Assembly (NCBI GenBank): GCA_022616555.1 | Contig: JAKEEG010000018.1 | Span: forward strand, 1 to 61,198 | Reading direction: 5' to 3' | Source: Ignavibacteriota bacterium | GTDB lineage: Bacteria > Bacteroidota > Ignavibacteria > UBA10030 | Length of the DNA stretch: 61,198 bases | Shown here: piece after piece, positions 1 to 61,198 of the stretch | Layout: each line of letters starts with the position of its first letter | Position numbering within the stretch: the stretch's first letter is position 1 | The notes under the pieces: model-generated | What the model saw: only the letters and a program-made list of their open reading frames with translations | Databases searched by the model: none | What the model was told of the DNA's origin: nothing | Position numbers and translations under genes: made by a program

Positions 1-1268
1 CCGCCACCCACACAGCGCACTTTGGGCCGTTTGTGGGCGCATCCGGCGAGACGCTGGACGAGGTCGTGGCTCTGGTGTTCAAGGAGCCCAACTCGTACAC
101 GGGCGAGAACGTGGTCGAGATTAGCTGTCACGGCGGGCTGCTCGTCACCAGGCGCATTTTACAAACGCTCATTGATTCTGGCGCCCGGCTTGCCGAGCCG
201 GGGGAGTTTACCAAGCGGGCGTTCCTTAACGGCAAGCTCGACCTCTCCCAAGCCGAAGCTGTCGCCGACCTGATACACGCCGGCTCGGAGCTTGCACATC
301 GAAGCTCGCTCCAACAGCTCGAAGGCAAGCTCTCGTCGCAGGTGAACTCACTCAGAGACCAACTGATTGAAACGGTCGGGCTGCTTGAGCTGGAACTCGA
401 CTTCGTTGAAGACCATTTGGAATTCTTAGATAAGTCGAAAGTTTTAAATCAGGTCGAAAAAATTATCGGCAGTCTCAACGCGCTCGCGGAAACCTATCGC
501 GCAGGAAAAGTTTATCGCGAAGGAGTGAAGGTCGTTTTAGCCGGTGCGCCCAACGTAGGTAAATCCAGTATTCTCAATAGTTTAATAAACGAAAATCGAG
601 CCATTGTAACGGACATACCTGGAACCACACGCGATTCGATAGAAGAAAATCTCAACATCGGCGGACTGCTGTTCCGAGTTGTAGATACCGCAGGACTCAG
701 AGAGACAATCGACCCCGTCGAGCAAGAGGGCGTCCGGCGGACAGAATCACATATCCAGAACTGCGATCTGCTCGTGCTCGTGTTCGACACGGCTCGGCAG
801 CTAACACATGAAGAGGTTGAGGTCGCCCAGAAGTTTATCGAGAAAACCAAGTCGCAATCCCGGGCCAGCGTGGTTGTCCTGAACAAGACCGATCTACCCA
901 CTGTAATGAACGGCGAGCTGACCGAGAAGGCGCCATTCCTGAGCTCATTTCCCGTCGCCCGCATTTCAGCTCTCACTGGTAACGGGATGGATGGTTTGAA
1001 GGACCTGCTGGTAAACTCTGTCCTGCAGACCAAGGGGAAGACTTCAGACTCCAGCGTGACAGTCACAAACGCCCGGCATGTTGCCGCTCTTAAGTCGGCA
1101 AGTGAGAGCTTGGGTTTGGCGATGAAGTCGCTCAAAGGCAACCAGAGCAACGAGCTGGTTGCCGTAGACCTCCGGGCAGCTCTGGACAGACTGGGTGAGA
1201 TCACCGGGGCGGTCACAACGGATGATATCCTGAATAGCATATTCTCAAAGTTTTGCATTGGGAAATAA
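1..1268 (+). CDS. mnmE: tRNA modification GTPase MnmE (5' end cut by window)
   Basis: With MnmG, this enzyme puts the (carboxymethyl)aminomethyl group on wobble U34 of certain tRNAs. The frame is open from base 3 with no stop, so the start lies left of the window. By comparison with the usual length near 450 residues, the first few dozen residues are missing. Visible parts are the end of the folate-binding N-terminal domain (SYTGE, CHGG), a helical part, and a Ras-like G domain with G1 GAPNVGKSS (near nt 543), TDIPGTTRD, DTAG and NKTD (near nt 880). The last residues are the CIGK motif typical of MnmE. mnmG follows after 26 nt, as in many bacteria, and that gap holds a parS-like palindrome. 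Confidence 0.97.
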   Translation, partial: ATHTAHFGPFVGASGETLDEVVALVFKEPNSYTGENVVEISCHGGLLVTRRILQTLIDSGARLAEPGEFTKRAFLNGKLDLSQAEAVADLIHAGSELAHRSSLQQLEGKLSSQVNSLRDQLIETVGLLELELDFVEDHLEFLDKSKVLNQVEKIIGSLNALAETYRAGKVYREGVKVVLAGAPNVGKSSILNSLINENRAIVTDIPGTTRDSIEENLNIGGLLFRVVDTAGLRETIDPVEQEGVRRTESHIQNCDLLVLVFDTARQLTHEEVEVAQKFIEKTKSQSRASVVVLNKTDLPTVMNGELTEKAPFLSSFPVARISALTGNGMDGLKDLLVNSVLQTKGKTSDSSVTVTNARHVAALKSASESLGLAMKSLKGNQSNELVAVDLRAALDRLGEITGAVTTDDILNSIFSKFCIGK

Positions 1269-1269
1269 T

Positions 1270-1285
1270 TGTTTCACGTGAAACA
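1270..1285. promoter_or_regulatory. parS-like ParB binding site
   Basis: The 16-bp perfect palindrome TGTTTCACGTGAAACA is identical to the classic chromosomal parS consensus known from Bacillus subtilis. It fills most of the 26-nt gap between mnmE and mnmG. ParB-CTP clamps load at such sites and organise origin segregation. No parA or parB gene is in the window. A related palindrome lies at 3240-3255. Confidence 0.85.
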
Positions 1286-1294
1286 TAGTTCTAA

Positions 1295-3202
1295 ATGATC
1301 AAGCAATACGACATAATCGTTGCCGGCGGAGGTCATGCAGGTATCGAAGCCGCCTTGGCAGGCGCCAGGATGGGCTGCAGCATCCTAATGGTTACAATGG
1401 AGAAATCCGCCATCGGGCGGATGTCCTGTAACCCCGCTATCGGCGGGACAGCCAAAGGACACCTCGTCCGCGAGATAGACGCCCTCGGCGGCGAGATGGG
1501 TAAGCTGGCGGATAAGACCGGAATCCAATTCCGCATGCTCAACAAGTCCAAGGGCCCAGCTGTCTGGTCACCCCGTTGCCAGAATGACCGGGAGTGGTAT
1601 TCCCGTGAAGCCCTGGGAGCTATCGAATCCCAAACCGGGATATATATCCTTGAGGATGCCATCCTGGAAGTTCATACCGAAGAACTTGGTGCGCCTGAGG
1701 GCCGCAGGCTAAGCGGAGTAACTACTGTCCGGGGAGATAAGATCACCTGCAAGTCCCTTGTCCTCTGTTCTGGGACATTCATGCGGGGACTAATGCACAC
1801 CGGACTCTCCCAGAAGCAGGGTGGAAGATTCGGGGAATCGCCCTCCAAGGGTCTAACCGAGAACCTCGAGAAGCTCGGCTTCGTCAGCGGCAGACTTAAG
1901 ACCGGAACGCCGCCACGGATTGAGTTAAGCAGCATAGACCTCTCCAAGGTTGAAAAGCAAGGGAGCGACAGTCCACCCCAGCCGTTCTCGTACCAGACGG
2001 TGGCTATTACCAACCGGCTCGTCCCAATGTATCTCACCTATACCAATCCGGATACCCATGCCGCGCTCCGGAAGGGGTTCGACCGCTCGCCGATGTTCAC
2101 TGGACGGATTAAGGGGAGGGGTCCTCGCTACTGCCCATCCATTGAGGACAAGGTTGTGCGGTTTGAAGAAAAGGATCGGCACCAGATATTTCTCGAACCT
2201 GAGGGGTATGAGACCAACGTCGTTTACGTCAACGGCTTCTCAACCAGTCTGCCGGAAGAGGTCCAGCTTGAGGGACTCCGGACTATCCCCGGACTCGAGG
2301 CCGTCAAGATGCTCAGACCGGGATATGCGGTTGAGTATGACTTCTTCCCTCCACACCAAGTAAAGCTTACACTGGAGACCAAACTTGTCGACGGCCTGTT
2401 CTTCGCCGGACAAATTAACGGCACCTCCGGATACGAGGAGGCAGCTGCACAAGGGCTTGTTGCCGGCATCAACGCCGCCCTGCGAGTCAAGGATGCCGAA
2501 CCATTCGTCTTGAAGCGGTCGGAATCCTATACCGCCGTCCTGATCGACGACCTCGTCAACAAGAGTACCGACGAGCCGTACCGGATGTTTACCTCCCGTG
2601 CCGAGCATCGGCTTTTGCTCAGACAGGATAACGCCGACCGCCGTTTGATGGAGTATGGCCATAAGCTTGGCTTATTGCCAGATCATGTTCATGCTCGGTT
2701 CCGAGAAAAGGAGCAACTGATTCAGGACGGCCTGAGCTTTGCCTCCAGCCACTCGATAACTCCTGCATCAATCAACCCATATCTTGAGAGCATTGGGACT
2801 GAGAAACTCGACCAGAACGAGCGGTTGGCGAAGCTCCTCAAGCGGTCCAACACTTCCTTGGCCGATATCTTACGCGTTGACGGGTTGGCGGCACAGCCGT
2901 ACTTCCAAAGCCTGATGAGCAATACTGACAAGCGGCTCGTTTCCGAGGTGCTGGAGCAAATCGAAATCGAGCTCAAATACGAAGGCTATATCGTCCGCCA
3001 GCTTGAGCAAGTCGAACGCTTCGAGCGATACGAGACGCAGGGCATCCCGTCGGATTTCAACTATGGGAAGGTCAAGGCACTCTCCGCCGAAGGGCTGGAG
3101 AAACTCCAGCGTGTGCGTCCATCGTCAATCGGTCAAGCATCTCGCATCAGCGGCGTAACGCCTTCGGATATATCTGTGTTGATGGTGTATTTGAAAAATT
3201 AA
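1295..3202 (+). CDS. mnmG: tRNA uridine-34 modification enzyme MnmG (GidA)
   Basis: FAD-dependent partner of MnmE in wobble-uridine modification, acting in the cytoplasm as an MnmE-MnmG complex. It has 635 residues, the normal full length. The N-terminal FAD-binding motif GGGHAG is at residues 11-16, followed by SCNPAIGG and KGPAVWSPR typical of the family. In the middle is the [21 protein letters not shown] segment, and [11 protein letters not shown] lies before the helical C-terminal domain. It starts with ATG 26 nt after mnmE and is probably cotranscribed. The mnmE-mnmG-rsmG order is the common origin-proximal order. The protein looks intact. Confidence 0.98.
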
Positions 3203-3239
3203 CGTGTAGGGGTTTGATTAATCGAGCCATTACGAAAAA

Positions 3240-3255
3240 CGTTTCACGTGGAACG
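3240..3255. promoter_or_regulatory. second parS-like palindrome
   Basis: CGTTTCACGTGGAACG differs from the parS consensus TGTTYCACGTGRAACA only at its two outermost bases. Those two bases (C and G) still pair with each other. It lies 37 nt after the mnmG stop. Together with the perfect copy at 1270 it brackets mnmG. Confidence 0.6.
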
Positions 3256-3351
3256 TTGTTTATAAACCCAATATTTTCAATAATTTAAATAACAACACAA
3301 AAATGAGCAAAAAAGTGTCAAAAAATGCAATTTTTGTTCATTTCATGCAAA

Positions 3352-3378
3352 TTTTTGCTCAAAAAGCGTCAATTTTGA
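3352..3378 (+). repeat. direct repeat copy A (27 bp) in AT-rich gap
   Basis: It starts TTTTTGCTCAAAAAG and ends TCAATTTTGA. It matches 3546-3572 at 24 of 27 positions, all three differences being transitions. In both copies an upstream GAGCAAAAA / TCAAAAAATG block is also shared, so the whole module of about 80 bp appears to be an old duplication. Confidence 0.7.
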
Positions 3379-3545
3379 CAATAATTGTTGTAGAATAGTG
3401 CTTTGTAAATTGGCACCTAATGAGTCAGAGTTCTTATTGTGAAGACAGCAACACCCATAGATTAATGATAATATAGGTCTCTAAAAACGAGCAAAAATCA
3501 TCAAAAAATGATTAAAAATAGCAGTTTTTGTGTATTTTTTGACAT

Positions 3546-3572
3546 TTTTTGTTCAAAAAACATCAATTTTGA
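3546..3572 (+). repeat. direct repeat copy B (27 bp) in AT-rich gap
   Basis: Second copy of the 27-bp unit at 3352-3378. It ends just 9 nt before the rsmG start codon, so the duplicated module also forms the leader of rsmG. Confidence 0.7.
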
Positions 3573-3581
3573 GCAAAAACC

Positions 3582-4298
3582 TTGACAGAAATTCCACCAA
3601 AAATCTGGTTTGGCAATGCCTGCCGGAAAAACGGCTTCCCAGTCACGGATGCCCAGCTTAATAAATTAGAACAATACGTCGCCCTTTTGCTGGACTGGAA
3701 CAAAAAGATCAACCTCGTCTCCCGCAAGGACGAGGAGAACATCTGGCAGAACCATATTCTCCATTGCGCTGCGTTGATGTTCAAGCTCGAGTTTCCAAAA
3801 GCGATGAAAGTTCTCGATATTGGATCCGGCGGGGGCTTGCCGGGCATTCCGCTGAAGATTCTCCAGCCGGACCTCGACATCACCTTGCTGGACGCAACAC
3901 AGAAGAAGGTCAATGCCGTCCGTGAAATGCTGAATGAGCTCCGGTTGCCGGGAATCTCAACCCAGTGGGGCAGGGCTGAAGAAATAGGGAAAAGAGCCGA
4001 GCACAGAAGCCGTTTCAGCGCTGCCATTGCGAGGGCAGTTGCCCCCTTGGCGGACCTCGTGAAGTGGAGCCGCCCGTTTCTCGGCGACCCCGTCCGACGT
4101 TTACCGCAGCGGGACGATGGAAAGATCCCCATCACCCCCTCAACGCTCATTGCGATGAAAGGCGGAGAGCTGGAGCGGGAAATCGAGCAAGTCCGAGCGG
4201 ATAAGAGGGTGCGCGATGTAAAGGTGATTGACCTTGTTTTCCCTGAATCTGAGAACATCACGCTAAGCGACAAAAAAGTCGTGTTAGTAAGTTTTTAA
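3582..4298 (+). CDS. rsmG: 16S rRNA (guanine-527-N7)-methyltransferase RsmG
   Basis: It methylates N7 of G527 of 16S rRNA using S-adenosylmethionine. The protein has 238 residues. An N-terminal helix pair contains LLLDWNKKINLVSRKDE, followed by the SAM loop DIGSGGGLPGIPLKI near residue 75, and AMKGG near the C-terminus, all typical of RsmG (GidB). The start must be the TTG at 3582: an in-frame TGA lies at 3570-3572 and the next Met is far inside the conserved part. No Shine-Dalgarno is visible in front of it. The segment around residues 160-180 is somewhat longer than usual. murQ follows after 40 nt; parAB, often next to rsmG, is not here. Confidence 0.95.
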   Translation: MTEIPPKIWFGNACRKNGFPVTDAQLNKLEQYVALLLDWNKKINLVSRKDEENIWQNHILHCAALMFKLEFPKAMKVLDIGSGGGLPGIPLKILQPDLDITLLDATQKKVNAVREMLNELRLPGISTQWGRAEEIGKRAEHRSRFSAAIARAVAPLADLVKWSRPFLGDPVRRLPQRDDGKIPITPSTLIAMKGGELEREIEQVRADKRVRDVKVIDLVFPESENITLSDKKVVLVSF

Positions 4299-4338
4299 GT
4301 TTTTTGCTTTTTCATTTTTACTTTTGCATTTTTCATTG

Positions 4339-5283
4339 ATGACAAGCGATCTCTTCGAGCAACTAAAAAATCTCGCCACCGAGCAGCGCAACCCTGCGAG
4401 CATGGATATCGACGCGCGCTCGACAGAGGAAATCCTCGCGCTCATCAACGCAGAGGATAAGAAAGTCGCTACGGCAGTCGAGAAAGAGCTTCCCCACATC
4501 GCCAAGGCGGTTGAGCTTGTTGTACAGGCATTTACGAGCGTTGGACGGCTTTTGTATGTTGGCGCCGGATCCAGTGGCCGACTTGGTGTTCTGGACGCAG
4601 CCGAGTGTCCCCCTACATACGGTACCAGTCCTGAAATGGTGCAAGGGCTTATCGCCGGCGGTGAGCGAGCAGTGTTCAAAGCGCAAGAAGGCGCAGAGGA
4701 TAAAGAAGAAAACGGCGCAAAAGACATAGACGACAAAAATGTCAACGCGCACGATGTCGTGTGCGGAATTTCCGCCAGCCTGCGCACCCCATATGTGGTT
4801 GGAGCCGTAAAGCGGGCGAGGCAAAAAGGTGCGAAAACATTGTACATTACGACGAATCCCCGCTCAAAGCTGCAATCGCCCGAGTTTGCCGACCTTGCCA
4901 AAGCCGTCGATGTTGCCATTTGTCCCGAGGTCGGACCCGAAGTCATCATGGGCTCCACACGCATGAAATCCGGCACTGCGCAAAAGATGGTCCTCAATAT
5001 GATCACCACCACGGCGATGATTCGCTCCGGCAAGGTGTACGAGAACATGATGATCGACCTCCAGATGACAAACGAGAAATTGAAAGAGCGTGCAAAGCGT
5101 GTCATCATGATTGTCACCGGCGTTGATTACAAGCAGGCAGAATCGTATCTCGAACAATCCGGCTGGCATGTGAAGACCGCGCTCGTGATGATAAAAGCCG
5201 GTGTGTCCAAAGACGAGGCCGCGGCTCGTCTAAGAAAGGCAGGGGGATTTGTCCGCACGGCAATCGACGGTAAATCATTATAA
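4339..5283 (+). CDS. murQ: N-acetylmuramic acid 6-phosphate etherase MurQ
   Basis: It cleaves the D-lactyl ether of MurNAc-6-phosphate to give GlcNAc-6-phosphate, a step of peptidoglycan recycling in the cytoplasm. The 314 residues match the family length. The N-terminal TEQRNPASMDID and the SIS-domain phosphosugar loop VGAGSSGRLGVLDAAECPPTYG (near residues 75-96) are diagnostic. TRMKSGTAQKMVLNM and a small helical C-terminal domain follow. The frame is open back to a TTG at 4324, but ATG 4339 gives the usual N-terminus. It sits 40 nt behind rsmG. No anmK, murP or other recycling gene is nearby. Confidence 0.95.
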   Translation: MTSDLFEQLKNLATEQRNPASMDIDARSTEEILALINAEDKKVATAVEKELPHIAKAVELVVQAFTSVGRLLYVGAGSSGRLGVLDAAECPPTYGTSPEMVQGLIAGGERAVFKAQEGAEDKEENGAKDIDDKNVNAHDVVCGISASLRTPYVVGAVKRARQKGAKTLYITTNPRSKLQSPEFADLAKAVDVAICPEVGPEVIMGSTRMKSGTAQKMVLNMITTTAMIRSGKVYENMMIDLQMTNEKLKERAKRVIMIVTGVDYKQAESYLEQSGWHVKTALVMIKAGVSKDEAAARLRKAGGFVRTAIDGKSL

Positions 5284-5343
5284 AATAATGTGTTTCTTAG
5301 TGGTCTTAGTGGACAACAATCTTTAATCGGTCTTTATCCGTTC

Positions 5344-5360
5344 CATCCGCTTTTTCCGTG
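5344..5360 (+). repeat. dispersed 17-bp repeat, copy 1
   Basis: CATCCGCTTTTTCCGTG occurs here and again at 6642-6658, both in gene-free DNA. It lies in a short leader (5284-5375) full of TCCGTT/TCCGCT-like words and AGTGGTCTTAGTGGA. Such phrases resemble intergenic filler repeats I have seen in several bacterial phyla. Confidence 0.6.
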
Positions 5361-5375
5361 TTCTATTTCAAAGTT

Positions 5376-6092
5376 ATGGCAAAGACAAAAGCACCATTAG
5401 ACGACCTCGATTTCTACCCCCCGTTTGAGGGCTTCCCCAAGGAGGGAGTGAAGTTCCTAAAAAGCCTCAAGCGGAACAACAACCGCCCGTGGTTCGAGAA
5501 ACGCAAGGGCGATTTCGAATCGTACGTGAAGCTGCCCATGCAGTCGCTCATCGTCGCCATGCAGCCGCGGTTTGCGCAGTTCGCGCCGGAGTACGAGCTC
5601 AACCCCAAGCGCTCGCTCTTCCGCATTTACCGGGACGTCCGGTTCAGCAAGGACAAAAGCCCCTACAAGACACACGCGGCGTTCCACTCCGTGCTTCGCG
5701 GCGCTGCCAAGGGCGTGGAAGGCTCCGGATACTACCTGCACATCGAGCCGGGCGAGGTGTTCATCGGCGCCGGGGTGTACATGCCGGACGGTGAGAACTT
5801 GAAGAAAATCCGCAAAGCGATGGTTGCGCGGTCAGATGACTTTTTATCGATCGTCCAGAACCCGGCGTTCAAGAAGCGCTTTGGCAAGATTGGAGGCGAC
5901 ATGCTGCAGCGCGTGCCGCAAGGATATCCCCCGGACCACCCGATGGCGGACTGGCTCCGGCACAAGCAGTTCTTCGTGTACGAGGAGTGGCCCGAAGCAA
6001 AGTGCTACTCCGCTAAGTTTGTGGACGAGGCGGCAAAATCCTTCGAAGCCGCCACGCCCCTCGTGCGTTGGCTGAACGAAGCGATGAGGTAG
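5376..6092 (+). CDS. DUF2461 family protein (TIGR02453)
   Basis: Conserved protein of unknown function, 238 residues from ATG 5376; the frame is open back to a GTG at 5358. The family signature is clear: FLKSLKRNNNRPWFEKRK near residues 25-45, RDVRFSKDKSPYKTH near 85-100, and GYYLHIEPGEVFIGAGVYMPD near 120-140. The fold is predicted to be a soluble alpha/beta protein with no signal peptide. It is the last gene of the first block. A strong 12-bp hairpin follows right after the stop. Confidence 0.9.
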   Translation: MAKTKAPLDDLDFYPPFEGFPKEGVKFLKSLKRNNNRPWFEKRKGDFESYVKLPMQSLIVAMQPRFAQFAPEYELNPKRSLFRIYRDVRFSKDKSPYKTHAAFHSVLRGAAKGVEGSGYYLHIEPGEVFIGAGVYMPDGENLKKIRKAMVARSDDFLSIVQNPAFKKRFGKIGGDMLQRVPQGYPPDHPMADWLRHKQFFVYEEWPEAKCYSAKFVDEAAKSFEAATPLVRWLNEAMR

Positions 6093-6098
6093 TTTTTT

Positions 6099-6128
6099 GT
6101 TACTTCTTTGTTCGGGCAAAGAAGTAAC
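6099..6128 (+). terminator. hairpin after DUF2461 gene, terminator or repeat
   Basis: GTTACTTCTTTG and CAAAGAAGTAAC pair perfectly (12 bp) around the loop TTCGGG, 6 nt after the stop codon. T runs lie in front of it and not behind it, so it could act in the opposite sense. The sequence GTTACTT...AAGTAACCAAGAAAG resembles a dispersed element known from many genomes. Confidence 0.6.
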
Positions 6129-6499
6129 CAAGAAAGCCCGCCGAAATCGTAACACACGAATCAATCCTAGCAGCGCAGGCCCTAATTTCGATGCGTAAGG
6201 TTCTGGCCGAACGACACGCGTAATGCACCTGCATCGAAATTAAACGCTTCGATTGATTCTTGCCCGCGCACACCTCCTCGATTTCGGTAGCCTCCCACAA
6301 AAAACACCACAACCCACTATATCAAAAAAAAACCACGTCATGCTGAACTTGTTTCAGCATCTATAAAGAAAGACCCCGAAACAAACTCATTTCCCGCTGG
6401 CAAGTCTGCGTGTACGACATGCCTTTTTAACCAAACCTACAACCATCACACATACAACCTTAGCACCTAACCCATTCCATTTCATTAACTTAGACCGCC
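6129..6499. other. gene-free stretch with short dispersed repeats
   Basis: A 70-codon frame on the minus strand (6100-6312) exists, but it ends inside the hairpin repeat and has no recognisable protein features, so I do not call it. At 6340-6360 ATGCTGAA and TTCAGCAT form a hairpin of the GTCATGCTGAA...TTCAGCATC type that recurs between genes in many related genomes. I see nothing else. Confidence 0.5.
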
Positions 6500-6580
6500 A
6501 ATTACATTTTCGTGTAATTTTTACAAACATCAATTTTTCTCTTGACAATGTAATTTTACGGTATTATATTAAATTACATT
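6500..6580 (+). promoter_or_regulatory. promoter TTGACA-17-TATATT inside paired operator-like inverted repeats
   Basis: A near-consensus sigma-70 promoter is present: -35 TTGACA at 6542-6547, spacer 17, -10 TATATT at 6565-6570. The half-site TGTAATT occurs four times: inverted pair AATTACA/TGTAATT at 6500-6519 (spacer 6), and pair AATGTAATTT (6547-6556) / AAATTACATT (6571-6580) with a 14-bp spacer that exactly covers the space between -35 and start point. The arms of the second pair match at 10 of 10 bases. This looks like a repressor-controlled promoter. It points to the structured RNA region downstream, not to a protein gene. Confidence 0.65.
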
Positions 6581-6641
6581 ATCAATATAGATATGGAAAA
6601 TCGGTTGGTTTGAACGGATGACGATCCGCGTAAACTTGTTA

Positions 6642-6658
6642 CATCCGCTTTTTCCGTG
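6642..6658 (+). repeat. dispersed 17-bp repeat, copy 2
   Basis: CATCCGCTTTTTCCGTG, identical to 5344-5360. Here it lies inside the predicted leader of the RNA transcribed from the promoter at 6542. Confidence 0.6.
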
Positions 6659-6662
6659 CCTG

Positions 6663-6892
6663 CCCCGTAATGCTGTTATACGGGGTTCTATTAATAGCTT
6701 TTTCCTAACAGGGCGTCCCTCTCAGAGTCCTCCGTAAGGGCCTACGACACGAAGCTGGTGAATAACCGGCCTCGGGCTCTGGACTCTCTGAGTCTGACAG
6801 GCGGGATTACGATACACCCGCCGCGTCGTGCCGTGTGAATCTATTTGTCGTCAACTCCTCTCTTGCCGCGGTGCGACGCCTGTTTGTTAGGA
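6663..6892 (+). ncRNA. candidate structured RNA of unknown family
   Basis: The segment folds convincingly by eye. TCCTAACA (6703-6710) pairs with TGTTAGGA (6885-6892), and GGCGTC (6712-6717) with GACGCC (6875-6880), closing a domain of about 190 nt. Inside, CTCAGAGTCC (6721-6730) pairs with GGACTCTCTGAG (6781-6792, 2-nt bulge) and carries the tip hairpin GCTGGT/ACCGGC with loop GAATA (6754-6770). GGCGGG/CCCGCC with an 11-nt loop forms another hairpin (6800-6822). ACGACA (6744-6749) can pair with TGTCGT (6846-6851), which would be a pseudoknot. A hairpin CCCCGT/ACGGGG (6663-6685) precedes the domain. Motifs of RNase P RNA, SRP RNA or tmRNA are absent. 6S RNA is not excluded, but the branched shape does not fit it well. 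A regulated promoter lies about 90 nt upstream. Confidence 0.5.
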
Positions 6893-7113
6893 TTTAGATA
6901 GAGAAGGTTGAGCGAAACAAAAATCCCGCCGTCCTGAGCCTGTCGAAGGATTGGCGGGGAACGAGTAACACAAAAAGAAGAAATACCGCCTCACCCCTCG
7001 TCATCGGAAAAAAATCGCTTTCCGGAGGCGGGCTGTGGTGTGTACGCTTTCATGCGGGCTATTATTTATCTGTTCGCAATAGTGTCCGGATCAAGCGGAC
7101 AGGGTGGATGTTT
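6893..7113. other. gene-free stretch with two palindromic repeats
   Basis: CCCGCC (6925-6930) and GGCGGG (6953-6958) enclose CTGAGCCTGTCGAAGG, a common dispersed phrase. CCGCCT (6986-6991) and AGGCGG (7026-7031) form a second imperfect hairpin. The latter lies downstream of the minus-strand amidohydrolase gene and could end its transcript. No gene is visible. Confidence 0.5.
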
Positions 7114-8061
7114 TTACTTGGATTTATTATGCCGGGCAATCTCTTCTGATGGGAGTCTCAAAAACCGTGCAGCATTGTTGTAAAGGATATCTCGCTTCTG
7201 CTCCTCAGAAAGAAACAAAGCAGAATTTATCGCTTCGATTGTTTCTTCCAACGCTTGAGTGAAGTCGGAACCAAACATTATTCGTTTGCCTAAACCTGCA
7301 TCGATGAGGCCTTTTAAGTATTGATGAAAGGCTTGGCGGGGAAGAATCCGCGAATAATTTATAGCTGAAATATCCACATAGACCTGGGTATAGACCAACA
7401 TCAGCGCAGTCATTTCCTCTAAATACGGATGACCGGCGTGCATAACCCATATTCTTAACTTGGGATGCTTGACTAGGATATCTTCAAGAAGGAGTGGATT
7501 ACCGAGGCGGGCTCGGAAGGTGGGGCGCGTGAGGGTCTCGTTTGGAGGAGCAAGCGCCATGTGTATGCCGATTGGAATATCGTATTGCTCAGCCAGGGAA
7601 AAATACGGTTCGAGCCGTTGGTCGGTCGGCGAAACACCCCAGTATTGTGTAGTGATTTCTCCAAGCGAAAGAAATGTTTTTGACTCCAGTTGTTTCCTAA
7701 TCCATGCGGTATCCGGAAACACAAACATTGCCACAGGATTAAGGGAATCGCGCCAAAATGATCCCTGGTCGGCAAACGCTGAGTCCGCTTGACCTGCGGT
7801 CCGGTACCTGTTAGGGAACAACGGCGAAGGAATGAATGATATCTGGCTGCTGTCGACCCATTTGCGCCAAATCTCTTCGCGAGACCCGGTTATCAGTATT
7901 GCCTTCACTATATTGTTACGTTCAAGGAGGCGTAAATTGCCGAGACTCGCCGCTGCGTGTACATGCATATCAATTATGGGAAGTCGGGTAGTACTTGGTG
8001 ATTGAGCGAAAAGAATGGGTGACAAGAAAAACAACAGAGCACATGAGCGAAGTATAGACAT
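7114..8061 (-). CDS. secreted amidohydrolase-like (metal-dependent hydrolase) protein
   Basis: It has 315 residues with a signal peptide (hydrophobic LLFFLSPILFAQ, cleavage near residue 20). After it comes the metal-binding start of an amidohydrolase barrel, DMHVHA (HxH), then GIHMA and MHAGHP in the middle and FGSDF near residue 265. These are the ligand positions expected for the Amidohydro_2 (PF04909) family, and the C-terminal NNAARFLRL is also typical. The substrate cannot be told. It acts outside the cytoplasm, probably in the periplasm. It stands alone between two repeat-rich gaps. Confidence 0.85.
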   Translation of the reverse strand: MSILRSCALLFFLSPILFAQSPSTTRLPIIDMHVHAAASLGNLRLLERNNIVKAILITGSREEIWRKWVDSSQISFIPSPLFPNRYRTAGQADSAFADQGSFWRDSLNPVAMFVFPDTAWIRKQLESKTFLSLGEITTQYWGVSPTDQRLEPYFSLAEQYDIPIGIHMALAPPNETLTRPTFRARLGNPLLLEDILVKHPKLRIWVMHAGHPYLEEMTALMLVYTQVYVDISAINYSRILPRQAFHQYLKGLIDAGLGKRIMFGSDFTQALEETIEAINSALFLSEEQKRDILYNNAARFLRLPSEEIARHNKSK

Positions 8062-8368
8062 ACTGCCTCCGATGTACTATTGTCTTTAGGTGGCGGACTA
8101 TCGATAAATGCCACACATTCTACAATTTTGTCTCACTAATAGCAACCCCTCTATCAACCTTGACTCTCCCTGCACTTCTCCGTACATTTAGAGAAATAAC
8201 GGGTGTGGCTATGTGGTACGGCTGCGCCCATTTTGCGTCAAAACAATAAAAGCTGGCAGTTGTTCGTCTATATAATGATGATAATGCAGGGTAGGTCAGA
8301 CATTCCTGTCTGACCCCCATGACAGGCAGGAATGCCTGTCCTACCCCTTTGAATAAAACGAGAATGAA
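8062..8368. repeat. intergenic gap with double palindrome (8289-8345)
   Basis: No supported gene lies in these 307 bp. At 8294-8315 GGTCAGACA-TTCC-TGTCTGACC and at 8321-8340 GACAGGCA-GGAA-TGCCTGTC are perfect hairpins. They are enclosed by GGTAGG (8290-8295) and CCTACC (8340-8345), giving a cruciform-like element. This is the type of repeat seen in many copies in some related genomes. A 66-codon minus-strand frame over it is not credible. It lies just before lon and may separate its transcription from upstream. Confidence 0.6.
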
Positions 8369-10747
8369 ATGGCTGAAGAATCAGTAAAACTAAGTGATAA
8401 CCCGACTCCGGTGGAGACGCTGGATAATATCCCTACCACGCTGACCATCCTGCCGCTGCGGGATGTGGTGATCTATCCGTACATGATTTTCCCGGTGCTG
8501 GTGGGACGCGAGTCCAGCTTGCGCGCGGCGAACGAAGCGCTGGAGCGCGGCAAGTATATCTTCCTGTTGGCGCAGAAGAACCCGTCCATCGACGAGCCAA
8601 CGCCCGAAGACGTCTATCATGACGGCACGGTGGCGCGCATTGTACAGATGCTGAAGCTTCCCAATGGACTGATGAAAATTCTGGTCGATGGCGTGGTGCA
8701 GGCGCGCGCGAAGAAAGTCACCGCCACGCAACACTACCTTGAAGCGGAAATCGAGCTTAATAAGTCCGAACAGCCTACCGGTAAGGAAATCGACGCTCTG
8801 GTGCGGCATACGTCAACTCTCTTTAGTGAGTACGTGCGCCACAGCCGCAACGTGCCGCCGGAAGCGCTGATGGCATTCGACGCCATCAAAGAGCCGCAGA
8901 GACGGTTGTTCTACATGGCGTCCAACATCGTGCAGAGCGTGGAAGTGAAACAGCGCATCCTGCAGATACAGGCGCTGCGCGACCAACTGTATGAGTTATC
9001 CAAGATTCTGTCGACGGAAATCGACATCTTGAAGATCGAGCGGGACATCGACACGAAGGTGCAGGATAACATCCAGAAGTCGCAGCGCAAGTTCTTCATC
9101 CAGGAACAAATACGGATTCTCCAAGATGAATTAGGCGAGGACGAAGCGTCGCCCGAGCTGGCGAAATTGAAAGACGAGCTTGTCAAAGCCAAGATGCCAC
9201 AGGAAGCGCATGACAAAGCGATGGAGGAATTCAACAAGCTGAAGAAAACGCCCGCCATGTCGCCGGAGTTTACCGTGACGCGGAATTATCTCGACTGGCT
9301 CATCGGCGTACCGTGGCAGAAGCGCACGAAGGACGACCTCGACGTGAAGCACGTGCAGCAGATCTTGGACGAAGATCACTTCGGATTAGAGAAGCCGAAA
9401 GAGCGCATCCTTGAACACATCGCCGTGCTGAATCTCGTCAAAGAGATGAAGGGGCAGATACTGTGCTTCGTGGGACCTCCGGGCGTTGGCAAAACGTCGC
9501 TCGGTAAGTCGATTGCACGCGCGTTAGGTAGAAAATTTGTTCGCATCTCGTTAGGCGGCGTGAGGGACGAGGCGGAGATACGTGGTCACCGCAGAACATA
9601 CATAGGCTCGATGCCGGGGAAAATCATCCAGTCGATGAAGCGGGCGGGAGTGGTGAATCCCGTCATGCTGCTCGATGAAGTCGATAAGATGAGCATGGAT
9701 TTTCGCGGCGACCCCTCGGCGGCGATGCTGGAAGTGCTCGACCCCGAGCAGAACGCGACGTTCAACGACCATTATCTAGACGTCGATTACGACCTCTCCA
9801 AAGTGCTCTTTATTACCACGGCGAACGTGCGGTATAACATCCCCCTGCCGCTGCAGGACAGGATGGAGATCATCGAGCTGCCGGGGTATCTCGACCACGA
9901 CAAAAAGGAAATCGCCAAGCGGCACATTATTCTCAAGCAGATTAAGGAGCACGGGCTGGCGGAGAAGAACGTGGAGATAACCGACGCGGCGATTGAAAAA
10001 ATCATTAATGAGTACACCCGCGAAGCCGGCGTGCGCAACTTGGAACGGGAGATTGCCTCCGTCTGCCGCAAGGTGGCGAAAGACATCGTGCTCGCAAAGC
10101 GCGGTAACGGCCACACGAAAAAACAGAAATCGTTTGTGGTCCAAGAAAAAGAGATTGAGCGGTATCTCGGCGTGCCGAAGTTTCGCAAAAAGGCGGCGGA
10201 GCGCGAGCGGCGCGTCGGCTCGGTGACCGGATTGGCGTGGACGAGCGTGGGCGGCGATATCCTGAACGTCGACGTGACGATGATGCGCGGCAGCGAGAAG
10301 TTGACGCTCACAGGCCAGCTTGGCGACGTGATGAAGGAATCGGCGCAGGCGGCGTTAAGCTACATCCGCTCGAATGCGAAAAAGCTCGGCGTGCCGTTGG
10401 ATTTCTTCAAGGGCAAGGAGATACATATACACTTGCCTGAAGGAGCAATACCCAAAGACGGACCGTCTGCGGGCGTGACAATGGCGCTGGCGATGGTCTC
10501 CGCCGCGAGCGGCAAGAAAGCCCGCAATGACGTGGCAATGACGGGCGAGATTACGCTACGGGGCAACGTCCTGCCCATCGGCGGATTGAACGAAAAGCTC
10601 CTCGCCGCGCAGCGCAGCGGCATCAAGGTTGTGCTGATTCCAAAAGAGAACGTGAAGGATTTAGCAGAAATCCCCGACCGTGTGAAAAAAGGCTTAAAGA
10701 TCGTTCCTGTACAGACGATCGAAGAAGCGATGAAGCACGTGTTTTAG
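8369..10747 (+). CDS. lon: ATP-dependent protease La (LonA)
   Basis: A homohexameric AAA+ serine protease that degrades damaged and regulatory proteins in the cytoplasm. It has 792 residues, full length. The N-terminal substrate domain contains LPLRDVVIYPYMIFPVLVGR, followed by a long coiled-coil stretch around 190-300. The Walker A motif GPPGVGKTS is near residue 368 and Walker B LLDEVDKM follows. The catalytic Ser lies in PKDGPSAGVTMA near residue 700 and the catalytic Lys in GGLNEKLLAA near residue 742. The start ATG has only a weak Shine-Dalgarno. It is a single gene, ended by a good hairpin at 10779-10800. Confidence 0.98.
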   Translation: MAEESVKLSDNPTPVETLDNIPTTLTILPLRDVVIYPYMIFPVLVGRESSLRAANEALERGKYIFLLAQKNPSIDEPTPEDVYHDGTVARIVQMLKLPNGLMKILVDGVVQARAKKVTATQHYLEAEIELNKSEQPTGKEIDALVRHTSTLFSEYVRHSRNVPPEALMAFDAIKEPQRRLFYMASNIVQSVEVKQRILQIQALRDQLYELSKILSTEIDILKIERDIDTKVQDNIQKSQRKFFIQEQIRILQDELGEDEASPELAKLKDELVKAKMPQEAHDKAMEEFNKLKKTPAMSPEFTVTRNYLDWLIGVPWQKRTKDDLDVKHVQQILDEDHFGLEKPKERILEHIAVLNLVKEMKGQILCFVGPPGVGKTSLGKSIARALGRKFVRISLGGVRDEAEIRGHRRTYIGSMPGKIIQSMKRAGVVNPVMLLDEVDKMSMDFRGDPSAAMLEVLDPEQNATFNDHYLDVDYDLSKVLFITTANVRYNIPLPLQDRMEIIELPGYLDHDKKEIAKRHIILKQIKEHGLAEKNVEITDAAIEKIINEYTREAGVRNLEREIASVCRKVAKDIVLAKRGNGHTKKQKSFVVQEKEIERYLGVPKFRKKAAERERRVGSVTGLAWTSVGGDILNVDVTMMRGSEKLTLTGQLGDVMKESAQAALSYIRSNAKKLGVPLDFFKGKEIHIHLPEGAIPKDGPSAGVTMALAMVSAASGKKARNDVAMTGEITLRGNVLPIGGLNEKLLAAQRSGIKVVLIPKENVKDLAEIPDRVKKGLKIVPVQTIEEAMKHVF

Positions 10748-10778
10748 AAAGCGGCTATTTGATGAGTAGTTATTGGTA

Positions 10779-10812
10779 GGGGCGACCGGAAGGTCGCCCC
10801 TTGTCATTTTTT
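10779..10812 (+). terminator. lon terminator
   Basis: GGGGCGACC-GGAA-GGTCGCCCC (9 perfect pairs, 10779-10800) is followed by TTGTCATTTTTT, giving a rho-independent terminator 31 nt after the lon stop. The stem GTAGGGGC...GCCCC also resembles the dispersed hairpins at 46485 and 44149. Confidence 0.75.
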
Positions 10813-10815
10813 CAC

Positions 10816-10861
10816 TTGACATTTGGCCTGCTGCGTATTATATTCAACTAAAAGGTTGAAT
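10816..10861 (+). promoter_or_regulatory. arsR promoter with autoregulatory operator
   Basis: TTGACA (10816-10821), spacer 17, TATATT (10839-10844) is a near-consensus promoter. Immediately downstream is the perfect inverted repeat ATTCAAC-TAAAAG-GTTGAAT (10842-10861), which overlaps the -10 region and touches the ATG at 10862. Such TTCAAC...GTTGAA operators overlapping the start are typical of ArsR regulators paired with SRPBCC/AHSA1 genes, so self-repression is likely. The predicted leader is only about 10 nt. Confidence 0.75.
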
Positions 10862-11236
10862 ATGAACCAAGCCACATTAGACCATGCAATGATTGCACTC
10901 GCCCATCCGGCGCGAAGGGCGATATTAACTCGGCTCTCCAAAGGCGAGGCGCGGGTGACGGAGCTTGCGAAGCCGTTCGATATGTCGCTTAACGCTGTCT
11001 CAAAGCACATACTCATCCTTGAGAGGGCTGACCTCGTCCGCCGTCGCCGCGAAGGCCGCGAGCATTATCTCACCGCAAACCTCGACCCGCTCGGCGACAT
11101 CACCGACTGGATCGACCAGTACCGCAAGCTCTGGCATGATAAGCTCAACAAGCTGGACGAGTATTTGCAGGAGCTACAAGCAAATCAACAGAAGGTCAAT
11201 AATGGGAAAGGTAAACACAATGGCCGCAAACGATAG
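10862..11236 (+). CDS. ArsR family transcriptional regulator
   Basis: A winged-helix dimeric repressor of 124 residues. The start is ATG 10862, directly behind the operator; the longer frame from 10823 would run through the promoter. LAHPARRAILTRLSKGEARVTELAKPFDMSLNAVSKHI shows the winged-helix core, with the recognition helix near residues 38-50, and LERADLVRRRREGREHYL the wing. No cysteine metal site is visible, so it is probably of the SRPBCC-coupled type and not a metal sensor. Its 3' end overlaps the next gene by 35 nt, so the two are translated from one mRNA. Confidence 0.9.
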   Translation: MNQATLDHAMIALAHPARRAILTRLSKGEARVTELAKPFDMSLNAVSKHILILERADLVRRRREGREHYLTANLDPLGDITDWIDQYRKLWHDKLNKLDEYLQELQANQQKVNNGKGKHNGRKR

Positions 11237-11741
11237 TCAGACCGCATTTGAGGAAATCGTCATTACGCGTGAGTTTAACGCCCCACGCGAACTTGTGTGG
11301 AAAGCGTGGACAGAGCCCGAGCGCGTCAAAAAATGGTGGGGACCCGAACACTTCACCGCCCCAAACATTAAGATTGACCTTAAAGTGAGAGGGAAATACA
11401 TTTGGGCGATGCGTGGTCCAGCAGGCACGCAATGGGATAAACTCTTCTACACTGCGGGGGTGTACAAGGAGATCGTCCCGAACGAGAAACTGGTGATCAC
11501 GCAATATTTATCCGATGAGAACGGCAACGTCATAGATCCCATCGGGTATAACCAAAGCTCCGATTTTCCCAGGGAAATGTTTATCACTGTGCTCTTTGAG
11601 GAAACCGGCAAAGACAAAACGAAGCTATCGATTATCTATCCCCCGCCTGTGAGCAAAGCGCAAATGGAAGCTCTCGTGAAAAGCCGCATGACGGAAGGCT
11701 GGGACACAAGTTTGAACAAGCTTGCGGCAAGTTTGAAATAA
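11202..11741 (+). CDS. SRPBCC (AHSA1-like) domain protein
   Basis: A START-like helix-grip fold protein of about 180 residues. The opening ITREFNAPRELVWKAWTEPERVKKWWGPEHF is the standard AHSA1/SRPBCC motif, and GWDTSLNKLAASL is the usual C-terminal helix. Such proteins bind hydrophobic ligands; the ligand here is unknown. ATG 11202 has GAAGG in front; ATG 11220 is an alternative. The gene starts inside arsR, giving the common ArsR-SRPBCC two-gene module, so it is probably the target controlled by that repressor. Confidence 0.88.
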   Translation: MGKVNTMAANDSQTAFEEIVITREFNAPRELVWKAWTEPERVKKWWGPEHFTAPNIKIDLKVRGKYIWAMRGPAGTQWDKLFYTAGVYKEIVPNEKLVITQYLSDENGNVIDPIGYNQSSDFPREMFITVLFEETGKDKTKLSIIYPPPVSKAQMEALVKSRMTEGWDTSLNKLAASLK

Positions 11742-11767
11742 CTAGAAGCTATCTCTAAAAAAAAGCC

Positions 11768-11834
11768 GTCATGCCCGCGGATTTTAAGCGGGCATCCACC
11801 TGCTGGATTCCCGATAGAAGCATTCGGGAATGAC
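11768..11834. repeat. triple-hairpin dispersed element
   Basis: Nested inverted repeats: outer GTCAT (11768-11772) / ATGAC (11830-11834), ATGCCCGC/GCGGGCAT (11771-11795) and ATTCCCGA/TCGGGAAT (11807-11831). This is the GTCATGCCCGC...GCGGGCATCCA...CTGGATTCCCG kind of repeat found between genes of many bacteria. It lies between the two SRPBCC genes and may end the arsR transcript. Confidence 0.7.
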
Positions 11835-11891
11835 ACATGGGTTCTTTGAGTGCGTGTTGCAGAGTAACTAAGGCGAAAGGAAGCGTGATCT

Positions 11892-12347
11892 ATGACAACA
11901 AAACAAAAAACGACAACAGAAACCGAGCCATTCATAATCGAACGGACGTACGAAGCTCCGGTCGATTTGGTGTGGAAAGCCATCACTGAAAAAGAGCGGA
12001 TGAAGCAATGGTACTTCGACCTGAAGGAATTCAAGCCGGAGGTTGGGTTTGAATTTCAGTTTACAGGCGGAACGGAAGAGCGTCCATACCTCCATCTGTG
12101 CAAAGTGCTGGAAGTCGTGCCTCAGAAAAAGCTCAGCTATAGTTGGGTGTATGATGGTTACGAGGGATATTCAGTGGTTACGTTTGAGCTGTTTCCGGAA
12201 GGGCAAAAGACGCGATTGAGACTAACGCATACAGGACTGGAGACATTCCCGGCAAGCAATCCGGACTTAGTGAGGAAGAATTTTGTGGATGGCTGGACAT
12301 CGCTCATCGGCGAATCTCTCAAGAGTTTTCTGGAAAAAACAACGTAA
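11892..12347 (+). CDS. SRPBCC (AHSA1-like) domain protein
   Basis: A second START-fold protein of 151 residues, related in type to 11202-11741 but clearly diverged. IERTYEAPVDLVWKAITEKERMKQWYFDL near residues 16-44, LSYSWVYDGYEG near 80 and FVDGWTSLIGESLKSFLE at the end mark the family. A Shine-Dalgarno AAGGAAG lies in front of ATG 11892. It is separated from the upstream SRPBCC gene by the triple-hairpin repeat, so it may have its own promoter, though I see no clear one. Ligand unknown. Confidence 0.88.
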   Translation: MTTKQKTTTETEPFIIERTYEAPVDLVWKAITEKERMKQWYFDLKEFKPEVGFEFQFTGGTEERPYLHLCKVLEVVPQKKLSYSWVYDGYEGYSVVTFELFPEGQKTRLRLTHTGLETFPASNPDLVRKNFVDGWTSLIGESLKSFLEKTT

Positions 12348-12375
12348 AACCGCTTATTTTCTTAATAATTCCTTA

Positions 12376-12404
12376 TGTCGATTCGGCGCTTGCCGAATCG
12401 ACTA
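12376..12404 (+). promoter_or_regulatory. ECF42-type promoter, copy 1 (TGTCGA-N17-CGACTA)
   Basis: TGTCGA at 12376-12381, spacer 17, CGACTA at 12399-12404. It matches the ECF42 target promoter described in Streptomyces (TGTCGA -35, CGAC-type -10), and three identical pairs occur at 14045, 14589 and 21617. Here the whole core is also a perfect 11-bp inverted repeat (GTCGATTCGGC-GCTT-GCCGAATCGAC). A near copy of its right half (GCCGAATTGACTAATTTA, 12457-12474) follows. The next gene, encoding a DGPF protein, begins 104 nt downstream. Confidence 0.8.
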
Positions 12405-12508
12405 TTTTATATAGAGCCTATGGTGAAATACGTACAGTTGATAGAATACCAGTTGTGCCGAATTGACTAATTTACAATATTGACCCTCCACAAAATAAGG
12501 AATCAGTC

Positions 12509-12877
12509 ATGAAATACCTGTGCCTTGCCTACGAGGAAGAACATGTACTCAACGCGCTTTCCAAAAGTGATTGGGATTCGTTGAGGAAAGAGACACTGAC
12601 GTACGTCGGCGAGCTCCAAAAAAGCGGCGTGCTGTTAGCCGCAGAGCCGTTGCAAAGTGTCAAGACCGCCACAACGGTGCGTGTGCGGAATAAGAAAGTT
12701 GCCATCACGGACGGACCGTTTGCGGAGACGAAGGAAACGCTCGGCGGGTTTTTCATCATCGACGTAAAAAACTTAGACGAGGCAATTAACATTGCCTCTA
12801 AGTGGCCCTCTGCGCGGCTGGGCAGCATCGAAGTGCGTCCGCTCGAAAAAGAGTTGAGAGAGGAGAAGAGGTACTAG
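12509..12877 (+). CDS. YCII/DGPF domain protein
   Basis: A small dimeric ferredoxin-like barrel protein (PF03795), 122 residues. It opens MKYLCLAYEEE, and the name-giving motif TDGPFAETKE starts at residue 67, followed by GGFFIIDVKNLDEA and IEVRPL. Biochemical role is not known for this family; DGPF proteins are the usual genomic partners and targets of ECF42 sigma factors. It is preceded by an ECF42-type promoter and its stop codon overlaps the GTG start of the next gene by one base, which suggests translational coupling. It is one of five DGPF genes in the island. Confidence 0.93.
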   Translation: MKYLCLAYEEEHVLNALSKSDWDSLRKETLTYVGELQKSGVLLAAEPLQSVKTATTVRVRNKKVAITDGPFAETKETLGGFFIIDVKNLDEAINIASKWPSARLGSIEVRPLEKELREEKRY

Positions 12878-13608
12878 TGCCATCAAAAGCGGAGAACGCT
12901 CTCGCCGCCAAGCAGTTTATCGAGAAGCTCAAGAAACGCGCGACTGCGGCGGAGTTGAAAAAATACGAACGGTATTTTCCACCCGAGAAGCGCAACGGCG
13001 ACGTGTTCATCGGCGTGCGGATGGGGCATGTGTTTGAGTTGGCGAAGGAGTTTATCGACATGCCACCGGAAGAAATCGAAAAGCTCCTTGAAAGCAAGAT
13101 TCACGAGGTCCGGGCGGGTGCATGCAGCATCATGGGTAAGTCGGGATCCAGCAAGAAAACGCCGGAAAGCCGCGTCAACGAATTGTACGAGCTCTATATC
13201 CGCAGGCACGACAGGGTGAATAACTGGGATTTGGTTGACCTCGCCGCGCACCAGGTTGTGGGCAGATATCTTGCGGACAAGCCGCGCAAAATCCTTTACA
13301 CGCTCGCGCGCTCGAAGAACCAGTGGGAACGCCGGACGGCAATCATCAGCACAGCGCATTTTATCTGGAAGAAGGAAGTGGACGATGCACTCAAGATTGC
13401 TGAAATACTGGTTAGGGACAAGGAAGAGTTTGTCCAGAAAGCAGTCGGATGGATGCTGAGGTTTGTCGGCGACAAGGACAGAAAGCAACTGGTCGGATTT
13501 CTTGATAAACACGCCGCGAAGATGCCGAGAGTGATGTTGCGAAACAGCATCGAGCATTTTTCTAAGAAAGAATGGGAGCATTATCTGAGTTTGGGTAAAG
13601 AGGCATAA
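12877..13608 (+). CDS. DNA alkylation repair protein, AlkD-like HEAT-repeat glycosylase
   Basis: PF08713-type protein, 243 residues from GTG 12877; longer starts would lie inside the previous gene. A strong GAGGAGAAGAGG ribosome site precedes it. The all-helical HEAT-like repeats and the conserved NNWDLVDLAAHQVVG segment near residue 115, whose Trp and Asp line the active cleft in AlkD enzymes, support removal of alkylated bases. RAGACSIMGKS and NQWERRTAIIS are further family landmarks. It is coupled to the DGPF gene upstream and followed 5 nt later by a VOC gene, so DNA repair appears to be part of the ECF42-controlled response (inference). Confidence 0.9.
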   Translation: MPSKAENALAAKQFIEKLKKRATAAELKKYERYFPPEKRNGDVFIGVRMGHVFELAKEFIDMPPEEIEKLLESKIHEVRAGACSIMGKSGSSKKTPESRVNELYELYIRRHDRVNNWDLVDLAAHQVVGRYLADKPRKILYTLARSKNQWERRTAIISTAHFIWKKEVDDALKIAEILVRDKEEFVQKAVGWMLRFVGDKDRKQLVGFLDKHAAKMPRVMLRNSIEHFSKKEWEHYLSLGKEA

Positions 13609-13613
13609 GGACA

Positions 13614-14030
13614 ATGAGCATGAAACTCAAATCATCGATACCGACGTTGCCAGTGTATGATGTGAAAAAGGCCGTTGACTTCTACAAGAGTAAATTCGGT
13701 TTCTCGTGTCCGCATGAAGAGAAAACGTTCGCGCGGCTTGTCCGGGACGAGGTTGAGATTCACCTTTGGGCAGCGTGTAACGACCAATGGAAGTTGCGAA
13801 GTGTATTCCTGTTTCTAAAGCCCATCACGACCGGCGCGGAGAGCTTCCTCGTGGGGACGGCAAGCTGCCGAATAGAAGTAGAGACAATAGATGCACTATA
13901 TGAGGAGTATAAAAAGAGCGGCGTGCTGTACGATTCGAACACCGTGGTGGAGAAAACGACGTGGGGTACCCGGGAATTTGCCGCTCTGGATTTGCACCGG
14001 AACTTGTTGACGTTTTACGAACGTGTGTAA
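13614..14030 (+). CDS. VOC family protein, bleomycin-resistance-like
   Basis: Glyoxalase/bleomycin-resistance fold, 138 residues. IPTLPVYDVKKAVDFYKSKFGF opens the first beta-alpha-beta-beta-beta unit, and IHLWAACND and FAALDLHRNLLTFYER fit the small antibiotic-binding branch of the fold. No full set of metal ligands is evident, so a binding role (sequestering a toxic compound) is as likely as catalysis. It starts 5 nt after the AlkD-like gene with AAGG in front and closes the three-gene unit led by the ECF42-type promoter at 12376. Confidence 0.85.
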   Translation: MSMKLKSSIPTLPVYDVKKAVDFYKSKFGFSCPHEEKTFARLVRDEVEIHLWAACNDQWKLRSVFLFLKPITTGAESFLVGTASCRIEVETIDALYEEYKKSGVLYDSNTVVEKTTWGTREFAALDLHRNLLTFYERV

Positions 14031-14044
14031 TTTCAAACAACAAA

Positions 14045-14073
14045 TGTCGAATTGTTAACCAGCCAAACGACTA
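14045..14073 (+). promoter_or_regulatory. ECF42-type promoter, copy 2 (TGTCGA-N17-CGACTA)
   Basis: TGTCGA at 14045-14050 and CGACTA at 14068-14073, spacer exactly 17. It begins 15 nt after the VOC stop and lies 47 nt before the ATG of the small membrane protein. The spacer is unrelated to those of the other copies, so conservation is limited to the two hexamers. Confidence 0.8.
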
Positions 14074-14120
14074 AAGGGAAACAAGCTAATTATTAATCGA
14101 ACACATAAGGAGGAGCATTT

Positions 14121-14531
14121 ATGTCAAGCACGTTAAAAAGCATCGGCGCAGTCCTGGCTGGCTTCGTCTTTATCGGTATTACGCACACAGCAACGGACGC
14201 CATACTTGAAAGCAATGGTGTGCTGCCGAAGGGTCATCTTTATGTCAGCACGGGGCTTATTCTGTTCGTGCTTGGATATCGTGCTGTATGGAGCCTTGTC
14301 GGTTGTTATTTGACTGCACGCCTTGCGCCCAATCGCCCGCTCCGGCACGCGCTCATTGTGGGCGGAATCGGCGCCGTATTAAGCGCTGGAGCTGCTGTAG
14401 CGACAGCTGATATGAACTTAGGCCCGGGATGGTACGTTTGGACGCTTGCGGCGATTTCCCTGCCGGTTTCATGGCTCGGCGGAAAACTGTACGAGCGGCA
14501 AGCCAGCCGCGCGGCCGCTGAAACAAAATAA
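14121..14531 (+). CDS. small four-helix membrane protein
   Basis: It has 136 residues, with hydrophobic stretches near residues 5-22, 40-62, 75-97 and 103-120, separated by short polar loops. The C-terminus KLYERQASRAAAETK is charged and probably cytoplasmic. I do not recognise a named family. A strong AAGGAGGAG ribosome site lies 8 nt before ATG 14121. It has its own ECF42-type promoter, so it is a likely single-gene member of that regulon. A role in the envelope is inference only. Confidence 0.8.
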   Translation: MSSTLKSIGAVLAGFVFIGITHTATDAILESNGVLPKGHLYVSTGLILFVLGYRAVWSLVGCYLTARLAPNRPLRHALIVGGIGAVLSAGAAVATADMNLGPGWYVWTLAAISLPVSWLGGKLYERQASRAAAETK

Positions 14532-14551
14532 AATTTTCGGGGCTGTACTGC

Positions 14552-14567
14552 TGACATAGGGTTGTCA
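14552..14567. promoter_or_regulatory. inverted repeat TGACA-N6-TGTCA, possible operator
   Basis: TGACA-TAGGGT-TGTCA lies 22 nt upstream of the ECF42-type promoter copy 3. Its symmetry and spacing look like the site of a dimeric regulator. Nothing in the window shows which protein would bind. Confidence 0.35.
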
Positions 14568-14588
14568 CAAGCCTGCCGTATATTAACA

Positions 14589-14617
14589 TGTCGATTTTAG
14601 GGTATGCCCCTCGACTA
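14589..14617 (+). promoter_or_regulatory. ECF42-type promoter, copy 3 (TGTCGA-N17-CGACTA)
   Basis: TGTCGA at 14589-14594 and CGACTA at 14612-14617 with a 17-nt spacer. The ATG of the flavoprotein gene follows 42 nt downstream. Confidence 0.8.
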
Positions 14618-14659
14618 TAGTAAAAGGGGCTATTTATTCATCAGTTGAGTATCAAGATC

Positions 14660-16060
14660 ATGTCTGAGAAAAGAAATATCGTTCAAACAGAATTACTCAA
14701 GGCGTTAGGTTCCTTCAACGGAAAAGTTATCCTGCCGGAAAATGCGGAATATGACAAATCACGCGCGCTGTATTACGGCTGGATTGACCGCCGCCCCGCG
14801 GCAATTGTGCGGGTGGCGGACGCGCAGGACGTCTCCCGTCTCATTACTCTCGCACGGGAAAATGGAGTCCGGCTTGCAGTACGAGGCGGTGGCCATAGCG
14901 CCGCCGGTCACAGTGTGGTTGACGACGGAATTGTGCTCGACCTATCCGGAATGAACAAGCTCGATATCGATGTCAAAAACCGCACAGCGTGGGCAGAAGC
15001 CGGTTTGACGACGGGGCAATACACCGTTGCGACGGGGGAGCACGGCTTAGCGACAGGCTTCGGCGATGCCGGGTCGGTTGGCCTTGGCGGAATTACGTTG
15101 GGCGGTGGCGTTGGATTTTTAGTCCGCAAGCACGGGTTGACCATCGACAGCCTGCTCGAGGCGGAGATTGTCACAGCAGACGGCAAACTCCTCCGTGTAA
15201 ACTACGAGACGAACCCGGATCTTTTCTGGGCGATTCGTGGCGGCGGTGGCAACTTCGGTGTAGCGACGAGATTCAAATTCCAACTTCACGATGTCGGAAA
15301 CGTTCTTGGCGGCATTTTAATTCTCCCAGCGACAGCAGAAGTGATACAATCGTTTATCGCTCTAGCGGAAGCTGCACCGGAGGAATTATCGGTAATCGTG
15401 AATATCATGACCGCGCCGCCGATGCCGTTTATTCCTCAGGAATACCACGGGAAGCCAGTCGTGATGGCGATGATGGTCTATACCGGCGCTGTAGAAGCGG
15501 GTGAACGTGTCGTGGCGCCGTTCCGGGCGCTTGCAAAACCGATTGCGGACATGGTTCGCCCGATGCGTTATCCCCAGATGTACGAGGGCGAGGGTCCCCA
15601 TCCTACAGCGGCGTCGTTTCGAAATATGTTTATCGACCGCGTTGACCGACGTACGGCTGAGGCAATTATGGATAATCTCAAAGCCTCAAAGGCTTCGATG
15701 GCAGTGGCACAGCTACGTGTATTAGGCGGGGCGATGGCTCGTGTGCCCAACGACGCGACGGCATTCGCGTATCGAACCAGAAAAATTATGGTCAACGTTG
15801 CCTGCTTGTACGAGCGTCCGCAAGATTCCCCGCAGCATGATGAGTGGGTGAAACGGTTCTCATCGGCTCTCGATCAAGGCAACGCAGGCGTGTATGTCAA
15901 TTTTCTCGGTGACGAGGGCGAGGCTCGCATCCGCGAAGCGTACCCCGGCAGGACGTGGGAACGTTTGGCAGAGGTTAAAGACAAGTATGACCCGACGAAC
16001 TTTTTCAGGCTGAATCAGAATATCCAGCCGGCGGACGGGCAAGTGAAGAACGTTTCATAA
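14660..16060 (+). CDS. FAD-dependent oxidoreductase, berberine-bridge-enzyme type
   Basis: It has 466 residues from ATG 14660 (a TTG at 14645 is a weaker alternative). The FAD_binding_4 domain carries RGGGHSAAGHS near residues 76-86, whose first His is the usual covalent FAD attachment point. GGITLGGGVGFLVRKHGLTIDSL near 150 lacks the second Cys of bicovalent enzymes. The C-terminal BBE motif YVNFLGDEGEARIREAY and YDPTNFFRLNQNI is intact. It oxidises an unknown small molecule with oxygen as acceptor. No signal peptide. It follows an ECF42-type promoter and is followed by a DUF998 gene after 38 nt. Confidence 0.92.
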   Translation: MSEKRNIVQTELLKALGSFNGKVILPENAEYDKSRALYYGWIDRRPAAIVRVADAQDVSRLITLARENGVRLAVRGGGHSAAGHSVVDDGIVLDLSGMNKLDIDVKNRTAWAEAGLTTGQYTVATGEHGLATGFGDAGSVGLGGITLGGGVGFLVRKHGLTIDSLLEAEIVTADGKLLRVNYETNPDLFWAIRGGGGNFGVATRFKFQLHDVGNVLGGILILPATAEVIQSFIALAEAAPEELSVIVNIMTAPPMPFIPQEYHGKPVVMAMMVYTGAVEAGERVVAPFRALAKPIADMVRPMRYPQMYEGEGPHPTAASFRNMFIDRVDRRTAEAIMDNLKASKASMAVAQLRVLGGAMARVPNDATAFAYRTRKIMVNVACLYERPQDSPQHDEWVKRFSSALDQGNAGVYVNFLGDEGEARIREAYPGRTWERLAEVKDKYDPTNFFRLNQNIQPADGQVKNVS

Positions 16061-16098
16061 CGAAGAGGATTGTGATACACAAAAACGGAGTGGAATCC

Positions 16099-16758
16099 AT
16101 GACAACGAACAACACACAACCGATTTCAAAACTTCTCTTGGCGGGTGTAGTCGCGGGACCCTTTTTCATCGTCCTCGCGCTCGTGCAAGCTTTTCTGCGC
16201 GAAGGGTTTGACCCCGTACGGCATCCGGCGAGTTTGCTTTCGCTCGGTGATTTCGGTTTTGTGCAAATTGCAAATTTTGTGATAACCGGTGGACTGTTCA
16301 TCGCGTGCGCTACAGGAATTAAGCGTGTACTGACCGAAGGTATTGGCAGAACGTGGGTGTCCAGAATGTTTATACTTGTCGGGATTGGATTTATTATGGG
16401 TGGTGTATTTGTTGCCGACCCGGCGCTCGGTTTTCCGCCGGGAACGCCAGAAGGCATAGCACAGAATATGAGCGTGAGTGCCATCATACACGGATTTGCG
16501 CCCATTATCGGTTCGCTGGCGATGTCGGCCGCGCTAATTATCCTTGCGCGTCGGTCGTGGAGATCGGGGAACCGAGGTGCAGCAGGTGTGTCGATTCTCG
16601 TCGTCGTTGTTTCTTTTATACTCAACACAATTCCACAAGCAACCGCCGATTGGGAAAAGGGCATATTTAATTTTGTTCCATTGTGGATTGGAGTTACATT
16701 GCTTTATACCTATCCCGCTGTGTATCTTACAAGGTGGAAAGCGGAACTAAATCGTTGA
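16099..16758 (+). CDS. DUF998 family membrane protein
   Basis: It has 219 residues with about six transmembrane helices. The N-terminal LLLAGVVAGPFFIVLALVQAF and the loop REGFDPVRHPASLLSLGDFGFVQIANF (near residues 34-60) are the hallmark of DUF998 proteins. Function unknown. The start is ATG 16099 with GGAG upstream; the frame is open 27 nt further. It is probably cotranscribed with the flavoprotein and may be the membrane member of an exported or detoxified compound pathway (inference). Confidence 0.85.
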   Translation: MTTNNTQPISKLLLAGVVAGPFFIVLALVQAFLREGFDPVRHPASLLSLGDFGFVQIANFVITGGLFIACATGIKRVLTEGIGRTWVSRMFILVGIGFIMGGVFVADPALGFPPGTPEGIAQNMSVSAIIHGFAPIIGSLAMSAALIILARRSWRSGNRGAAGVSILVVVVSFILNTIPQATADWEKGIFNFVPLWIGVTLLYTYPAVYLTRWKAELNR

Positions 16759-16821
16759 GCATCAAGTTGCTCAAATTGTCAATTACTTATTTTAGAATTG
16801 TTTTTATGAGAGGATTTACCA

Positions 16822-18261
16822 ATGGGTGAAGCAGAGGTAGAAGTGACCCGAGATAATCAAACGGTGCAGTCGTCCGCACAGTCCCTTTGGCAGCAACTGA
16901 GGGACGCCATCCGCGGCACAGAAGCCGACTATACGCAAATCGGCCTCGGTAAGGCGGTGTTCTTGCTGGCTGTGCCGATGATTTTAGAATTGATCATGGA
17001 GTCCACATTTGCCGTGGTGGACATATATTTTGTCGGTACGCTCGGCGCGTCTGCTGTGGCGACTGTCGGGTTGACGGAAACGTATATGTTTCTGTTGTAT
17101 TCCATCGCGATGGGTATGACGATGGCTATTACCGCCATCATCGCAAGGCGTATCGGTGAAAAAGAGAAAGAGCAAGCTGGTATCAGTGCTGTCCAGGCAA
17201 TCTTCATCGCCTCACTGCTTTCGCTGCCGTTTGCGTTCGCCGGTATTTTCTTTGCCCAGGATTTGCTTGCGTTAATGGGTGCAGACGAGTGGACACTCCA
17301 GTACGGGTACCGCTATATGCAGTGGATGATGGGCGGTAACATCGTTATCGTGTTACTGTTTACGATCAACGCGATCTTCCGCGGGGCTGGCGATGCAGCA
17401 ATGGCTATGCGCGTGCTGTGGCTTGCAAACGGGCTGAACATGATTCTCGACCCCGTGCTGATCTACGGCTGGGGGCCGTTTCCCGAGTTGGGGATCCAGG
17501 GCGCAGCCATCGCCACGAATATCGGCAGGGGCATTGCCGTATTGACACAACTGTGGGTGTTGTTCAACGGCGGCAAGCATATCCGCGTGCTGCGCTCGCA
17601 TTTGCGCATAGACAAAGAAATCATCGCCAATATCATCCGCACGTCGTTGGGCGGTATCGGCCAGATGATTATTGCGATGACGTCGTGGATCTTCGTGATG
17701 CGGATTATCGCCGAGTTCGGCAGCCAGGCTGTAGCCGGAGCGACGATTGCGTTGAGGATTATGATGTTCACCTTGATGCCTGCGTGGGGTATGTCGAACG
17801 CAGTGGCGACGCTCGTCGGCCAGAACCTCGGTGCGCAGAGGCCGGATCGTGCTGAGCGCTCTGTGTGGATAACCGGTTTTTGGAATATGCTCTTTCTTAT
17901 CGGCGTCGCGGTGCTCTATTTCTTAAACGGCGAAAATCTGGTGGGCATTTTCAGCGACGACGCAGAGGTGATTGAGATCGGCGCAATGTGGCTCACCATC
18001 GTTTCGTATTCGTATTTCGTGTACGGATGGTGGATGGTGTCCGTGCAGGCATTCAACGGCTCAGGCGATACGGCTACTCCGACAAAAATCAACCTTGTGT
18101 TCTTCTGGCTTATCCAGATTCCTCTGGCGTATCTCTTGGGAAAAGAGCTTGGGTACGGTTACGCTGGCGTGTTCTGGGCAATTTTTGTCTCAGAAACCGC
18201 TGTGGGGTTATTCACACTGTGGCTGTTCACAAAAGGCACATGGAAGGCCGTAAAGGTATAA
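16822..18261 (+). CDS. MATE family efflux transporter
   Basis: A cation-antiport multidrug exporter of 479 residues with twelve hydrophobic helices in two homologous halves. The first helix begins near residue 48 (VFLLAVPMILELIMESTFAVVDIYFVGTLG), with the first-half loop IIARRIGE and the second-half SNAVATLVGQNLGAQRPDRAE typical of MatE domains. A 40-residue polar N-terminal extension comes before the first helix. GAGAGGA precedes ATG 16822. Its place among detoxification genes suits drug or metabolite efflux; substrates are unknown. Confidence 0.92.
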   Translation: MGEAEVEVTRDNQTVQSSAQSLWQQLRDAIRGTEADYTQIGLGKAVFLLAVPMILELIMESTFAVVDIYFVGTLGASAVATVGLTETYMFLLYSIAMGMTMAITAIIARRIGEKEKEQAGISAVQAIFIASLLSLPFAFAGIFFAQDLLALMGADEWTLQYGYRYMQWMMGGNIVIVLLFTINAIFRGAGDAAMAMRVLWLANGLNMILDPVLIYGWGPFPELGIQGAAIATNIGRGIAVLTQLWVLFNGGKHIRVLRSHLRIDKEIIANIIRTSLGGIGQMIIAMTSWIFVMRIIAEFGSQAVAGATIALRIMMFTLMPAWGMSNAVATLVGQNLGAQRPDRAERSVWITGFWNMLFLIGVAVLYFLNGENLVGIFSDDAEVIEIGAMWLTIVSYSYFVYGWWMVSVQAFNGSGDTATPTKINLVFFWLIQIPLAYLLGKELGYGYAGVFWAIFVSETAVGLFTLWLFTKGTWKAVKV

Positions 18262-18305
18262 GATTGTTGGCGAATCATTTTTCTCAACAAAGGAGCTGAC
18301 GCGCC

Positions 18306-18680
18306 ATGGCAAAAACAAATTTCCAAACAATCGATGAGTACATCGATACGTTTCCGAAAGACAAGCAGGCGGTGCTGAGAAAGTTGAGAGGAGCGATCAG
18401 GTCAGCGGCCCCAAAAGCCACCGAAGGAATCAGTTATCAAATTCCGACGTACTTTCTGAACGGAAAGTACGTCGTCTATTTCGCCGGTTTTAAAAACCAC
18501 GTCAGCGTCTATCCGGCGAAGGCAACAGCAGTTGCAAAAGTCAAAGGCTTATCGGCCTATAAAGTGTCAACCGGAACCTTAAAGTTTCCGCTCGATAAAC
18601 CGATTCCCTTGGGACTGATTAAAAAGTTTGTGAGCTACCGAATGAAGGAAAGTAGGGAGAGGGAAAAAGCAAAAAAGTAG
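18306..18680 (+). CDS. DUF1801 (YdhG-like) protein
   Basis: It has 124 residues. TIDEYIDTFPKDKQAVLRKLRGAIRSAAPKATEGISYQIPTYF is the classic beginning of DUF1801, and FPLDKPIPLGLIKKFVSYRMKE its end. Relatives have been called iron-chaperone-like, but the biochemical role is uncertain. AAAGGAG lies 9 nt before ATG 18306. A second, diverged DUF1801 gene is at 23158. Confidence 0.9.
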   Translation: MAKTNFQTIDEYIDTFPKDKQAVLRKLRGAIRSAAPKATEGISYQIPTYFLNGKYVVYFAGFKNHVSVYPAKATAVAKVKGLSAYKVSTGTLKFPLDKPIPLGLIKKFVSYRMKESREREKAKK

Positions 18681-18696
18681 ATACATCGGTGCAGTT

Positions 18697-19074
18697 ATGA
18701 ACGGGCATATCTATTTTGAAATCCAGGCTGACGATACGCGTCGGGCAATTAGTTTTTATCGAAAAGTATTCGGATGGCAATTCACCGAAGCTCCGGGACT
18801 TCCGGTAGAATATTGGCGGATTGAAACAGGAGGCAATGCTGGCGGATTGCTCAAGCGTCCGGCGAAATCCCCGCCGCCCGAAAGCGGCACGAACGCGTTC
18901 GTATGCTCTCTTGAAGTCGAGAGCTTTGACGAAACAGCCCGGAAGATTGCCAGCGCTAAAGGACAAATTGCCCTCCCAAAATTTGCAGTGCCAGGAACAT
19001 GCTGGCAGGGGTACTTTATCGATACCGAAGGCAACACGTTTGGGATTTTTGAAGTCGATGAGAATGCTAAATAA
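18697..19074 (+). CDS. VOC family (glyoxalase-like) protein
   Basis: It has 125 residues with two beta-alpha-beta-beta-beta units. HIYFEIQADDTRRAISFYRKVFGWQF is the first, with His 4 and later GNTFGIFEVDE carrying the Glu expected for metal binding in this group. It resembles the CFP32-type hydroxylase/glyoxalase-like branch, though the substrate is unknown. It begins 16 nt after the DUF1801 gene, so they share an operon. Confidence 0.88.
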   Translation: MNGHIYFEIQADDTRRAISFYRKVFGWQFTEAPGLPVEYWRIETGGNAGGLLKRPAKSPPPESGTNAFVCSLEVESFDETARKIASAKGQIALPKFAVPGTCWQGYFIDTEGNTFGIFEVDENAK

Positions 19075-19097
19075 CATTTTCTTCATAGGAGCTAGCC

Positions 19098-19562
19098 ATG
19101 CAAAAAATTTCAACGTTTTTATGGTTCGATAAGGAGGCGAGTGCAGCCGCGAAGTTTTATACGACCGTGTTCAAGGGTTCGAAGATAACAGACACAACAA
19201 TCCTTGAGAACACCCCCTCCGGCACAGTCGAGGTGGTCACCATGAACATCCTTGGTCAGGAGTTCCAGCTGATGAGCGCGGGGCCGTACTTCAAGATCAA
19301 CGAAGCAATTTCATTCGTGGTGAACTGCAAGACGCAGAAGGAGATCGATTACTACTGGAATAAACTCTCCGCCGACCCGAAAGCGGAACAATGCGGCTGG
19401 CTCAAAGATAAGTTCGGTGTCTCGTGGCAGATCGTTCCGACGGTGATGTATAAGATGCAAAAGAGCAAGGACAAGCAGAAACTGGCGCGGTTCACCGAGG
19501 CATTCCTCAAGATGAAAAAATTCGACATCAAAGAACTCCAGCGGGCATTTGACGGAAAGTAA
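19098..19562 (+). CDS. VOC family protein, PhnB / 3-demethylubiquinone methyltransferase-like
   Basis: It has 154 residues. ISTFLWFDKEASAAAKFYTTVFKGSKI, FQLMSAGPYFKINEAISFVVNC and CGWLKDKFGVSWQIVP are the standard PF06983 landmarks. Despite the database name, methyltransferase activity is not expected: there is no SAM site. AGGAG precedes ATG 19098. It is the third gene of the DUF1801-VOC-VOC unit, which ends at a strong terminator. Confidence 0.9.
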   Translation: MQKISTFLWFDKEASAAAKFYTTVFKGSKITDTTILENTPSGTVEVVTMNILGQEFQLMSAGPYFKINEAISFVVNCKTQKEIDYYWNKLSADPKAEQCGWLKDKFGVSWQIVPTVMYKMQKSKDKQKLARFTEAFLKMKKFDIKELQRAFDGK

Positions 19563-19594
19563 CGAGGTAACAAAAACATAATACACGCGTATCG

Positions 19595-19625
19595 AAAAGG
19601 GCGCATTATATGCGCCCTTTTGTAT
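19595..19625 (+). terminator. strong terminator before the sigma factor gene
   Basis: AAAAGGGCGCAT-TAT-ATGCGCCCTTTT is a 12-bp perfect stem with a U-rich tail (TTTTGTATTT). It insulates the sigma factor gene from upstream transcription. Confidence 0.85.
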
Positions 19626-19773
19626 TTCTCCCCGCCTTGTAATCTCCAACCATAATTCGTAGATTAAAAGCCCATCCTAACGTGAGTGCGTAGTATGTGC
19701 GGACGGATACCCGAATATCATTGTTGTTTAGGGTTATTCAGCGTTACAATCAGTTATAGACATCTCTCTACGA

Positions 19774-21042
19774 ATGAGTCAGGCAACTAAACCGGTTCAC
19801 GAGATTGTGGACGCCGTTTATCGTTCCGAGTCTCGCCGCATACTTGCGACGTTGATTCGCTTGCTCGGCGATTTTGAAATCGCAGAGGAGGCGATGCACG
19901 ACGCCTTTGCGGCCGCTGTGGAGCAATGGCCCCGGGAGGGTGTGCCCACCAACCCGCGCGCGTGGCTTGTCTCTACTGGCAGGTTTAAGGCCATCGACGG
20001 AATTCGCCGGCAGGCGCGGTTTGTCTCGGATGGACCTTCCGGCGACGGCATGATGACCGAGCTCGCGGATCGGCTCGCTGCAGAAACAGAGGACATTGCG
20101 GAGAAGCTTGATGAGAGCGTGGAAGACGACCGTCTGCGGTTGATCTTCACCTGCTGTCACCCGGCACTTGCGCCGGATGCGCGTATGGCGCTGACGCTGC
20201 GCGAAGTTTGCGGGTTGACGACTGAGGAAATAGCCCGAGCATTTCTTACGTCCCCAGCAACGCTCGCACAACGTATCGTGCGCGCGAAAACAAAAATCCG
20301 CGATGCGCGCATTCCTTACCAAGTGCCATCGCAATCCGAGCTGCCAGAGCGGTTGGAGACGGTGCTGCATGTCGTATATCTCATGTTCAATGAAGGGTAT
20401 TCTGCTTCGTCCGGTAATTCTCTCACGCGAGCCGACATCTCTGGCGAAGCAATTCGCCTCGGCCGGCTGCTACTCGAATTGCTGCCTGAGCCGGAAGTGA
20501 CCGGATTGCTTGCGCTGATGCTGCTGCAGGAATCGCGCCGGGCGGCACGGTCATCGCCTGACGGCGAGATTATCCTGTTAGACGACCAAGACCGTTCGCT
20601 CTGGAACAGGGAGTTCATTGCCGAAGGAACAGCACTCGTGCGACAAACGCTCATTACGCGTCGGGTCGGTCCTTATACGCTTCAAGCGGCGATTGCAGCG
20701 GTGCATGCAGAAGCCCAGACATCCTCGGCAACGGATTGGCAGCAAATTGTCGCATTGTATGATGTATTAGTGCAAATGATTCCCTCGCCAGTGGTTGAAT
20801 TGAACCGGGCCGCCGCTGTGGCGATGCGAGACGGTCCTGAGGCGGGGCTTGTGCTCATCGACGCACTGCTTGCGCGCGGCGAGTTGGACGAATATCATCT
20901 GGCGCATTCTGCGAGGGCAGAATTGTGTAGACGACTTGGCAGAAAGGATGACGCCCGCGTTTCCTTCGAACGCGCGCTCAATTTAACACAACAGGAACCA
21001 GAGAAGCGATTCCTTAAGCGAAGATTGGCGGAGTTGGCATAA
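19774..21042 (+). CDS. ECF42-type RNA polymerase sigma factor with C-terminal TPR-like extension
   Basis: It has 422 residues, about twice an ordinary ECF sigma factor. Sigma region 2 lies near residues 12-85 (FEIAEEAMHDAFAAAVEQWP, NPRAWLVSTGRFKAIDGIRRQ) and region 4 near 120-175 (TTEEIARAFLTSPATLAQRIVRAKTKIRDARIPY). A long helical extension with FNEGYSA, VELNRAAAVAMRDGPEAGL and HLAHSARAELCRRLGR follows. This architecture, without an anti-sigma gene nearby and with DGPF genes around it, is that of ECF42, where the extension is reported to be needed for activity. Four perfect ECF42-type promoters lie within about 8 kb. None lies directly before this gene. Confidence 0.93.
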   Translation: MSQATKPVHEIVDAVYRSESRRILATLIRLLGDFEIAEEAMHDAFAAAVEQWPREGVPTNPRAWLVSTGRFKAIDGIRRQARFVSDGPSGDGMMTELADRLAAETEDIAEKLDESVEDDRLRLIFTCCHPALAPDARMALTLREVCGLTTEEIARAFLTSPATLAQRIVRAKTKIRDARIPYQVPSQSELPERLETVLHVVYLMFNEGYSASSGNSLTRADISGEAIRLGRLLLELLPEPEVTGLLALMLLQESRRAARSSPDGEIILLDDQDRSLWNREFIAEGTALVRQTLITRRVGPYTLQAAIAAVHAEAQTSSATDWQQIVALYDVLVQMIPSPVVELNRAAAVAMRDGPEAGLVLIDALLARGELDEYHLAHSARAELCRRLGRKDDARVSFERALNLTQQEPEKRFLKRRLAELA

Positions 21043-21060
21043 ACAAACGATCTTGGTAGC

Positions 21061-21135
21061 CGCAGGCTTCAGCCTGCGTAGTTGAATTGGAATGATGAAA
21101 AAATAAACCACCCCGTCCCGCTAAAGCAGCGGGAC
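21061..21135. repeat. two dispersed hairpins between sigma factor and DGPF gene
   Basis: CGCAGGCT-TC-AGCCTGCG (21061-21078) and GTCCCGCT-AAAGC-AGCGGGAC (21115-21135) are perfect 8-bp stems of two different dispersed repeat types. They separate the sigma factor gene from the following DGPF gene and may act as attenuators. Confidence 0.6.
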
Positions 21136-21222
21136 ACCCTTCCTTCTTCAAGTAGGGGAAAAGCCCTCGTACCAATTTTGTTCCCCATTAGCACAGGGGG
21201 TTGTCAGTTGAAGGAGCACTTT

Positions 21223-21579
21223 ATGAAATACCTCTGCACCATATACATTGACGAGAAAAAGCTTGCCGCAATGTCCCAGAGCGACTATCAGGCAGTTGTT
21301 CAGCGATGTCTTGATTACGAAGACGAGCTCCGCGTATCGGGGCATATGATTGCCGCGGAGGCGCTAGAGCCCATTCACGCTGCCACGACTGTTCAGATGC
21401 GCGGAGGGAAAATGTCGGTAACCGACGGGCCCTTCGCGGAAACAAAGGAGCAACTCGTCGGATTCTTTATGATTAACGCGGGCAGCCAAGACGAAGCGGT
21501 CCGGATTGCCTCAAAAATGCCGCAGGCGCAGATTGGAAGCATAGAGGTGCGGCCTATCAAAGACCTCACCCAGCATTAA
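21223..21579 (+). CDS. YCII/DGPF domain protein
   Basis: It has 118 residues from ATG 21223, with AAGGAG 7 nt upstream; the longer frame from 21082 covers the hairpin repeats and is not likely. The protein opens MKYLCTIYIDEKKLA, carries TDGPFAETKEQL near residues 67-78, and ends IGSIEVRPI. It lies 180 nt behind the ECF42 sigma gene in the same direction, matching the reported ecf42-DGPF gene pair. Role unknown; a dimeric ferredoxin-like barrel is expected. Confidence 0.93.
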   Translation: MKYLCTIYIDEKKLAAMSQSDYQAVVQRCLDYEDELRVSGHMIAAEALEPIHAATTVQMRGGKMSVTDGPFAETKEQLVGFFMINAGSQDEAVRIASKMPQAQIGSIEVRPIKDLTQH

Positions 21580-21616
21580 GCCTCAAAAAAATCCCTAAAA
21601 AATTGGGCGTTTGGGA

Positions 21617-21645
21617 TGTCGATTTCGGCATCCCCTGCACGACTA
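21617..21645 (+). promoter_or_regulatory. ECF42-type promoter, copy 4 (TGTCGA-N17-CGACTA)
   Basis: TGTCGA at 21617-21622 and CGACTA at 21640-21645, spacer 17. GGGATG and CATCCC around TCGATTTCGG add a partial hairpin. The next DGPF gene begins 52 nt downstream and leads a tight run of genes to 23571. Confidence 0.8.
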
Positions 21646-21697
21646 TTTAGTAGACGAACAATTCCATCTCTAACATTTTTTGAGAGGAGATACGACA

Positions 21698-22129
21698 ATG
21701 AAATTCGCCGTGTTTGTGAAAGCTACGAAGGATTCTGAAGCCGGCATCCTGCCAAGTGAGCAGATGTTTGCCGAGATGATGAAATACAATGAAGAATTGT
21801 CAAAGGCGGGTATTATACTTGCCGGAGACGGGCTTCAACCCAGCTCGAAGGGCGTGCGCGTGAAGTTCTCCAGCACGAAGCGTATAGTAACCGATGGCCC
21901 CTTCACGGAAACCAAAGAGTTGGTCGCCGGGTACTGGATATGGGAGTGCAAATCCAAAGAAGAAGCGATTGAGTGGGTGAAGAAATGTCCCAACCCGATG
22001 CCGGGGGAGTCTGAGATAGAGATCCGTCCGATTTATGGCGCTGACGATTTGGGCGAGGGGTTTACTCCTGAATTGCAGGATAAATGGCAACAAATTAAAG
22101 CTGAAGGCGAAGCGAGGCAAAAGAAGTAG
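21698..22129 (+). CDS. YCII/DGPF domain protein
   Basis: It has 143 residues from ATG 21698, with GAGAGGAG upstream. It opens MKFAVFVKATKDSEAG, with TDGPFTETKELVAGYWIWE near residues 67-85. Unlike the short DGPF proteins it has a C-terminal extension of about 30 charged residues ending EGEARQKK, which is the longer DGPF subtype. It is the first gene of the unit driven by the ECF42-type promoter at 21617. Confidence 0.93.
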   Translation: MKFAVFVKATKDSEAGILPSEQMFAEMMKYNEELSKAGIILAGDGLQPSSKGVRVKFSSTKRIVTDGPFTETKELVAGYWIWECKSKEEAIEWVKKCPNPMPGESEIEIRPIYGADDLGEGFTPELQDKWQQIKAEGEARQKK

Positions 22130-22179
22130 AGTTTATTCAAGTCAACAATACGTTGCACACATTTTTTTGGGGATACACA

Positions 22180-22578
22180 ATGAAATATATTTGCTTAGGA
22201 TATTACGATGAAAAAGCGTTCGGACAATTGTCAGAACAAGAGCGAACAGCGTTTATGGATGAGTGTTTTGTATACGATGATGTGCTCAAAAAAAACGGGC
22301 ACTATATCGGCGATGAGGCACTTCAGCTTGCGGAAACTGCCGCAACACTCCGGTACCAAAACGGCAAAGTTGCGATTACCGATGGCCCGTTTGCCGAAAC
22401 CAAGGAACAGTTGGGTGGAATACTCATTCTCGAAGCGAAGGACTTAAACCACGCCATTCAAATCATGTCGAAGCATCCGGGCGTGAAAGGCGGACCGTTT
22501 GAGATTCGCCCGGCGGCGGATTTGACGGAGCTGGTGAACGAAAGCGAGCGACGACGTTCTGTCGCTACGGAGAAATAA
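22180..22578 (+). CDS. YCII/DGPF domain protein
   Basis: It has 132 residues. It opens MKYICLGYYDEKAFG, with TDGPFAETKEQLGGILILE near residues 67-85 and GPFEIRPAADL near the end. It begins 50 nt after the previous DGPF gene, and its stop is one base before the next start, so the pair with the reductase-like gene is tightly coupled. Confidence 0.93.
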   Translation: MKYICLGYYDEKAFGQLSEQERTAFMDECFVYDDVLKKNGHYIGDEALQLAETAATLRYQNGKVAITDGPFAETKEQLGGILILEAKDLNHAIQIMSKHPGVKGGPFEIRPAADLTELVNESERRRSVATEK

Positions 22579-22579
22579 C

Positions 22580-23143
22580 ATGCGAAAACTCATTATGTGG
22601 AATATGGTGACGCTCGATGGTTATTTCGAGGGTGAGAAAAAGTGGGATCTTGGCTTCCATGATCTTGTGTGGGGCAAGGAGCTTGAGGATTTTAGTATTG
22701 AACAATTAAAATCAGCCGACATGCTTGTCTTTGGTGAAACAACCTACAAAGGTATGGCAGATTATTGGACCAAAGCCGAAGGAGAGGAAGGGGAGATAGC
22801 GGCGTACATGAACAAAATTGCAAAGGTCGTCTGCTCCAAGACACTGCAAACCGCCGACTGGAACAACACAAAAATTGTGCGTGATGTAGTCGCCGAACTG
22901 TTGAAATTGAAGAAGAAAGGTGATGGGAATATGTTTGTGTTTGGAAGCGGCATTCTATCGGAATCTCTCATGAAAGCGAACCTCTTTGATGAATATCGTT
23001 TGTGCGTCGTTCCCGTCTTTCTCGGGAAGGGCGGACACTTGTTCAATGAAGGTTTACCATTTCAAAAATTAAAATTGCTTGAAGCGCGTCCACTGCAAAC
23101 CAGAGGCGTGATACTTCGTTACGTGCCAGAGAGCAAAGCGTAA
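22580..23143 (+). CDS. dihydrofolate reductase family protein (RibD C-terminal fold)
   Basis: PF01872-type protein, 187 residues. KLIMWNMVTLDGYFEG opens it; ADMLVFGETTYKGMADYW and FVFGSGILSESLMKANLFDEYRL mark the nucleotide-binding core. These proteins share the DHFR fold but are not known to reduce dihydrofolate. An NADPH-dependent reductase role is plausible, substrate unknown. It is one of five such genes in the island and is coupled to the DGPF gene upstream (1-nt gap). Confidence 0.9.
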   Translation: MRKLIMWNMVTLDGYFEGEKKWDLGFHDLVWGKELEDFSIEQLKSADMLVFGETTYKGMADYWTKAEGEEGEIAAYMNKIAKVVCSKTLQTADWNNTKIVRDVVAELLKLKKKGDGNMFVFGSGILSESLMKANLFDEYRLCVVPVFLGKGGHLFNEGLPFQKLKLLEARPLQTRGVILRYVPESKA

Positions 23144-23157
23144 TCAAGGTGGCGCAC

Positions 23158-23571
23158 ATGCCCAAGAGTAAACCCACATCAGTAACCGAGTATATCGAAA
23201 CCGCTCCGAAGGTAGCACAGAAGAAATTGCGTGAAATGCGCGCGATACTCAAAAAGATTGTGCCAAATGCGACAGAAACATTAAAATGGGGGTCGCCGGT
23301 GTTTGAGGAACGCCGAATCCTGTTTGCCTATGCGGCATTCAAGTCGCATCTCAACTTCATGCCGACTCATACAGCTCTGGAGCCTTTCAAAAAGGATCTG
23401 GCACAGTACGCTACGGGCAAGGACACGATTCAATTCCCATATGACAAACCGCTCCCGAAAACGCTCATCCGCAAAATTGCCGCTTACCGTGTCGAGGAAG
23501 TAAGAACTGGAGATGTGCGATGGTTTAAAGCGAAAAGGTCGGTTAAATCTAAATCGGTAAAAAAACGATAA
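23158..23571 (+). CDS. DUF1801 (YdhG-like) protein
   Basis: It has 137 residues from ATG 23158 with AAGGTGG upstream; a GTG at 23149 is possible. VTEYIETAPKVAQKKLREMRAILKKIVPNATETLKWGSPVF is the DUF1801 start, and IQFPYDKPLPKTLIRKIAAYR the end. A basic tail (KRSVKSKSVKKR) is added. It is diverged from 18306-18680. Gap of 14 nt to the reductase-like gene upstream. Confidence 0.88.
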   Translation: MPKSKPTSVTEYIETAPKVAQKKLREMRAILKKIVPNATETLKWGSPVFEERRILFAYAAFKSHLNFMPTHTALEPFKKDLAQYATGKDTIQFPYDKPLPKTLIRKIAAYRVEEVRTGDVRWFKAKRSVKSKSVKKR

Positions 23572-23609
23572 TAGGTAAAACGCCTACATCATTAAAGAAG
23601 GAGATTACC

Positions 23610-24506
23610 ATGATAGCAAGAATGTTTCGTGCAATGATTGTTACTCTCTGTGTTTGTACCGTCGCATCGGTCGCTGCTTTCACGCAGAGCAATGGCAAAT
23701 ATGTTAATGTCAACGGAATGAAGATGTATTATGAAGTGTCCGGCGAGGGCGATCCGCTTATTGTGCTGCACGGCGCTCATATGGATATCAAAACTATGGG
23801 CAAGATCATCCCCTTGCTGGCGGAAACTCACAAAGTCTATGCACTCGAATTCCAGGGTCACGGCAGCACAGAGGATATCGACAGGCCGATCACCTATCAG
23901 AATCTAGCCGATGATGTTGCCGCTTTCATGGATGCTGTAGGCCTCAAGAAAGCCGATGTATTCGGCTATTCTATGGGTGCCCAAGTAGGCCTTCAGCTTG
24001 CCATCCGCAATCCGGCAAAAGTAAACAAGCTCGTCTCTGCTTCAGCCTCCTACGACCTTAAAGGCTGGCAGCCGGTGTATAGTGAGCTTCTTCCGCAAAT
24101 GTCGGTGGAGATGTTTCTTGCCATGCCGTATTTCGCCGAGGTCAGCAAGAAATCGGGAAATCCAGAACGCTATGCCGCTTTCCTCAAGAAGATGATCGCG
24201 CTCGAGCACGAGCCAATGGCTTGGGAGGAGGATGTCAAAAAACTCAAAACCCCGGTATTAATTATTGCTGGAGATGCGGACGTAGCAACACTCGAACACA
24301 CTGTTTCCATGTTCCGGCTGCTCGGTGGCGGTGTCATGGGCGATATGGGCCGGCCTCTGCCCGCGTCGCGACTGGCCATCATGCCGGCGACGTCGCATAC
24401 CGCCGTCATCAGCCAGCCCGATTTGCTGATTTCGTTTATCGAACCTTTCTTGAAGGGCGAGACGCCGAAGGGGTTCTTTGATGCAGCGCCACCGGAAAAG
24501 AATTAG
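23610..24506 (+). CDS. secreted alpha/beta hydrolase (paralog 1)
   Basis: It has 298 residues. The signal peptide (about residues 1-26, ending VAAFTQS) indicates export. The alpha/beta hydrolase core has the oxyanion region VLHGAHMD, the nucleophile elbow GYSMG near residue 115, the acid in IIAGDAD, and the catalytic His in ATSHTAVI near residue 267. The substrate is unknown; the small size and the LHG/GHG pattern fit lactonase, esterase or peptidase relatives. It is very similar to the paralog at 25252, so this hydrolase and the following reductase form a duplicated module. AAGGAG precedes ATG 23610. Confidence 0.92.
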   Translation: MIARMFRAMIVTLCVCTVASVAAFTQSNGKYVNVNGMKMYYEVSGEGDPLIVLHGAHMDIKTMGKIIPLLAETHKVYALEFQGHGSTEDIDRPITYQNLADDVAAFMDAVGLKKADVFGYSMGAQVGLQLAIRNPAKVNKLVSASASYDLKGWQPVYSELLPQMSVEMFLAMPYFAEVSKKSGNPERYAAFLKKMIALEHEPMAWEEDVKKLKTPVLIIAGDADVATLEHTVSMFRLLGGGVMGDMGRPLPASRLAIMPATSHTAVISQPDLLISFIEPFLKGETPKGFFDAAPPEKN

Positions 24507-24600
24507 AAACCTAAATACATAGTAAGCGAGATTTGTATCGTAACAGAACCAATTTTGAAGAAGTTTTTGGAAGAATAAATTAGTCAGAAGGTGAAATACT

Positions 24601-25203
24601 ATGCGAAAAATAATCGTCCTATCATTCATTACATTAGATGGAGTTATGCAAGCACCGGGGGGACCCGACGAAGATACGTCAAGCGGCTTCACATATGGCG
24701 GTTGGACTGCGCCGTATTTTTACGAAGCTGACGAAGCGGCTGGTGAGCTCATGGCAAAACAAATGAAGTCTGCAGACCTTCTGTTGGGCAGGAAAACATT
24801 CGACATTTTTGCTGCCTACTGGCCTGAACATGCAGACATGTGGCCCGGTATCAATGACGTCACTAAATACGTCATGAGTGCTACCATGACCAAATCAGAT
24901 TGGAAAAATTCAGTTTTCTTGAAAAGCGTCGATGATATCAAGAAGCTCAAGAATTCAAAAGGTTCCGATATTCAAGTCCACGGGAGCGGTAACCTGGTCC
25001 AGACGCTCTTCAAACATGATCTGGTCGATGAGTTGTGGCTCAAAACATTCCCTGTCACGCTCGGTACGGGCAAGCGTTTGTTTGGTGAGGGCACCATTCC
25101 CGCGGCCTTTACAGTAACAGAGAGTTTGGTTACGTCAAACGGGGTGATTTTCGCCAATTACAAGCGAGCCGGAGAAGTCAAGACGGGTACTGTCGGAGCT
25201 TAA
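24601..25203 (+). CDS. dihydrofolate reductase family protein (RibD C-terminal fold)
   Basis: It has 200 residues. KIIVLSFITLDGVMQAPGGPDEDTS opens it, with ADLLLGRKTFDIFAAYWPEH and IQVHGSGNLVQTLFKHDLVDELWL in the core. It is strikingly close to 27130-27723: both begin with the same motif and end YKRAGEVKTGTVGA, and 31 bp of coding DNA near the 3' end are identical (25154-25184 and 27674-27704). The substrate is unknown. It pairs with the hydrolase upstream. Confidence 0.92.
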   Translation: MRKIIVLSFITLDGVMQAPGGPDEDTSSGFTYGGWTAPYFYEADEAAGELMAKQMKSADLLLGRKTFDIFAAYWPEHADMWPGINDVTKYVMSATMTKSDWKNSVFLKSVDDIKKLKNSKGSDIQVHGSGNLVQTLFKHDLVDELWLKTFPVTLGTGKRLFGEGTIPAAFTVTESLVTSNGVIFANYKRAGEVKTGTVGA

Positions 25204-25251
25204 GGAAATATAAGAAGCCCTTACGCTGATCTATAGTAAAGGAGGAAAGCC

Positions 25252-26142
25252 ATGACAAGAAAAATTCTGATCCTTGCAGTGTTCATCGCAAGTCTGCTTG
25301 CTCAGACAGTCGCGTTTGCTCAAGGCGTCGGAAAGTATGCAGACGTCAACGGCATCCATATGTATTACGAAGTATCAGGCTCCGGCGACCCGATGATTGT
25401 TCTGCACGGCTCTTACATGAATATCCCTTCTATGGGAAAAATCATTCCCGTGCTAGCGAAGACCCACAAGGTGTATGCCCTCGAACTGCAAGGCCATGGT
25501 CGTACAAACGATATTGACCGGCCCATCACCTACCCCAACCTGGCAGATGACGTGGCGGCATTTATGGACGCAGTGGGTCTCAAGAAAGCAGATGTGTTTG
25601 GTTATTCCATGGGTGCAATGACGGGACTACAACTTGCCATTCGCCATCCGGAAAAGGTAAATAAACTCATATCGTGTTCGGGTAGTTATAATTTTGAAGG
25701 CTGGCAGCCTGAGTATAAGGCTTTCGTACCGCAAATGACCGTGGAGATGTTTGTTACGATGCCGCTCGCTGAAGGGTATCGTAAACTCGCCCCTAATCCC
25801 GACGGGTTCCCTGCGTTAGTGAAGAAAATAATCCAACTCCAAAGGGAACCGATGGCATGGGAAAAGGAAATCAGTGCACTTAAGACTCCGGTGCTGATTA
25901 TCACCGGCGATGCCGACGGTTTCACGCTGGAACATGAGGTCGCGATGTTCAAGCTGCTCGGCGGCGGTGTTATGGGTGACATGGGCAAGCCGCTGCCGGC
26001 TTCGCGTCTCGCAGTGTTGCCGGCGACATCGCACACTGCGGTTATTACACAGGTCGACTTGCTGATTGCTTTCATCGAGCCGTTCTTAAAGGGCGAGACG
26101 CCGAAAGGATTCTTTGAAACCTCGGCATCGGAAAAACAATAA
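25252..26142 (+). CDS. secreted alpha/beta hydrolase (paralog 2)
   Basis: It has 296 residues with a signal peptide (cleaved after about AFAQG, residue 24). The catalytic set is the same as in paralog 1: GYSMG elbow near residue 115, acid in IITGDAD, His in ATSHTAVI. Long stretches such as NLADDVAAFMDAVGLKKADV are identical to paralog 1, and both end FLKGETPKGFF. AAAGGAGG lies before ATG 25252. It is a recent duplicate of 23610-24506; 20 nt separate it from paralog 3. Confidence 0.92.
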   Translation: MTRKILILAVFIASLLAQTVAFAQGVGKYADVNGIHMYYEVSGSGDPMIVLHGSYMNIPSMGKIIPVLAKTHKVYALELQGHGRTNDIDRPITYPNLADDVAAFMDAVGLKKADVFGYSMGAMTGLQLAIRHPEKVNKLISCSGSYNFEGWQPEYKAFVPQMTVEMFVTMPLAEGYRKLAPNPDGFPALVKKIIQLQREPMAWEKEISALKTPVLIITGDADGFTLEHEVAMFKLLGGGVMGDMGKPLPASRLAVLPATSHTAVITQVDLLIAFIEPFLKGETPKGFFETSASEKQ

Positions 26143-26162
26143 TTCATTTAAGGAGAAATATC

Positions 26163-27068
26163 ATGTTCAGAAAAATGCTTTCAATCGCCATCCTCACACT
26201 CGTGTTTTACCAAACACAGCCTCTACTTGCCCAGAGCACGCCGGACTCAAGCGGCTATGTTGCCGCCAATGGTATCGACTACTGGTTTGAGATCCACGGC
26301 AAAGGAGAGCCCTTGCTGCTCCTGCACGGCGGACTCATGTCAAGCCAAGCGTGGGGTCCAACACTCACGAAGTTGGCGGAACACCGCCGCGTGATTGCCG
26401 TTGACCTGCTTGGACACGGCCGCACGGTGCTCGGCAACAGAAAGATGAGTACAGTTGATATCGGCCGCGACCTTGCCGTCGTGGTCCAGAAGCTCGGCTA
26501 CCGCCAGGTTGACGCAATGGGCTATTCATTCGGCGGATACTCCGCGTTGCAGCTCGCATTCCAGCACCCCGAGCTTGTGCGGCGGCTCGTCGTTGTTTCC
26601 GCGCCGTACGCTCAAAACGGGTTCTTCCCTGAAATGCTACCGCAACAGGCGGCAGTTGGCGCATCAATGGCTGAGGGAATGAAGGGGTCACTCATGTATC
26701 AATTGTACGTGGACGTCGCGCCGCGCCCGGAGGATTTCCCGCGGTTGCTCGATGCGATGGGTGAATACATGCGCCAGCAGTTCGACTGGTCGGCGAATGT
26801 AAAGCAGCTCACGATGCCGGTCATGCTGGTGTTTGGCGATGCCGATATGGTCCGACCCGAGCACATCGTCTCGTTTTATCAACTCCTCGGCGGTGGACAG
26901 AAAGATGCCGGCTGGATGCGCGAACACATGTCGAAGAACCGGCTCGCCATTTTGCCGGACCTCACACATTATGAGATTGGCGCCGCGTCAATTCTAGCAC
27001 CGACCGTTCTGCCATTCCTCAACGGGCAGATGGGCCCGAAGAGCTCTGCCGATCAGTCGCGGGACTAA
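26163..27068 (+). CDS. secreted alpha/beta hydrolase (paralog 3)
   Basis: It has 301 residues with a signal peptide (about residues 1-23, ending LLAQS). The core has LLLHGGLMSSQAWGP, GHGRT, the elbow GYSFGG near residue 120, the acid in VFGDADMV, and a His in LPDLTHYEIG. It is more diverged than paralogs 1 and 2: the lid region differs and the tail is polar. It appears inserted between paralog 2 and its reductase partner. AAGGAG lies 8 nt upstream. Substrate unknown. Confidence 0.9.
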   Translation: MFRKMLSIAILTLVFYQTQPLLAQSTPDSSGYVAANGIDYWFEIHGKGEPLLLLHGGLMSSQAWGPTLTKLAEHRRVIAVDLLGHGRTVLGNRKMSTVDIGRDLAVVVQKLGYRQVDAMGYSFGGYSALQLAFQHPELVRRLVVVSAPYAQNGFFPEMLPQQAAVGASMAEGMKGSLMYQLYVDVAPRPEDFPRLLDAMGEYMRQQFDWSANVKQLTMPVMLVFGDADMVRPEHIVSFYQLLGGGQKDAGWMREHMSKNRLAILPDLTHYEIGAASILAPTVLPFLNGQMGPKSSADQSRD

Positions 27069-27129
27069 AATAGCACCATCTTTGTTGGCGAGATGTGTAT
27101 CGCGGCAACACAGGAGGAGATGAAATACT

Positions 27130-27723
27130 ATGAGAAAAATCATTGTTATAGAATTCATTACGCTCGACGGTGTTATACAAGCGCCCGGCGGTCCTGAAGA
27201 GGATGCTTCCGAGAATTTCAAGTATGGCGGGTGGATTGCACCATATGGCGACGATGTTTTTAATAAGGTCTTGGAAAAAGAGATGAAACCTGCAGATCTT
27301 CTTCTGGGCAGAAAAACATTTGAGATTTGGGAACTCTTCTGGCCTCAACATGCAGACGTTTGGCCGGGTATCAATGACGTCACAAAATACGTCCTGAGCA
27401 GCACCGTAGAAAAGTCCGACTGGCAAAACTCAGTGTTCCTCAAAAGCATGGCAGATATCAAAAAGCTCAAAGATTCAAAAGGCTCAGACCTTAAAGTTTG
27501 GGGCAGTAGCAAGCTTGTTCAGTTGCTGCTGAAGCATGATCTAGTTGATGAACTCTGGCTCAAAATTTATCCGGTGACTCTTGGGGCAGGAAAAAAGTTG
27601 TTTGATGACGGCACGATTCCGGCAGCTTTTACATTACAAGAGAGCACGATTACGCCAAACGGTGTGATTATGACCAATTACAAGCGAGCCGGAGAAGTCA
27701 AGACAGGTACGGTTGGGGCTTAA
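27130..27723 (+). CDS. dihydrofolate reductase family protein (RibD C-terminal fold)
   Basis: It has 197 residues and is the near twin of 24601-25203: VIEFITLDGVIQAPGGPEEDAS, ADLLLGRKTFEIWELFWPQH, and the same C-terminal YKRAGEVKTGTVGA. The leaders in front of both genes also share GCGAGATNTGTATCG and GAAATACTATG. This shows duplication of a gene together with its upstream DNA. Function as for the other RibD-C proteins here is unknown. Confidence 0.92.
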   Translation: MRKIIVIEFITLDGVIQAPGGPEEDASENFKYGGWIAPYGDDVFNKVLEKEMKPADLLLGRKTFEIWELFWPQHADVWPGINDVTKYVLSSTVEKSDWQNSVFLKSMADIKKLKDSKGSDLKVWGSSKLVQLLLKHDLVDELWLKIYPVTLGAGKKLFDDGTIPAAFTLQESTITPNGVIMTNYKRAGEVKTGTVGA

Positions 27724-27916
27724 GGCGGCTAACTTGTTAATAATTCGCCGGTATCTTAAGTCCAGCGTCCTTCTACGATAGTGATGGAAATTCCCCAAAC
27801 GGCGATGGATTTTCCCCATCACACCGGGGTGATAGTTTGGTATGGTTTCACACTCCGAGCCCCTATAAAACGATCTATGATGCAGTTTTTGCCATAGAGA
27901 AAGCCATTAAATACTC

Positions 27917-28276
27917 ATGAGCAACAAGAATGTAGTTGAAACGTATATGGACGGCTTTCGGGCAACCGACCATGCAAAAATTCTCTCGTGTCTAACGGAC
28001 GATGTTGTGTGGGATATGCCCGGTTTTTTCCATCACGAAGGCAAGGAGGCATTTGACAAAGAGATTGAGAACCCAAACGCGGATAGAGATCCGAATATAA
28101 CTGTAACACGACTTGTTGAAGAAGGAAACATTGTTATCGCAGAGGGAACTGTGACAGCCAACCTGAAGGATGGGAACACGCTTGATGCAGTGTTCTGCGA
28201 TGTCTTCCACTTCAGAAACGGTAAAATCAGTAAGTTGACAACATATCTTATGTTCAGGCAGCAGCCAACTCACTAA
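27917..28276 (+). CDS. SnoaL/NTF2-like protein
   Basis: It has 119 residues. [42 protein letters not shown] and [40 protein letters not shown] form the cone-shaped alpha+beta NTF2 fold. Relatives include polyketide cyclases, isomerases and simple binding proteins, so no reaction can be assigned. A 193-bp gap in front (27724-27916) holds no gene and may carry a promoter. The gene starts a new cluster of reductase-like and SRPBCC genes. Confidence 0.88.
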
Positions 28277-28304
28277 ATGGCAGAGATACCAAAGGGAGAA
28301 AAAC

Positions 28305-28862
28305 ATGAGAAACGTCGTCTTCGCAATCAACATGACGGTCGATGGTTACTTCGGCCACGAGGATATGATCGCCGACGAAGAGTTGCACGCGTATTTCACG
28401 GAATTGTTGCGCAGGGCGGATGCCATTCTCTATGGTCGCAAAACGTATGAATTGATGGTACCCTACTGGCCCGATGTTGCCAAGAGCCAATCCGAGGATC
28501 CGGCAACAAACGAGTTTGCGCGAGTATTCGATGCGCTCCACAAAATTGTCTTTTCCAGGACGTTGCAAAGCGTACAAGGTAACGACAAAATTGCGAAGGG
28601 AAATATTGCCGAAGAAGTACTCAAGCTTAAGCAACAACCCGGGAAAGACATCGCCATCGGCAGCCTGAGCATTGCCTCGCAGCTTTCCCAGCACGGCTTA
28701 ATTGATGAGTATAACTTTGTGGTCCATCCGGTTGTAGCAGGAAAGGGACCCCGTTTGTTCGAAACTGACGGCCTCAAAGAGCGCCTTCACTTGAAACTCG
28801 TCGGGTCAGAAAAATTTCGCTCTGGAGCTATTGTGCTTCATTATAAAAAACAATCACCTTGA
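28305..28862 (+). CDS. dihydrofolate reductase family protein (RibD C-terminal fold)
   Basis: It has 185 residues. [48 protein letters not shown] and [38 protein letters not shown] are typical. It is less similar to the 24601/27130 pair than these are to each other. It begins 28 nt behind the SnoaL-like gene and ends 13 nt before the SRPBCC gene, so it belongs to one operon. Confidence 0.9.
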
Positions 28863-28875
28863 AGGAGGCGTTATC

Positions 28876-29304
28876 ATGAATACGTCAAACAAACCAACAA
28901 TTACCATCGAAACGACCGTTAACGCGCCAATCGAAAAGGTGTGGAAAGTCTGGAGTGCGCCGGAGCATATTACAAAATGGGCTACGGGGTCGCCCGATTG
29001 GCACACTCCGCGTGCCGAAAACGACCTGCGCGTCGGCGGGAAATTTCTTTCGCGGATGGAGGCGAAGGATGGCAGCGCCGGCTTCGATTTCATCGGTACG
29101 TACGATGAAGTGCGGTTGCATAAAACGATCGCATATACGATGGAAGACGGCAGAAAGGTAAAGGTCACGTTTACGGACGCGGGGAAGTCCGTAAAGATCG
29201 TGGAGACGTTCGAAGCAGAGTCGGAAAATCCGTTGGAACTCCAGAAAACCGGATGGCAGACCATCCTCGACAATTTTAAGAAGCATGTTGAAACGACTCC
29301 TTGA
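28876..29304 (+). CDS. SRPBCC (AHSA1-like) domain protein
   Basis: It has 142 residues from ATG 28876, with a strong AAGGAGG upstream. IETTVNAPIEKVWKVWSAPEHITKWATGSPDWHTPRAENDLRVGGKF is the family opening, and QKTGWQTILDNFKKHVE the closing helix. It belongs to the branch with the SPDWHTPRAENDLRVGG signature often called ATPase (AHSA1). Ligand unknown. Only 5 nt separate it from the next gene. Confidence 0.9.
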   Translation: MNTSNKPTITIETTVNAPIEKVWKVWSAPEHITKWATGSPDWHTPRAENDLRVGGKFLSRMEAKDGSAGFDFIGTYDEVRLHKTIAYTMEDGRKVKVTFTDAGKSVKIVETFEAESENPLELQKTGWQTILDNFKKHVETTP

Positions 29305-29309
29305 ACACT

Positions 29310-29864
29310 ATGTCCACAGTGAAGAAGAGCGTCTTGTTTATTCAAGGCGGAGGGGGAGAGGAAGACCACGCAGCAGACGCCAAACTTGCTGATTCTCTTC
29401 GGAAGGCTTTAGGAAATGCCTACGAGGTTCACTATCCTCTCTTGCTTGACGAATCCGCGCCGGATATGGGAAGGAAAAAGCAAATCGGCAACGAGATTGC
29501 GCGGCTGAAGGGTGAGATTATTTTAGTGGGACACTCTTTGGGCGCTTCAATGCTCTTGAAATACTTATCGGAAAATCGGGGCAAGGAGAAGATCGCAGGC
29601 ATTTTTCTCATTGCCACACCGTTTTGGGAAGGCAGCGAAGATTGGGTAAAAGGACTGAAGCTTAAAGAAAATTTTGCCGACAACTTGCCAAAGAAAGTTC
29701 CAATTTTTCTTTATCATTGCCGCGATGACGAAGTAGCTCCGTTTGACCATCTCGATCAATACGCTCGAAAGCTACCGCAGGCAATCATACGAGTAATAGC
29801 AAGCGGTGGTCATCAGCTTAACAATGATCTTCGGCTCGTTGCAAAAGACATTAAAGCAGTATGA
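29310..29864 (+). CDS. RBBP9/YdeN-like serine hydrolase
   Basis: A cytoplasmic alpha/beta hydrolase of 184 residues, no signal peptide. VLFIQGGGGEEDHAADAKLADSLRKAL opens it, the nucleophile elbow is VGHSLGAS near residue 75, the acid is in HCRDDEVAPF, and the His in SGGHQL near the end. This compact lid-less fold is that of the RBBP9 family. It starts at ATG 29310, 5 nt after the SRPBCC gene. It is unrelated in detail to the four secreted hydrolases of the island. Confidence 0.88.
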   Translation: MSTVKKSVLFIQGGGGEEDHAADAKLADSLRKALGNAYEVHYPLLLDESAPDMGRKKQIGNEIARLKGEIILVGHSLGASMLLKYLSENRGKEKIAGIFLIATPFWEGSEDWVKGLKLKENFADNLPKKVPIFLYHCRDDEVAPFDHLDQYARKLPQAIIRVIASGGHQLNNDLRLVAKDIKAV

Positions 29865-29964
29865 AAATCAAAGAGTATGCAATTAAAAGGGGGAGGTAAG
29901 GCAAAACTGCTCTCTTATGAGAAAGAATTGAGCGAAACAGATGTCTTATTAAGGAAAAACACCA

Positions 29965-30531
29965 ATGCCCAAACTACACGTCTTTAACAGCATTTCGCTT
30001 GACGGCTACTTCGTTGGTGAGAACGGCGACCTAAGTTGGGCTTACAATGTGGTTCCCGACCCGGAGTATGACGCATTTGTAGCAAACAACGCGAGCGGCG
30101 AGGGTGCGCTGCTGTTCGGGAGAATTACGTACGAGATGATGGCGAGCTACTGGCCCACAGAGCAAGCGAAGCAGGCAATGCCTGAAGTGGCAGACGGAAT
30201 GAACAAGATGCAGAAACTTGTCGTTTCAAAAACGATGACAAAGGCGACGTGGAACAATACGAAGTTGATAAAAGGCGATATTGTGGCGGAAATACAAAAA
30301 AGGAAAAGAGAGCCGGGACCGGATATGGTCATTCTGGGCAGCGGCAGTCTTGTTTCTCTACTGGCTCAACAAGGCTTAATCGACAGCTATCAATGCGTGG
30401 TGGTGCCGGTTGTTCTGGGCAAAGGCAGGACGATGTTTGACGGTATACAAGAGAGGATTCAGTTGAAGCTGGTAGATTCCCGAGCTTTTAAAAACGGAAA
30501 AGTTGTGTTGACATACAAGCGGCCTGTTTAA
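29965..30531 (+). CDS. dihydrofolate reductase family protein (RibD C-terminal fold)
   Basis: It has 188 residues. LHVFNSISLDGYFVGENGDLSWAYNV opens it; GALLFGRITYEMMASYWPT, MVILGSGSLVSLLAQQGLIDSYQCVVVPVVLGKGRTMF and VVLTYKR follow. It is the fifth RibD-C/DHFR-like gene of the island. The 100-nt leader contains GGGGGAGG, but that is far from the ATG and has no obvious role. The next gene is the fourth secreted hydrolase, so the hydrolase-reductase neighbourhood recurs. Confidence 0.9.
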   Translation: MPKLHVFNSISLDGYFVGENGDLSWAYNVVPDPEYDAFVANNASGEGALLFGRITYEMMASYWPTEQAKQAMPEVADGMNKMQKLVVSKTMTKATWNNTKLIKGDIVAEIQKRKREPGPDMVILGSGSLVSLLAQQGLIDSYQCVVVPVVLGKGRTMFDGIQERIQLKLVDSRAFKNGKVVLTYKRPV

Positions 30532-30571
30532 ACAGTTCATCTTGTAAATAATAAGGAAGGAGGGGACCTAA

Positions 30572-31432
30572 ATGCTCAAGAGAATTGCTATGGCGGTTTT
30601 CATCGGGCTGTGCGCGATGGCGTCCATCGCATTTGCTCAAATTGATAAAGGCTACGCACCGGTCAACGGTCTCAAGCTCTATTACGAGATTCATGGGAAC
30701 GGTTCCGGAACCCCGCTCGTATTGTTGCACGGCTCGTTTCTAACGATCAATCTGAACTACAGTCAGCTTATTCCTGAGCTCTCAAAAACACGGAAGGTCA
30801 TTGCCGTCGAAACGCAGGGGCATGGCCACACCGCCGATATTGACCGCCCCTATTCATTTGAGTCGCTTGCAGATGATGTTGCCGGGCTTCTACAATACTT
30901 AAAGTTCGATAGTGCGGATGTTGCGGGGTATAGTATGGGAGGGGAAGTCGCAGCGCAAGTTGCGATTCGTCATCCAAAGCTGGTTCGGAAGCTTGTGTTG
31001 ATATCGTGCGTGTTCAAGTACGAAGGCTGGAGCCCGGAAACCAGAGCCGTCTTTCCCAACCTTACACCGGAAATGTTCGAAGGGACACCATTGAAAATGG
31101 AATACGACAACGTAGCACCCGAACCAAAACACTGGTCTCGACTCGTCAGCAAAATTAAACAGTTTGTCTCAACGCCGTACGATTTTACAGCAAAGATGAA
31201 GTCGGTGCAAGCTCCAACATTGATTATTCTCGGAGACTCGGACGGAGTTCATCCCGAGCATGCCGTGGAAATGTTCCGCATTCGTGGCGGCTGGGTCAAT
31301 GGAGATCTCGTAGGATTACCAAATTCTCAGCTCGCTGTTATACCGGGCACCGCGCATTTTACCTTGATGATGCGCACTGAACTGCTGCTTGCGATGATTG
31401 AGCCTTTTTTAAAAGGCGAGTCGCCAAGATAA
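30572..31432 (+). CDS. secreted alpha/beta hydrolase (paralog 4)
   Basis: It has 286 residues with a signal peptide (residues 1-22, ending SIAFAQI). VLLHGSFLT, ETQGHGHTADIDRPYSFESLADDVA, the elbow GYSMGGE near residue 117, the acid in ILGDSDGVHPEH and the His in PGTAHFTLM complete the triad. The ETQGHGHTADIDRP segment shows kinship with paralogs 1 and 2, but overall it is clearly older. GGAGG stands upstream of ATG 30572. Substrate unknown. Confidence 0.9.
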   Translation: MLKRIAMAVFIGLCAMASIAFAQIDKGYAPVNGLKLYYEIHGNGSGTPLVLLHGSFLTINLNYSQLIPELSKTRKVIAVETQGHGHTADIDRPYSFESLADDVAGLLQYLKFDSADVAGYSMGGEVAAQVAIRHPKLVRKLVLISCVFKYEGWSPETRAVFPNLTPEMFEGTPLKMEYDNVAPEPKHWSRLVSKIKQFVSTPYDFTAKMKSVQAPTLIILGDSDGVHPEHAVEMFRIRGGWVNGDLVGLPNSQLAVIPGTAHFTLMMRTELLLAMIEPFLKGESPR

Positions 31433-31471
31433 TTACCTGATGTATACAAGTTATAGAAAGGGAGCACATAA

Positions 31472-31882
31472 ATGCGCTACATGATGTTTATTAAACACTG
31501 TGAGGATTACGGCAAACTTACCGTTCCGAGCAGCCTCTATGAGGCGATGGGTGCTTTCATCGAAAAAGCACACAACGATGGCACCTATATAGACGGAGCA
31601 GGTTTGCAACCGATGTCGGCGGGTCATCGAATTCGGCTCAGTGGGGGAAAGATCACGGTGACCGACGGTCCATTCACCGAGACGAAGGAAATCATCGGTG
31701 GCTACGCCCTCATCGAAGTAAAGTCCGAAGCTGAGGCACTTGAGATCGCCAATCAATTTATGGACCTGCACCGCGTTCACTGGCCAAGGCATGAATGCGA
31801 ATGCGAGGTTCGGCCGCTCCAAATGTCGGCGAATTTGAAAGTCGGGCGGCGAGAGAAAAATGAAGGAAGAAATGATGACTGA
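31472..31882 (+). CDS. YCII/DGPF domain protein
   Basis: It has 136 residues. YMMFIKHCEDYGKL opens it; TDGPFTETKEIIGGYALIE lies near residues 67-85. The C-terminal part (DLHRVHWPRHECECEVRPL) belongs to the longer PhnB-like DGPF subtype. Its end overlaps the start region of the next gene. No ECF42-type promoter is visible directly in front. It is the fifth DGPF gene. Confidence 0.92.
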   Translation: MRYMMFIKHCEDYGKLTVPSSLYEAMGAFIEKAHNDGTYIDGAGLQPMSAGHRIRLSGGKITVTDGPFTETKEIIGGYALIEVKSEAEALEIANQFMDLHRVHWPRHECECEVRPLQMSANLKVGRREKNEGRNDD

Positions 31883-32219
31883 ACTTCTGGGTATTGCTAG
31901 GCTTAAAATCCACCCTGGTAAGCTTGAAGAATTCAAACGTCTCCAAACCAGGTGTCTGGAATTGGTCCGCACTAAGGACACCGGCACCCTACAGTACGAG
32001 GCATTCTTCAATAGCGACTATACTGAATGTTTGGTAGTCGAGAGGTATCGCGACTCCGAGGCGCTTCTTGAACACTTCGTGAATCTCGGAGAAACGATGT
32101 CTGCTATTTTTGAGACGTGCTCCGCCTCCGGCGAGCTCTGCGGAACACCCAGCCCGGAACTGATGAAAACGCTAGAGGGTTCCCCAGTGGGAATCTACTC
32201 GCCGTTTCAGTCGCTCTAG
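31875..32219 (+). CDS. antibiotic biosynthesis monooxygenase (ABM) domain protein
   Basis: It has 114 residues with the ABM dimeric barrel: ELLGIARLKIHPGKLEEFKRLQTRCLELVRTKDTGTLQYEAFF. Proteins of this fold are cofactor-free monooxygenases, haem-degrading enzymes or binding proteins. ATG 31875 is chosen because AAGGAAG lies 6-7 nt before it; ATG 31860 is also in frame. It overlaps the DGPF gene by 8 nt, so the two are translationally coupled. Confidence 0.85.
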   Translation: MTELLGIARLKIHPGKLEEFKRLQTRCLELVRTKDTGTLQYEAFFNSDYTECLVVERYRDSEALLEHFVNLGETMSAIFETCSASGELCGTPSPELMKTLEGSPVGIYSPFQSL

Positions 32220-32289
32220 GGTTGCTCGAGGCCTAAGGGAAGAAGTGAGCGAATCAAGCAAGAAGTAATACACATCCAAAGGAGTTCAT

Positions 32290-32592
32290 ATGTTACTTAT
32301 TCGAGAAGTATTCACCGCCAAGCCGGGGCAGGCGTCAAAACTCGCCAAGCTGTTTAAGAGAGGATTCGGAGGAGATCCAACGGTGCGCATCATGACGGAT
32401 TTAGTAGGGAACTACAATACCGTGATTGTGGAAACCCAGGTAAAGAGTTTAGCGGAGTTTGAAAAGCAAATGGAAGACTACAAATCGGGGAAACCGGATC
32501 CAAAGATGGACCCAAAAGTGGCGGAGGAGATGTCCAAGTACACAGAAATGTATCAGACGGGCCGGAGAGAGATTTACCAAATTGTGGAATAA
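32290..32592 (+). CDS. small dimeric-barrel (NIPSNAP/ABM-like) protein
   Basis: It has 100 residues. MLLIREVFTAKPGQASKLAKLFKRGF resembles the first strand and helix of a dimeric alpha-beta barrel; a VIVETQVKSLAEFEKQMEDY segment and a charged helix follow. The exact family is not certain. AAAGGAG precedes ATG 32290. The DUF3052-like gene begins 18 nt later. No catalytic motif is seen. Confidence 0.75.
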   Translation: MLLIREVFTAKPGQASKLAKLFKRGFGGDPTVRIMTDLVGNYNTVIVETQVKSLAEFEKQMEDYKSGKPDPKMDPKVAEEMSKYTEMYQTGRREIYQIVE

Positions 32593-32610
32593 TAAAGATA
32601 AGGATGAGTT

Positions 32611-32967
32611 ATGGCATCCGCACTCGCAAACAAATTAAATCTCAAAGCGGGAATGAAAGTCCATGTTATCGGAAAACCTGCCGGCGTTCCCCTTTCTGGT
32701 GTCGAGACGACTACTTCGGCAAAGTCGGATGGCGTGATTGTGTTCGTCAAAACGCTCGCCGAGGTATATAAAACCTGTATTCCTGCAATAGCCGCTGCAA
32801 AGGAAGACCGCATCGCATGGATCGTATATCCGAAAGCCGGGCAACTGGACACAGACTTAAACCGTGATATTTTGTGGAAGCATCTGTTGAAGCGGGACAT
32901 TCAAGGCGTGCGCCAGATTGCGCTGGATAGCGTCTGGAGCGCGATGCGTTTTCGACCAAAAAAATGA
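32611..32967 (+). CDS. DUF3052-like protein
   Basis: It has 118 residues. NKLNLKAGMKVHVIGKPAGVPLSG, then GVIVFVKTLAEVYKTCIPAIAAAKEDRIAWIVYPKAGQLDTDLNRDILW, gives the typical order KLGLKPG / LLFV / WVAYPK / TDLNRD of DUF3052. Function unknown. AAGGATGAG lies upstream of ATG 32611. The MFS gene follows after 22 nt. Confidence 0.75.
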   Translation: MASALANKLNLKAGMKVHVIGKPAGVPLSGVETTTSAKSDGVIVFVKTLAEVYKTCIPAIAAAKEDRIAWIVYPKAGQLDTDLNRDILWKHLLKRDIQGVRQIALDSVWSAMRFRPKK

Positions 32968-32989
32968 GAAACGGAGGGTAGAAGAGATT

Positions 32990-34570
32990 ATGACGGCTTA
33001 TGCCACACCGCCCCGTGCGGGCAAGCGTGAGTGGATAGGATTGGCGGTGATTGCGCTTCCGTGTCTGCTCTATTCGATGGACCTGACGGTCCTAAACCTC
33101 GCCGTACCATCGCTCAGCAAAGACCTCAAGCCGAGCAGTACGCAGTTACTGTGGATTATAGACATTTACGGATTCCTGGTAGCCGGGTCGCTCATTACAA
33201 TGGGCACGCTCGGCGACCGTATTGGTCGCCGTCGGATGTTGTTGATTGGCGCGGCAGCTTTTGGATTGGCATCTGTGTTTGCAGCGTTCTCAACGAGTGC
33301 AGAGATGTTGATTATCGCGCGGGCTGTGCTCGGTCTCGCTGGCGCAACACTCGCACCATCGACTATGTCTTTAATCCGCAACATGTTTCTTGACCCGAAG
33401 GAGCGGGCATTTGCGATTGGTGTTTGGATATCGAGTTTTTCGGCCGGCGCGGCTATCGGTCCGCCCCTCGGGGGCTTTTTACTGCAATACTATTGGTGGG
33501 GTTCGGTTTTTCTCGTGAGCGTGCCAATGATGGTTTTGATATTATTGTTGGGTCCCGCCTTGTTGCCCGAGTTTAAAGACCCCAAAGCTGGAAAGCCCGA
33601 TATTTTTAGCGCTGTTCTTTCTGTTGTTTCAGTGCTCGGGGTAATTTATGGCCTCAAGCAAATTGCTGTACACGGAACGGATTGGCTGCACGTACTGCCA
33701 ATCGTTACCGGTGTAATAGTCGGGGCGCTCTTTCTTCACAGACAGACAAAATTAGCGGATCCTCTCATCGACCTCCGGCTGTTCCGGTCGAGTGTTTTTA
33801 CGGTGTCGCTTGCGACGTACCTGCTTGCCACGTTCGCGGTGTTCGGACCTTACGTATTCATTGCTCAGTATCTGCAATTGGTGCTTGGTTTATCGCCTAT
33901 GGAAGCGGGTCTCTGGACAATACCGTTTGCCGCGGGTTTTATCATAGGTTCGATGCTTTCTCCAGTGATGGCTCGAAGCATTCGCCCGGCTCGTCTCATG
34001 GTCGGGGGCTTAGTAGTCGCCGCGTTTGGTTTCCTTATACTTAGTCAGGCGGAGATTACTTCGGGGCTTGTGGTGGTTGTAACTAGTATGACTGTCTTTT
34101 CCCTCGGACTCTCTCCGGTGTTTACACTGGCGAACGACATCATTATTGGGTCTGCACCGCCTGAGCGTGCCGGCGCCGCCTCTGGAATCTCCGAGACCTG
34201 CTCAGAGTTGGGAGGTGCGCTGGGCATCGCTATTCTTGGCAGCATAGGGACGGCAATGTATCGCGGGACGATGCAGGACTCACTCCCAGTCGGCGTTCCG
34301 CACGATATGGCAGAAACGGCACGGGACACTCTCGGCGGCGCCATAGCCGCTGCCGCTCAGCTACCCGACCAGCTTGGCACGGCGCTGTTGAGTGTGGCAC
34401 GCGAGGCGTTTACAGCAGGTTTGCAGGTCACAGCTATTACTAGCGCAGTTGTCGTGCTTGGAATCGCTTTGCTCGCAATTTCGCTTCTGCGGCATGTACC
34501 TCCGAGTACAGCTCAGGAGGGCGAGAATGGAATTGTGCTCACCACGGCACCGGCTGAAGAAGCGCCATAG
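32990..34570 (+). CDS. MFS multidrug exporter, DHA2 (SmvA/QacA) type
   Basis: It has 526 residues with about 14 transmembrane helices. MDLTVLNLAVPSLSKDL, the family motif LGDRIGRRRML near residue 75, and PPLGGFLLQYYWWGSVFLVSVP are signatures of the SmvA/QacA group, proton-driven exporters of lipophilic cations and disinfectants. ATG 32990 follows GGAGGG; the longer frame from 32918 overlaps the previous gene. Its last 58 nt overlap the 3' end of the convergent FN3 gene. It closes the accessory island. Confidence 0.92.
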   Translation: MTAYATPPRAGKREWIGLAVIALPCLLYSMDLTVLNLAVPSLSKDLKPSSTQLLWIIDIYGFLVAGSLITMGTLGDRIGRRRMLLIGAAAFGLASVFAAFSTSAEMLIIARAVLGLAGATLAPSTMSLIRNMFLDPKERAFAIGVWISSFSAGAAIGPPLGGFLLQYYWWGSVFLVSVPMMVLILLLGPALLPEFKDPKAGKPDIFSAVLSVVSVLGVIYGLKQIAVHGTDWLHVLPIVTGVIVGALFLHRQTKLADPLIDLRLFRSSVFTVSLATYLLATFAVFGPYVFIAQYLQLVLGLSPMEAGLWTIPFAAGFIIGSMLSPVMARSIRPARLMVGGLVVAAFGFLILSQAEITSGLVVVVTSMTVFSLGLSPVFTLANDIIIGSAPPERAGAASGISETCSELGGALGIAILGSIGTAMYRGTMQDSLPVGVPHDMAETARDTLGGAIAAAAQLPDQLGTALLSVAREAFTAGLQVTAITSAVVVLGIALLAISLLRHVPPSTAQEGENGIVLTTAPAEEAP

Positions 34571-35478
34571 TGAGCGTACTGCACCCCCGGCACGGATTGG
34601 TATGAGATAGACACGGTGATATACCGGTTTGGTGCGGTTCCCTGAATTAACGTGCCATTTGATCTCAAAACCAATATCCGCACGTAGTGGTTATCTACAG
34701 TTCGAGCGAAAAAAAGCTGTCCCGTTGACACCATTTCCGAGGAAATGTTTACTTGGCCTACGGTGTATGACTCCTGGCTCGGTGGAAATGTTTGCGGGTT
34801 GTTTAGAGATGATGCTCCAACAGGCTCCCGGTCGGCAAATTTTGTATCTCTGCCCGCTGGGTCATCATTGTACAGGAAACCGCTTCGAAGCTGCACTCCA
34901 GACGGAGTACCGAGCAGATACACATCCATTGTAGCGCGTTCCAACGAGGAGAGTGAAATAAGCCGTGGTCCGCTTACGCTATCCGAATAAAAACGCAGCG
35001 CGTGCATACCTTCTATAGAGCCGGATTCGTATAACTGGAGTGGCGCCGATGTTCCCGCGTCAGCAATATAACGTGTCGCCGGCGACCAATTAATGGTCAC
35101 CGCCGGACTGTTTTCGTACGGTGAAGTTTCATTCGCGCGGACGGTGAGGGCAAAGGTATATATTGTTCCTTCGGTCAATCCTTGTATGGTGGTAGCAGTG
35201 GCTAAAATCGGAAGCATTACCGCCTGTATCGTATCCGTGCCCGCCCGCACGATAAGCTCGTGGTTTTCCATGTAACCGGTGTTGGTGGCGGTCGTTGCCG
35301 TCCATGTCAATCCGACCGAGCTCGGACCAGCAGAAAATGCACTCAGTGAGCTTATTGGTGCAAGTCGAAGTTGTTCTGGCGGCTCGTTGGAAGTCTCATT
35401 GCATGCGATAATGTTGAGAACCGTGAGGTTAAGGAAAGCAGCCAGCTTATATCCAATGGTGTGAAGCAGGTTTTTCAA
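34513..35478 (-). CDS. FN3-domain lipoprotein
   Basis: It has 321 residues. TTG 35478 is taken as the start because GGAGG lies 6 nt upstream and no better codon exists. The hydrophobic N-terminus ends in a lipobox-like IIAC near residue 26, so it is probably a lipoprotein. Residues about 38-130 form a fibronectin type III domain (GPSSVGLTWTAT, ATTIQGLTEGTIYTFALTVRA). The remaining 190 residues are beta-rich, with no recognised family. It overlaps the MFS gene end and lies 18 nt downstream of the phosphoesterase gene on the same strand, so both probably share an mRNA. Confidence 0.8.
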   Translation of the reverse strand: MKNLLHTIGYKLAAFLNLTVLNIIACNETSNEPPEQLRLAPISSLSAFSAGPSSVGLTWTATTATNTGYMENHELIVRAGTDTIQAVMLPILATATTIQGLTEGTIYTFALTVRANETSPYENSPAVTINWSPATRYIADAGTSAPLQLYESGSIEGMHALRFYSDSVSGPRLISLSSLERATMDVYLLGTPSGVQLRSGFLYNDDPAGRDTKFADREPVGASSLNNPQTFPPSQESYTVGQVNISSEMVSTGQLFFARTVDNHYVRILVLRSNGTLIQGTAPNRYITVSISYQSVPGVQYAHYGASSAGAVVSTIPFSPS

Positions 35479-35496
35479 AGAATGCCTCCGGTTTAT

Positions 35497-36984
35497 CTAG
35501 AGACTGACTTTTTCCTTATACACACGCCCCCAACGGTCAGTAGCCTCAACAACGATCTCCTTTACATCCTGTGAAAGTTTAGTAAAGAACAAATGGTCGG
35601 TCGCTCCCGGTTCGACCCACGAATGCTTCTTGGGCATTGTATCGCCGGAATGCAATTTCACGGACAACGGGTCTTTCCCGTTGCGACGAGTCATCATGCC
35701 CTTTTTCATTCCATTCTCGTACCATGCGACCGTCCAGTGTTCGTCTGCCGTCCAAACGTTTGCAATCAGTTCGTCTGTAGGATTCAGCTCACTCTTCGGA
35801 GTGTAGAGACGAAGTTGATGGTTGACGTCTAACCCGGTTGACTTGTATTGCCACGAAAGCTCGCTGCCGCTCGCTTCGTAGACTGAGTAGCCGTTTGGCG
35901 TTCCGTCGTGACAGATTGGACCAGTCCACCATGCGCCGCACACTGCGCCAGTGACGTGGATTTCCGAGCCGCCGTCTTTCAGATATTCGCTCTCGTGCAT
36001 GTGTCCTGTAATGATGTACGACTTATACGGCTCGAGCAGTCTGTAGAGCAATTCTCTGTTTGTGACAACGACGCTATTGGGGGCGTTCCTTTGGCCTTCC
36101 CGCTTGAACTGTAAATTATACGCGGGGATGTGAATGAACGTCACGACCGTTTTGCCTTTTTCCACGAGCGCCAAATCCGCCTTCAGCCAATCGAGCTGCT
36201 GTTGGTGGACGTAGCCTATATACCCGCCGAACCAAAAGATGTCGTCCAGCACCACATAATGGATATCGCCCCGGTTGAATGAATAGTACGTGGGACCGAA
36301 ATATCTGCTGAATGTTCTAATCGAGCCCTCATCCGTTTTTTGATCGACTTCAACATCATGGTTGCCGACGACCTGGAAGCAGGGGATGCCCATCCACTTT
36401 ACGGCTTTTTCGTAATCGGGGAAGAATTCCAAACGGTCGAACATTAAATCGCCACAGCCCACCCCAAAAAGCGGTGTGTCGGACATGCGTTTCGCCGTTG
36501 CCTGGACGTCGGGAACGGTTTCTGCATGGAAGCGCGCGACATCAGCCGCGTCCAGCGTTTGCGGGTCTGCCAGCTGCAAAAAGGCGTGCTTGGTGTCAGG
36601 GGTTGGAAGCGGGTCGAGTATAAACTCCGCAGTCGCCTCGCCTGAGTTTGCCTTTAAGAGCTGGTAGAACAATGCTGTGCCTGTGGGATTCGTCGGGATC
36701 GTATAGCCGGAAGGCAGCGAGAGAAAGACAAACGGCTGCCGGGAATCGGAAATGAAGTCGAACGTGCCGTCAGATTTCGTCTGTGCGACGGAAACGCCGT
36801 CCGAGACTGTGACGTTGGCAAGTCCTTTTCCGCGTGATTTTACCGAGCCGCGTACACGAACAGGATTGCCTAAAGGCTTGATACGGAATATCGGATTATA
36901 TGGACGCGCGATGATCGATTCGGCAATAAGCAATGATGCGGCGGTAAGCCCCGCATGTTTCAGGAAGGCTCTTCTGTTAGACAT
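35497..36984 (-). CDS. secreted calcineurin-like metallophosphoesterase
   Basis: It has 495 residues from ATG 36984 (AAGGAG upstream; the longer frame to 37059 is less likely). The N-terminus SNRRAFLKHAGLTAASLLIA is a Tat-type signal with a weak RR motif. Domains in order: a beta-sandwich with ANVTVSDGVSVAQTKSDGTFDF (MetallophosN type), then the phosphoesterase core with GCGDLMFDR, VGNHDVE and ITGHMHESEYL, and a C-terminal domain (MetallophosC type) with KKHSWVEPGATDHLF. It hydrolyses an unknown phosphoester outside the cytoplasm. An operon with the FN3 lipoprotein is likely. Confidence 0.9.
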   Translation of the reverse strand: MSNRRAFLKHAGLTAASLLIAESIIARPYNPIFRIKPLGNPVRVRGSVKSRGKGLANVTVSDGVSVAQTKSDGTFDFISDSRQPFVFLSLPSGYTIPTNPTGTALFYQLLKANSGEATAEFILDPLPTPDTKHAFLQLADPQTLDAADVARFHAETVPDVQATAKRMSDTPLFGVGCGDLMFDRLEFFPDYEKAVKWMGIPCFQVVGNHDVEVDQKTDEGSIRTFSRYFGPTYYSFNRGDIHYVVLDDIFWFGGYIGYVHQQQLDWLKADLALVEKGKTVVTFIHIPAYNLQFKREGQRNAPNSVVVTNRELLYRLLEPYKSYIITGHMHESEYLKDGGSEIHVTGAVCGAWWTGPICHDGTPNGYSVYEASGSELSWQYKSTGLDVNHQLRLYTPKSELNPTDELIANVWTADEHWTVAWYENGMKKGMMTRRNGKDPLSVKLHSGDTMPKKHSWVEPGATDHLFFTKLSQDVKEIVVEATDRWGRVYKEKVSL

Positions 36985-37209
36985 GGCGATTGTGCTCCTT
37001 CGGTATTTCACGGTGCGAATTGTTGAGTATAACATAAGAAGAATCAAGCTTGGGGACAAGGGGGCTACAGCCGTGATTGGAAAATTAACAGAGACTTAAT
37101 AGAAATGTTGCAGGAAGAAAAAACGCTTCATTTACACCTCAATTTAGATAAGCCTTTTTCTTTTCCCTTGTGTATATTAGACAACCAACATGGGAGCGGA
37201 AGAGAAGAA

Positions 37210-38688
37210 ATGGCCAATCAATTGATATCACAGTTCGCTGAACGATGGGGGGAGAAAACTCACATTCTTCTCCTGTGTCTGCTCCTTCTCCACATTGTGC
37301 TTCATATTAAATATCTCGACCTCCCTCCCGTGGGTTTTCATCGGTGGCGCCAAACGCAAACGCTCTCCGTCGCTCGAAATTTCTACGAAGAGAGCATGAA
37401 TATTCTCGAGCCCCGTGTCGACTCGCGAGGCGACCAGTCCGGGATTACCGGGGTAGAATTTCCCATTGTAAATTATCTTGTCGCTCTGGCTTACCAACTC
37501 CTTGGCAATAGCTACCTTGTTGAGCGGTTTGTGCTGTTGTTGTTCAGTTTGCTTGCCCTTGTCGGATGTTACCACGCCACGAGAACATTAATGGATTCCC
37601 CATCTCTCGGTCTTGTTGGTGCGGGGTTCCTCGCTTTCAGCCCGTTGTTTTCCTATTACTCTATCGTTGTCATGCCAGAAGTTCCAGCGATAGCATTAAT
37701 GTATGTGGGTCTGTATTTCGTTTTAAAATGGGAAAGGAGTTCTCGTCCACGCGATTTCGCTCTATCCGTTGTGTTTTTGTGTTTTGCTGCGCTCATCAAA
37801 CTTTCGACGTTAATCGTAGGGCCTGTTTGGGTATGGCTCTTGTTCCGGAAAAGGAGTTCGATTCCGCATGCCGCAATTGTTCGGTATTTCGCTCTTGGGG
37901 CTGTAGTTCTATGCGTCATTGGCGGGTGGTACATGTACGCACGGTATCTCAGCGACATACATCAGAACTACGGTTTCCGGCTCTACGCTGAGTTTCCGTT
38001 TCCACTTTCCGTCATCCCGCACGTTGCTAACCGCGTATTTGTTCAATATCTGCCCGAGCTATACGTTAATTACGCAGAATTTATCTTTGTGGTTGTTGGC
38101 GTGGTAACCGCGATACGATCGAGAGGCAGCGACCTCAATCGATTTCTCTTATTGTACGCGGGCGGCACGGCGTTGTTCATGGTTTCGATGTTTCCCATGT
38201 TTGTAGAACAAGATTATTACATGATGCCCGTTATTCCGCTCCTCATTTTTCTTGCAACGCTTGGTCTGAAGAGAGCGTGGAATTGGGCGCTGGAAAAACC
38301 GGCTCGAGTACGATTAATAGTGTTTCTTCTCGTTCTTGTTCCGATTTTAGGTTCCATCCGCGCGCTCTCGCGTTTTGAAGGCGCAACAATTGACCATGAG
38401 CTTATGGCAATGGAACAACATCTCAATGTTATAGTACCCGACCGCACAGCGTTACTTGTGGCGGCGAGCAACCGGTCGCCCAGTATTTATCTCTACTATA
38501 TGCACCGCAAGGGTTGGCCGGCAACAGATCAGCTTCCGACCGACACACTTCGAAGTTACGTCAAAAAGGGTGCACAATATCTTGTTTCGGATAGCCGGGT
38601 GCTGGAGGAGCGGGTCAGACCGGAAATTCGGTTGGATTCCCTCGTCTCTTTCGGCAGGTTTACGGTGTTTCGTTTGGGAGAGTTTTAG
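37210..38688 (+). CDS. GT-C glycosyltransferase (ArnT/PMT-like membrane protein)
   Basis: It has 492 residues from ATG 37210; the longer frame from 37105 adds a soluble stretch unlike the family. The first helix begins near residue 18 (HILLLCLLLLHIVLHI), followed by the periplasmic loop FHRWRQTQTLSVARNFYEE, which holds the catalytic-type acidic and arginine residues. About 10-11 more helices follow, and a short soluble tail. Such enzymes move a sugar from a polyprenyl-phosphate donor to lipid, protein or glycan in the periplasm. The acceptor is unknown. It is divergent from the phosphoesterase gene and 128 nt before dnaX. Confidence 0.85.
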   Translation: MANQLISQFAERWGEKTHILLLCLLLLHIVLHIKYLDLPPVGFHRWRQTQTLSVARNFYEESMNILEPRVDSRGDQSGITGVEFPIVNYLVALAYQLLGNSYLVERFVLLLFSLLALVGCYHATRTLMDSPSLGLVGAGFLAFSPLFSYYSIVVMPEVPAIALMYVGLYFVLKWERSSRPRDFALSVVFLCFAALIKLSTLIVGPVWVWLLFRKRSSIPHAAIVRYFALGAVVLCVIGGWYMYARYLSDIHQNYGFRLYAEFPFPLSVIPHVANRVFVQYLPELYVNYAEFIFVVVGVVTAIRSRGSDLNRFLLLYAGGTALFMVSMFPMFVEQDYYMMPVIPLLIFLATLGLKRAWNWALEKPARVRLIVFLLVLVPILGSIRALSRFEGATIDHELMAMEQHLNVIVPDRTALLVAASNRSPSIYLYYMHRKGWPATDQLPTDTLRSYVKKGAQYLVSDSRVLEERVRPEIRLDSLVSFGRFTVFRLGEF

Positions 38689-38816
38689 CGTTGATTTCAG
38701 AAAGAAAAATGATGTTGTTTGCCTTCTGACGCAAATTTCGTATCTTAACCTATCCGCTGTAATCACGGTCACAAGAATCGCTTTGATTTTTTCCTTTTTC
38801 TTTCTTAATTGAATAC

Positions 38817-40652
38817 ATGTCCTACCAGGTAACCGCCCGAAAATGGCGTCCGATGGTCTTTGAAGACGTCGTCGGGCAATCCCATGTAACGAGCACGCTT
38901 GCCAACGCGATCAAAACGCACCGCGTGGCGCACGCGTATGTCTTTAGCGGACAGCGCGGCTGCGGCAAAACAACGACCGCACGCATCCTTGCCCGCGCGC
39001 TTAACTGCCTCTCACCCAACGGAATAAACCCCGACAACACCTGCGAGATCTGCCTGGAGATTACCGAAGGCAGAAGCCTCGACGTCATTGAAATCGACGG
39101 CGCGTCCAACCGCGGTGTGGAAGAAATACGCAATTTACGCGAGTCGGTCCGTTACACACCCGCCCGCGGCAAGTACAAAATTTATATTATCGACGAAGTC
39201 CACATGCTGACGAAGGAGGCGTTCAACGCGCTCCTGAAAACGCTCGAAGAACCGCCCGAGCACGTGGTGTTTATCTTCGCAACGACGGAAATTCACAAAG
39301 TCCCCGCGACGATCCTCTCTCGCTGTCAGCGATTCGACTTTCGGCGCATTGCAATCGAAGAAATTATCTCTCGTTTGAAGTTCATCGCACAGGAAGAAAA
39401 AATTTCCATCGAGGACGACGCCCTGCTTGTGGTTGCGAAGAAAGGCGACGGCTCGCTGCGCGACGCACAGAGTATTTTCGATCAGGTGCGGGCGTTCTGC
39501 GGCAACGAGATCAGCGCAAAGGACGCCCAGAAAGTGCTCAACGTCGTTGACCTCGATGTGTTCTTCCGCGTGACCGACCTGATGAAAGCGAAAGACGTGC
39601 GCGGCGGCATCGACCTTGTAGACGACATTATCCGCAACGGGTACGATATACGGGAATTCCTCGTCGGGTTAAGCGAGCATTTGCGCAACCTGCTTGTTGT
39701 TTCCACAACGCAATCCACGCAGTTGGTGGAAACATCAGACCATCACCGCAAGCGCTACGAAGCGGAAGCGTCGCATTTTTCCGAGAACGACTTACTCAGG
39801 TTGATTAAACTTGTGCTTGAGCTTGAGGGCTCTCTCCGCTGGTCATCCCAGCCCCGTTACAAGCTTGAAGCTGGCTTGCTGCAGATGATCAAGATGCATA
39901 GCGCGGTGCGGGTTGACGAGCTGCTCAGGCAGATCGACGACCTCAAAAAAAAACTTAACGGTTCCTCGCTTTCTCAACAGCGCCCCGCAAATGTAGTGCC
40001 TTTGCCGAAAGAAGAAGTCAAAGTTGTCGGCACGGTCAGCGCCGGTATGTTGAACCCGGCATCGTTGGTGCCGCCGGGTATGATTCCCGACGCGTTCAAG
40101 CAGCCCCAGGTGAGATTGCAATCTGCGTTCGGCGCGTCGTACGCTCAGCCCTCAATGGTGCGCGATCGCGCTAGCCAGCCGTCATCATACACAGCTCAAC
40201 GGGCGCCGGAGCCGATGCAAGTCATCTCCGCCGAGGAAGCGTATGCAAGTTGGCAGCAGTGGGTGTCGGAAGTCCAGCGCTCGCGCATTTCTGTCGGCAG
40301 CGCGCTCGAAGTCAGCGCCATCCTCGACGTCAATAACGGTGCGTTACGCATCGCCTGCCCGGACGATTACCATCTCACCTCGCTCAAACGCAATGAACAG
40401 TTGTTGACAGAAACATTCCATAAGGTGACGGGCAGGAAAGTCCGCATCGAGCCTATCCTGCACGCCGCACCGCCTGCTGCTTCACGTTCCGCAGCAACAA
40501 CGCACTCCGCTACGCGATCGTTTGCATCGAGTCTTGGCTCGCCGGCGACTGCCGACTCATCCCCGGGTTCAGCCCCAGGTTTAGCAGAAGACCACCTGGT
40601 CATCAAAGCCCTGCGCCGCGAATTAGGCGCGGAACCGATGGAAGTTCACTAA
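38817..40652 (+). CDS. dnaX: DNA polymerase III subunit gamma/tau
   Basis: Clamp-loader ATPase of the replisome, 611 residues. The Walker A motif SGQRGCGKTTTARI is near residues 44-57, Walker B IIDEVHML near 123, and sensor 1 FATTEIHK and the SRC arginine finger (LSRCQRF) are present. Domain III ends near 370, followed by a Pro/Ser-rich linker and a C-terminal tau domain (EAYASWQQWVSEVQRSRI to about 550). Of the four usual zinc ligands C64, C76 and C79 are present, but position 73 is Asp. A run of nine A at 39945-39953 allows slippage into an immediate stop, so the gene may give both tau (611) and gamma (about 380 residues). Confidence 0.97.
   Translation: MSYQVTARKWRPMVFEDVVGQSHVTSTLANAIKTHRVAHAYVFSGQRGCGKTTTARILARALNCLSPNGINPDNTCEICLEITEGRSLDVIEIDGASNRGVEEIRNLRESVRYTPARGKYKIYIIDEVHMLTKEAFNALLKTLEEPPEHVVFIFATTEIHKVPATILSRCQRFDFRRIAIEEIISRLKFIAQEEKISIEDDALLVVAKKGDGSLRDAQSIFDQVRAFCGNEISAKDAQKVLNVVDLDVFFRVTDLMKAKDVRGGIDLVDDIIRNGYDIREFLVGLSEHLRNLLVVSTTQSTQLVETSDHHRKRYEAEASHFSENDLLRLIKLVLELEGSLRWSSQPRYKLEAGLLQMIKMHSAVRVDELLRQIDDLKKKLNGSSLSQQRPANVVPLPKEEVKVVGTVSAGMLNPASLVPPGMIPDAFKQPQVRLQSAFGASYAQPSMVRDRASQPSSYTAQRAPEPMQVISAEEAYASWQQWVSEVQRSRISVGSALEVSAILDVNNGALRIACPDDYHLTSLKRNEQLLTETFHKVTGRKVRIEPILHAAPPAASRSAATTHSATRSFASSLGSPATADSSPGSAPGLAEDHLVIKALRRELGAEPMEVH
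39945..39953 (+). promoter_or_regulatory. A9 slippage site in dnaX
   Basis: Nine consecutive A encode three Lys codons (377-379). One added A in the mRNA, or a -1 ribosomal slip, gives AAA AAA AAA ACT TAA, that is, a stop (TAA, 39956-39958) just one codon after the run. The product would be about 380 residues, ending at the border of domain III, just as gamma does elsewhere. Thermus dnaX uses an A9 run in this way; Escherichia coli uses A AAA AAG. Confidence 0.65.
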
Positions 40653-40695
40653 CCGTTTCAGAACCACAGATAGAGAAGAGAAAGGGAGTTTGATT

Positions 40696-42003
40696 ATGAT
40701 CCGTCACCGAACTATCGCGATGGCTGTTATCGCCCTTTTCTGTACCCAACTTGCCAGCGCACAACAACAGGAGACAACAACGATGTCCGATGAACAGCTC
40801 ACCGCGAAAGCGCGTGAGATCCACCAGTGCGTATTGACGCTGGATACGCACGACGATATTTCATTCGAGTTTGCAACCGAGCAGGACGACCCCGGAAATC
40901 CGGAGAATTCGCGACAGGCGACGCTTCCCAAGATGCGCGATGGCGGGTTGGATGCCGGCTTTTTCATTGTGTACGTCGGGCAAGGCGACCGCACGGCAGA
41001 GGGCAACAAATTCGCGTATGAACAGGCAATTACGAAATTCGAGGCAATCCATCGTATGGCTGAGCAGATGTATCCCGATGAGATTGAAATCGCCTACACG
41101 CCTGCGGACGTTGTGCGCATTCACAAGAGCGGAAAGCTTGTCGCTTGCATCGGTATCGAGAACGGCTGGACGATCGGCAACGACATCGCGAAGCTGGCGG
41201 AATTCCACAAGCGCGGCGGGCGCTACATTACGTTGGCGCACAACGGGCACAACGACATTTGCGACTCGGCGAATCCCCGCAACGACGAACAGGAATCCGA
41301 GCATAATGGTGTGAGCGAGTTCGGCAAGAAGGTCATTGCCGAGATGAGCCGGCTGGGCATCATGGTGGATATTTCGCATATTTCGAAAAAGTCAGCGTTG
41401 GATGCGATTAAGCTCTCCAAGGCCCCGGTGATTGCATCCCACTCAGGAGCCTGGGCGATCAACAACCACGCACGCAATATAGACGACGAGACACTGATGG
41501 AGCTCAAAAAGAACGGCGGCGTAGTGCAAGCCGTTGCGCTGCGCGGGTTTGTGAAAAGCCGCACACCGTCGTCGGAGCGCGTGGCGGCGCAGGCAGCACT
41601 GCGCAAAGAATATGGTTTGCCGGAAGGTGGTGGATTTGGCGGGCTGGGACGCGCAATGGAATCGTTGACGGAAGAAAAACGCGCCGAGTTCCGCGGCAAA
41701 ATGCAGGAGATCGATAAAAAATACCCGCTGCCGGCGGTGGATGTGAAAGATTTCGTAAATCACATCGACCATATTGTGAAGGCCATCGGCATCGACCACG
41801 CGGGCATCAGCTCGGATTTCGACGGCGGCGGCGGCATTGACGGATGGGACAACGCGGCGGAGACGTTTAATGTGACGTTGGAACTCGTGCGCCGCGGCTA
41901 CACAGAAGAGCAAATCCAAAAAATCTGGGGCGGTAATCTCTTGAGAGTCTGGGGTGAAGTGGAAAAAGTAGCGGCGGAGTTGCAGAAGGCTGGCTCGAAA
42001 TAA
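40696..42003 (+). CDS. secreted membrane-dipeptidase-like peptidase (family M19)
   Basis: It has 435 residues from ATG 40696 with AAAGGGAG upstream. The signal peptide ends near LASAQQQ (residue 23). The zinc ligands of the renal dipeptidase family can be seen: LDTHDD (HxD) near residue 54, GIENG Glu near 157, VDISHIS His near 226, and IASHSG His near 246, with GISSDFDGGGG near 375. It cleaves dipeptides or beta-lactam-like amides outside the cytoplasm. It begins 43 nt after dnaX and ends at a hairpin, 42027-42054. Confidence 0.93.
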   Translation: MIRHRTIAMAVIALFCTQLASAQQQETTTMSDEQLTAKAREIHQCVLTLDTHDDISFEFATEQDDPGNPENSRQATLPKMRDGGLDAGFFIVYVGQGDRTAEGNKFAYEQAITKFEAIHRMAEQMYPDEIEIAYTPADVVRIHKSGKLVACIGIENGWTIGNDIAKLAEFHKRGGRYITLAHNGHNDICDSANPRNDEQESEHNGVSEFGKKVIAEMSRLGIMVDISHISKKSALDAIKLSKAPVIASHSGAWAINNHARNIDDETLMELKKNGGVVQAVALRGFVKSRTPSSERVAAQAALRKEYGLPEGGGFGGLGRAMESLTEEKRAEFRGKMQEIDKKYPLPAVDVKDFVNHIDHIVKAIGIDHAGISSDFDGGGGIDGWDNAAETFNVTLELVRRGYTEEQIQKIWGGNLLRVWGEVEKVAAELQKAGSK

Positions 42004-42026
42004 CCAGATATCAGGTATTGGGTTTG

Positions 42027-42062
42027 CAGAACAACACATGTACGTGTGGTTCTGCTGTTTTA
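42027..42062 (+). terminator. terminator after dipeptidase gene
   Basis: CAGAAC-A-ACAC / GTGT-G-GTTCTG with a 6-nt loop (42027-42054, one mismatch) is followed by CTGTTTTATG. A second inverted repeat CTAACCAT/ATGGTTAG lies at 42201-42235, in front of the PorV-like gene. The rest of the 42004-42268 gap shows nothing clear. Confidence 0.55.
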
Positions 42063-42268
42063 TGTTGCTTGCTTCTTTCTCAGGTTTCTACTATTTTGAG
42101 TCAGCAAGTATTAAACGAACTTTTACAAAGGAATTTACCTTATCGTTTCATTGTCAGAGTGTAGTGCCAGTGCCGTGTTGAATTATCTGAGAGGATCACT
42201 CTAACCATTATTATAACCGAATTCGCCATGGTTAGGTGCGGATTCGGTTTTGTTGTTTTAGAAAAACA

Positions 42269-43294
42269 ATGTCGAGAATAACAAAGATAGTGTTGGGGTG
42301 TTTTGCTCTTGTCTCGTCTTCCTTCACGCAGACGGTTGGGAAGTACGCCGGGGAGTTCATGGCGATCGGTGTTGGCGGACGGGCATTAGGATTAGGCGGA
42401 GCCCACGCCGCGTTGGTAAGCGATGCGACTGCCGGCTATTGGAATCCCGCCGCACTCGCACGGTTGAATTACCCCGAAGGCATGCTCATGCACGACGAGC
42501 GGTTCGGTAATCTTATTAACTATGATTTTGCCTCCGTCGCATTGCCGTACGGCTCAGATGGCAGTGTCGGCATCAGTTTGCTGCGTCTCGGAGTGGATGG
42601 CATCCCGGACACGCGCAACGCGTGGCTGGACGCAAACGGGAATCAGTTATTTGACGACAACAATCGCCCCGATTATGATAAAGTGACGTACTTTAACTCA
42701 GCCGATTGGGCGATTTACCTTAGCTATGCCAAGCAAGCCTCGCCAGGTTTGTTTTATGGTGCGAACGTAAAACTCATCCGCCGAGATATTGCGGAGCACT
42801 CCGCGACGGGCATTGGCTTCGATGTCGGTTTGTTGTACTCGCCATTCACGGATTTCTTCATCGGCTTTAATGCTCAGGACGTGACGACGACATTCCTCTC
42901 GTGGAGCACGGGCAGGAACGAACTTATTACGCCCACGCTCAAGCTCGGGAGCGCTTACTTTATTGAGCTGTTCGATGGGCGGTTTGCCCCTGCATTTGAC
43001 GTCGATGTGCGGTTTGAAAACCGCAAGTTTTCCTCAACAACAAACGTCGGTCCCGTGAGCCTCGACCCGCATGTGGGCCTGGAGTTTGATTTCAAGAAGC
43101 TGTTTGCCGTACGGGTAGGCTACAGCGACATCAAACAAATAACGTTTGGGGCTGGCGTACACCTAAACAAGCTGGATGTCGATTATTCGTATGCACAGTT
43201 TGGCACACTGAGCAACGATTTGGGCAACACGCATCGCGTGTCATTGCGATTTATGTTGCAGAGTGAGCAGTACGCACGGACAGCTGTGGAGTAG
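42269..43294 (+). CDS. PorV/PorQ-family outer-membrane protein
   Basis: It has 341 residues from ATG 42269. The signal peptide ends near SSFTQT (residue 21). The mature start KYAGEFMAIGVGGRALGLGGAHAALVSDATAGYWNPAALA is the hallmark of the PorV/PorQ (UPF0164) family of FadL-like barrels. Alternating strands follow up to the C-terminal RFML. In Bacteroidota these proteins work with type IX secretion, PorV as shuttle for cargo; whether this copy does so cannot be told. It is flanked by unrelated genes. Confidence 0.88.
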   Translation: MSRITKIVLGCFALVSSSFTQTVGKYAGEFMAIGVGGRALGLGGAHAALVSDATAGYWNPAALARLNYPEGMLMHDERFGNLINYDFASVALPYGSDGSVGISLLRLGVDGIPDTRNAWLDANGNQLFDDNNRPDYDKVTYFNSADWAIYLSYAKQASPGLFYGANVKLIRRDIAEHSATGIGFDVGLLYSPFTDFFIGFNAQDVTTTFLSWSTGRNELITPTLKLGSAYFIELFDGRFAPAFDVDVRFENRKFSSTTNVGPVSLDPHVGLEFDFKKLFAVRVGYSDIKQITFGAGVHLNKLDVDYSYAQFGTLSNDLGNTHRVSLRFMLQSEQYARTAVE

Positions 43295-43318
43295 TTGAGT
43301 GGTGTTGGGCTCTTTCCA

Positions 43319-44140
43319 TTACCCTTTCCATTTAAACCTCGCATCCATCATCCCGCTGGATTTTCTGAACAAAAGCGAAATCTCATTTCCTTTTCGGTGC
43401 GTCCACACATAAGACCAATTCGGACATTGTCCCGCTTCACAGACGGTTTTCCCAGCGTGAGTGACCCGAAGCCCGAGCGCGAGCAGGTCTCCGTTTTGTT
43501 TTCCAAAATTGTGTTTCAAATTTCTTAAGCCTCTCCCGTATTTCCATTGCAACACGGGAGCTTTTAATTCGTTGAATCGCTCTTGAAACAATCCCGAAAC
43601 CAGCACACCATCCAATTGCCGAATAACCGCTTGAGTTACCACTCGGTCTTTATAGAAATCAGAGGAAACAACCCCCGCCCAAAGCTTGCCGCCGTCTGGC
43701 AGTACGAGCCGCGGTTTAAAGCGCAATCGTTCCAATACCCACAGGTCTTCATCGTACAATAACTGGCCGTAAAACTCGTGGACAAGAACATCGACCGATT
43801 CTTTAGGCTGAAACTGTTGGAGTGGTTTATTGACGATTTCTATGCGGTTTCTGATTTTGGCAGGCAAGCGGTTGATGCGTTCCTGAGCTAATTTGGCAAG
43901 CAGTGTGTTTTGCTCAACTGCATATACTTTCTTCGCACCAAGCCGTGCCAACTCAACCGAGAACAGATCCAACCCGCAACCGCCTTCGACACAAACGGAA
44001 TTGTATATGTGTTTCTTGTGAGCGCGCAGTAATTTGTAGTACGCTCGCGTGCGTTTTTTATCATCGTAAATTGAGATAAACGCCAGCAGGTCATCAACCG
44101 CGCGGAATCGCTGGGGAGGTAAGAGATTAAGAATGTCCAT
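43319..44140 (-). CDS. SAM-dependent methyltransferase, PRMT-like
   Basis: It has 273 residues from ATG 44140 (a TTG at 44146 is also in frame). The helical start DILNLLPPQRFRAVDDLLAF and DKKRTRAYYKLL precede the SAM site VEGGCGLDLFSVELARLGAKKVYAVEQN near residues 49-76. VHEFYGQLLYDEDL near 118 resembles the double-E substrate loop of protein arginine methyltransferases. The C-terminal half is beta-rich, as the PRMT barrel is. The substrate is unknown. It is convergent with the PorV-like gene (24 nt apart) and a palindromic repeat lies upstream. Confidence 0.78.
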   Translation of the reverse strand: MDILNLLPPQRFRAVDDLLAFISIYDDKKRTRAYYKLLRAHKKHIYNSVCVEGGCGLDLFSVELARLGAKKVYAVEQNTLLAKLAQERINRLPAKIRNRIEIVNKPLQQFQPKESVDVLVHEFYGQLLYDEDLWVLERLRFKPRLVLPDGGKLWAGVVSSDFYKDRVVTQAVIRQLDGVLVSGLFQERFNELKAPVLQWKYGRGLRNLKHNFGKQNGDLLALGLRVTHAGKTVCEAGQCPNWSYVWTHRKGNEISLLFRKSSGMMDARFKWKG

Positions 44141-44148
44141 AAACAAAT

Positions 44149-44176
44149 GTAGGGGTTTGATGAATCAAACCCCTAC
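44149..44176. repeat. palindromic repeat GTAGGGGTTTGAT-GA-ATCAAACCCCTAC
   Basis: A perfect 13-bp inverted repeat with a 2-nt loop, between the methyltransferase and cyclase genes. A half copy is at 3206-3218 and a slightly degenerate full copy at 60544-60565. It may act as terminator of the minus-strand cyclase gene, 28 nt downstream of its stop. Confidence 0.8.
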
Positions 44177-44204
44177 GCAGAGCAATTATCATTTTTTCGT
44201 TTAA

Positions 44205-46403
44205 CTACTTCGTTGTCATCACGAACACGCCATTCCAATCGTCCGGCGGGGGATGGAGCTGGTAGAGCGTTGCTCGTTGTGCATAAACCTGCGAGACATA
44301 GCAGGTGGGGTCGAGCTGGTACGCCTGATTCATATACGCAATCGCTTCGTCCCACTTGCGTTGGCGATAAAGCGTTAAGCCCTCGCTGTACATTTCGTCG
44401 GCTTCCTTTTGCTCCGAGGTTCTCTGCATGTCAGTGGCGCCAAGGAGTTCAAAAACCTTGATCGGCTCGGTTTTACCTTTCACCTGAATCAGATCAAGCT
44501 CTCGAACGACCACTTTTCCCTGCACATGCTTATGGGTGAATTCGCTGATCATGATCTTCGATTCGTATTGTTTGTTGGCACCTTCAAGGCGCGAGGCGAG
44601 GTTCACGCTGTCGCCGATTATCGTGTAATCGAACCGGTCTTTGCCGCCCATATTACCGACGATCATTGTGCCGGTGTTGATGCCGCATCGCACATGCAAT
44701 TGCGGCTTGCCTTTCTTCTTCCAGGTCGGGCGCATTTGTTCGAGGCGCTTCTGCATCTCGAGCGCGGCGAGGCACGCGCGTAACGCATGGTCCTTTTGCG
44801 GAATCGGCGCGCCCCAAAACGCCATGATGGCGTCACCCTCGTATTTATCCAGCGTGCCGGAGTGTTTAATGATAATGTCCGTCATGTCGTTGAGGTATTC
44901 ATTCAGCATCACGACCAGGGCTTCCGGCGAAAGCGATTCGGAAATCGTCGTGAAGCTGGCGATATCCGAGAAGAACGCGGTCAGCTCGCGTTTGTCGCCG
45001 CCCAGGGCAGCTTTCTCCGGGTTGGCGATGAGCTCGTTGACAACTGCAGGGCTGATGTAGTGGCTGAACATGCTTTTTACCAGCGCCTTTTGCTGCCGCT
45101 CAGAGAGATACTGATACACGATCGTGCCGACGTAGGAGAACACTACAGCAAGCGAAGGGTTGACGATGTTGATATACGAATTGCCGTTAGAAAACGCGAG
45201 CACAGCGAACTGGAAAATACCAAACACCAAACCTAACATGAGAATGACCGCGACAAGTTCTATCAGCCAGATGAATTTGATTTTTAAATGTTTCAGCTGT
45301 AACAAACCGGTAAACGAAAGCAAGCTCAGGAGGAAAATCAAGCCGAGCTCGACGTCGGAATCCGCAGGCGCTATGTGATTGCCTTCGATGATATTCTGAA
45401 TCGCCGTGGCGTGGATTTCGACTCCGTGCATGATATTCTGGCCGTCGGGATTAATCATCGGCGTGGCATGGAAGTCGCGTTCCTCCGGCATCTTTGAACC
45501 GATCAAGACGATTTTGTCTTTGAACAGGCTCATCGTGCCTTCGTCGAACAAATCGATCGATTCCTCGATTTCGATCTCATCGTTGGTCTGGAAACTTTCG
45601 TCGTCGATAACCTGCTGGAAGGGGACATAGTGGAACGTCTCCACCGGTCCGTAGTAATTGACCATGAACGACGTGGGCGTGAATCGCGGAATGGCTCTGT
45701 CTTTTAAACGAAAATTCCTGCCTTCGATGCTTGCCGTTTCAAGAGGTTGCGCGTTGTAATACCGTCCAACGGTCGCCAATGCGAACGTTGGCGTCAGGCC
45801 TTCACCGACGAGGTACATTGGCGTGTAGGCTCTTACCTTGTCGTCAGGGTCTTTCAGTACGTTGACGATACCCACCTGTTGGCGATTGTCGGTGAAGAAC
45901 ACGTTGCCGTAGTTCTCGTCTAGCGACCGAACCGAGTACAATCCGCCGGTTCCTTCTTCGGGTTTGTTCACACCGAGGATCACGTTATCGTATTTCTGCA
46001 AAACCTCCCGGAGTACAGAATCTCCAGGGCTATCAGACGTAAAGGTTAAGTCGAATGCAATGACGCGTGCGCCCGCTCGGTTTAAGTTTTCAATCAAATG
46101 GGCGTAATAATTACGGGGAAAAGGAAACTTATCGGGCATCGCTTCAACATCGGGCTGGTCGATACCGACGATAATAACGCTGGATTTCTGCCGGAAGTCG
46201 GCTTTGAATTGGTCCGGATTGCCTTGTGTTGCGTTGTTGTAACGCGTTTGGAAGCGGTAATCGGTTGTGAGATGTTCGACGTCGTCGATGATAGGCAGCT
46301 CGAACAACCAGCCCTGCGTGAGCAGCGCGACGAGCAATCCGATTCCAAGTCCGACACCGAGTTTTGTAAGCAGTGAGGTAAGGCGTTTCTTCTCAGCAGC
46401 CAT
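44205..46403 (-). CDS. CHASE2-domain adenylate cyclase with TPR-like tail
   Basis: Class III nucleotide cyclase, 732 residues from ATG 46403 (GAAAGGA upstream). One N-terminal helix comes first, then a CHASE2 sensor domain outside the membrane (about 40-350, with VIIVGIDQPDVEAMP and VIAFDLTF), three helices (about 350-450), and a cyclase domain (about 495-665). Metal Asp residues lie in FFSDIASFTT and EGDAIMAFWGAP; the Lys of DKYEGD and the Asp of FDYTIIGDSVNLASRLE fit ATP as substrate. The last 70 residues look like one or two TPR units. It is the last gene of the minus-strand group with FecR and outer-membrane genes. Confidence 0.93.
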   Translation of the reverse strand: MAAEKKRLTSLLTKLGVGLGIGLLVALLTQGWLFELPIIDDVEHLTTDYRFQTRYNNATQGNPDQFKADFRQKSSVIIVGIDQPDVEAMPDKFPFPRNYYAHLIENLNRAGARVIAFDLTFTSDSPGDSVLREVLQKYDNVILGVNKPEEGTGGLYSVRSLDENYGNVFFTDNRQQVGIVNVLKDPDDKVRAYTPMYLVGEGLTPTFALATVGRYYNAQPLETASIEGRNFRLKDRAIPRFTPTSFMVNYYGPVETFHYVPFQQVIDDESFQTNDEIEIEESIDLFDEGTMSLFKDKIVLIGSKMPEERDFHATPMINPDGQNIMHGVEIHATAIQNIIEGNHIAPADSDVELGLIFLLSLLSFTGLLQLKHLKIKFIWLIELVAVILMLGLVFGIFQFAVLAFSNGNSYINIVNPSLAVVFSYVGTIVYQYLSERQQKALVKSMFSHYISPAVVNELIANPEKAALGGDKRELTAFFSDIASFTTISESLSPEALVVMLNEYLNDMTDIIIKHSGTLDKYEGDAIMAFWGAPIPQKDHALRACLAALEMQKRLEQMRPTWKKKGKPQLHVRCGINTGTMIVGNMGGKDRFDYTIIGDSVNLASRLEGANKQYESKIMISEFTHKHVQGKVVVRELDLIQVKGKTEPIKVFELLGATDMQRTSEQKEADEMYSEGLTLYRQRKWDEAIAYMNQAYQLDPTCYVSQVYAQRATLYQLHPPPDDWNGVFVMTTK

Positions 46404-46484
46404 CAGCGGGGATCCTTTCGAAATCCCGTAGGAATTCCTACGGAAGTTGCAGGGAAAAAGACACGGTGCAGCTATTAGCAAATG

Positions 46485-46512
46485 GTAGGGGCACGCTGCC
46501 GCGTGCCCCTAC
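46485..46512. terminator. 12-bp hairpin between outer-membrane protein and cyclase genes
   Basis: GTAGGGGCACGC-TGCC-GCGTGCCCCTAC, a perfect 12-bp stem 17 nt downstream (minus strand) of the outer-membrane protein stop. There is no long T run, so it may reduce and not abolish read-through into the cyclase gene. It shares GTAGGGG...CCCCTAC ends with other dispersed hairpins here. Confidence 0.65.
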
Positions 46513-46529
46513 ACAATAATCATGTACAA

Positions 46530-49013
46530 TTAAAACGCAAAACGGTAAATCAAACTCCCGATCGTATCGTCTTTAAAACCGCCGTTTTGGACATAATCGA
46601 ACAGGAACAAAAGCGTATGCTGCGGCGCCACCGTGTAATCTGCGCCCACGCGTGCAATGGTACGATTCACGGAGCCGAACGTTGGGCTGAGCGAAGCTTG
46701 CAACAATAGACGCTCGTCCATCATGCGCAAGATTGCTCCCGCGCTGATTGCCGAGTAATCCAAGTTTGTTAAAATCGGCGTGCCGACGTCGCGTCCGTCA
46801 GAGCCGAGGAACTGGCTTTGGTTTTCGTTCTGGCTCAGGAGGTACGAGAACATCGTTTGCAACATTGGGTTAATCTGAGACGTCACCGTCGCCTGGATGT
46901 TCACGTTCGTCTGGTCGCGTTTGAAAAACGTCTTGTCTTCTTTATTCACTACGTTAACATTTACAATCAACGACTGCCTTACGCCGGCTTCAAAGTCATA
47001 GTTTGCCGCGACATAAATTTGACTTGTCTTATTATCAACCGCGTTCGCCAGCGAATTGCCCAGCTCTGTGGAGTCGGCGCCTGTCAACGTCGTGCTGGTG
47101 GCGAAGTCAAGCCTGCTGGTTGTATAATCGCTCAGTTGGCTGTTGGAGCCATAGCCGAACGTGAACGAAGGGATGTTTGCGCCGGGAACGACGGTGAGCG
47201 ACGTGTTGATATAGTCGAAATTCGTAGTTCCGTCTTTCGTATTTGCCGTGTTATCGTTGCGTTTGTCGTACGAGATGCTGAAAAACACCTTGTTGCTGAA
47301 CATCCGGATGCGGTCGGAAATCGTAAAGCCCGCAACGTCCGTTTGTAAAAATTCATTACCGAACGAGGAGTATGCCGCTCCGCGATGGAACAGCGCACCC
47401 TGCAGGAAGTTGTTGAAATAATTCAATGAGAGCGAAGCCTCGTACGTCACACCGGGTAGGCCTTCCGCCACAGGGTTGGTGGGGAAGAGGTTCTTATTAA
47501 TGGTGATCATGCTGCTGATGATATCATACGCAGGGTTGTTCACAATATCATCGTACGTTTCAGGGTCGGTGTTTTTAATGTCCTCAATGGTTCCCGCTTC
47601 CGGAGAAATATCGGTATTCTTGAGTGAAAGCGACGCTTGTGCATCTAATCGAACGCGTTGGTCGTCGAACGCGAACATAAAATCAGTGCCGAGCACAACG
47701 TTATCCTGCGGCTGCGTTCCGTATTGAATGGAGCCGAGTTTATCTTTCGCTCTCATGTACGTGAAACCGAGCTGATAGGATTCCCCGGAGCCGAAGCTTG
47801 GACGGAGGGCAAAGAAGTCGCGTGTAAACGTGCCGCTGTTAAACACAGTGTACGTTAAACCATTCACAAGTTTGGTGTTGGTAGGACGGGAGGCAGCTGA
47901 CGAGCTATCAGCAAAGGTTGTGTCGTAGAGAGCCGTTCCTTCAACGAGCCGGTTGGTTTCTCCCATCGTGAAGTCAACGTTGAAGAATCCGAGCATCAAA
48001 TTCGCGGTGAGGCCTCGCACGCGTTTGCCGCTCACGATGTTGCTGGGGAATCGAGGGTACGCGTCGCCATATAGCACGCTCAGAAAACTCGTTGAAGCGT
48101 ATCCGAGGAACCTGTTTTGCGGCTGGCGAGTTGGGTCTTCCTGGTTATCAATATGTGTGTTGCCGCCGAAATTCAGAATGCCGTACGTTCCGTTGAGGCG
48201 AAGGTCGCCGCGGATATATGAGGTTGAAGTACCTATGCTGTTGAGGTTTTCATTCCGTATCTCGAGCTGGCCGTCGCCGAAAGCCCGCAAACGGGTTTGC
48301 TCCTCGGCAATAGCCGCAGCCGTCGAAACATTGAAACCCGTTTCCCGCGTATGGTACAACTGTCCCGCCGTATCATACACCTCGACTCGGAGACGATGAG
48401 CGCCGAGAAGCAATTCTTGACCAGCGCTGCGCGGCGAATACAACAGCACGTCATCCGAGTACACTGCGGAGCTTGAGACATCGACATTATCGAGGAAAAT
48501 TTTAGTCGCTTCCGGCTTTACCGCTTCACCGGAATAGAAGAATGAAATTGCAACGACAAGCTCGTCAATATCGACTGTCTCTCCGGCTTCCGGGCTTAAG
48601 AACCGGATTTCATCATCCTTCGGATTCCTCGCTTTCACAGGGATGCGTTGTGGCACCGCCATGGGGTTCTGAAGAGGGTAGGTTTCAACCTTCCCGTCAT
48701 TCATTTGCGCCTCGATGTAGTACTCGATGTAGGGAGGAAGCACGGTTTCTGCTGGAATGGTTGCCGTCGCCGTTCTGCCGGCAATGAGCATGTCCATTTG
48801 CTGGAAATCGGTTTCCCCGAACGCGCGGTAGTGAAGCACAACCGAAGCAACACCCGTGCTCTGAGAAAACTCAACGCCGACCGCGAGAGCTCTATTCTCG
48901 TTCGCCTGCGGCGTATTCACTTTGGAAATGAGCGGAGTGACTTGAGCAACCAGTGTGGAGCCGAAAACAAACGGTGCGATGAAAAAACAAAAATGCCGTA
49001 GAAAAGTATTCAT
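46530..49013 (-). CDS. large outer-membrane beta-barrel protein
   Basis: It has 827 residues from ATG 49013. The signal peptide ends near TLVAQV (residue 24). An N-terminal Ig-like part (about 25-240, with VASVVLHYRAFGETDF and EYYIEAQMNDG) is followed by about 580 residues of alternating strands ending in the aromatic YRFAF, typical of barrels assembled by the BAM machine. No named family is recognised. It lies between the FecR and cyclase genes on the same strand, so these probably form one envelope-sensing unit. Confidence 0.82.
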   Translation of the reverse strand: MNTFLRHFCFFIAPFVFGSTLVAQVTPLISKVNTPQANENRALAVGVEFSQSTGVASVVLHYRAFGETDFQQMDMLIAGRTATATIPAETVLPPYIEYYIEAQMNDGKVETYPLQNPMAVPQRIPVKARNPKDDEIRFLSPEAGETVDIDELVVAISFFYSGEAVKPEATKIFLDNVDVSSSAVYSDDVLLYSPRSAGQELLLGAHRLRVEVYDTAGQLYHTRETGFNVSTAAAIAEEQTRLRAFGDGQLEIRNENLNSIGTSTSYIRGDLRLNGTYGILNFGGNTHIDNQEDPTRQPQNRFLGYASTSFLSVLYGDAYPRFPSNIVSGKRVRGLTANLMLGFFNVDFTMGETNRLVEGTALYDTTFADSSSAASRPTNTKLVNGLTYTVFNSGTFTRDFFALRPSFGSGESYQLGFTYMRAKDKLGSIQYGTQPQDNVVLGTDFMFAFDDQRVRLDAQASLSLKNTDISPEAGTIEDIKNTDPETYDDIVNNPAYDIISSMITINKNLFPTNPVAEGLPGVTYEASLSLNYFNNFLQGALFHRGAAYSSFGNEFLQTDVAGFTISDRIRMFSNKVFFSISYDKRNDNTANTKDGTTNFDYINTSLTVVPGANIPSFTFGYGSNSQLSDYTTSRLDFATSTTLTGADSTELGNSLANAVDNKTSQIYVAANYDFEAGVRQSLIVNVNVVNKEDKTFFKRDQTNVNIQATVTSQINPMLQTMFSYLLSQNENQSQFLGSDGRDVGTPILTNLDYSAISAGAILRMMDERLLLQASLSPTFGSVNRTIARVGADYTVAPQHTLLFLFDYVQNGGFKDDTIGSLIYRFAF

Positions 49014-49148
49014 AGAATCCCCAAAGGATATAAGATTGGTGACGGTGTACAAAAAAGACGGCGGGATGTAAAACCCCGCCGCCAATGTAGGAAAAGGTGC
49101 TATAGAAAGCAAGTCAGCAAATGCCTACGAATCGCAGTTTATTGTTAT

Positions 49149-49892
49149 TTATTGGTCTTCTTTTTCTTCCCATTGAATGATAATGGTTTTCTTGTTCCCT
49201 TGCTTATCTTCCGCTCCCAAGCGAAGCTCGCGGGTTTTGCCGCCCGTCTCGTTGGTCTCATCAAACATGTTATCATCCTCGGTATTGAGCAAGAGCTCTT
49301 CCGGAGTCGATTCGCGAACAGTCAAGCCTCCGTCGCCATCAGCCGTTCCCGTCTGGTTGTTCGAAACGTCGAGCGAAAGGTTGGAGAGCAGATTCGTAAA
49401 GGTCGCGAGCCCCGTTCCGATCCCGAGGTTGTCAACGTTGTTTTCATCGTCGCGCCGGTAACTGCCGGTAGTGCCGCGGATTGAAGCGACGGAAATCGGC
49501 GAGGAAAACCGGAAAGCTTCCTTCTCCTGCTTCTTCACGTCGAACGTGATTTTTCCGCGCGTGGTATGCACGTTGCGGTCAAGGATCTGCCTGCCCTGCA
49601 CTTGCCCTTTAATCTCCACCTCGGTATTTTCGCGGACTACAAGCTTCGTTTGGTCGGCGAACCGGATTAATGCGAACGACGACTCCTCTGTGCGGACAAG
49701 GTGGCCGCTCGCCAATTTATCCGGCGCAAGGGCTTCCGTCCAACCACTGCTGGGCGTCTTTTTCGTGACGTCCTTCTTTACTTTGATGAGCCACGCGGCG
49801 ATGTCCTTCGGCTCTTGCTGTTGCCGCCACGCCGGGCTGACAATCAAGGCGCTCAGAACGACAATCGCTAACAGAATGGTTTTGCGTTTCAT
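49149..49892 (-). CDS. secreted FecR-domain protein
   Basis: It has 247 residues from ATG 49892, with AAGGAG 6 nt upstream; ATG 49898 is too close to it. The signal peptide ends near SPAWRQQ. The FecR domain lies near 60-150: LASGHLVRTEESSFALIRFADQTKLVVRENTEVEI, HTTRGKITFDV and ISVASIRGTTGSY, the core of the FecR beta-roll. No transmembrane anti-sigma part is present, so it is a periplasmic sensor or structural FecR protein. The last 100 residues are acidic and Asn/Gly-rich. Neighbours are an outer-membrane protein and a secreted protein. Confidence 0.9.
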   Translation of the reverse strand: MKRKTILLAIVVLSALIVSPAWRQQQEPKDIAAWLIKVKKDVTKKTPSSGWTEALAPDKLASGHLVRTEESSFALIRFADQTKLVVRENTEVEIKGQVQGRQILDRNVHTTRGKITFDVKKQEKEAFRFSSPISVASIRGTTGSYRRDDENNVDNLGIGTGLATFTNLLSNLSLDVSNNQTGTADGDGGLTVRESTPEELLLNTEDDNMFDETNETGGKTRELRLGAEDKQGNKKTIIIQWEEKEDQ

Positions 49893-49939
49893 AATCATCT
49901 CCTTAATTTCTTGATCGAATGTCGATTGGTCGAATGTCG

Positions 49940-51049
49940 TTATTCAATACGTACGCTGAGCTTCGTTTGGTTTTGCACAAAGCTGTCGAACAGCCGCGCC
50001 AAATCATCCCGTGTCATACGTCCACCGTCCAGCGTTACTTCGCCGCTAAGTTGCAGGCCCATGCTCTGCATGCTTACCAGCACCGGGGCAAGGTCGGCGC
50101 CGTAGGTTGAGAACAATTGCTCAATCAACAACGAGAGCGCAGTCATGTTGGCAGATTGAATCCTAAATGTCCGGATTTCGCTTCTCTTCGCCTCGTCGCC
50201 TCGGTTTGTTGAGACCAACGATTCAACGAACCAGTAATACGTCTTGCCGACTTCCAGCTTGCGGGCGTTGGGAGGATAAGTCAGCACTGTTCCGTTGACT
50301 TCCTCGGACAAATGTGCAATGCCTGTGACCGCTTCATTCGGAGACTGGTGATGAGGTAGTTTTTCAAACACCTTTAAGCGATTGCGCTGCTTATCGGATG
50401 ACCAGGAAAATGTCGGTAAGAGTGATGTAAGAGACGCGGCATCTTGCGGCTCGAGGAGTGTTAAGGCAACGTCGCCCGCGGAGGAGTTACGAACTTTGAC
50501 GGTTATCGAATTGCGGCCGCGCGGAACGCTGGCGCTTACATTACCCTCTGGTCCGCTAAAGACGCTAATTTCAATTGTGTAACTCCCGACCGGCGCAGTG
50601 GGAACTTTCTGGATATGCTCTTTCAGCCTCTCCCTAAGGTTGCCTTCAGTAATCTGCGCTCTGCCAAGGAGTTCGATTTTGCCTCGTTGCCCTGAAGCAA
50701 AATCTCGCGCAGAAATTACCATGCTGCCGGGTAATTCGAAGTTCTTTGTCCTCGCTGTTACAAGCTCTTGTGGAGCGGCGTCGCCCTGTAACTGTACTTT
50801 AGCAACAACGAGCATCCATACAGTAAGCGGTCCACCCGTCGTATTTGTCAGCACAATCGACATGTCTGGAATGGTGCTGTTAATCGAGCCGGTCGCCACA
50901 TCGACCCAGTCTGTCAAAAAAATGACGTCATAGTTCGGCAGGTTGACAGCGACGTTCACTTCGTTTTGTGCCCACGCGGCGGTGATGACCAGAATGCTCA
51001 TAACGCCGACCAGCAACGCGCGGGTTGCTACGCGCTGAAAAGATTTCAT
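49940..51049 (-). CDS. secreted protein of unknown function
   Basis: It has 369 residues from ATG 51049 with GAGAGGAG upstream. The signal peptide ends near TAAWAQN (residue 28). The mature part has three sections: a beta-rich N-terminus (SIVLTNTTGGPLTVWMLVVAKVQL), a central Ig/FN3-like piece around PTFSWSSDKQRNRLKVFE and GKTYYWFVESL, and a C-terminal helical part (ALSLLIEQLFSTYG). I know no family. It is the first gene of the FecR/outer-membrane/cyclase group and is preceded by a predicted promoter with a CRP-type site. Confidence 0.78.
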   Translation of the reverse strand: MKSFQRVATRALLVGVMSILVITAAWAQNEVNVAVNLPNYDVIFLTDWVDVATGSINSTIPDMSIVLTNTTGGPLTVWMLVVAKVQLQGDAAPQELVTARTKNFELPGSMVISARDFASGQRGKIELLGRAQITEGNLRERLKEHIQKVPTAPVGSYTIEISVFSGPEGNVSASVPRGRNSITVKVRNSSAGDVALTLLEPQDAASLTSLLPTFSWSSDKQRNRLKVFEKLPHHQSPNEAVTGIAHLSEEVNGTVLTYPPNARKLEVGKTYYWFVESLVSTNRGDEAKRSEIRTFRIQSANMTALSLLIEQLFSTYGADLAPVLVSMQSMGLQLSGEVTLDGGRMTRDDLARLFDSFVQNQTKLSVRIE

Positions 51050-51084
51050 AGGGATGTACTCCTCTCCGAGAGTATGTAGTAAGA

Positions 51085-51113
51085 GTATAATTTTTGCTAC
51101 ACTAAAAATACAA
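51085..51113 (-). promoter_or_regulatory. predicted promoter of the FecR/cyclase operon
   Basis: Read on the minus strand: TTGTAT (51113-51108), spacer 17, TTATAC (51090-51085), predicted start near 51078, giving a leader of about 29 nt. It lies between the rseP stop and the ATG at 51049. Confidence 0.5.
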
Positions 51114-51132
51114 GAAGCCAACTTACCCGGTG

Positions 51133-51146
51133 GTGACAATTGTCAC
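51133..51146. promoter_or_regulatory. CRP/FNR-family-like palindrome GTGACAATTGTCAC
   Basis: This perfect 14-bp palindrome contains GTGA-N6-TCAC, the core of the cAMP receptor protein consensus TGTGA-N6-TCACA. Its centre is at -61.5 relative to the predicted start near 51078, the classic class I activator position. The operon downstream includes an adenylate cyclase, so a feedback link is possible. No CRP-like gene lies in the window. Confidence 0.55.
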
Positions 51147-51170
51147 TATTGGGATAAAAAAGCGCAAAAT

Positions 51171-52481
51171 TTAATTCACGATATCATTATACATAACGAA
51201 GGCCATAAAGACAAGGAGCAGGAAAAAACCCGCTTGTTGCAGGGCTATTTTGATTTTATTCGGTATTTCACGGTGAAAGACAGCTTCATAAATGAGAAAC
51301 ATTAAGTGACCGCCGTCTAACGCTGGAAAAGGCAGTATGTTAATAAGAGCGAGACTGATGCTGAGCAATGCCATAAAACCGAGAAAGCTTACCAAACCGA
51401 CCTCAGCAGAGCGTGTTGCAAACTGAGCAATCTTAATAGGCCCACCAACCGATTTCGAAAACGATACCTTCCCAGTGAACATATGGAAGATGTTCGTGAA
51501 GAACAACCCGCTCATTTCGACCACGTCCGCGACTCCTGCGGGGAAAGCTTCGAACAGTGTGTACTCAAGATGCTCGACCGGTCCGGTGTATGTCGCTCCT
51601 AAGCTGATACCGATGCGGCCGTCTTCGTTCGGGACGACTTTACCAGAACGCTCTTCATCATCGCGCTTCCACCGTAGCACAAATTCTGTTCCCGTGTATT
51701 TCTTAATTGTAACCGGGACTTCGTGGTAACTGACCGCTGTATCGTTCAAGGCAGTAATGATGTCGCCGGGCTGCAAGCCGAGTTGTTCGGCGGGCTTTCC
51801 GGCTTCCACCGCTGTGACGACGGCAAGCAATCCTTCTGGAAAGATGCCGAAGCGTTCTTCGGAGATGTCGGGAATATCATCTCGGGCGAGGGAGAGCGTG
51901 TGCTCAGTACCGTTCCTCTGCACGCGTACGTTCAAATCGCTACCGAGCGTGACGGCATAAATGTAAGTATCGACGTCTTCCCAGTATTGAACCGGCCTAT
52001 CGTTGATCGAAAGAATTTTATCGCCCGGGAGGAAACCTGCCTTTGCCGCCGGGCTTTCCTCCGTGACGAAGCTGATTTCAGTGATCGGCCGGACATCTTT
52101 GCCCTTCGAATAAATAATGCCCCAAAAGATAGCGACGGCAAGGAGGATGTTCATGACCACGCCGGCGGAGATAACAATCATCCGCTGCCAGATGGGTTTG
52201 GCGCGGAATTCCCACGGCTGCGGCGGTTGGTTGAGGAATTCAGTGTCGAGACTTTCGTCCACCATGCCGGTGATTTTGACATACCCCCCGATGGGAATCC
52301 AGGAGATGCAATAATCGGTTTCGCCGATTTGCTTGCCGAACGCACGCGGCGGAAACCCAATGCTGAATCTATCGACGCGCATCTTAAAGAATTTCGCGGC
52401 AAGGAAATGTCCCATCTCGTGTATGAACACGAGAACGCCGATGGTGATGACGAAGTAAAATATCTGGCTAAGTATTTCCAT
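51171..52481 (-). CDS. rseP: site-2 intramembrane metalloprotease RseP
   Basis: M50 zinc protease of the inner membrane that cuts membrane-bound regulators and leftover signal peptides. It has 436 residues. HEMGH at residues 21-25 is the zinc site in the first helix; a central region holds two PDZ domains (about 125-200 with PAAKAGFLPGDKILSIND, and 215-285 with PAEQLGLQPGDIITALND). The second active motif NILPFPALDGGH is near 390, followed by a last helix. It is downstream of dxr on the same strand, the common dxr-rseP order. The 136-nt gap holds a hairpin repeat. Confidence 0.95.
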   Translation of the reverse strand: MEILSQIFYFVITIGVLVFIHEMGHFLAAKFFKMRVDRFSIGFPPRAFGKQIGETDYCISWIPIGGYVKITGMVDESLDTEFLNQPPQPWEFRAKPIWQRMIVISAGVVMNILLAVAIFWGIIYSKGKDVRPITEISFVTEESPAAKAGFLPGDKILSINDRPVQYWEDVDTYIYAVTLGSDLNVRVQRNGTEHTLSLARDDIPDISEERFGIFPEGLLAVVTAVEAGKPAEQLGLQPGDIITALNDTAVSYHEVPVTIKKYTGTEFVLRWKRDDEERSGKVVPNEDGRIGISLGATYTGPVEHLEYTLFEAFPAGVADVVEMSGLFFTNIFHMFTGKVSFSKSVGGPIKIAQFATRSAEVGLVSFLGFMALLSISLALINILPFPALDGGHLMFLIYEAVFHREIPNKIKIALQQAGFFLLLVFMAFVMYNDIVN

Positions 52482-52516
52482 AATCGTTTTTTAAAGGTTT
52501 TGAGTTTTTTAGGAGA

Positions 52517-52582
52517 CCTCACCCTGTCCCTTTCCTAAGAGGAGAGGGGACAAATCCCTTCCCCTTTTAGGGGAAGGTGAGG
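52517..52582. repeat. palindromic repeat between dxr and rseP
   Basis: The outer arms CCTCACC (52517-52523) and GGTGAGG (52576-52582) enclose GTCCC/GGGAC and the hairpin CCTTCCCC-TTTTA-GGGGAAGG (52557-52577). The CCTCACCCTG...AGGGGAAGGTGAGG wording is that of a dispersed repeat seen in many genomes. Confidence 0.65.
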
Positions 52583-52617
52583 ATGGGGTCTGCTTTTCCA
52601 ACATCTCACATAACTCA

Positions 52618-53772
52618 TTAGAAAAAAGACCGTGCTAGCTCCCTCGCCTGCTTGTCCGCTTCGAGAATATCCCGTAACTCCGGTTTGCGAATCGACGTTA
52701 TCTTGCCAAGTACACGCTCGATCAGTTGCGGTATCTGTTGAAATGTAATCCGTTTGTCCAAAAACGCTTCGACGGCAACTTCGTTGGCGGCGTTCATCAC
52801 GGCTGGCGAGGTGCCTTCGGCTGCGAGAGCGTCATAGGCAAGTTGCAGGCAACGGAATTTTGTTTTGTCCGGCTGGTAGAACGTCATCGATTGGAGTTTG
52901 GGAAAATCCACTCGCGCGCCGTTCATTGGCGAACGCTCAGGATACGTGAGCGCGTACTGGATTGGGATTTTCATATCCGGCAATCCAAGCTGCGCTTTGA
53001 TCGAGCCGTCAACAAACTCTACCATCGAATGGATAATCGACTGCGGATGGATCACTACTTCAATCCGCTCAGCAGGCAAGCCGAACAGCCAGTGCGCCTC
53101 GATAACCTCCAGACCCTTGTTCATTAATGTAGCAGAATCGACCGTAATTTTCTTGCCCATCTTCCAATTGGGGTGGTTCAGCGCTTGCTCCACGGTAACG
53201 TTCGCCAGCTTATCGGCCGGGGTATTGAGAAACGGTCCACCGGAAGCCGTTAAAATGAGCTTCTGTATCGTTGCTTTGTCTTCGCCCGTTAGGCACTGCA
53301 ATATGGCGCTATGCTCGCTATCGATAGGGATGAGCCGGACGCCGTATTCCTTCACCAATTCGTTAATGAGCACGCCCGCCACGACAAGCGTTTCCTTGTT
53401 TGCCAGAGCTACTGTCTTGCGGTGTTTGATTGCCTCAATAGTTGGACGCAAACCTGCAAACCCCACGAGCGAGCTGAGGACGATATCTACGTCGTCCCGC
53501 CGGACAATTTCTTGCAGCCCCTTTTCGCCCGCAAGCACTTCAACTGAGCCGTTCAACGCATTGCGGAGCGCTGGGAGGTTCCGTTCGTCTAACACCACAA
53601 CGCCGCGCGGCTTAAATTCTTTGACCTGTTGAACCAACAACTCGACGTTCTTGTTTGCCGTCAAGTAGGTTACGCTAAAACGGGCAGAAAGGTTCCTGAT
53701 CACTTCCAGACTGTTTTGACCGATGGAACCGGTGGAGCCGAGAAGCGCTATATGTTTTTTAGAAGACTGCAA
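52618..53772 (-). CDS. dxr: 1-deoxy-D-xylulose 5-phosphate reductoisomerase
   Basis: Second enzyme of the MEP isoprenoid pathway: it rearranges and reduces DXP to MEP with NADPH. About 384 residues if started at TTG 53772, which gives the expected N-terminus (QSSKKHIALLGSTGSIG, NADPH loop at about residues 12-18). The open frame reaches back to 54036, but those residues are unlike the family. IPIDSEHSAI near 145, SGGPF near 180, NHPNWKMGKKITVDSATLMNKGLE near 200-223 and the C-terminal helical domain are intact. A predicted promoter ends just before the TTG, so the mRNA may be almost leaderless. Confidence 0.95.
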   Translation of the reverse strand: MQSSKKHIALLGSTGSIGQNSLEVIRNLSARFSVTYLTANKNVELLVQQVKEFKPRGVVVLDERNLPALRNALNGSVEVLAGEKGLQEIVRRDDVDIVLSSLVGFAGLRPTIEAIKHRKTVALANKETLVVAGVLINELVKEYGVRLIPIDSEHSAILQCLTGEDKATIQKLILTASGGPFLNTPADKLANVTVEQALNHPNWKMGKKITVDSATLMNKGLEVIEAHWLFGLPAERIEVVIHPQSIIHSMVEFVDGSIKAQLGLPDMKIPIQYALTYPERSPMNGARVDFPKLQSMTFYQPDKTKFRCLQLAYDALAAEGTSPAVMNAANEVAVEAFLDKRITFQQIPQLIERVLGKITSIRKPELRDILEADKQARELARSFF

Positions 53773-53779
53773 GAGTATT

Positions 53780-53808
53780 AAGGTACCCAAAAGAGTGCGG
53801 CAAGTCAA
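53780..53808 (-). promoter_or_regulatory. predicted dxr promoter
   Basis: On the minus strand TTGACT (53808-53803), spacer 17, TACCTT (53785-53780). The expected start of transcription would fall at about 53773, next to the TTG codon at 53772. Confidence 0.4.
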
Positions 53809-53882
53809 GAAAAGCGGCGTAAATGTTCCACACTGCGAACCTTTCATTGCACAGCCCTGTTTAAAATGATATATTGAGACGT

Positions 53883-55745
53883 ATGATGAAAAGAATACTC
53901 GCACTACTGACGATTTATACATCGCTGTTACTACCCGTAGTCGCCCAACAGCAGCAAGACATGCTGCGGTACCGCCTCGCGCAGAATCACGAGCAGCAGG
54001 GCGAGTGGGAGAGCGCTCTGCCGATTTATGAATCACTCTACCGGGCGGACCCGCGCAACTACTTGTACTTCGACGGCTTGCGCCGCACGTACGCCCAGCT
54101 CAAAGAGTACGACAAGGCTATTAACCTTGTTCGTGAACGGATGACAATCCAACAAAACGATGTTGCCCTGCAAGCCATGCTCGGCACGTTGTATTACCAG
54201 GCGGGCAAAGAGGCAGCCGCCGATTCCGTGTGGAATACTGTTATCCGTTCGCAGGCAAAAGACTCGCGCATCTATCGCCTGGTTGCTTCACAGATGATCG
54301 AGAACCGGTTGTACGACCGGGCGATTCAGCTCTACCTGCGCGCACGGGCGGAAACGGGCAACAAAACCGAATTTGCCGAAGAGCTTTCGTGGCTCTACGT
54401 ATCGTTTCAACAGTATGAGAATGCCACGCGTGAGCTAGCCAACCTTGTGCGGGGCAACCCGGCGCGGCTCGGCTCCGTGCAGGTGCGGCTTGCAGCTTTT
54501 ACGGCGCGTGATGAAGGCGCAACGCGCGCTCTTGTTGAGTTGAAAAAGGAAGTCGCAGCAGAGCCCGAAGATGTCTCGCTCCGAACGCTTCTCGCATGGC
54601 TGCACATGGAACATAAGGACTACAACTCAGCGCTCGTGGAGTACCGCAAGATTGACGAGCTGAAATCTGCAAACGGCCAGGAGCTTTTTAACTTTGCCCA
54701 GCGCGCGCTAAGCGATAAAGCATACCACGCGGCCGCGAGCGCGTTTCGTGAAGTAATCGATGCGCATCCCGCCCGACAGTGGCTTCCTGTCGCTCGGTAC
54801 GGTTACGCGCGCGCGATTGAAGAGCAGAGCGCGAACGACGCCGCGCTTGCGTCGTCGGTAGATAAAGAAGCACAGGAGGAGGAGAAGCCGGCTTCAGAAA
54901 CTCAACCCAGTTATCAAGCCGCGTTGACGCTTTACGAGGCGATCATCAATGATTATAAACGTACGGAGTTTGCCGCGCAAGCATATATGCGCGTCGGTAC
55001 GATACGTCGAAATCATTTGTTCGATTTGGACGGAGCGATTGAGGCATTCAACCGCGCCCGCACGGCTTCCACGTCGCCGGATATTGTGACGGAATCGATC
55101 ATGGCAATCGGTGAGGCATTGACGGCAAAGAATGACCTTGCTTCAGCGAGGGAAGAATATGCTCGCGTCACAAGCCAAGCGAGAACTGAGATTCGCGACC
55201 GCGCTCAGTTCCGGCTCGCCGAGTTGGATTACTTCAGCGCGCAGTTCGACTCCGCGCTGGTAAAGATTCAATCCCTCACCACCAACGTCACCGCAGACTT
55301 AGCAAACGACGCGCTTCAACTCCAGTATTTTATTCAAGAAAACAAAACGACAGCCGCGGACGCTCTGGCGGCTTTTGCCAAAGCCGATTTGCTTGTCCGC
55401 CAGAATAAACATTCTGAAGCCGTCCAGCGATTTAACGAAGTGATCAACCGAAATCCTCTCGCCCTGCTTGTGGACGACGCCGTGATGCGTCTGGGAGACC
55501 TCTATCTGAAACTGAAACAGCCGAACGAAGCGCTCGGCTCGTTTGGCAAGGTTTCCCGGGAAATGACCTCAAGCATTTACAAAGATTATGCGCAGTTTCG
55601 TATCGGAGAAGTGTATGAGCTTACTCTCCACGATAAGCAGAAAGCCATCGAGGAATACGAAATGTTGCTCGCAAAGCATCCCAATTCCTTATACGCCGAG
55701 GAAGCGCGGAAGCGAATACGCGTGCTGAGAGGGGACAATTTATGA
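53883..55745 (+). CDS. secreted TPR-repeat protein
   Basis: It has 620 residues. ATG 53883 is preferred to the in-frame TTG at 53874. The signal peptide ends near LLPVVAQQQQ (about residue 21). The rest is a row of tetratricopeptide repeats, for example near residue 30 (QGEWESALPIYESLYRADPRN), 70 (KEYDKAINLVRERM), 490-560 (KHSEAVQRFNEVINRNP, KQPNEALGSFGKVS) and the end (DKQKAIEEYEMLLAKHPNSLYAEEA). A low-complexity acidic patch EAQEEEKPASE is near 335. It is a scaffold for protein contacts in the periplasm. It overlaps the next gene by 4 nt, so the two are coupled. Confidence 0.88.
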   Translation: MMKRILALLTIYTSLLLPVVAQQQQDMLRYRLAQNHEQQGEWESALPIYESLYRADPRNYLYFDGLRRTYAQLKEYDKAINLVRERMTIQQNDVALQAMLGTLYYQAGKEAAADSVWNTVIRSQAKDSRIYRLVASQMIENRLYDRAIQLYLRARAETGNKTEFAEELSWLYVSFQQYENATRELANLVRGNPARLGSVQVRLAAFTARDEGATRALVELKKEVAAEPEDVSLRTLLAWLHMEHKDYNSALVEYRKIDELKSANGQELFNFAQRALSDKAYHAAASAFREVIDAHPARQWLPVARYGYARAIEEQSANDAALASSVDKEAQEEEKPASETQPSYQAALTLYEAIINDYKRTEFAAQAYMRVGTIRRNHLFDLDGAIEAFNRARTASTSPDIVTESIMAIGEALTAKNDLASAREEYARVTSQARTEIRDRAQFRLAELDYFSAQFDSALVKIQSLTTNVTADLANDALQLQYFIQENKTTAADALAAFAKADLLVRQNKHSEAVQRFNEVINRNPLALLVDDAVMRLGDLYLKLKQPNEALGSFGKVSREMTSSIYKDYAQFRIGEVYELTLHDKQKAIEEYEMLLAKHPNSLYAEEARKRIRVLRGDNL

Positions 55746-57055
55746 AAAGCGCAGTAGCAAGTAGCAAGTATCAAGTAGTAAGTAGAAAAGCATTGGTGGT
55801 AGTGTCTTGTTACTTATTACTTACTACTTCCATACTATTTTCCCAGACGAAACTGCTCATTCCGATGGACTTTAAGCAAACCGACCATCTGAAGGCGTAC
55901 GGCATCACATTCTGGCTGCTGGAAAAGAACGGGGAAGCGGACTGGCTGCTCAACTATCGAGGCGGCTCGTTCATGTTCGACTATAGCGAAGTGCTTGCCC
56001 GCGAATGCCGCGTGCGCGGGGTAACCTTCGAACAATTAAACAACGCGCAGGCATCATCGGTCTATGCCGATATTCAGCGCGACGATAATAATATGGACGT
56101 CGTGCGTCTGGAAAAAGCGCCGAAGATCGCTGTGTACGTGCCGCCGAATTTCAAGCCATGGGACGACGCCGTAACGCTCGCACTCGAGTACGCCGAAATT
56201 CCCTATACAAAAGTGTGGGACGAAGAAGTGCTCACCGGCAAGCTTGCTGAGTATGACTGGCTGCATCTCCATCACGAGGACTTCACCGGACAGTACGGAA
56301 AATTCTACGCCAACTATCGCTACGCCCCGTGGTACGTCGAGCAGCAGCTTTTGTACGAGAAAGAAGCGAAGCGGCTGGGATTCAAAAAAGTTTCCGATGA
56401 AAAGAAAGCCGTCTCCCGCGCGATCAAAGAGTATATCGGGAGCGGGGGATTTATGTTCGCCATGTGCTCGGCGACCGACAGCTACGACATTGCTCTCGCC
56501 GCGGAGGATGTGGACATTTGCGACGTCATGTTTGACGGGGACCCACCCGACCCCAACGCGCAGCAAAAGCTGGATTTCACCAAATCGCTCGCGTTTGAGA
56601 ACTTTTCGCTGGATAAGAATCCGATGCGGTACGAGTACTCGGACATCGACTTTCCAGCGAGCGACCCGCCGCCGCTCCGCGACCCAAACACCGATTACTT
56701 TACACTGTTCGAGTTTTCCGCCAAGTACGACCCCGTGCCGACGATGCTCACACAAAATCACGTCGGCATTGTGCGCGGGTTCATGGGGCAGACGACCGCG
56801 TTTCGCAAGAGCTTAATCAAGTCGCCGATCGTGTTACTCGCGCAAAAAGAAGGCACGGAGGAAGTCAAGTACCTGCACGGCAATTTCGGGCGCGGCACGT
56901 TCACCTGGTACGGCGGCCACGACCCCGAGGACTACACGCATAATGTCGGCGAGCCACCCACGGATTTAGCGCTCTACAAAAATTCTCCCGGCTACCGGCT
57001 GATACTCAACAACGTGCTTTTCCCCGCGGCAAAGAAGAAACAGCAGAAGACTTGA
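55742..57055 (+). CDS. conserved secreted protein of unknown function (asparagine synthetase B-like annotation in relatives)
   Basis: It has 437 residues, starting by 4-nt overlap with the TPR gene. The signal peptide spans about residues 1-35 and ends FSQTK. The mature part LLIPMDFKQTDHLKAYGITFWLLEKNGEADWLLNYRGGSF and the FTWYGGHDPEDYTHNVG region (near 400) are, as far as I remember, conserved in Bacteroidota/Chlorobi proteins often labelled asparagine synthetase B; I see no glutaminase or AMP-ligase motif. HLHHEDFTGQYGKFY near 180 could be a metal-binding patch. Unusually, the signal peptide codons contain a palindromic intergenic-type repeat (55773-55829). Confidence 0.82.
   Translation: MKSAVASSKYQVVSRKALVVVSCYLLLTTSILFSQTKLLIPMDFKQTDHLKAYGITFWLLEKNGEADWLLNYRGGSFMFDYSEVLARECRVRGVTFEQLNNAQASSVYADIQRDDNNMDVVRLEKAPKIAVYVPPNFKPWDDAVTLALEYAEIPYTKVWDEEVLTGKLAEYDWLHLHHEDFTGQYGKFYANYRYAPWYVEQQLLYEKEAKRLGFKKVSDEKKAVSRAIKEYIGSGGFMFAMCSATDSYDIALAAEDVDICDVMFDGDPPDPNAQQKLDFTKSLAFENFSLDKNPMRYEYSDIDFPASDPPPLRDPNTDYFTLFEFSAKYDPVPTMLTQNHVGIVRGFMGQTTAFRKSLIKSPIVLLAQKEGTEEVKYLHGNFGRGTFTWYGGHDPEDYTHNVGEPPTDLALYKNSPGYRLILNNVLFPAAKKKQQKT
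55773..55829. repeat. palindromic repeat inside a signal-peptide coding region
   Basis: AAGTAGTAAGTA (55773-55784) and TACTTACTACTT (55818-55829) are perfect 12-bp inverted arms with a 33-nt loop. They continue a run of AGTAGCAAGTAGCAAGTATC wording that starts at 55754. Such text is usual for intergenic repeats, yet here it is in frame and encodes residues of the signal peptide (SSKYQVVSRK and CYLLLTTSIL). Confidence 0.75.
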
Positions 57056-57084
57056 AAAGCAGAATGTAGAAGTAAGAAGGAGTA

Positions 57085-58578
57085 TTAGAACACCCGCTTT
57101 CCCACCTCGCACTCTGCGCAACGTTCCTCCGTGCAATAAAATTTGTAGAGCTGAATCACACCCTGCTGTGCGCCGGCGGAATCCAGCTTCACTTTGCCCT
57201 TCAACAATTGTTTTGACATGAGTCGCGTCACGGAATTCTCGCTGAGCGGCGCCATCGCGTTAAGAAACGACACCGCTCCCTCACGCACATCCTTATCGAT
57301 AAAGATACGCGCATAGAGCAAAGCAATGGGCAGAATGGTATTGACGATCATATCGTCAATACGTGACGCGCCGAGCGGTTTAATGGGCTTAGCAGAAGGC
57401 TCGTCGAAATTATAGTGACGTGACCAGAACGGATGCGCGTCGATATGCAAAAGCTTGTGCAATGCAATTTGCTTTTCGTTAGCCGACACTATCGATTTGA
57501 TAGTCTGAATGATTTTCCAGAATACATCGTCCTTCAGAAATTTCTGTATGAGCGCTGGCACTGCTGAAAGACGCACCGTGGGAAAATTTGCCGGCCGCGT
57601 GGGGAAGAACTGCCAATCGGCAGGATGCAACACTTCGCTCCGGTAACGGTCGCGGATGCCATGCCACGCATCGATAAGTCCGCGAGCATACGCTTTGGAA
57701 TGGTTGTCTTTAAGAGCGCTTATCTTTGGCAATAATCCTGCGGCGCCAAACAGCACCGCTTCGAGCGTAGGAGCATCGGCGTCCGCGCTGCGGACCCAAG
57801 CGAGCGAGACATTCTGAGCCAGTCGTACGAATGGCTCTTGATTCTTGCTATAGCCCAAGCCTTCCATGATGCCTTCGTACAGAATTTGCTCCCACAGCTC
57901 GCGCTTGCTGAAATCCTGCTGTGTCAGCTCCGGCATGGGCGGCGGAATTTCATCCGGGAAGCCCTCTTCGCGCAGTCCGTACTTGCGGAATTCCTCGCGC
58001 ACTTCCATGCGCCCTGTGTGGGCGAGTTGTTTCAGCCGCTCGTCGAATCGCCGCAGCTTCAGCTCCAGCCGTTCAACGGATAAATGGTTGAGCCACTTGC
58101 GAAGCAGCTCGGCTGGGATGCCGCCGTTCACGCGCGAGCATTTGATTGCTTCGCTGCGGCGCACGCGCTCGTCGAGAATAGTTTTCTGCCAGATGGAGCG
58201 GATGGATTCCGACAGAAATGGCTCAAGCACGAGCACTGGAACGCTGCGCCCGCTGTGTACAATAGTGGGAGATTTCTCCGTGTCGCCTTCCAACACGACG
58301 TGCAGAATAACTTTATTGTAGCGCGGGTCCTGCTCGTGGTGATGCTGAAGCCACTCGAACGCCGTGCGGTGGATTTCTACGTCGCCCGCGTATGTCGTTT
58401 TGCCGATTTTAATTTTCGCGTTGTGGAAATCCGGTCCGCCGTCGAGGTTTATGGCACCGACGCTCAGGACTTCGACGGGTTTTCCGTCCGCAGTGCGCAA
58501 TTCGGATTGCTTCAGGTACTGCTGCGACCAGATGTGTCGGAGGAATCGTTCGTGGATATTGCCGGTGTGGTGAGGCAT
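57085..58578 (-). CDS. DUF2851 family protein
   Basis: It has 497 residues, no signal peptide. ERFLRHIWSQQYLKQSELRTADGKPVEVLSVGAINLDGGPDFHNAKIKIG at the N-terminus, GDVEIHRTAFEWLQHHHEQDPRYNKVILHVV near 66-95, and the C-terminal YCTEERCAECEVGKRVF with three Cys are the marks of DUF2851, found mainly in Bacteroidota and relatives. The N-terminal part looks like a restriction-endonuclease-type fold in its charged strands (inference). Function unknown. It is convergent with the preceding gene (29 nt). Confidence 0.9.
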   Translation of the reverse strand: MPHHTGNIHERFLRHIWSQQYLKQSELRTADGKPVEVLSVGAINLDGGPDFHNAKIKIGKTTYAGDVEIHRTAFEWLQHHHEQDPRYNKVILHVVLEGDTEKSPTIVHSGRSVPVLVLEPFLSESIRSIWQKTILDERVRRSEAIKCSRVNGGIPAELLRKWLNHLSVERLELKLRRFDERLKQLAHTGRMEVREEFRKYGLREEGFPDEIPPPMPELTQQDFSKRELWEQILYEGIMEGLGYSKNQEPFVRLAQNVSLAWVRSADADAPTLEAVLFGAAGLLPKISALKDNHSKAYARGLIDAWHGIRDRYRSEVLHPADWQFFPTRPANFPTVRLSAVPALIQKFLKDDVFWKIIQTIKSIVSANEKQIALHKLLHIDAHPFWSRHYNFDEPSAKPIKPLGASRIDDMIVNTILPIALLYARIFIDKDVREGAVSFLNAMAPLSENSVTRLMSKQLLKGKVKLDSAGAQQGVIQLYKFYCTEERCAECEVGKRVF

Positions 58579-58686
58579 GGTTTAAGGTTGTAGGTGCTAG
58601 GTTGTCCCGCTTCCCAGGATTCCGCCGCAAGCGGGATTCAAAAAGGCGGAACAAGAAGCACATAGGTTGTAACTGTAATCCGCTGT

Positions 58687-59493
58687 TTATCTATGTCGAT
58701 TAATTTCCTCTCGTAGTTTCATCGCTTCCTGTCTCGCAGCTTGAGCAAAATCTTTTCCCCGCGACGCGTAGATGATGCTACGGCTCGCGTTAATGACGGC
58801 TAAGTAGCCTTTTTTAGCGCAGCCATATTGGACAGCAGACTTAAGATCGCCGCCTTGTTTGCCGATGCCGGGGATGAGAATCGGCATATCGGGAGCAAGT
58901 GTTCTGACGCGCTGCAGCTCGCGCGGATGCGTCGCGCCTACCACCAGACCGATATTTTTCTTCGTATTCCATTTCACGGCTGTTTGCACAACGCGCTCGT
59001 AGAGAGGTCTGCTGCCTACGTTTAAGCGTTGGAAATCCTTCGAGCCGGGGTTGGACGTAAGCGCGAGCAGGAAGACTCCTTTGCTCTTGTCACGCAGGAA
59101 CGGCTCAACGGAATCGTACCCCATGTAGGGGTTTACGGTGACGGCGTCGAATCCCAACTCGCTGAATAATGCCTGTGCGTAGCGTTCCGCTGTGTTGCCG
59201 ATATCGCCGCGCTTGCCGTCGCCGACTGTAATAACGCCGCGGGGGATATGCTCTAGCGTTTTCTCCATCACGCGCCAACCTTTTTCGCCGAGCGATTCAT
59301 AGAACGCGAGGTTAAGCTTGTACGCGCAGGCGAGGTCGTGCGTTGCGTCGATAATTCGGCGATTGAAACTCAGCACAGCATCCGCCGAGCGACCGAGATG
59401 TCGCGGCAGGAGTTTTGCGTCGGTGTCGAGTCCGATGCAGAGCAGGGAGTTTGATTTTTGCTGTACGGTTCGTATGCGTTGTTGGAAGGTCAT
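58687..59493 (-). CDS. pyrF: orotidine 5'-phosphate decarboxylase
   Basis: It decarboxylates OMP to UMP, the last step of pyrimidine synthesis. It has 268 residues, the longer type 2 form. LLCIGLDTDAKLLP opens the barrel; CAYKLNLAFYES near 57 holds the first Lys, and GDGKRGDIGNTAERYA near 92-107 carries the catalytic D-x-K-x-x-D cluster. VTVNPYMGYDSVEPF and ATHPRELQRVR follow, and PGIGKQGGD is the phosphate site. AAGGTC lies before ATG 59493. dcd, another pyrimidine gene, is 480 nt further upstream. Confidence 0.95.
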   Translation of the reverse strand: MTFQQRIRTVQQKSNSLLCIGLDTDAKLLPRHLGRSADAVLSFNRRIIDATHDLACAYKLNLAFYESLGEKGWRVMEKTLEHIPRGVITVGDGKRGDIGNTAERYAQALFSELGFDAVTVNPYMGYDSVEPFLRDKSKGVFLLALTSNPGSKDFQRLNVGSRPLYERVVQTAVKWNTKKNIGLVVGATHPRELQRVRTLAPDMPILIPGIGKQGGDLKSAVQYGCAKKGYLAVINASRSIIYASRGKDFAQAARQEAMKLREEINRHR

Positions 59494-59512
59494 GTAAGCA
59501 GGAATTTTGTAT

Positions 59513-59923
59513 TTAATGCGCCCCAGGAAACAACGGTACTGATAGACCGATTATGAGAAAAATACAGAGTGCGACAATACTTACAGTTCCTAACGCTTGT
59601 AGTATATACATCCATGTCGTTGCCTTCTCCACCTCAATTTTTTCAACGTTGCTAAGCATCAACGGCGAATTATAAGGCTGGACAGGGAATTTGAATTCAT
59701 TGAGAATTTGTCCATGTCCAAAGAGAACAAATGCGGTATCGACCTTTATTATTTCATACTGTCGCTTTTCGTAGTGAATCGTTTTCCCGCTTCGTGTGTA
59801 GATCGTGATTGTATTGTCGTTCGTTGTAGATATTTCCTCCGGTTTCACAAGTTCATACCGAAAGCAGCCCGTGAACACAAACACTAAGCACAATAAAAAT
59901 GTAGAATACCAATCGGTTTTCAT
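59513..59923 (-). CDS. small lipoprotein with one membrane helix
   Basis: It has 136 residues, starting at ATG 59923 with AGGAG 6 nt upstream. The N-terminal FLLCLVFVFTGC is a lipoprotein signal with lipobox FTGC (Cys 20). The middle YTRSGKTIHYEKRQYEIIKVDTAFVLFGHGQ looks like a small beta domain, and residues about 105-130 form a hydrophobic helix (LGTVSIVALCIFLIIGLSV). No family recognised. It is between dcd and pyrF on the same strand, 19 nt before pyrF, so it shares their mRNA but shows no link to pyrimidine synthesis. Confidence 0.75.
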   Translation of the reverse strand: MKTDWYSTFLLCLVFVFTGCFRYELVKPEEISTTNDNTITIYTRSGKTIHYEKRQYEIIKVDTAFVLFGHGQILNEFKFPVQPYNSPLMLSNVEKIEVEKATTWMYILQALGTVSIVALCIFLIIGLSVPLFPGAH

Positions 59924-59974
59924 CTTAGCTCCTGCGCCTATCCCTCTGCAATCTGCTTTCTGTAATCAGCAATC

Positions 59975-60511
59975 TCAAAGAAAATTCTTCCACATCATCG
60001 ACTCCACCGGCTTGTTGCCCCGCTTGTTGTACTTCGCGCCTTTTTTCTTGGAGTAAAGAACTTCCACATCGCCGGAAATTTCGAAATAGATTAACTGCCC
60101 GATAGGCATGCCCGCGTAAATCTTGACCGGCTGGCGCACGGAGATCTCGAGCGTCCACGTATTGCAGAATCCCACGTCGCCTTTTCCCGCCGTCGCATGA
60201 ATATCGATGCCCAGCCTACCGATACTGCTCTTGCCTTCGAGAAACGGGACGTGCCGGTGCGTTTCTGTGTACTCGTTGGTGACGCCGAGGTACAGCTTGC
60301 TTGGCACCAGGATCAGGCCTTCCTTCGGGATTTGGAAATAGTGCACCTTATTATGCTTTCGGCTGTCGAGAATCTCTTCGTCGTACATCGCCAGCCACTT
60401 GCCGAGATGGACGTCGTAGCTGTTAGAGCCGAGGTATTTCCGGTTATACGGCTTAACGACGATGCTGCCGCGTTTCATTTCTTCGAGAATGCGTTTGTCG
60501 GAGAGAATCAT
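59975..60511 (-). CDS. dcd: dCTP deaminase
   Basis: It converts dCTP to dUTP (and in the bifunctional form to dUMP). The 178 residues match the family. MILSDKRILEEMKRGSIVVKP opens it; SNSYDVHLG near 30, LEGKSSIGRLGIDIHATAG near 91-109 with the Ser-Ser-x-x-R-x-G nucleotide loop, and TLEISV with the catalytic Glu near residue 125 are all present. GMPIGQLIYFE follows. It acts as a trimer in the cytoplasm. It is the first gene of the dcd, lipoprotein, pyrF group. Confidence 0.95.
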   Translation of the reverse strand: MILSDKRILEEMKRGSIVVKPYNRKYLGSNSYDVHLGKWLAMYDEEILDSRKHNKVHYFQIPKEGLILVPSKLYLGVTNEYTETHRHVPFLEGKSSIGRLGIDIHATAGKGDVGFCNTWTLEISVRQPVKIYAGMPIGQLIYFEISGDVEVLYSKKKGAKYNKRGNKPVESMMWKNFL

Positions 60512-60543
60512 GTAATGTCCTTTTATAGTAAAATTCTTTTGTT

Positions 60544-60565
60544 GGGGTTTGATGAATCAAGCCCC
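60544..60565. repeat. palindromic repeat, copy of the GGGGTTTGAT family
   Basis: GGGGTTTGAT-GA-ATCAAGCCCC, nearly the same as 44149-44176 with a single change in the right arm. It lies between dcd and the DUF1634 gene. Confidence 0.7.
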
Positions 60566-60570
60566 TCGGC

Positions 60571-60930
60571 TCATTGTAATGTATAAATCAACTGTCCGAC
60601 TAAGATGCAAAACACGAGCGCTGCCACGCCGACGAAGCGCCAATCTTTTTCCGCAAGGAAGGCAAACAACGCCGCGAGCACACGCAAGAACGGCGTCAGC
60701 AACAACACCACTAGCCCGCCGAACATAAACAGAGAAGCGGGCAAAATGACGATTTCGCCTGCGAACAGTCCCGCCAGCAGCTCTTTGAGTGTTGGGTTTT
60801 CCACGCCGGAGGATTGGGGCTGTTGGAATGCCGCAAGCAACAATCCGATAGCCATGAGAATCGAGCTCGTGATTACGCCGAGACGAAGCAACAGCCCAAT
60901 ACGGTGTTCATATTTTTTGACTCGTTCCAT
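60571..60930 (-). CDS. DUF1634 family membrane protein
   Basis: It has 119 residues from ATG 60930; a longer frame to 60987 would overlap the upstream gene. Three hydrophobic helices lie near residues 12-35, 50-78 and 95-115, with RIGLLLRLGVITSSILMAIGLLL and NPTLKELLAGLFAGEIVILPASLFMFGGLVVLLLTPFLRV typical of DUF1634. Genes of this family usually sit directly behind a TauE/SafE permease gene, as here (2-nt gap), so it is probably an accessory subunit of the transporter. Confidence 0.9.
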   Translation of the reverse strand: MERVKKYEHRIGLLLRLGVITSSILMAIGLLLAAFQQPQSSGVENPTLKELLAGLFAGEIVILPASLFMFGGLVVLLLTPFLRVLAALFAFLAEKDWRFVGVAALVFCILVGQLIYTLQ

Positions 60931-60932
60931 TG

Positions 60933-61198
60933 TTAACGCAGAAACATTTGGATAGAAACAATGAACAACACAGCTACGAAAACCCAAACCAACGCCTTGC
61001 TGTGAATGCGTTTGCTGATGCTCGTGCCGAGAAATGACCCGCAGAGTACGCCCAACACCGCTGCCGATGCGAGCGCGGGATTGAGATGGCCGTGCGAAAA
61101 ATAGATAAACGCGCTCGCTGCCGCCGTTACGCCGATCATAAAGTTACTTGTCGCAGCGGCGGCTTTCATCGGCATGCCGGAAAGCAGGTGCATCGCAG
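60933..61198 (-). CDS. sulfite exporter TauE/SafE (TSUP) family permease, 3' part
   Basis: Only the last 88 or so residues are in the window; the gene begins to the right of it. GMPMKAAAATSNFMIGVTAAASAFIYFSHGHLNPALASAAVLGVLCGSFLGTSISKRI is the second-half TSUP motif with the A-T-S/T-N-F and G-x-x-x-G elements, followed by a last helix. It moves a small anion such as a sulfur-containing acid across the inner membrane. Its stop codon is 2 nt before the DUF1634 start, which supports a two-gene transporter operon. Confidence 0.88.
   Translation of the reverse strand, partial: AMHLLSGMPMKAAAATSNFMIGVTAAASAFIYFSHGHLNPALASAAVLGVLCGSFLGTSISKRIHSKALVWVFVAVLFIVSIQMFLR

What the first reader, a model, noticed from the sequence alone, without database searches (positions are those of the whole stretch)
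12376..21645. Four perfect ECF42-type promoters define a sigma-factor regulon of DGPF, DNA-repair, flavoprotein and membrane genes
TGTCGA-N17-CGACTA occurs with both hexamers and the spacer length fully conserved at 12376, 14045, 14589 and 21617, each 42-104 nt before a gene on the same strand and all within 8 kb of an ECF42-type sigma gene (19774). Established knowledge: ECF42 in Streptomyces venezuelae uses TGTCGA / CGAC-type promoters and controls DGPF genes. New here: non-actinobacterial promoters are readable by eye, and the set adds an AlkD-like DNA repair gene with a VOC gene, a four-helix membrane protein and a BBE-type oxidase with DUF998. This suggests a response to a DNA-alkylating or electrophilic compound (inference).
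Basis: partly seen in the sequence, partly recalled or inferred. Interest (0 to 1): 0.82.

Follow-up and report, generated by a model that had tools for sequence, protein, structure and literature searches.

The report
Sigma-factor regulon for toxin removal
A bacterial gene switch (an ECF42-type sigma factor) and its matching start signals probably control a set of small detoxification-type genes and drug-export pumps; the switch is a known kind, but the pumps look like a new part of its gene set.

Summary
The four TGTCGA-N17-CGACTA sites are real and very probably ECF42 promoters. The genome has six exact matches, four in this 9.3-kb cluster. Of 98 genomes in the order, 22 of 23 with a close sigma homologue have the motif, against 11 of 75 without. 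In 80 named ECF42 loci the exact motif is enriched at spacing 17 only. Spacer ends are conserved too; the window sites and a fifth site (C84) pass that test, the sixth (C21) fails. The fifth site precedes an OEP-MFP-RND efflux operon, as in two relatives; in three species of another genus a site precedes a MacAB-like operon; the BBE/DUF998 transcript probably includes a MATE exporter. Detoxification plus export fits better than DNA alkylation: no AlkD homologue was found in 102 other ECF42 stretches. Non-actinobacterial ECF42 promoters were already mapped in Sinorhizobium meliloti. Caveats: no expression data; 12376 also reads as a terminator hairpin; window sites score in the low part of the range; efflux sites number six, in three genera; P. 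putida ECF-10 loss reportedly raises resistance.

The parts
12376..12404 (+). ECF42-type promoter 1 (TGTCGA-N17-CGACTA) before the DGPF/AlkD/VOC transcript; the same bases form an 11-bp hairpin about 28 nt after the preceding AHSA1/SRPBCC gene (possible terminator/promoter overlap)
   Evidence: spacer score top 1.0% of window 17-mers; 26.2 bits; RNA fold z -4.25
12509..12877 (+). DGPF/YCII protein, PF03795
12877..13608 (+). AlkD-like DNA glycosylase (PF08713); GTG start (my choice) overlaps the preceding stop codon by 1 nt; residues aligned to AlkD W109, D113, R148, W187 are kept (numbering recalled)
   Evidence: (scanned from 12802)
13614..14030 (+). VOC/glyoxalase-fold protein, PF00903
14045..14073 (+). 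ECF42-type promoter 2
   Evidence: top 1.0%; 26.0 bits
14121..14531 (+). 136-aa probable membrane protein (by eye), no Pfam or NCBIfam match; homologues in 4 of 22 sigma loci of the order and 1 of 80 named loci
14589..14617 (+). ECF42-type promoter 3
   Evidence: top 0.8%; 26.9 bits
14660..16060 (+). FAD-linked BBE-type oxidoreductase (FAD_binding_4 + BBE)
   Evidence: NCBIfam BagK/FevA1 well below its cut-off
16072..16758 (+). DUF998 protein
16822..18261 (+). MATE-family efflux transporter (PF01554; TIGR00797 above cut-off)
18306..18680 (+). DUF1801 protein
18697..19074 (+). VOC/glyoxalase-fold protein
19098..19562 (+). PhnB-like VOC protein (PF06983)
19595..19621 (+). terminator-like hairpin, 12 bp, before the sigma gene; likely end of the promoter-3 transcript
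   Evidence: z -3.5
19774..21042 (+). ECF42-type sigma factor (sigma2, sigma4, DUF6596, weak TPR match); no ECF42-like site in the 300 nt upstream
21223..21579 (+). DGPF/YCII protein without an ECF42-like site upstream; spacer to the sigma gene consists largely of dispersed repeats
   Evidence: (scanned from 21217)
21617..21645 (+). ECF42-type promoter 4; its -35 half lies in a 9-bp hairpin
   Evidence: top 0.16%; 30.5 bits; z -2.5
21698..22129 (+). DGPF/YCII protein
   Evidence: scanned from 21695
22180..22578 (+). DGPF/YCII protein, 50-nt gap to the preceding gene
22580..23143 (+). RibD_C (dihydrofolate-reductase-like) protein
23149..23571 (+). DUF1801 protein

Best explanation
The four sites are promoters read by the ECF42 sigma factor encoded at 19774. 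Sigma4 reads TGTCGAWTT and sigma2 reads RWWCGACTA at a fixed 17-nt spacing. They start four transcripts: DGPF-AlkD-VOC; a small membrane protein; BBE oxidase-DUF998-MATE-DUF1801-VOC-PhnB; and DGPF-DGPF-RibD-DUF1801. A fifth copy elsewhere in the genome (contig C84) starts an OEP-MFP-RND efflux operon. Shown: the sites, their conservation, their spacing, their co-occurrence with the sigma gene, and the genes behind them. Inferred: transcription itself, which sigma domain reads which half, the operon ends, and the physiology. No anti-sigma family was recognised among the genes scanned; from reviews of ECF42, the TPR extension is expected to control activity through a partner protein, possibly a DGPF/YCII protein. 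The most likely role is response to a toxic small molecule: modify it (VOC, RibD-like, BBE; alpha/beta hydrolases in relatives) and export it (MATE, RND-OEP; MacAB-like in relatives).
For: Chance excluded. In 80 named ECF42 loci (1.45 Mb) the exact motif occurs 45 times in 36 loci at N17, against 7 times in all at N12-16 and N18-22, and once over all spacings in one shuffle. In 98 genomes of the order: 22 of 23 genomes with a sigma of at least 68% identity have it against 11 of 75 without; Fisher p 9e-13, phylogeny not corrected. There are 50 sites in those 23 genomes (reversed-pattern control 6) and 13 in the 75 others (control 14). In the 44 sites (43 distinct) of 21 other sigma genomes, T at position 8 is 44 of 44 and purine at position 21 is 44 of 44; the four window sites and C84 fall in about the top 1% of window 17-mers or better, C21 at 32%. 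With the full matrix the window sites score 26.0-30.5 and the next best window place 13.1. Of the 44 sites, 39 precede a same-strand frame that matches a reference family (23 DGPF, 6 RibD, 3 hydrolase, 1 DUF998, 1 PhnB, 2 OEP, 3 MacA); of the other 5, Pfam gives one AHSA1 and two DoxX_2, one looks like the AHSA1 case by eye and one is cut by a contig end. In six genera outside the order (Pseudomonas, Stutzerimonas, Halomonas, Nitrosospira, Zhongshania, Parapedobacter) 17 of 18 sites examined score 19.5-38.1 on the same matrix, one 1.5.
Against: No expression data. The window sites lie in the low part of the range: training sites run 23.5-40.4 with median 35.6. Site 12376 is also a terminator-like hairpin and lies 104 nt from its gene, and C84 lies 272 nt from its gene (24 of the 44 sites lie 30-60 nt away, by mechanical start codons). 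One sigma genome of the order (G074, 70% complete) has no exact site, nor have 44 of the 80 named loci and 2 of 13 further named genomes. The looser pattern TGTCGA-CG[AT]C is highest at N17 (98) but also exceeds the single shuffle at several other spacings, e.g. N15 (41 against 8). DGPF 21223, beside the sigma gene, lacks a site. Loss of P. putida ECF-10 (ECF42) is reported to raise antibiotic resistance 2-4 fold (review PMC4613276, passage), opposite to a simple 'sigma turns on export' model. Efflux sites are few: 3 of 6 sigma-bearing genomes with the OEP orthologue, two of them one genus. MATE, BBE and DUF998 homologues occur in 3, 2 and 1 of 22 order loci and in none of the 80 named loci.
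Confidence: 0.85

Rival explanations
1. The motif is an inverted-repeat operator (GTCG-N18-CGAC) or a hairpin/terminator, not a promoter.
For: GTCG and CGAC are reverse complements; 12376 is a perfect 11-bp hairpin with a T-rich tail; 21617 overlaps another hairpin, z -2.5, 4 of 200 shuffles folding as well. Terminator-like patterns are in excess in 12300-26200 (27, shuffles 16.3 +- 4.6).
Against: Over 70 distinct sites, paired positions inside the core do not covary: Watson-Crick fractions are at or below expectation at all 8 position pairs tested. Of 70 sites, 36 have no extra pair and only 12376 has more than 3. The 14045 and 14589 sites show no significant fold (z 0.07, -0.79), and the 21617 hairpin does not pair the two hexamers with each other.
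Confidence: 0.07
2. Promoters are real but read by another regulator; the sigma gene is only a neighbour.
For: No direct binding or transcription data; the genome holds a 41%-identity ECF42 paralogue and two weak ECF-like matches (C85, C53, C8).
Against: The motif follows the sigma across 98 genomes and lies beside ECF42 genes in several phyla. The paralogue has a different site, TGTCCT-N17-CGTCAT, before its own YCII gene. The motif resembles the ECF42 promoters reported in S. meliloti.
Confidence: 0.06
3. The regulon answers DNA-alkylating agents.
For: An AlkD-like gene that keeps four active-site residues (recalled numbering) sits in the promoter-1 transcript.
Against: No AlkD homologue in the stretches held for 80 named and 22 order ECF42 loci; efflux genes of two operon types stand directly behind sites and a MATE gene lies in the inferred promoter-3 transcript.
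Confidence: 0.12

Closest known systems
ECF42 regulons of Streptomyces venezuelae (Sven_0747, Sven_4377, Sven_7131; Liu et al. 2018, not held and not read, cited through passages of the review PMC8999054)
   Same: ECF sigma with a C-terminal TPR extension and YCII-domain neighbours; TGTCGA/CGAC-type promoters (recalled)
   Different: Different phylum; here -10 is CGACTA with conserved spacer ends, and MATE and RND efflux genes lie behind the promoter; whether the Streptomyces regulons hold efflux genes I could not check
RpoE10 of Sinorhizobium meliloti (ECF42; PMC6180224, passages)
   Same: TPR extension, YCII gene next to it, glyoxalase-like and hydrophobic-ligand-binding targets, 17-nt spacing (my count), first gene of its own operon not induced
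   Different: TGTCGG / CGTC hexamers; a motif is present before its own operon (overlapping the start site), none here; two target operons raised 2-fold or more, no efflux among them in the passages seen
ECF-10 (PP4553) of Pseudomonas putida (review passages)
   Same: ECF42, linked to antibiotic susceptibility
   Different: Deletion raises resistance; -10 varies in Pseudomonas: CGACCA in L107 and L115, CGACTA in others such as L094

Membership tests
ECF42 sigma factor | sigma2 and sigma4 domains (no sigma3 match) | tested here: met
   PF04542 at 16-82, PF08281 at 124-175
ECF42 sigma factor | about 200-residue C-terminal extension with TPR | tested here: met
   422 aa; DUF6596 at 193-292; TPR_2 at 376-405 with 23.6 bits, below the cut-off of 27
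ECF42 sigma factor | DGPF/YCII genes in the neighbourhood | tested here: met
   four YCII genes in 12509-22578, all with TDGPF
ECF42 sigma factor | TGTCGA / CG[AT]C promoter with 17-nt spacing before target genes | tested here: met
ECF42 sigma factor | no cognate anti-sigma gene nearby | tested here: inconclusive
   none recognised by Pfam among the genes scanned; the 14121 protein has no known family
ECF42 sigma factor | TPR extension needed for activity; promoter start sites | not testable with these tools
   needs experiment
AlkD DNA glycosylase | active-site Trp, Asp, Arg, Trp (AlkD W109, D113, R148, W187, recalled) | tested here: met
   alignment to 5cl4_A (E 1.2e-5): WDLVD, RRTA and GWML positions
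Multidrug RND efflux operon (C84) | outer-membrane factor, membrane-fusion protein and RND permease side by side on one strand | tested here: met
   OEP, HlyD_D23 and ACR_tran; NCBIfam RND_permease_2 at 1151.7 bits, below its cut-off of 1250

The most novel reading that the evidence does not exclude
In this bacterial order a branch of ECF42 sigma factors has become a master switch for toxic-compound clearance that couples small detoxification-type enzymes to drug export (MATE, RND-OEP, MacAB-like), the RND and MacAB-like operons having been recruited in different genera. A second ECF42 paralogue in the same genome is insulated from it by another promoter (TGTCCW-N17-CGTCAT).
Probability: 0.4. 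Interest if true: 0.66.

Novelty: new member of a known kind. Interest (0 to 1): 0.5.

Why it matters
ECF42 sigma factors occur in many phyla, and what their DGPF targets do is, as far as I know, unknown. A regulon that places them with export pumps gives a testable direction (toxic small molecules). A promoter consensus with conserved spacer ends, which held in this order and in 17 of 18 sites checked in six genera outside it, helps to read such regulons from genome sequence alone.

Tried and rejected
Relaxed matching (up to 2 mismatches) gives no clear excess over control. The C21 site was set aside as chance: inside an ORF and a bad spacer. The dyad/hairpin reading was rejected for the set by lack of covariation, but is open for 12376. 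A genome-wide count of the paralogue's motif TGTCCW-N17-CGTCAT shows 53 sites against 34 for the control in 98 genomes; what speaks for it is its place before class-B YCII genes (3 of 7 loci), and one more site about 530 nt before a class-B sigma match (G078; not looked at further). Sigma70-like promoters in 12300-26200 are at chance (13 seen, 13.0 expected). Plasmid search with promoter-1 transcript DNA: no match. Literature: the listings and the passages seen showed no link of ECF42 to efflux operons; several listed papers were not opened and the main ECF42 papers are not held, so this is weak. Gene picking by longest ORF was misled by antisense frames; one search replaced it. The downstream genes of 7 of the 13 sites in sigma-less genomes (G004, G024, G008, G029, G079, G085, one of G040) were not examined.
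Full report
What is there. The window carries exactly four copies of TGTCGA-N17-CGACTA on the + strand, at the stated places (shuffles 0.01). In the 2.99-Mb draft genome there are six, and none of the reversed control. With two mismatches allowed, counts do not exceed the control, so the exact motif carries the signal.

Who reads it. The gene at 19774-21042 is an ECF sigma factor with DUF6596 and a weak TPR match in its C-terminal extension, surrounded by four YCII/DGPF genes. Relatives of up to 74% identity in named genomes occur in very different phyla (the best 80 of at least 580 are kept). In these 80 loci the exact motif occurs 45 times in 36 loci at spacing 17, against seven times in all at the ten other spacings tried; the looser TGTCGA-CG[AT]C is also highest at 17 (98) but is above the single shuffle at several spacings. 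Three of the named genomes (L057, L059, L091) are also members of the order: one search gives the site coordinates of G054, G086 and G023. So the two data sets overlap by three. L091 is 'Ignavibacteria bacterium RIFCSPLOWO2_12_FULL_56_21', and its counterpart G023 is in the window's own family, which is the best hint to where the window comes from.

Presence test. In 98 genomes of the order, 23 have a sigma of 68% identity or more; 22 of these have the exact motif. The exception, G074, is 70% complete. Of the 75 others 11 have it. Among these 11, G055 keeps a sigma fragment beside a site and a DGPF gene, G063 has a well-scoring site near a contig end before a DGPF gene, and G088 two well-scoring sites before AHSA1-like and DGPF genes. 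G040, with only a 38%-identity paralogue, has one middling site before a DGPF gene and one poor one. The sites of the other seven genomes have spacer scores of -3.8 or lower. The Fisher p of 9e-13 does not correct for shared ancestry.

The spacer is informative. From the 44 sites of the 21 other motif-bearing sigma genomes, position 7 is A/T in 43, position 8 is T in 44, position 21 is a purine in 44, position 22 is A/T in 42 and position 23 is A/T in 41. Scored on the 17 spacer bases alone, the window sites fall in the top 1.01%, 0.98%, 0.76% and 0.16% of window 17-mers and C84 in the top 0.016%; C21 is at 32%. The window scores (2.5-7.0) are low within the set: with each genome left out in turn, 32 of the 44 score above 7, and three fall below zero. 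A full matrix gives 26.2, 26.0, 26.9 and 30.5 for the window sites (training 23.5-40.4, median 35.6) and 13.1 for the next best place. It transfers to 17 of 18 sites examined in Pseudomonas, Stutzerimonas, Halomonas, Nitrosospira, Zhongshania and Parapedobacter (19.5-38.1; one at 1.5). Genes behind those sites include YCII, DUF1428, DUF899, SnoaL, GST, AHSA1 and RibD_C.

What it controls. In this genome: promoter 1, DGPF-AlkD-VOC; promoter 2, a small membrane protein; promoter 3, BBE oxidase-DUF998-MATE-DUF1801-VOC-PhnB, closed by a terminator-like hairpin at 19595-19621; promoter 4, DGPF-DGPF-RibD-DUF1801. Operon extents are inferred from strand and short gaps. The C84 site lies 272 nt before an outer-membrane factor, followed by a membrane-fusion protein and an RND permease. 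In G041 and G046 the site lies 4 and 52 nt before the orthologue (mechanical start codons; the G046 gene appears split over two contigs, C23 and C24). An orthologue of that outer-membrane factor is found in 23 of 98 genomes at E 1e-100: exact site before it in 3 of 6 with the sigma and 0 of 17 without (p 0.011; two of the three are one genus). G018 has a degenerate copy 47 nt before its gene (14.9 bits). In G045, G086 and G087, all of one genus, a site lies 149-192 nt before a MacA-like adaptor, with an ABC ATPase; two permeases follow in G086 (MacB_PCD and FtsX by Pfam) and, by resemblance, in G087. MATE homologues occur in 3 of 22 sigma loci of the order and 0 of 80 named loci; I found no site directly before them. 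The AlkD gene has no homologue in those 102 stretches.

How it probably works. The sigma gene has no ECF42-like site in the 300 nt upstream (best score -13.3). For S. meliloti RpoE10 the first gene of its operon was not induced either, although a motif lies there. Activity is then likely set by the C-terminal extension; reviews describe it as essential and suggest control by a protein partner, with YCII proteins named as candidates (passages). That step is literature plus inference.

Two ECF42 types in one genome. The paralogue on C85 (41% identity) has TGTCCT-N17-CGTCAT 49 nt before its YCII gene, and TGTCCA-N17-CGTCAT lies 45-46 nt before YCII genes in G006 and G059: 3 of 7 class-B loci examined. 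In those loci TGTC and CGTCAT stand at this spacing three times, once at another spacing and not at nine others. Class A (77 sequences) and class B (7) differ in sigma2 (positions 67-71, S-GRF against mostly AKN at 69-71) and in sigma4 (165-169, AQRIV against KRL at 166-168), the regions expected to read -10 and -35 (general knowledge).

Against. Site 12376 is the weakest case: it folds as an 11-bp hairpin (z -4.25) 28 nt after a stop codon and stands 104 nt before its gene. It may be a terminator, a promoter, or both. Site 21617 overlaps a different hairpin (z -2.5). The P. putida ECF-10 phenotype (review passage) runs against simple activation of export. In the 13 named genomes that are outside the order, 11 have an exact match (25 sites); no efflux gene was the first gene behind the 18 sites examined.

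Verdict.

Noticed in passing
window 21043-21215: The spacer between the sigma gene and DGPF 21223 consists largely of dispersed repeats (24 matches in the own genome, itself included). In relatives such as L225, L141, L138 and L137 a CGACTA site directly follows the sigma gene; here that promoter may have been displaced.
   Followed up: partly
window 12455-12469: A partial second copy of the promoter's 3' half (GTGCCGAATTGACTA) without a recognisable -35 lies 39 nt before DGPF 12509.
   Followed up: no
L193 (G055:C2), 2605-5062: A genome that seems to have lost most of its ECF42 sigma gene (72% identical fragment in a longer, apparently chimeric frame) keeps a high-scoring site and DGPF genes.
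   Followed up: partly
L037 5870-5898 (G000:C85:23869): Class-B ECF42 paralogue with its own promoter type TGTCCT-N17-CGTCAT before a YCII gene; a DUF1761 gene lies downstream.
   Followed up: partly
L099, L107, L115 and others: Some ECF42 loci carry -10 CGACCA instead of CGACTA: 13 CGACCA against 23 CGACTA hits of the strict pattern in the 80 named loci.
   Followed up: no
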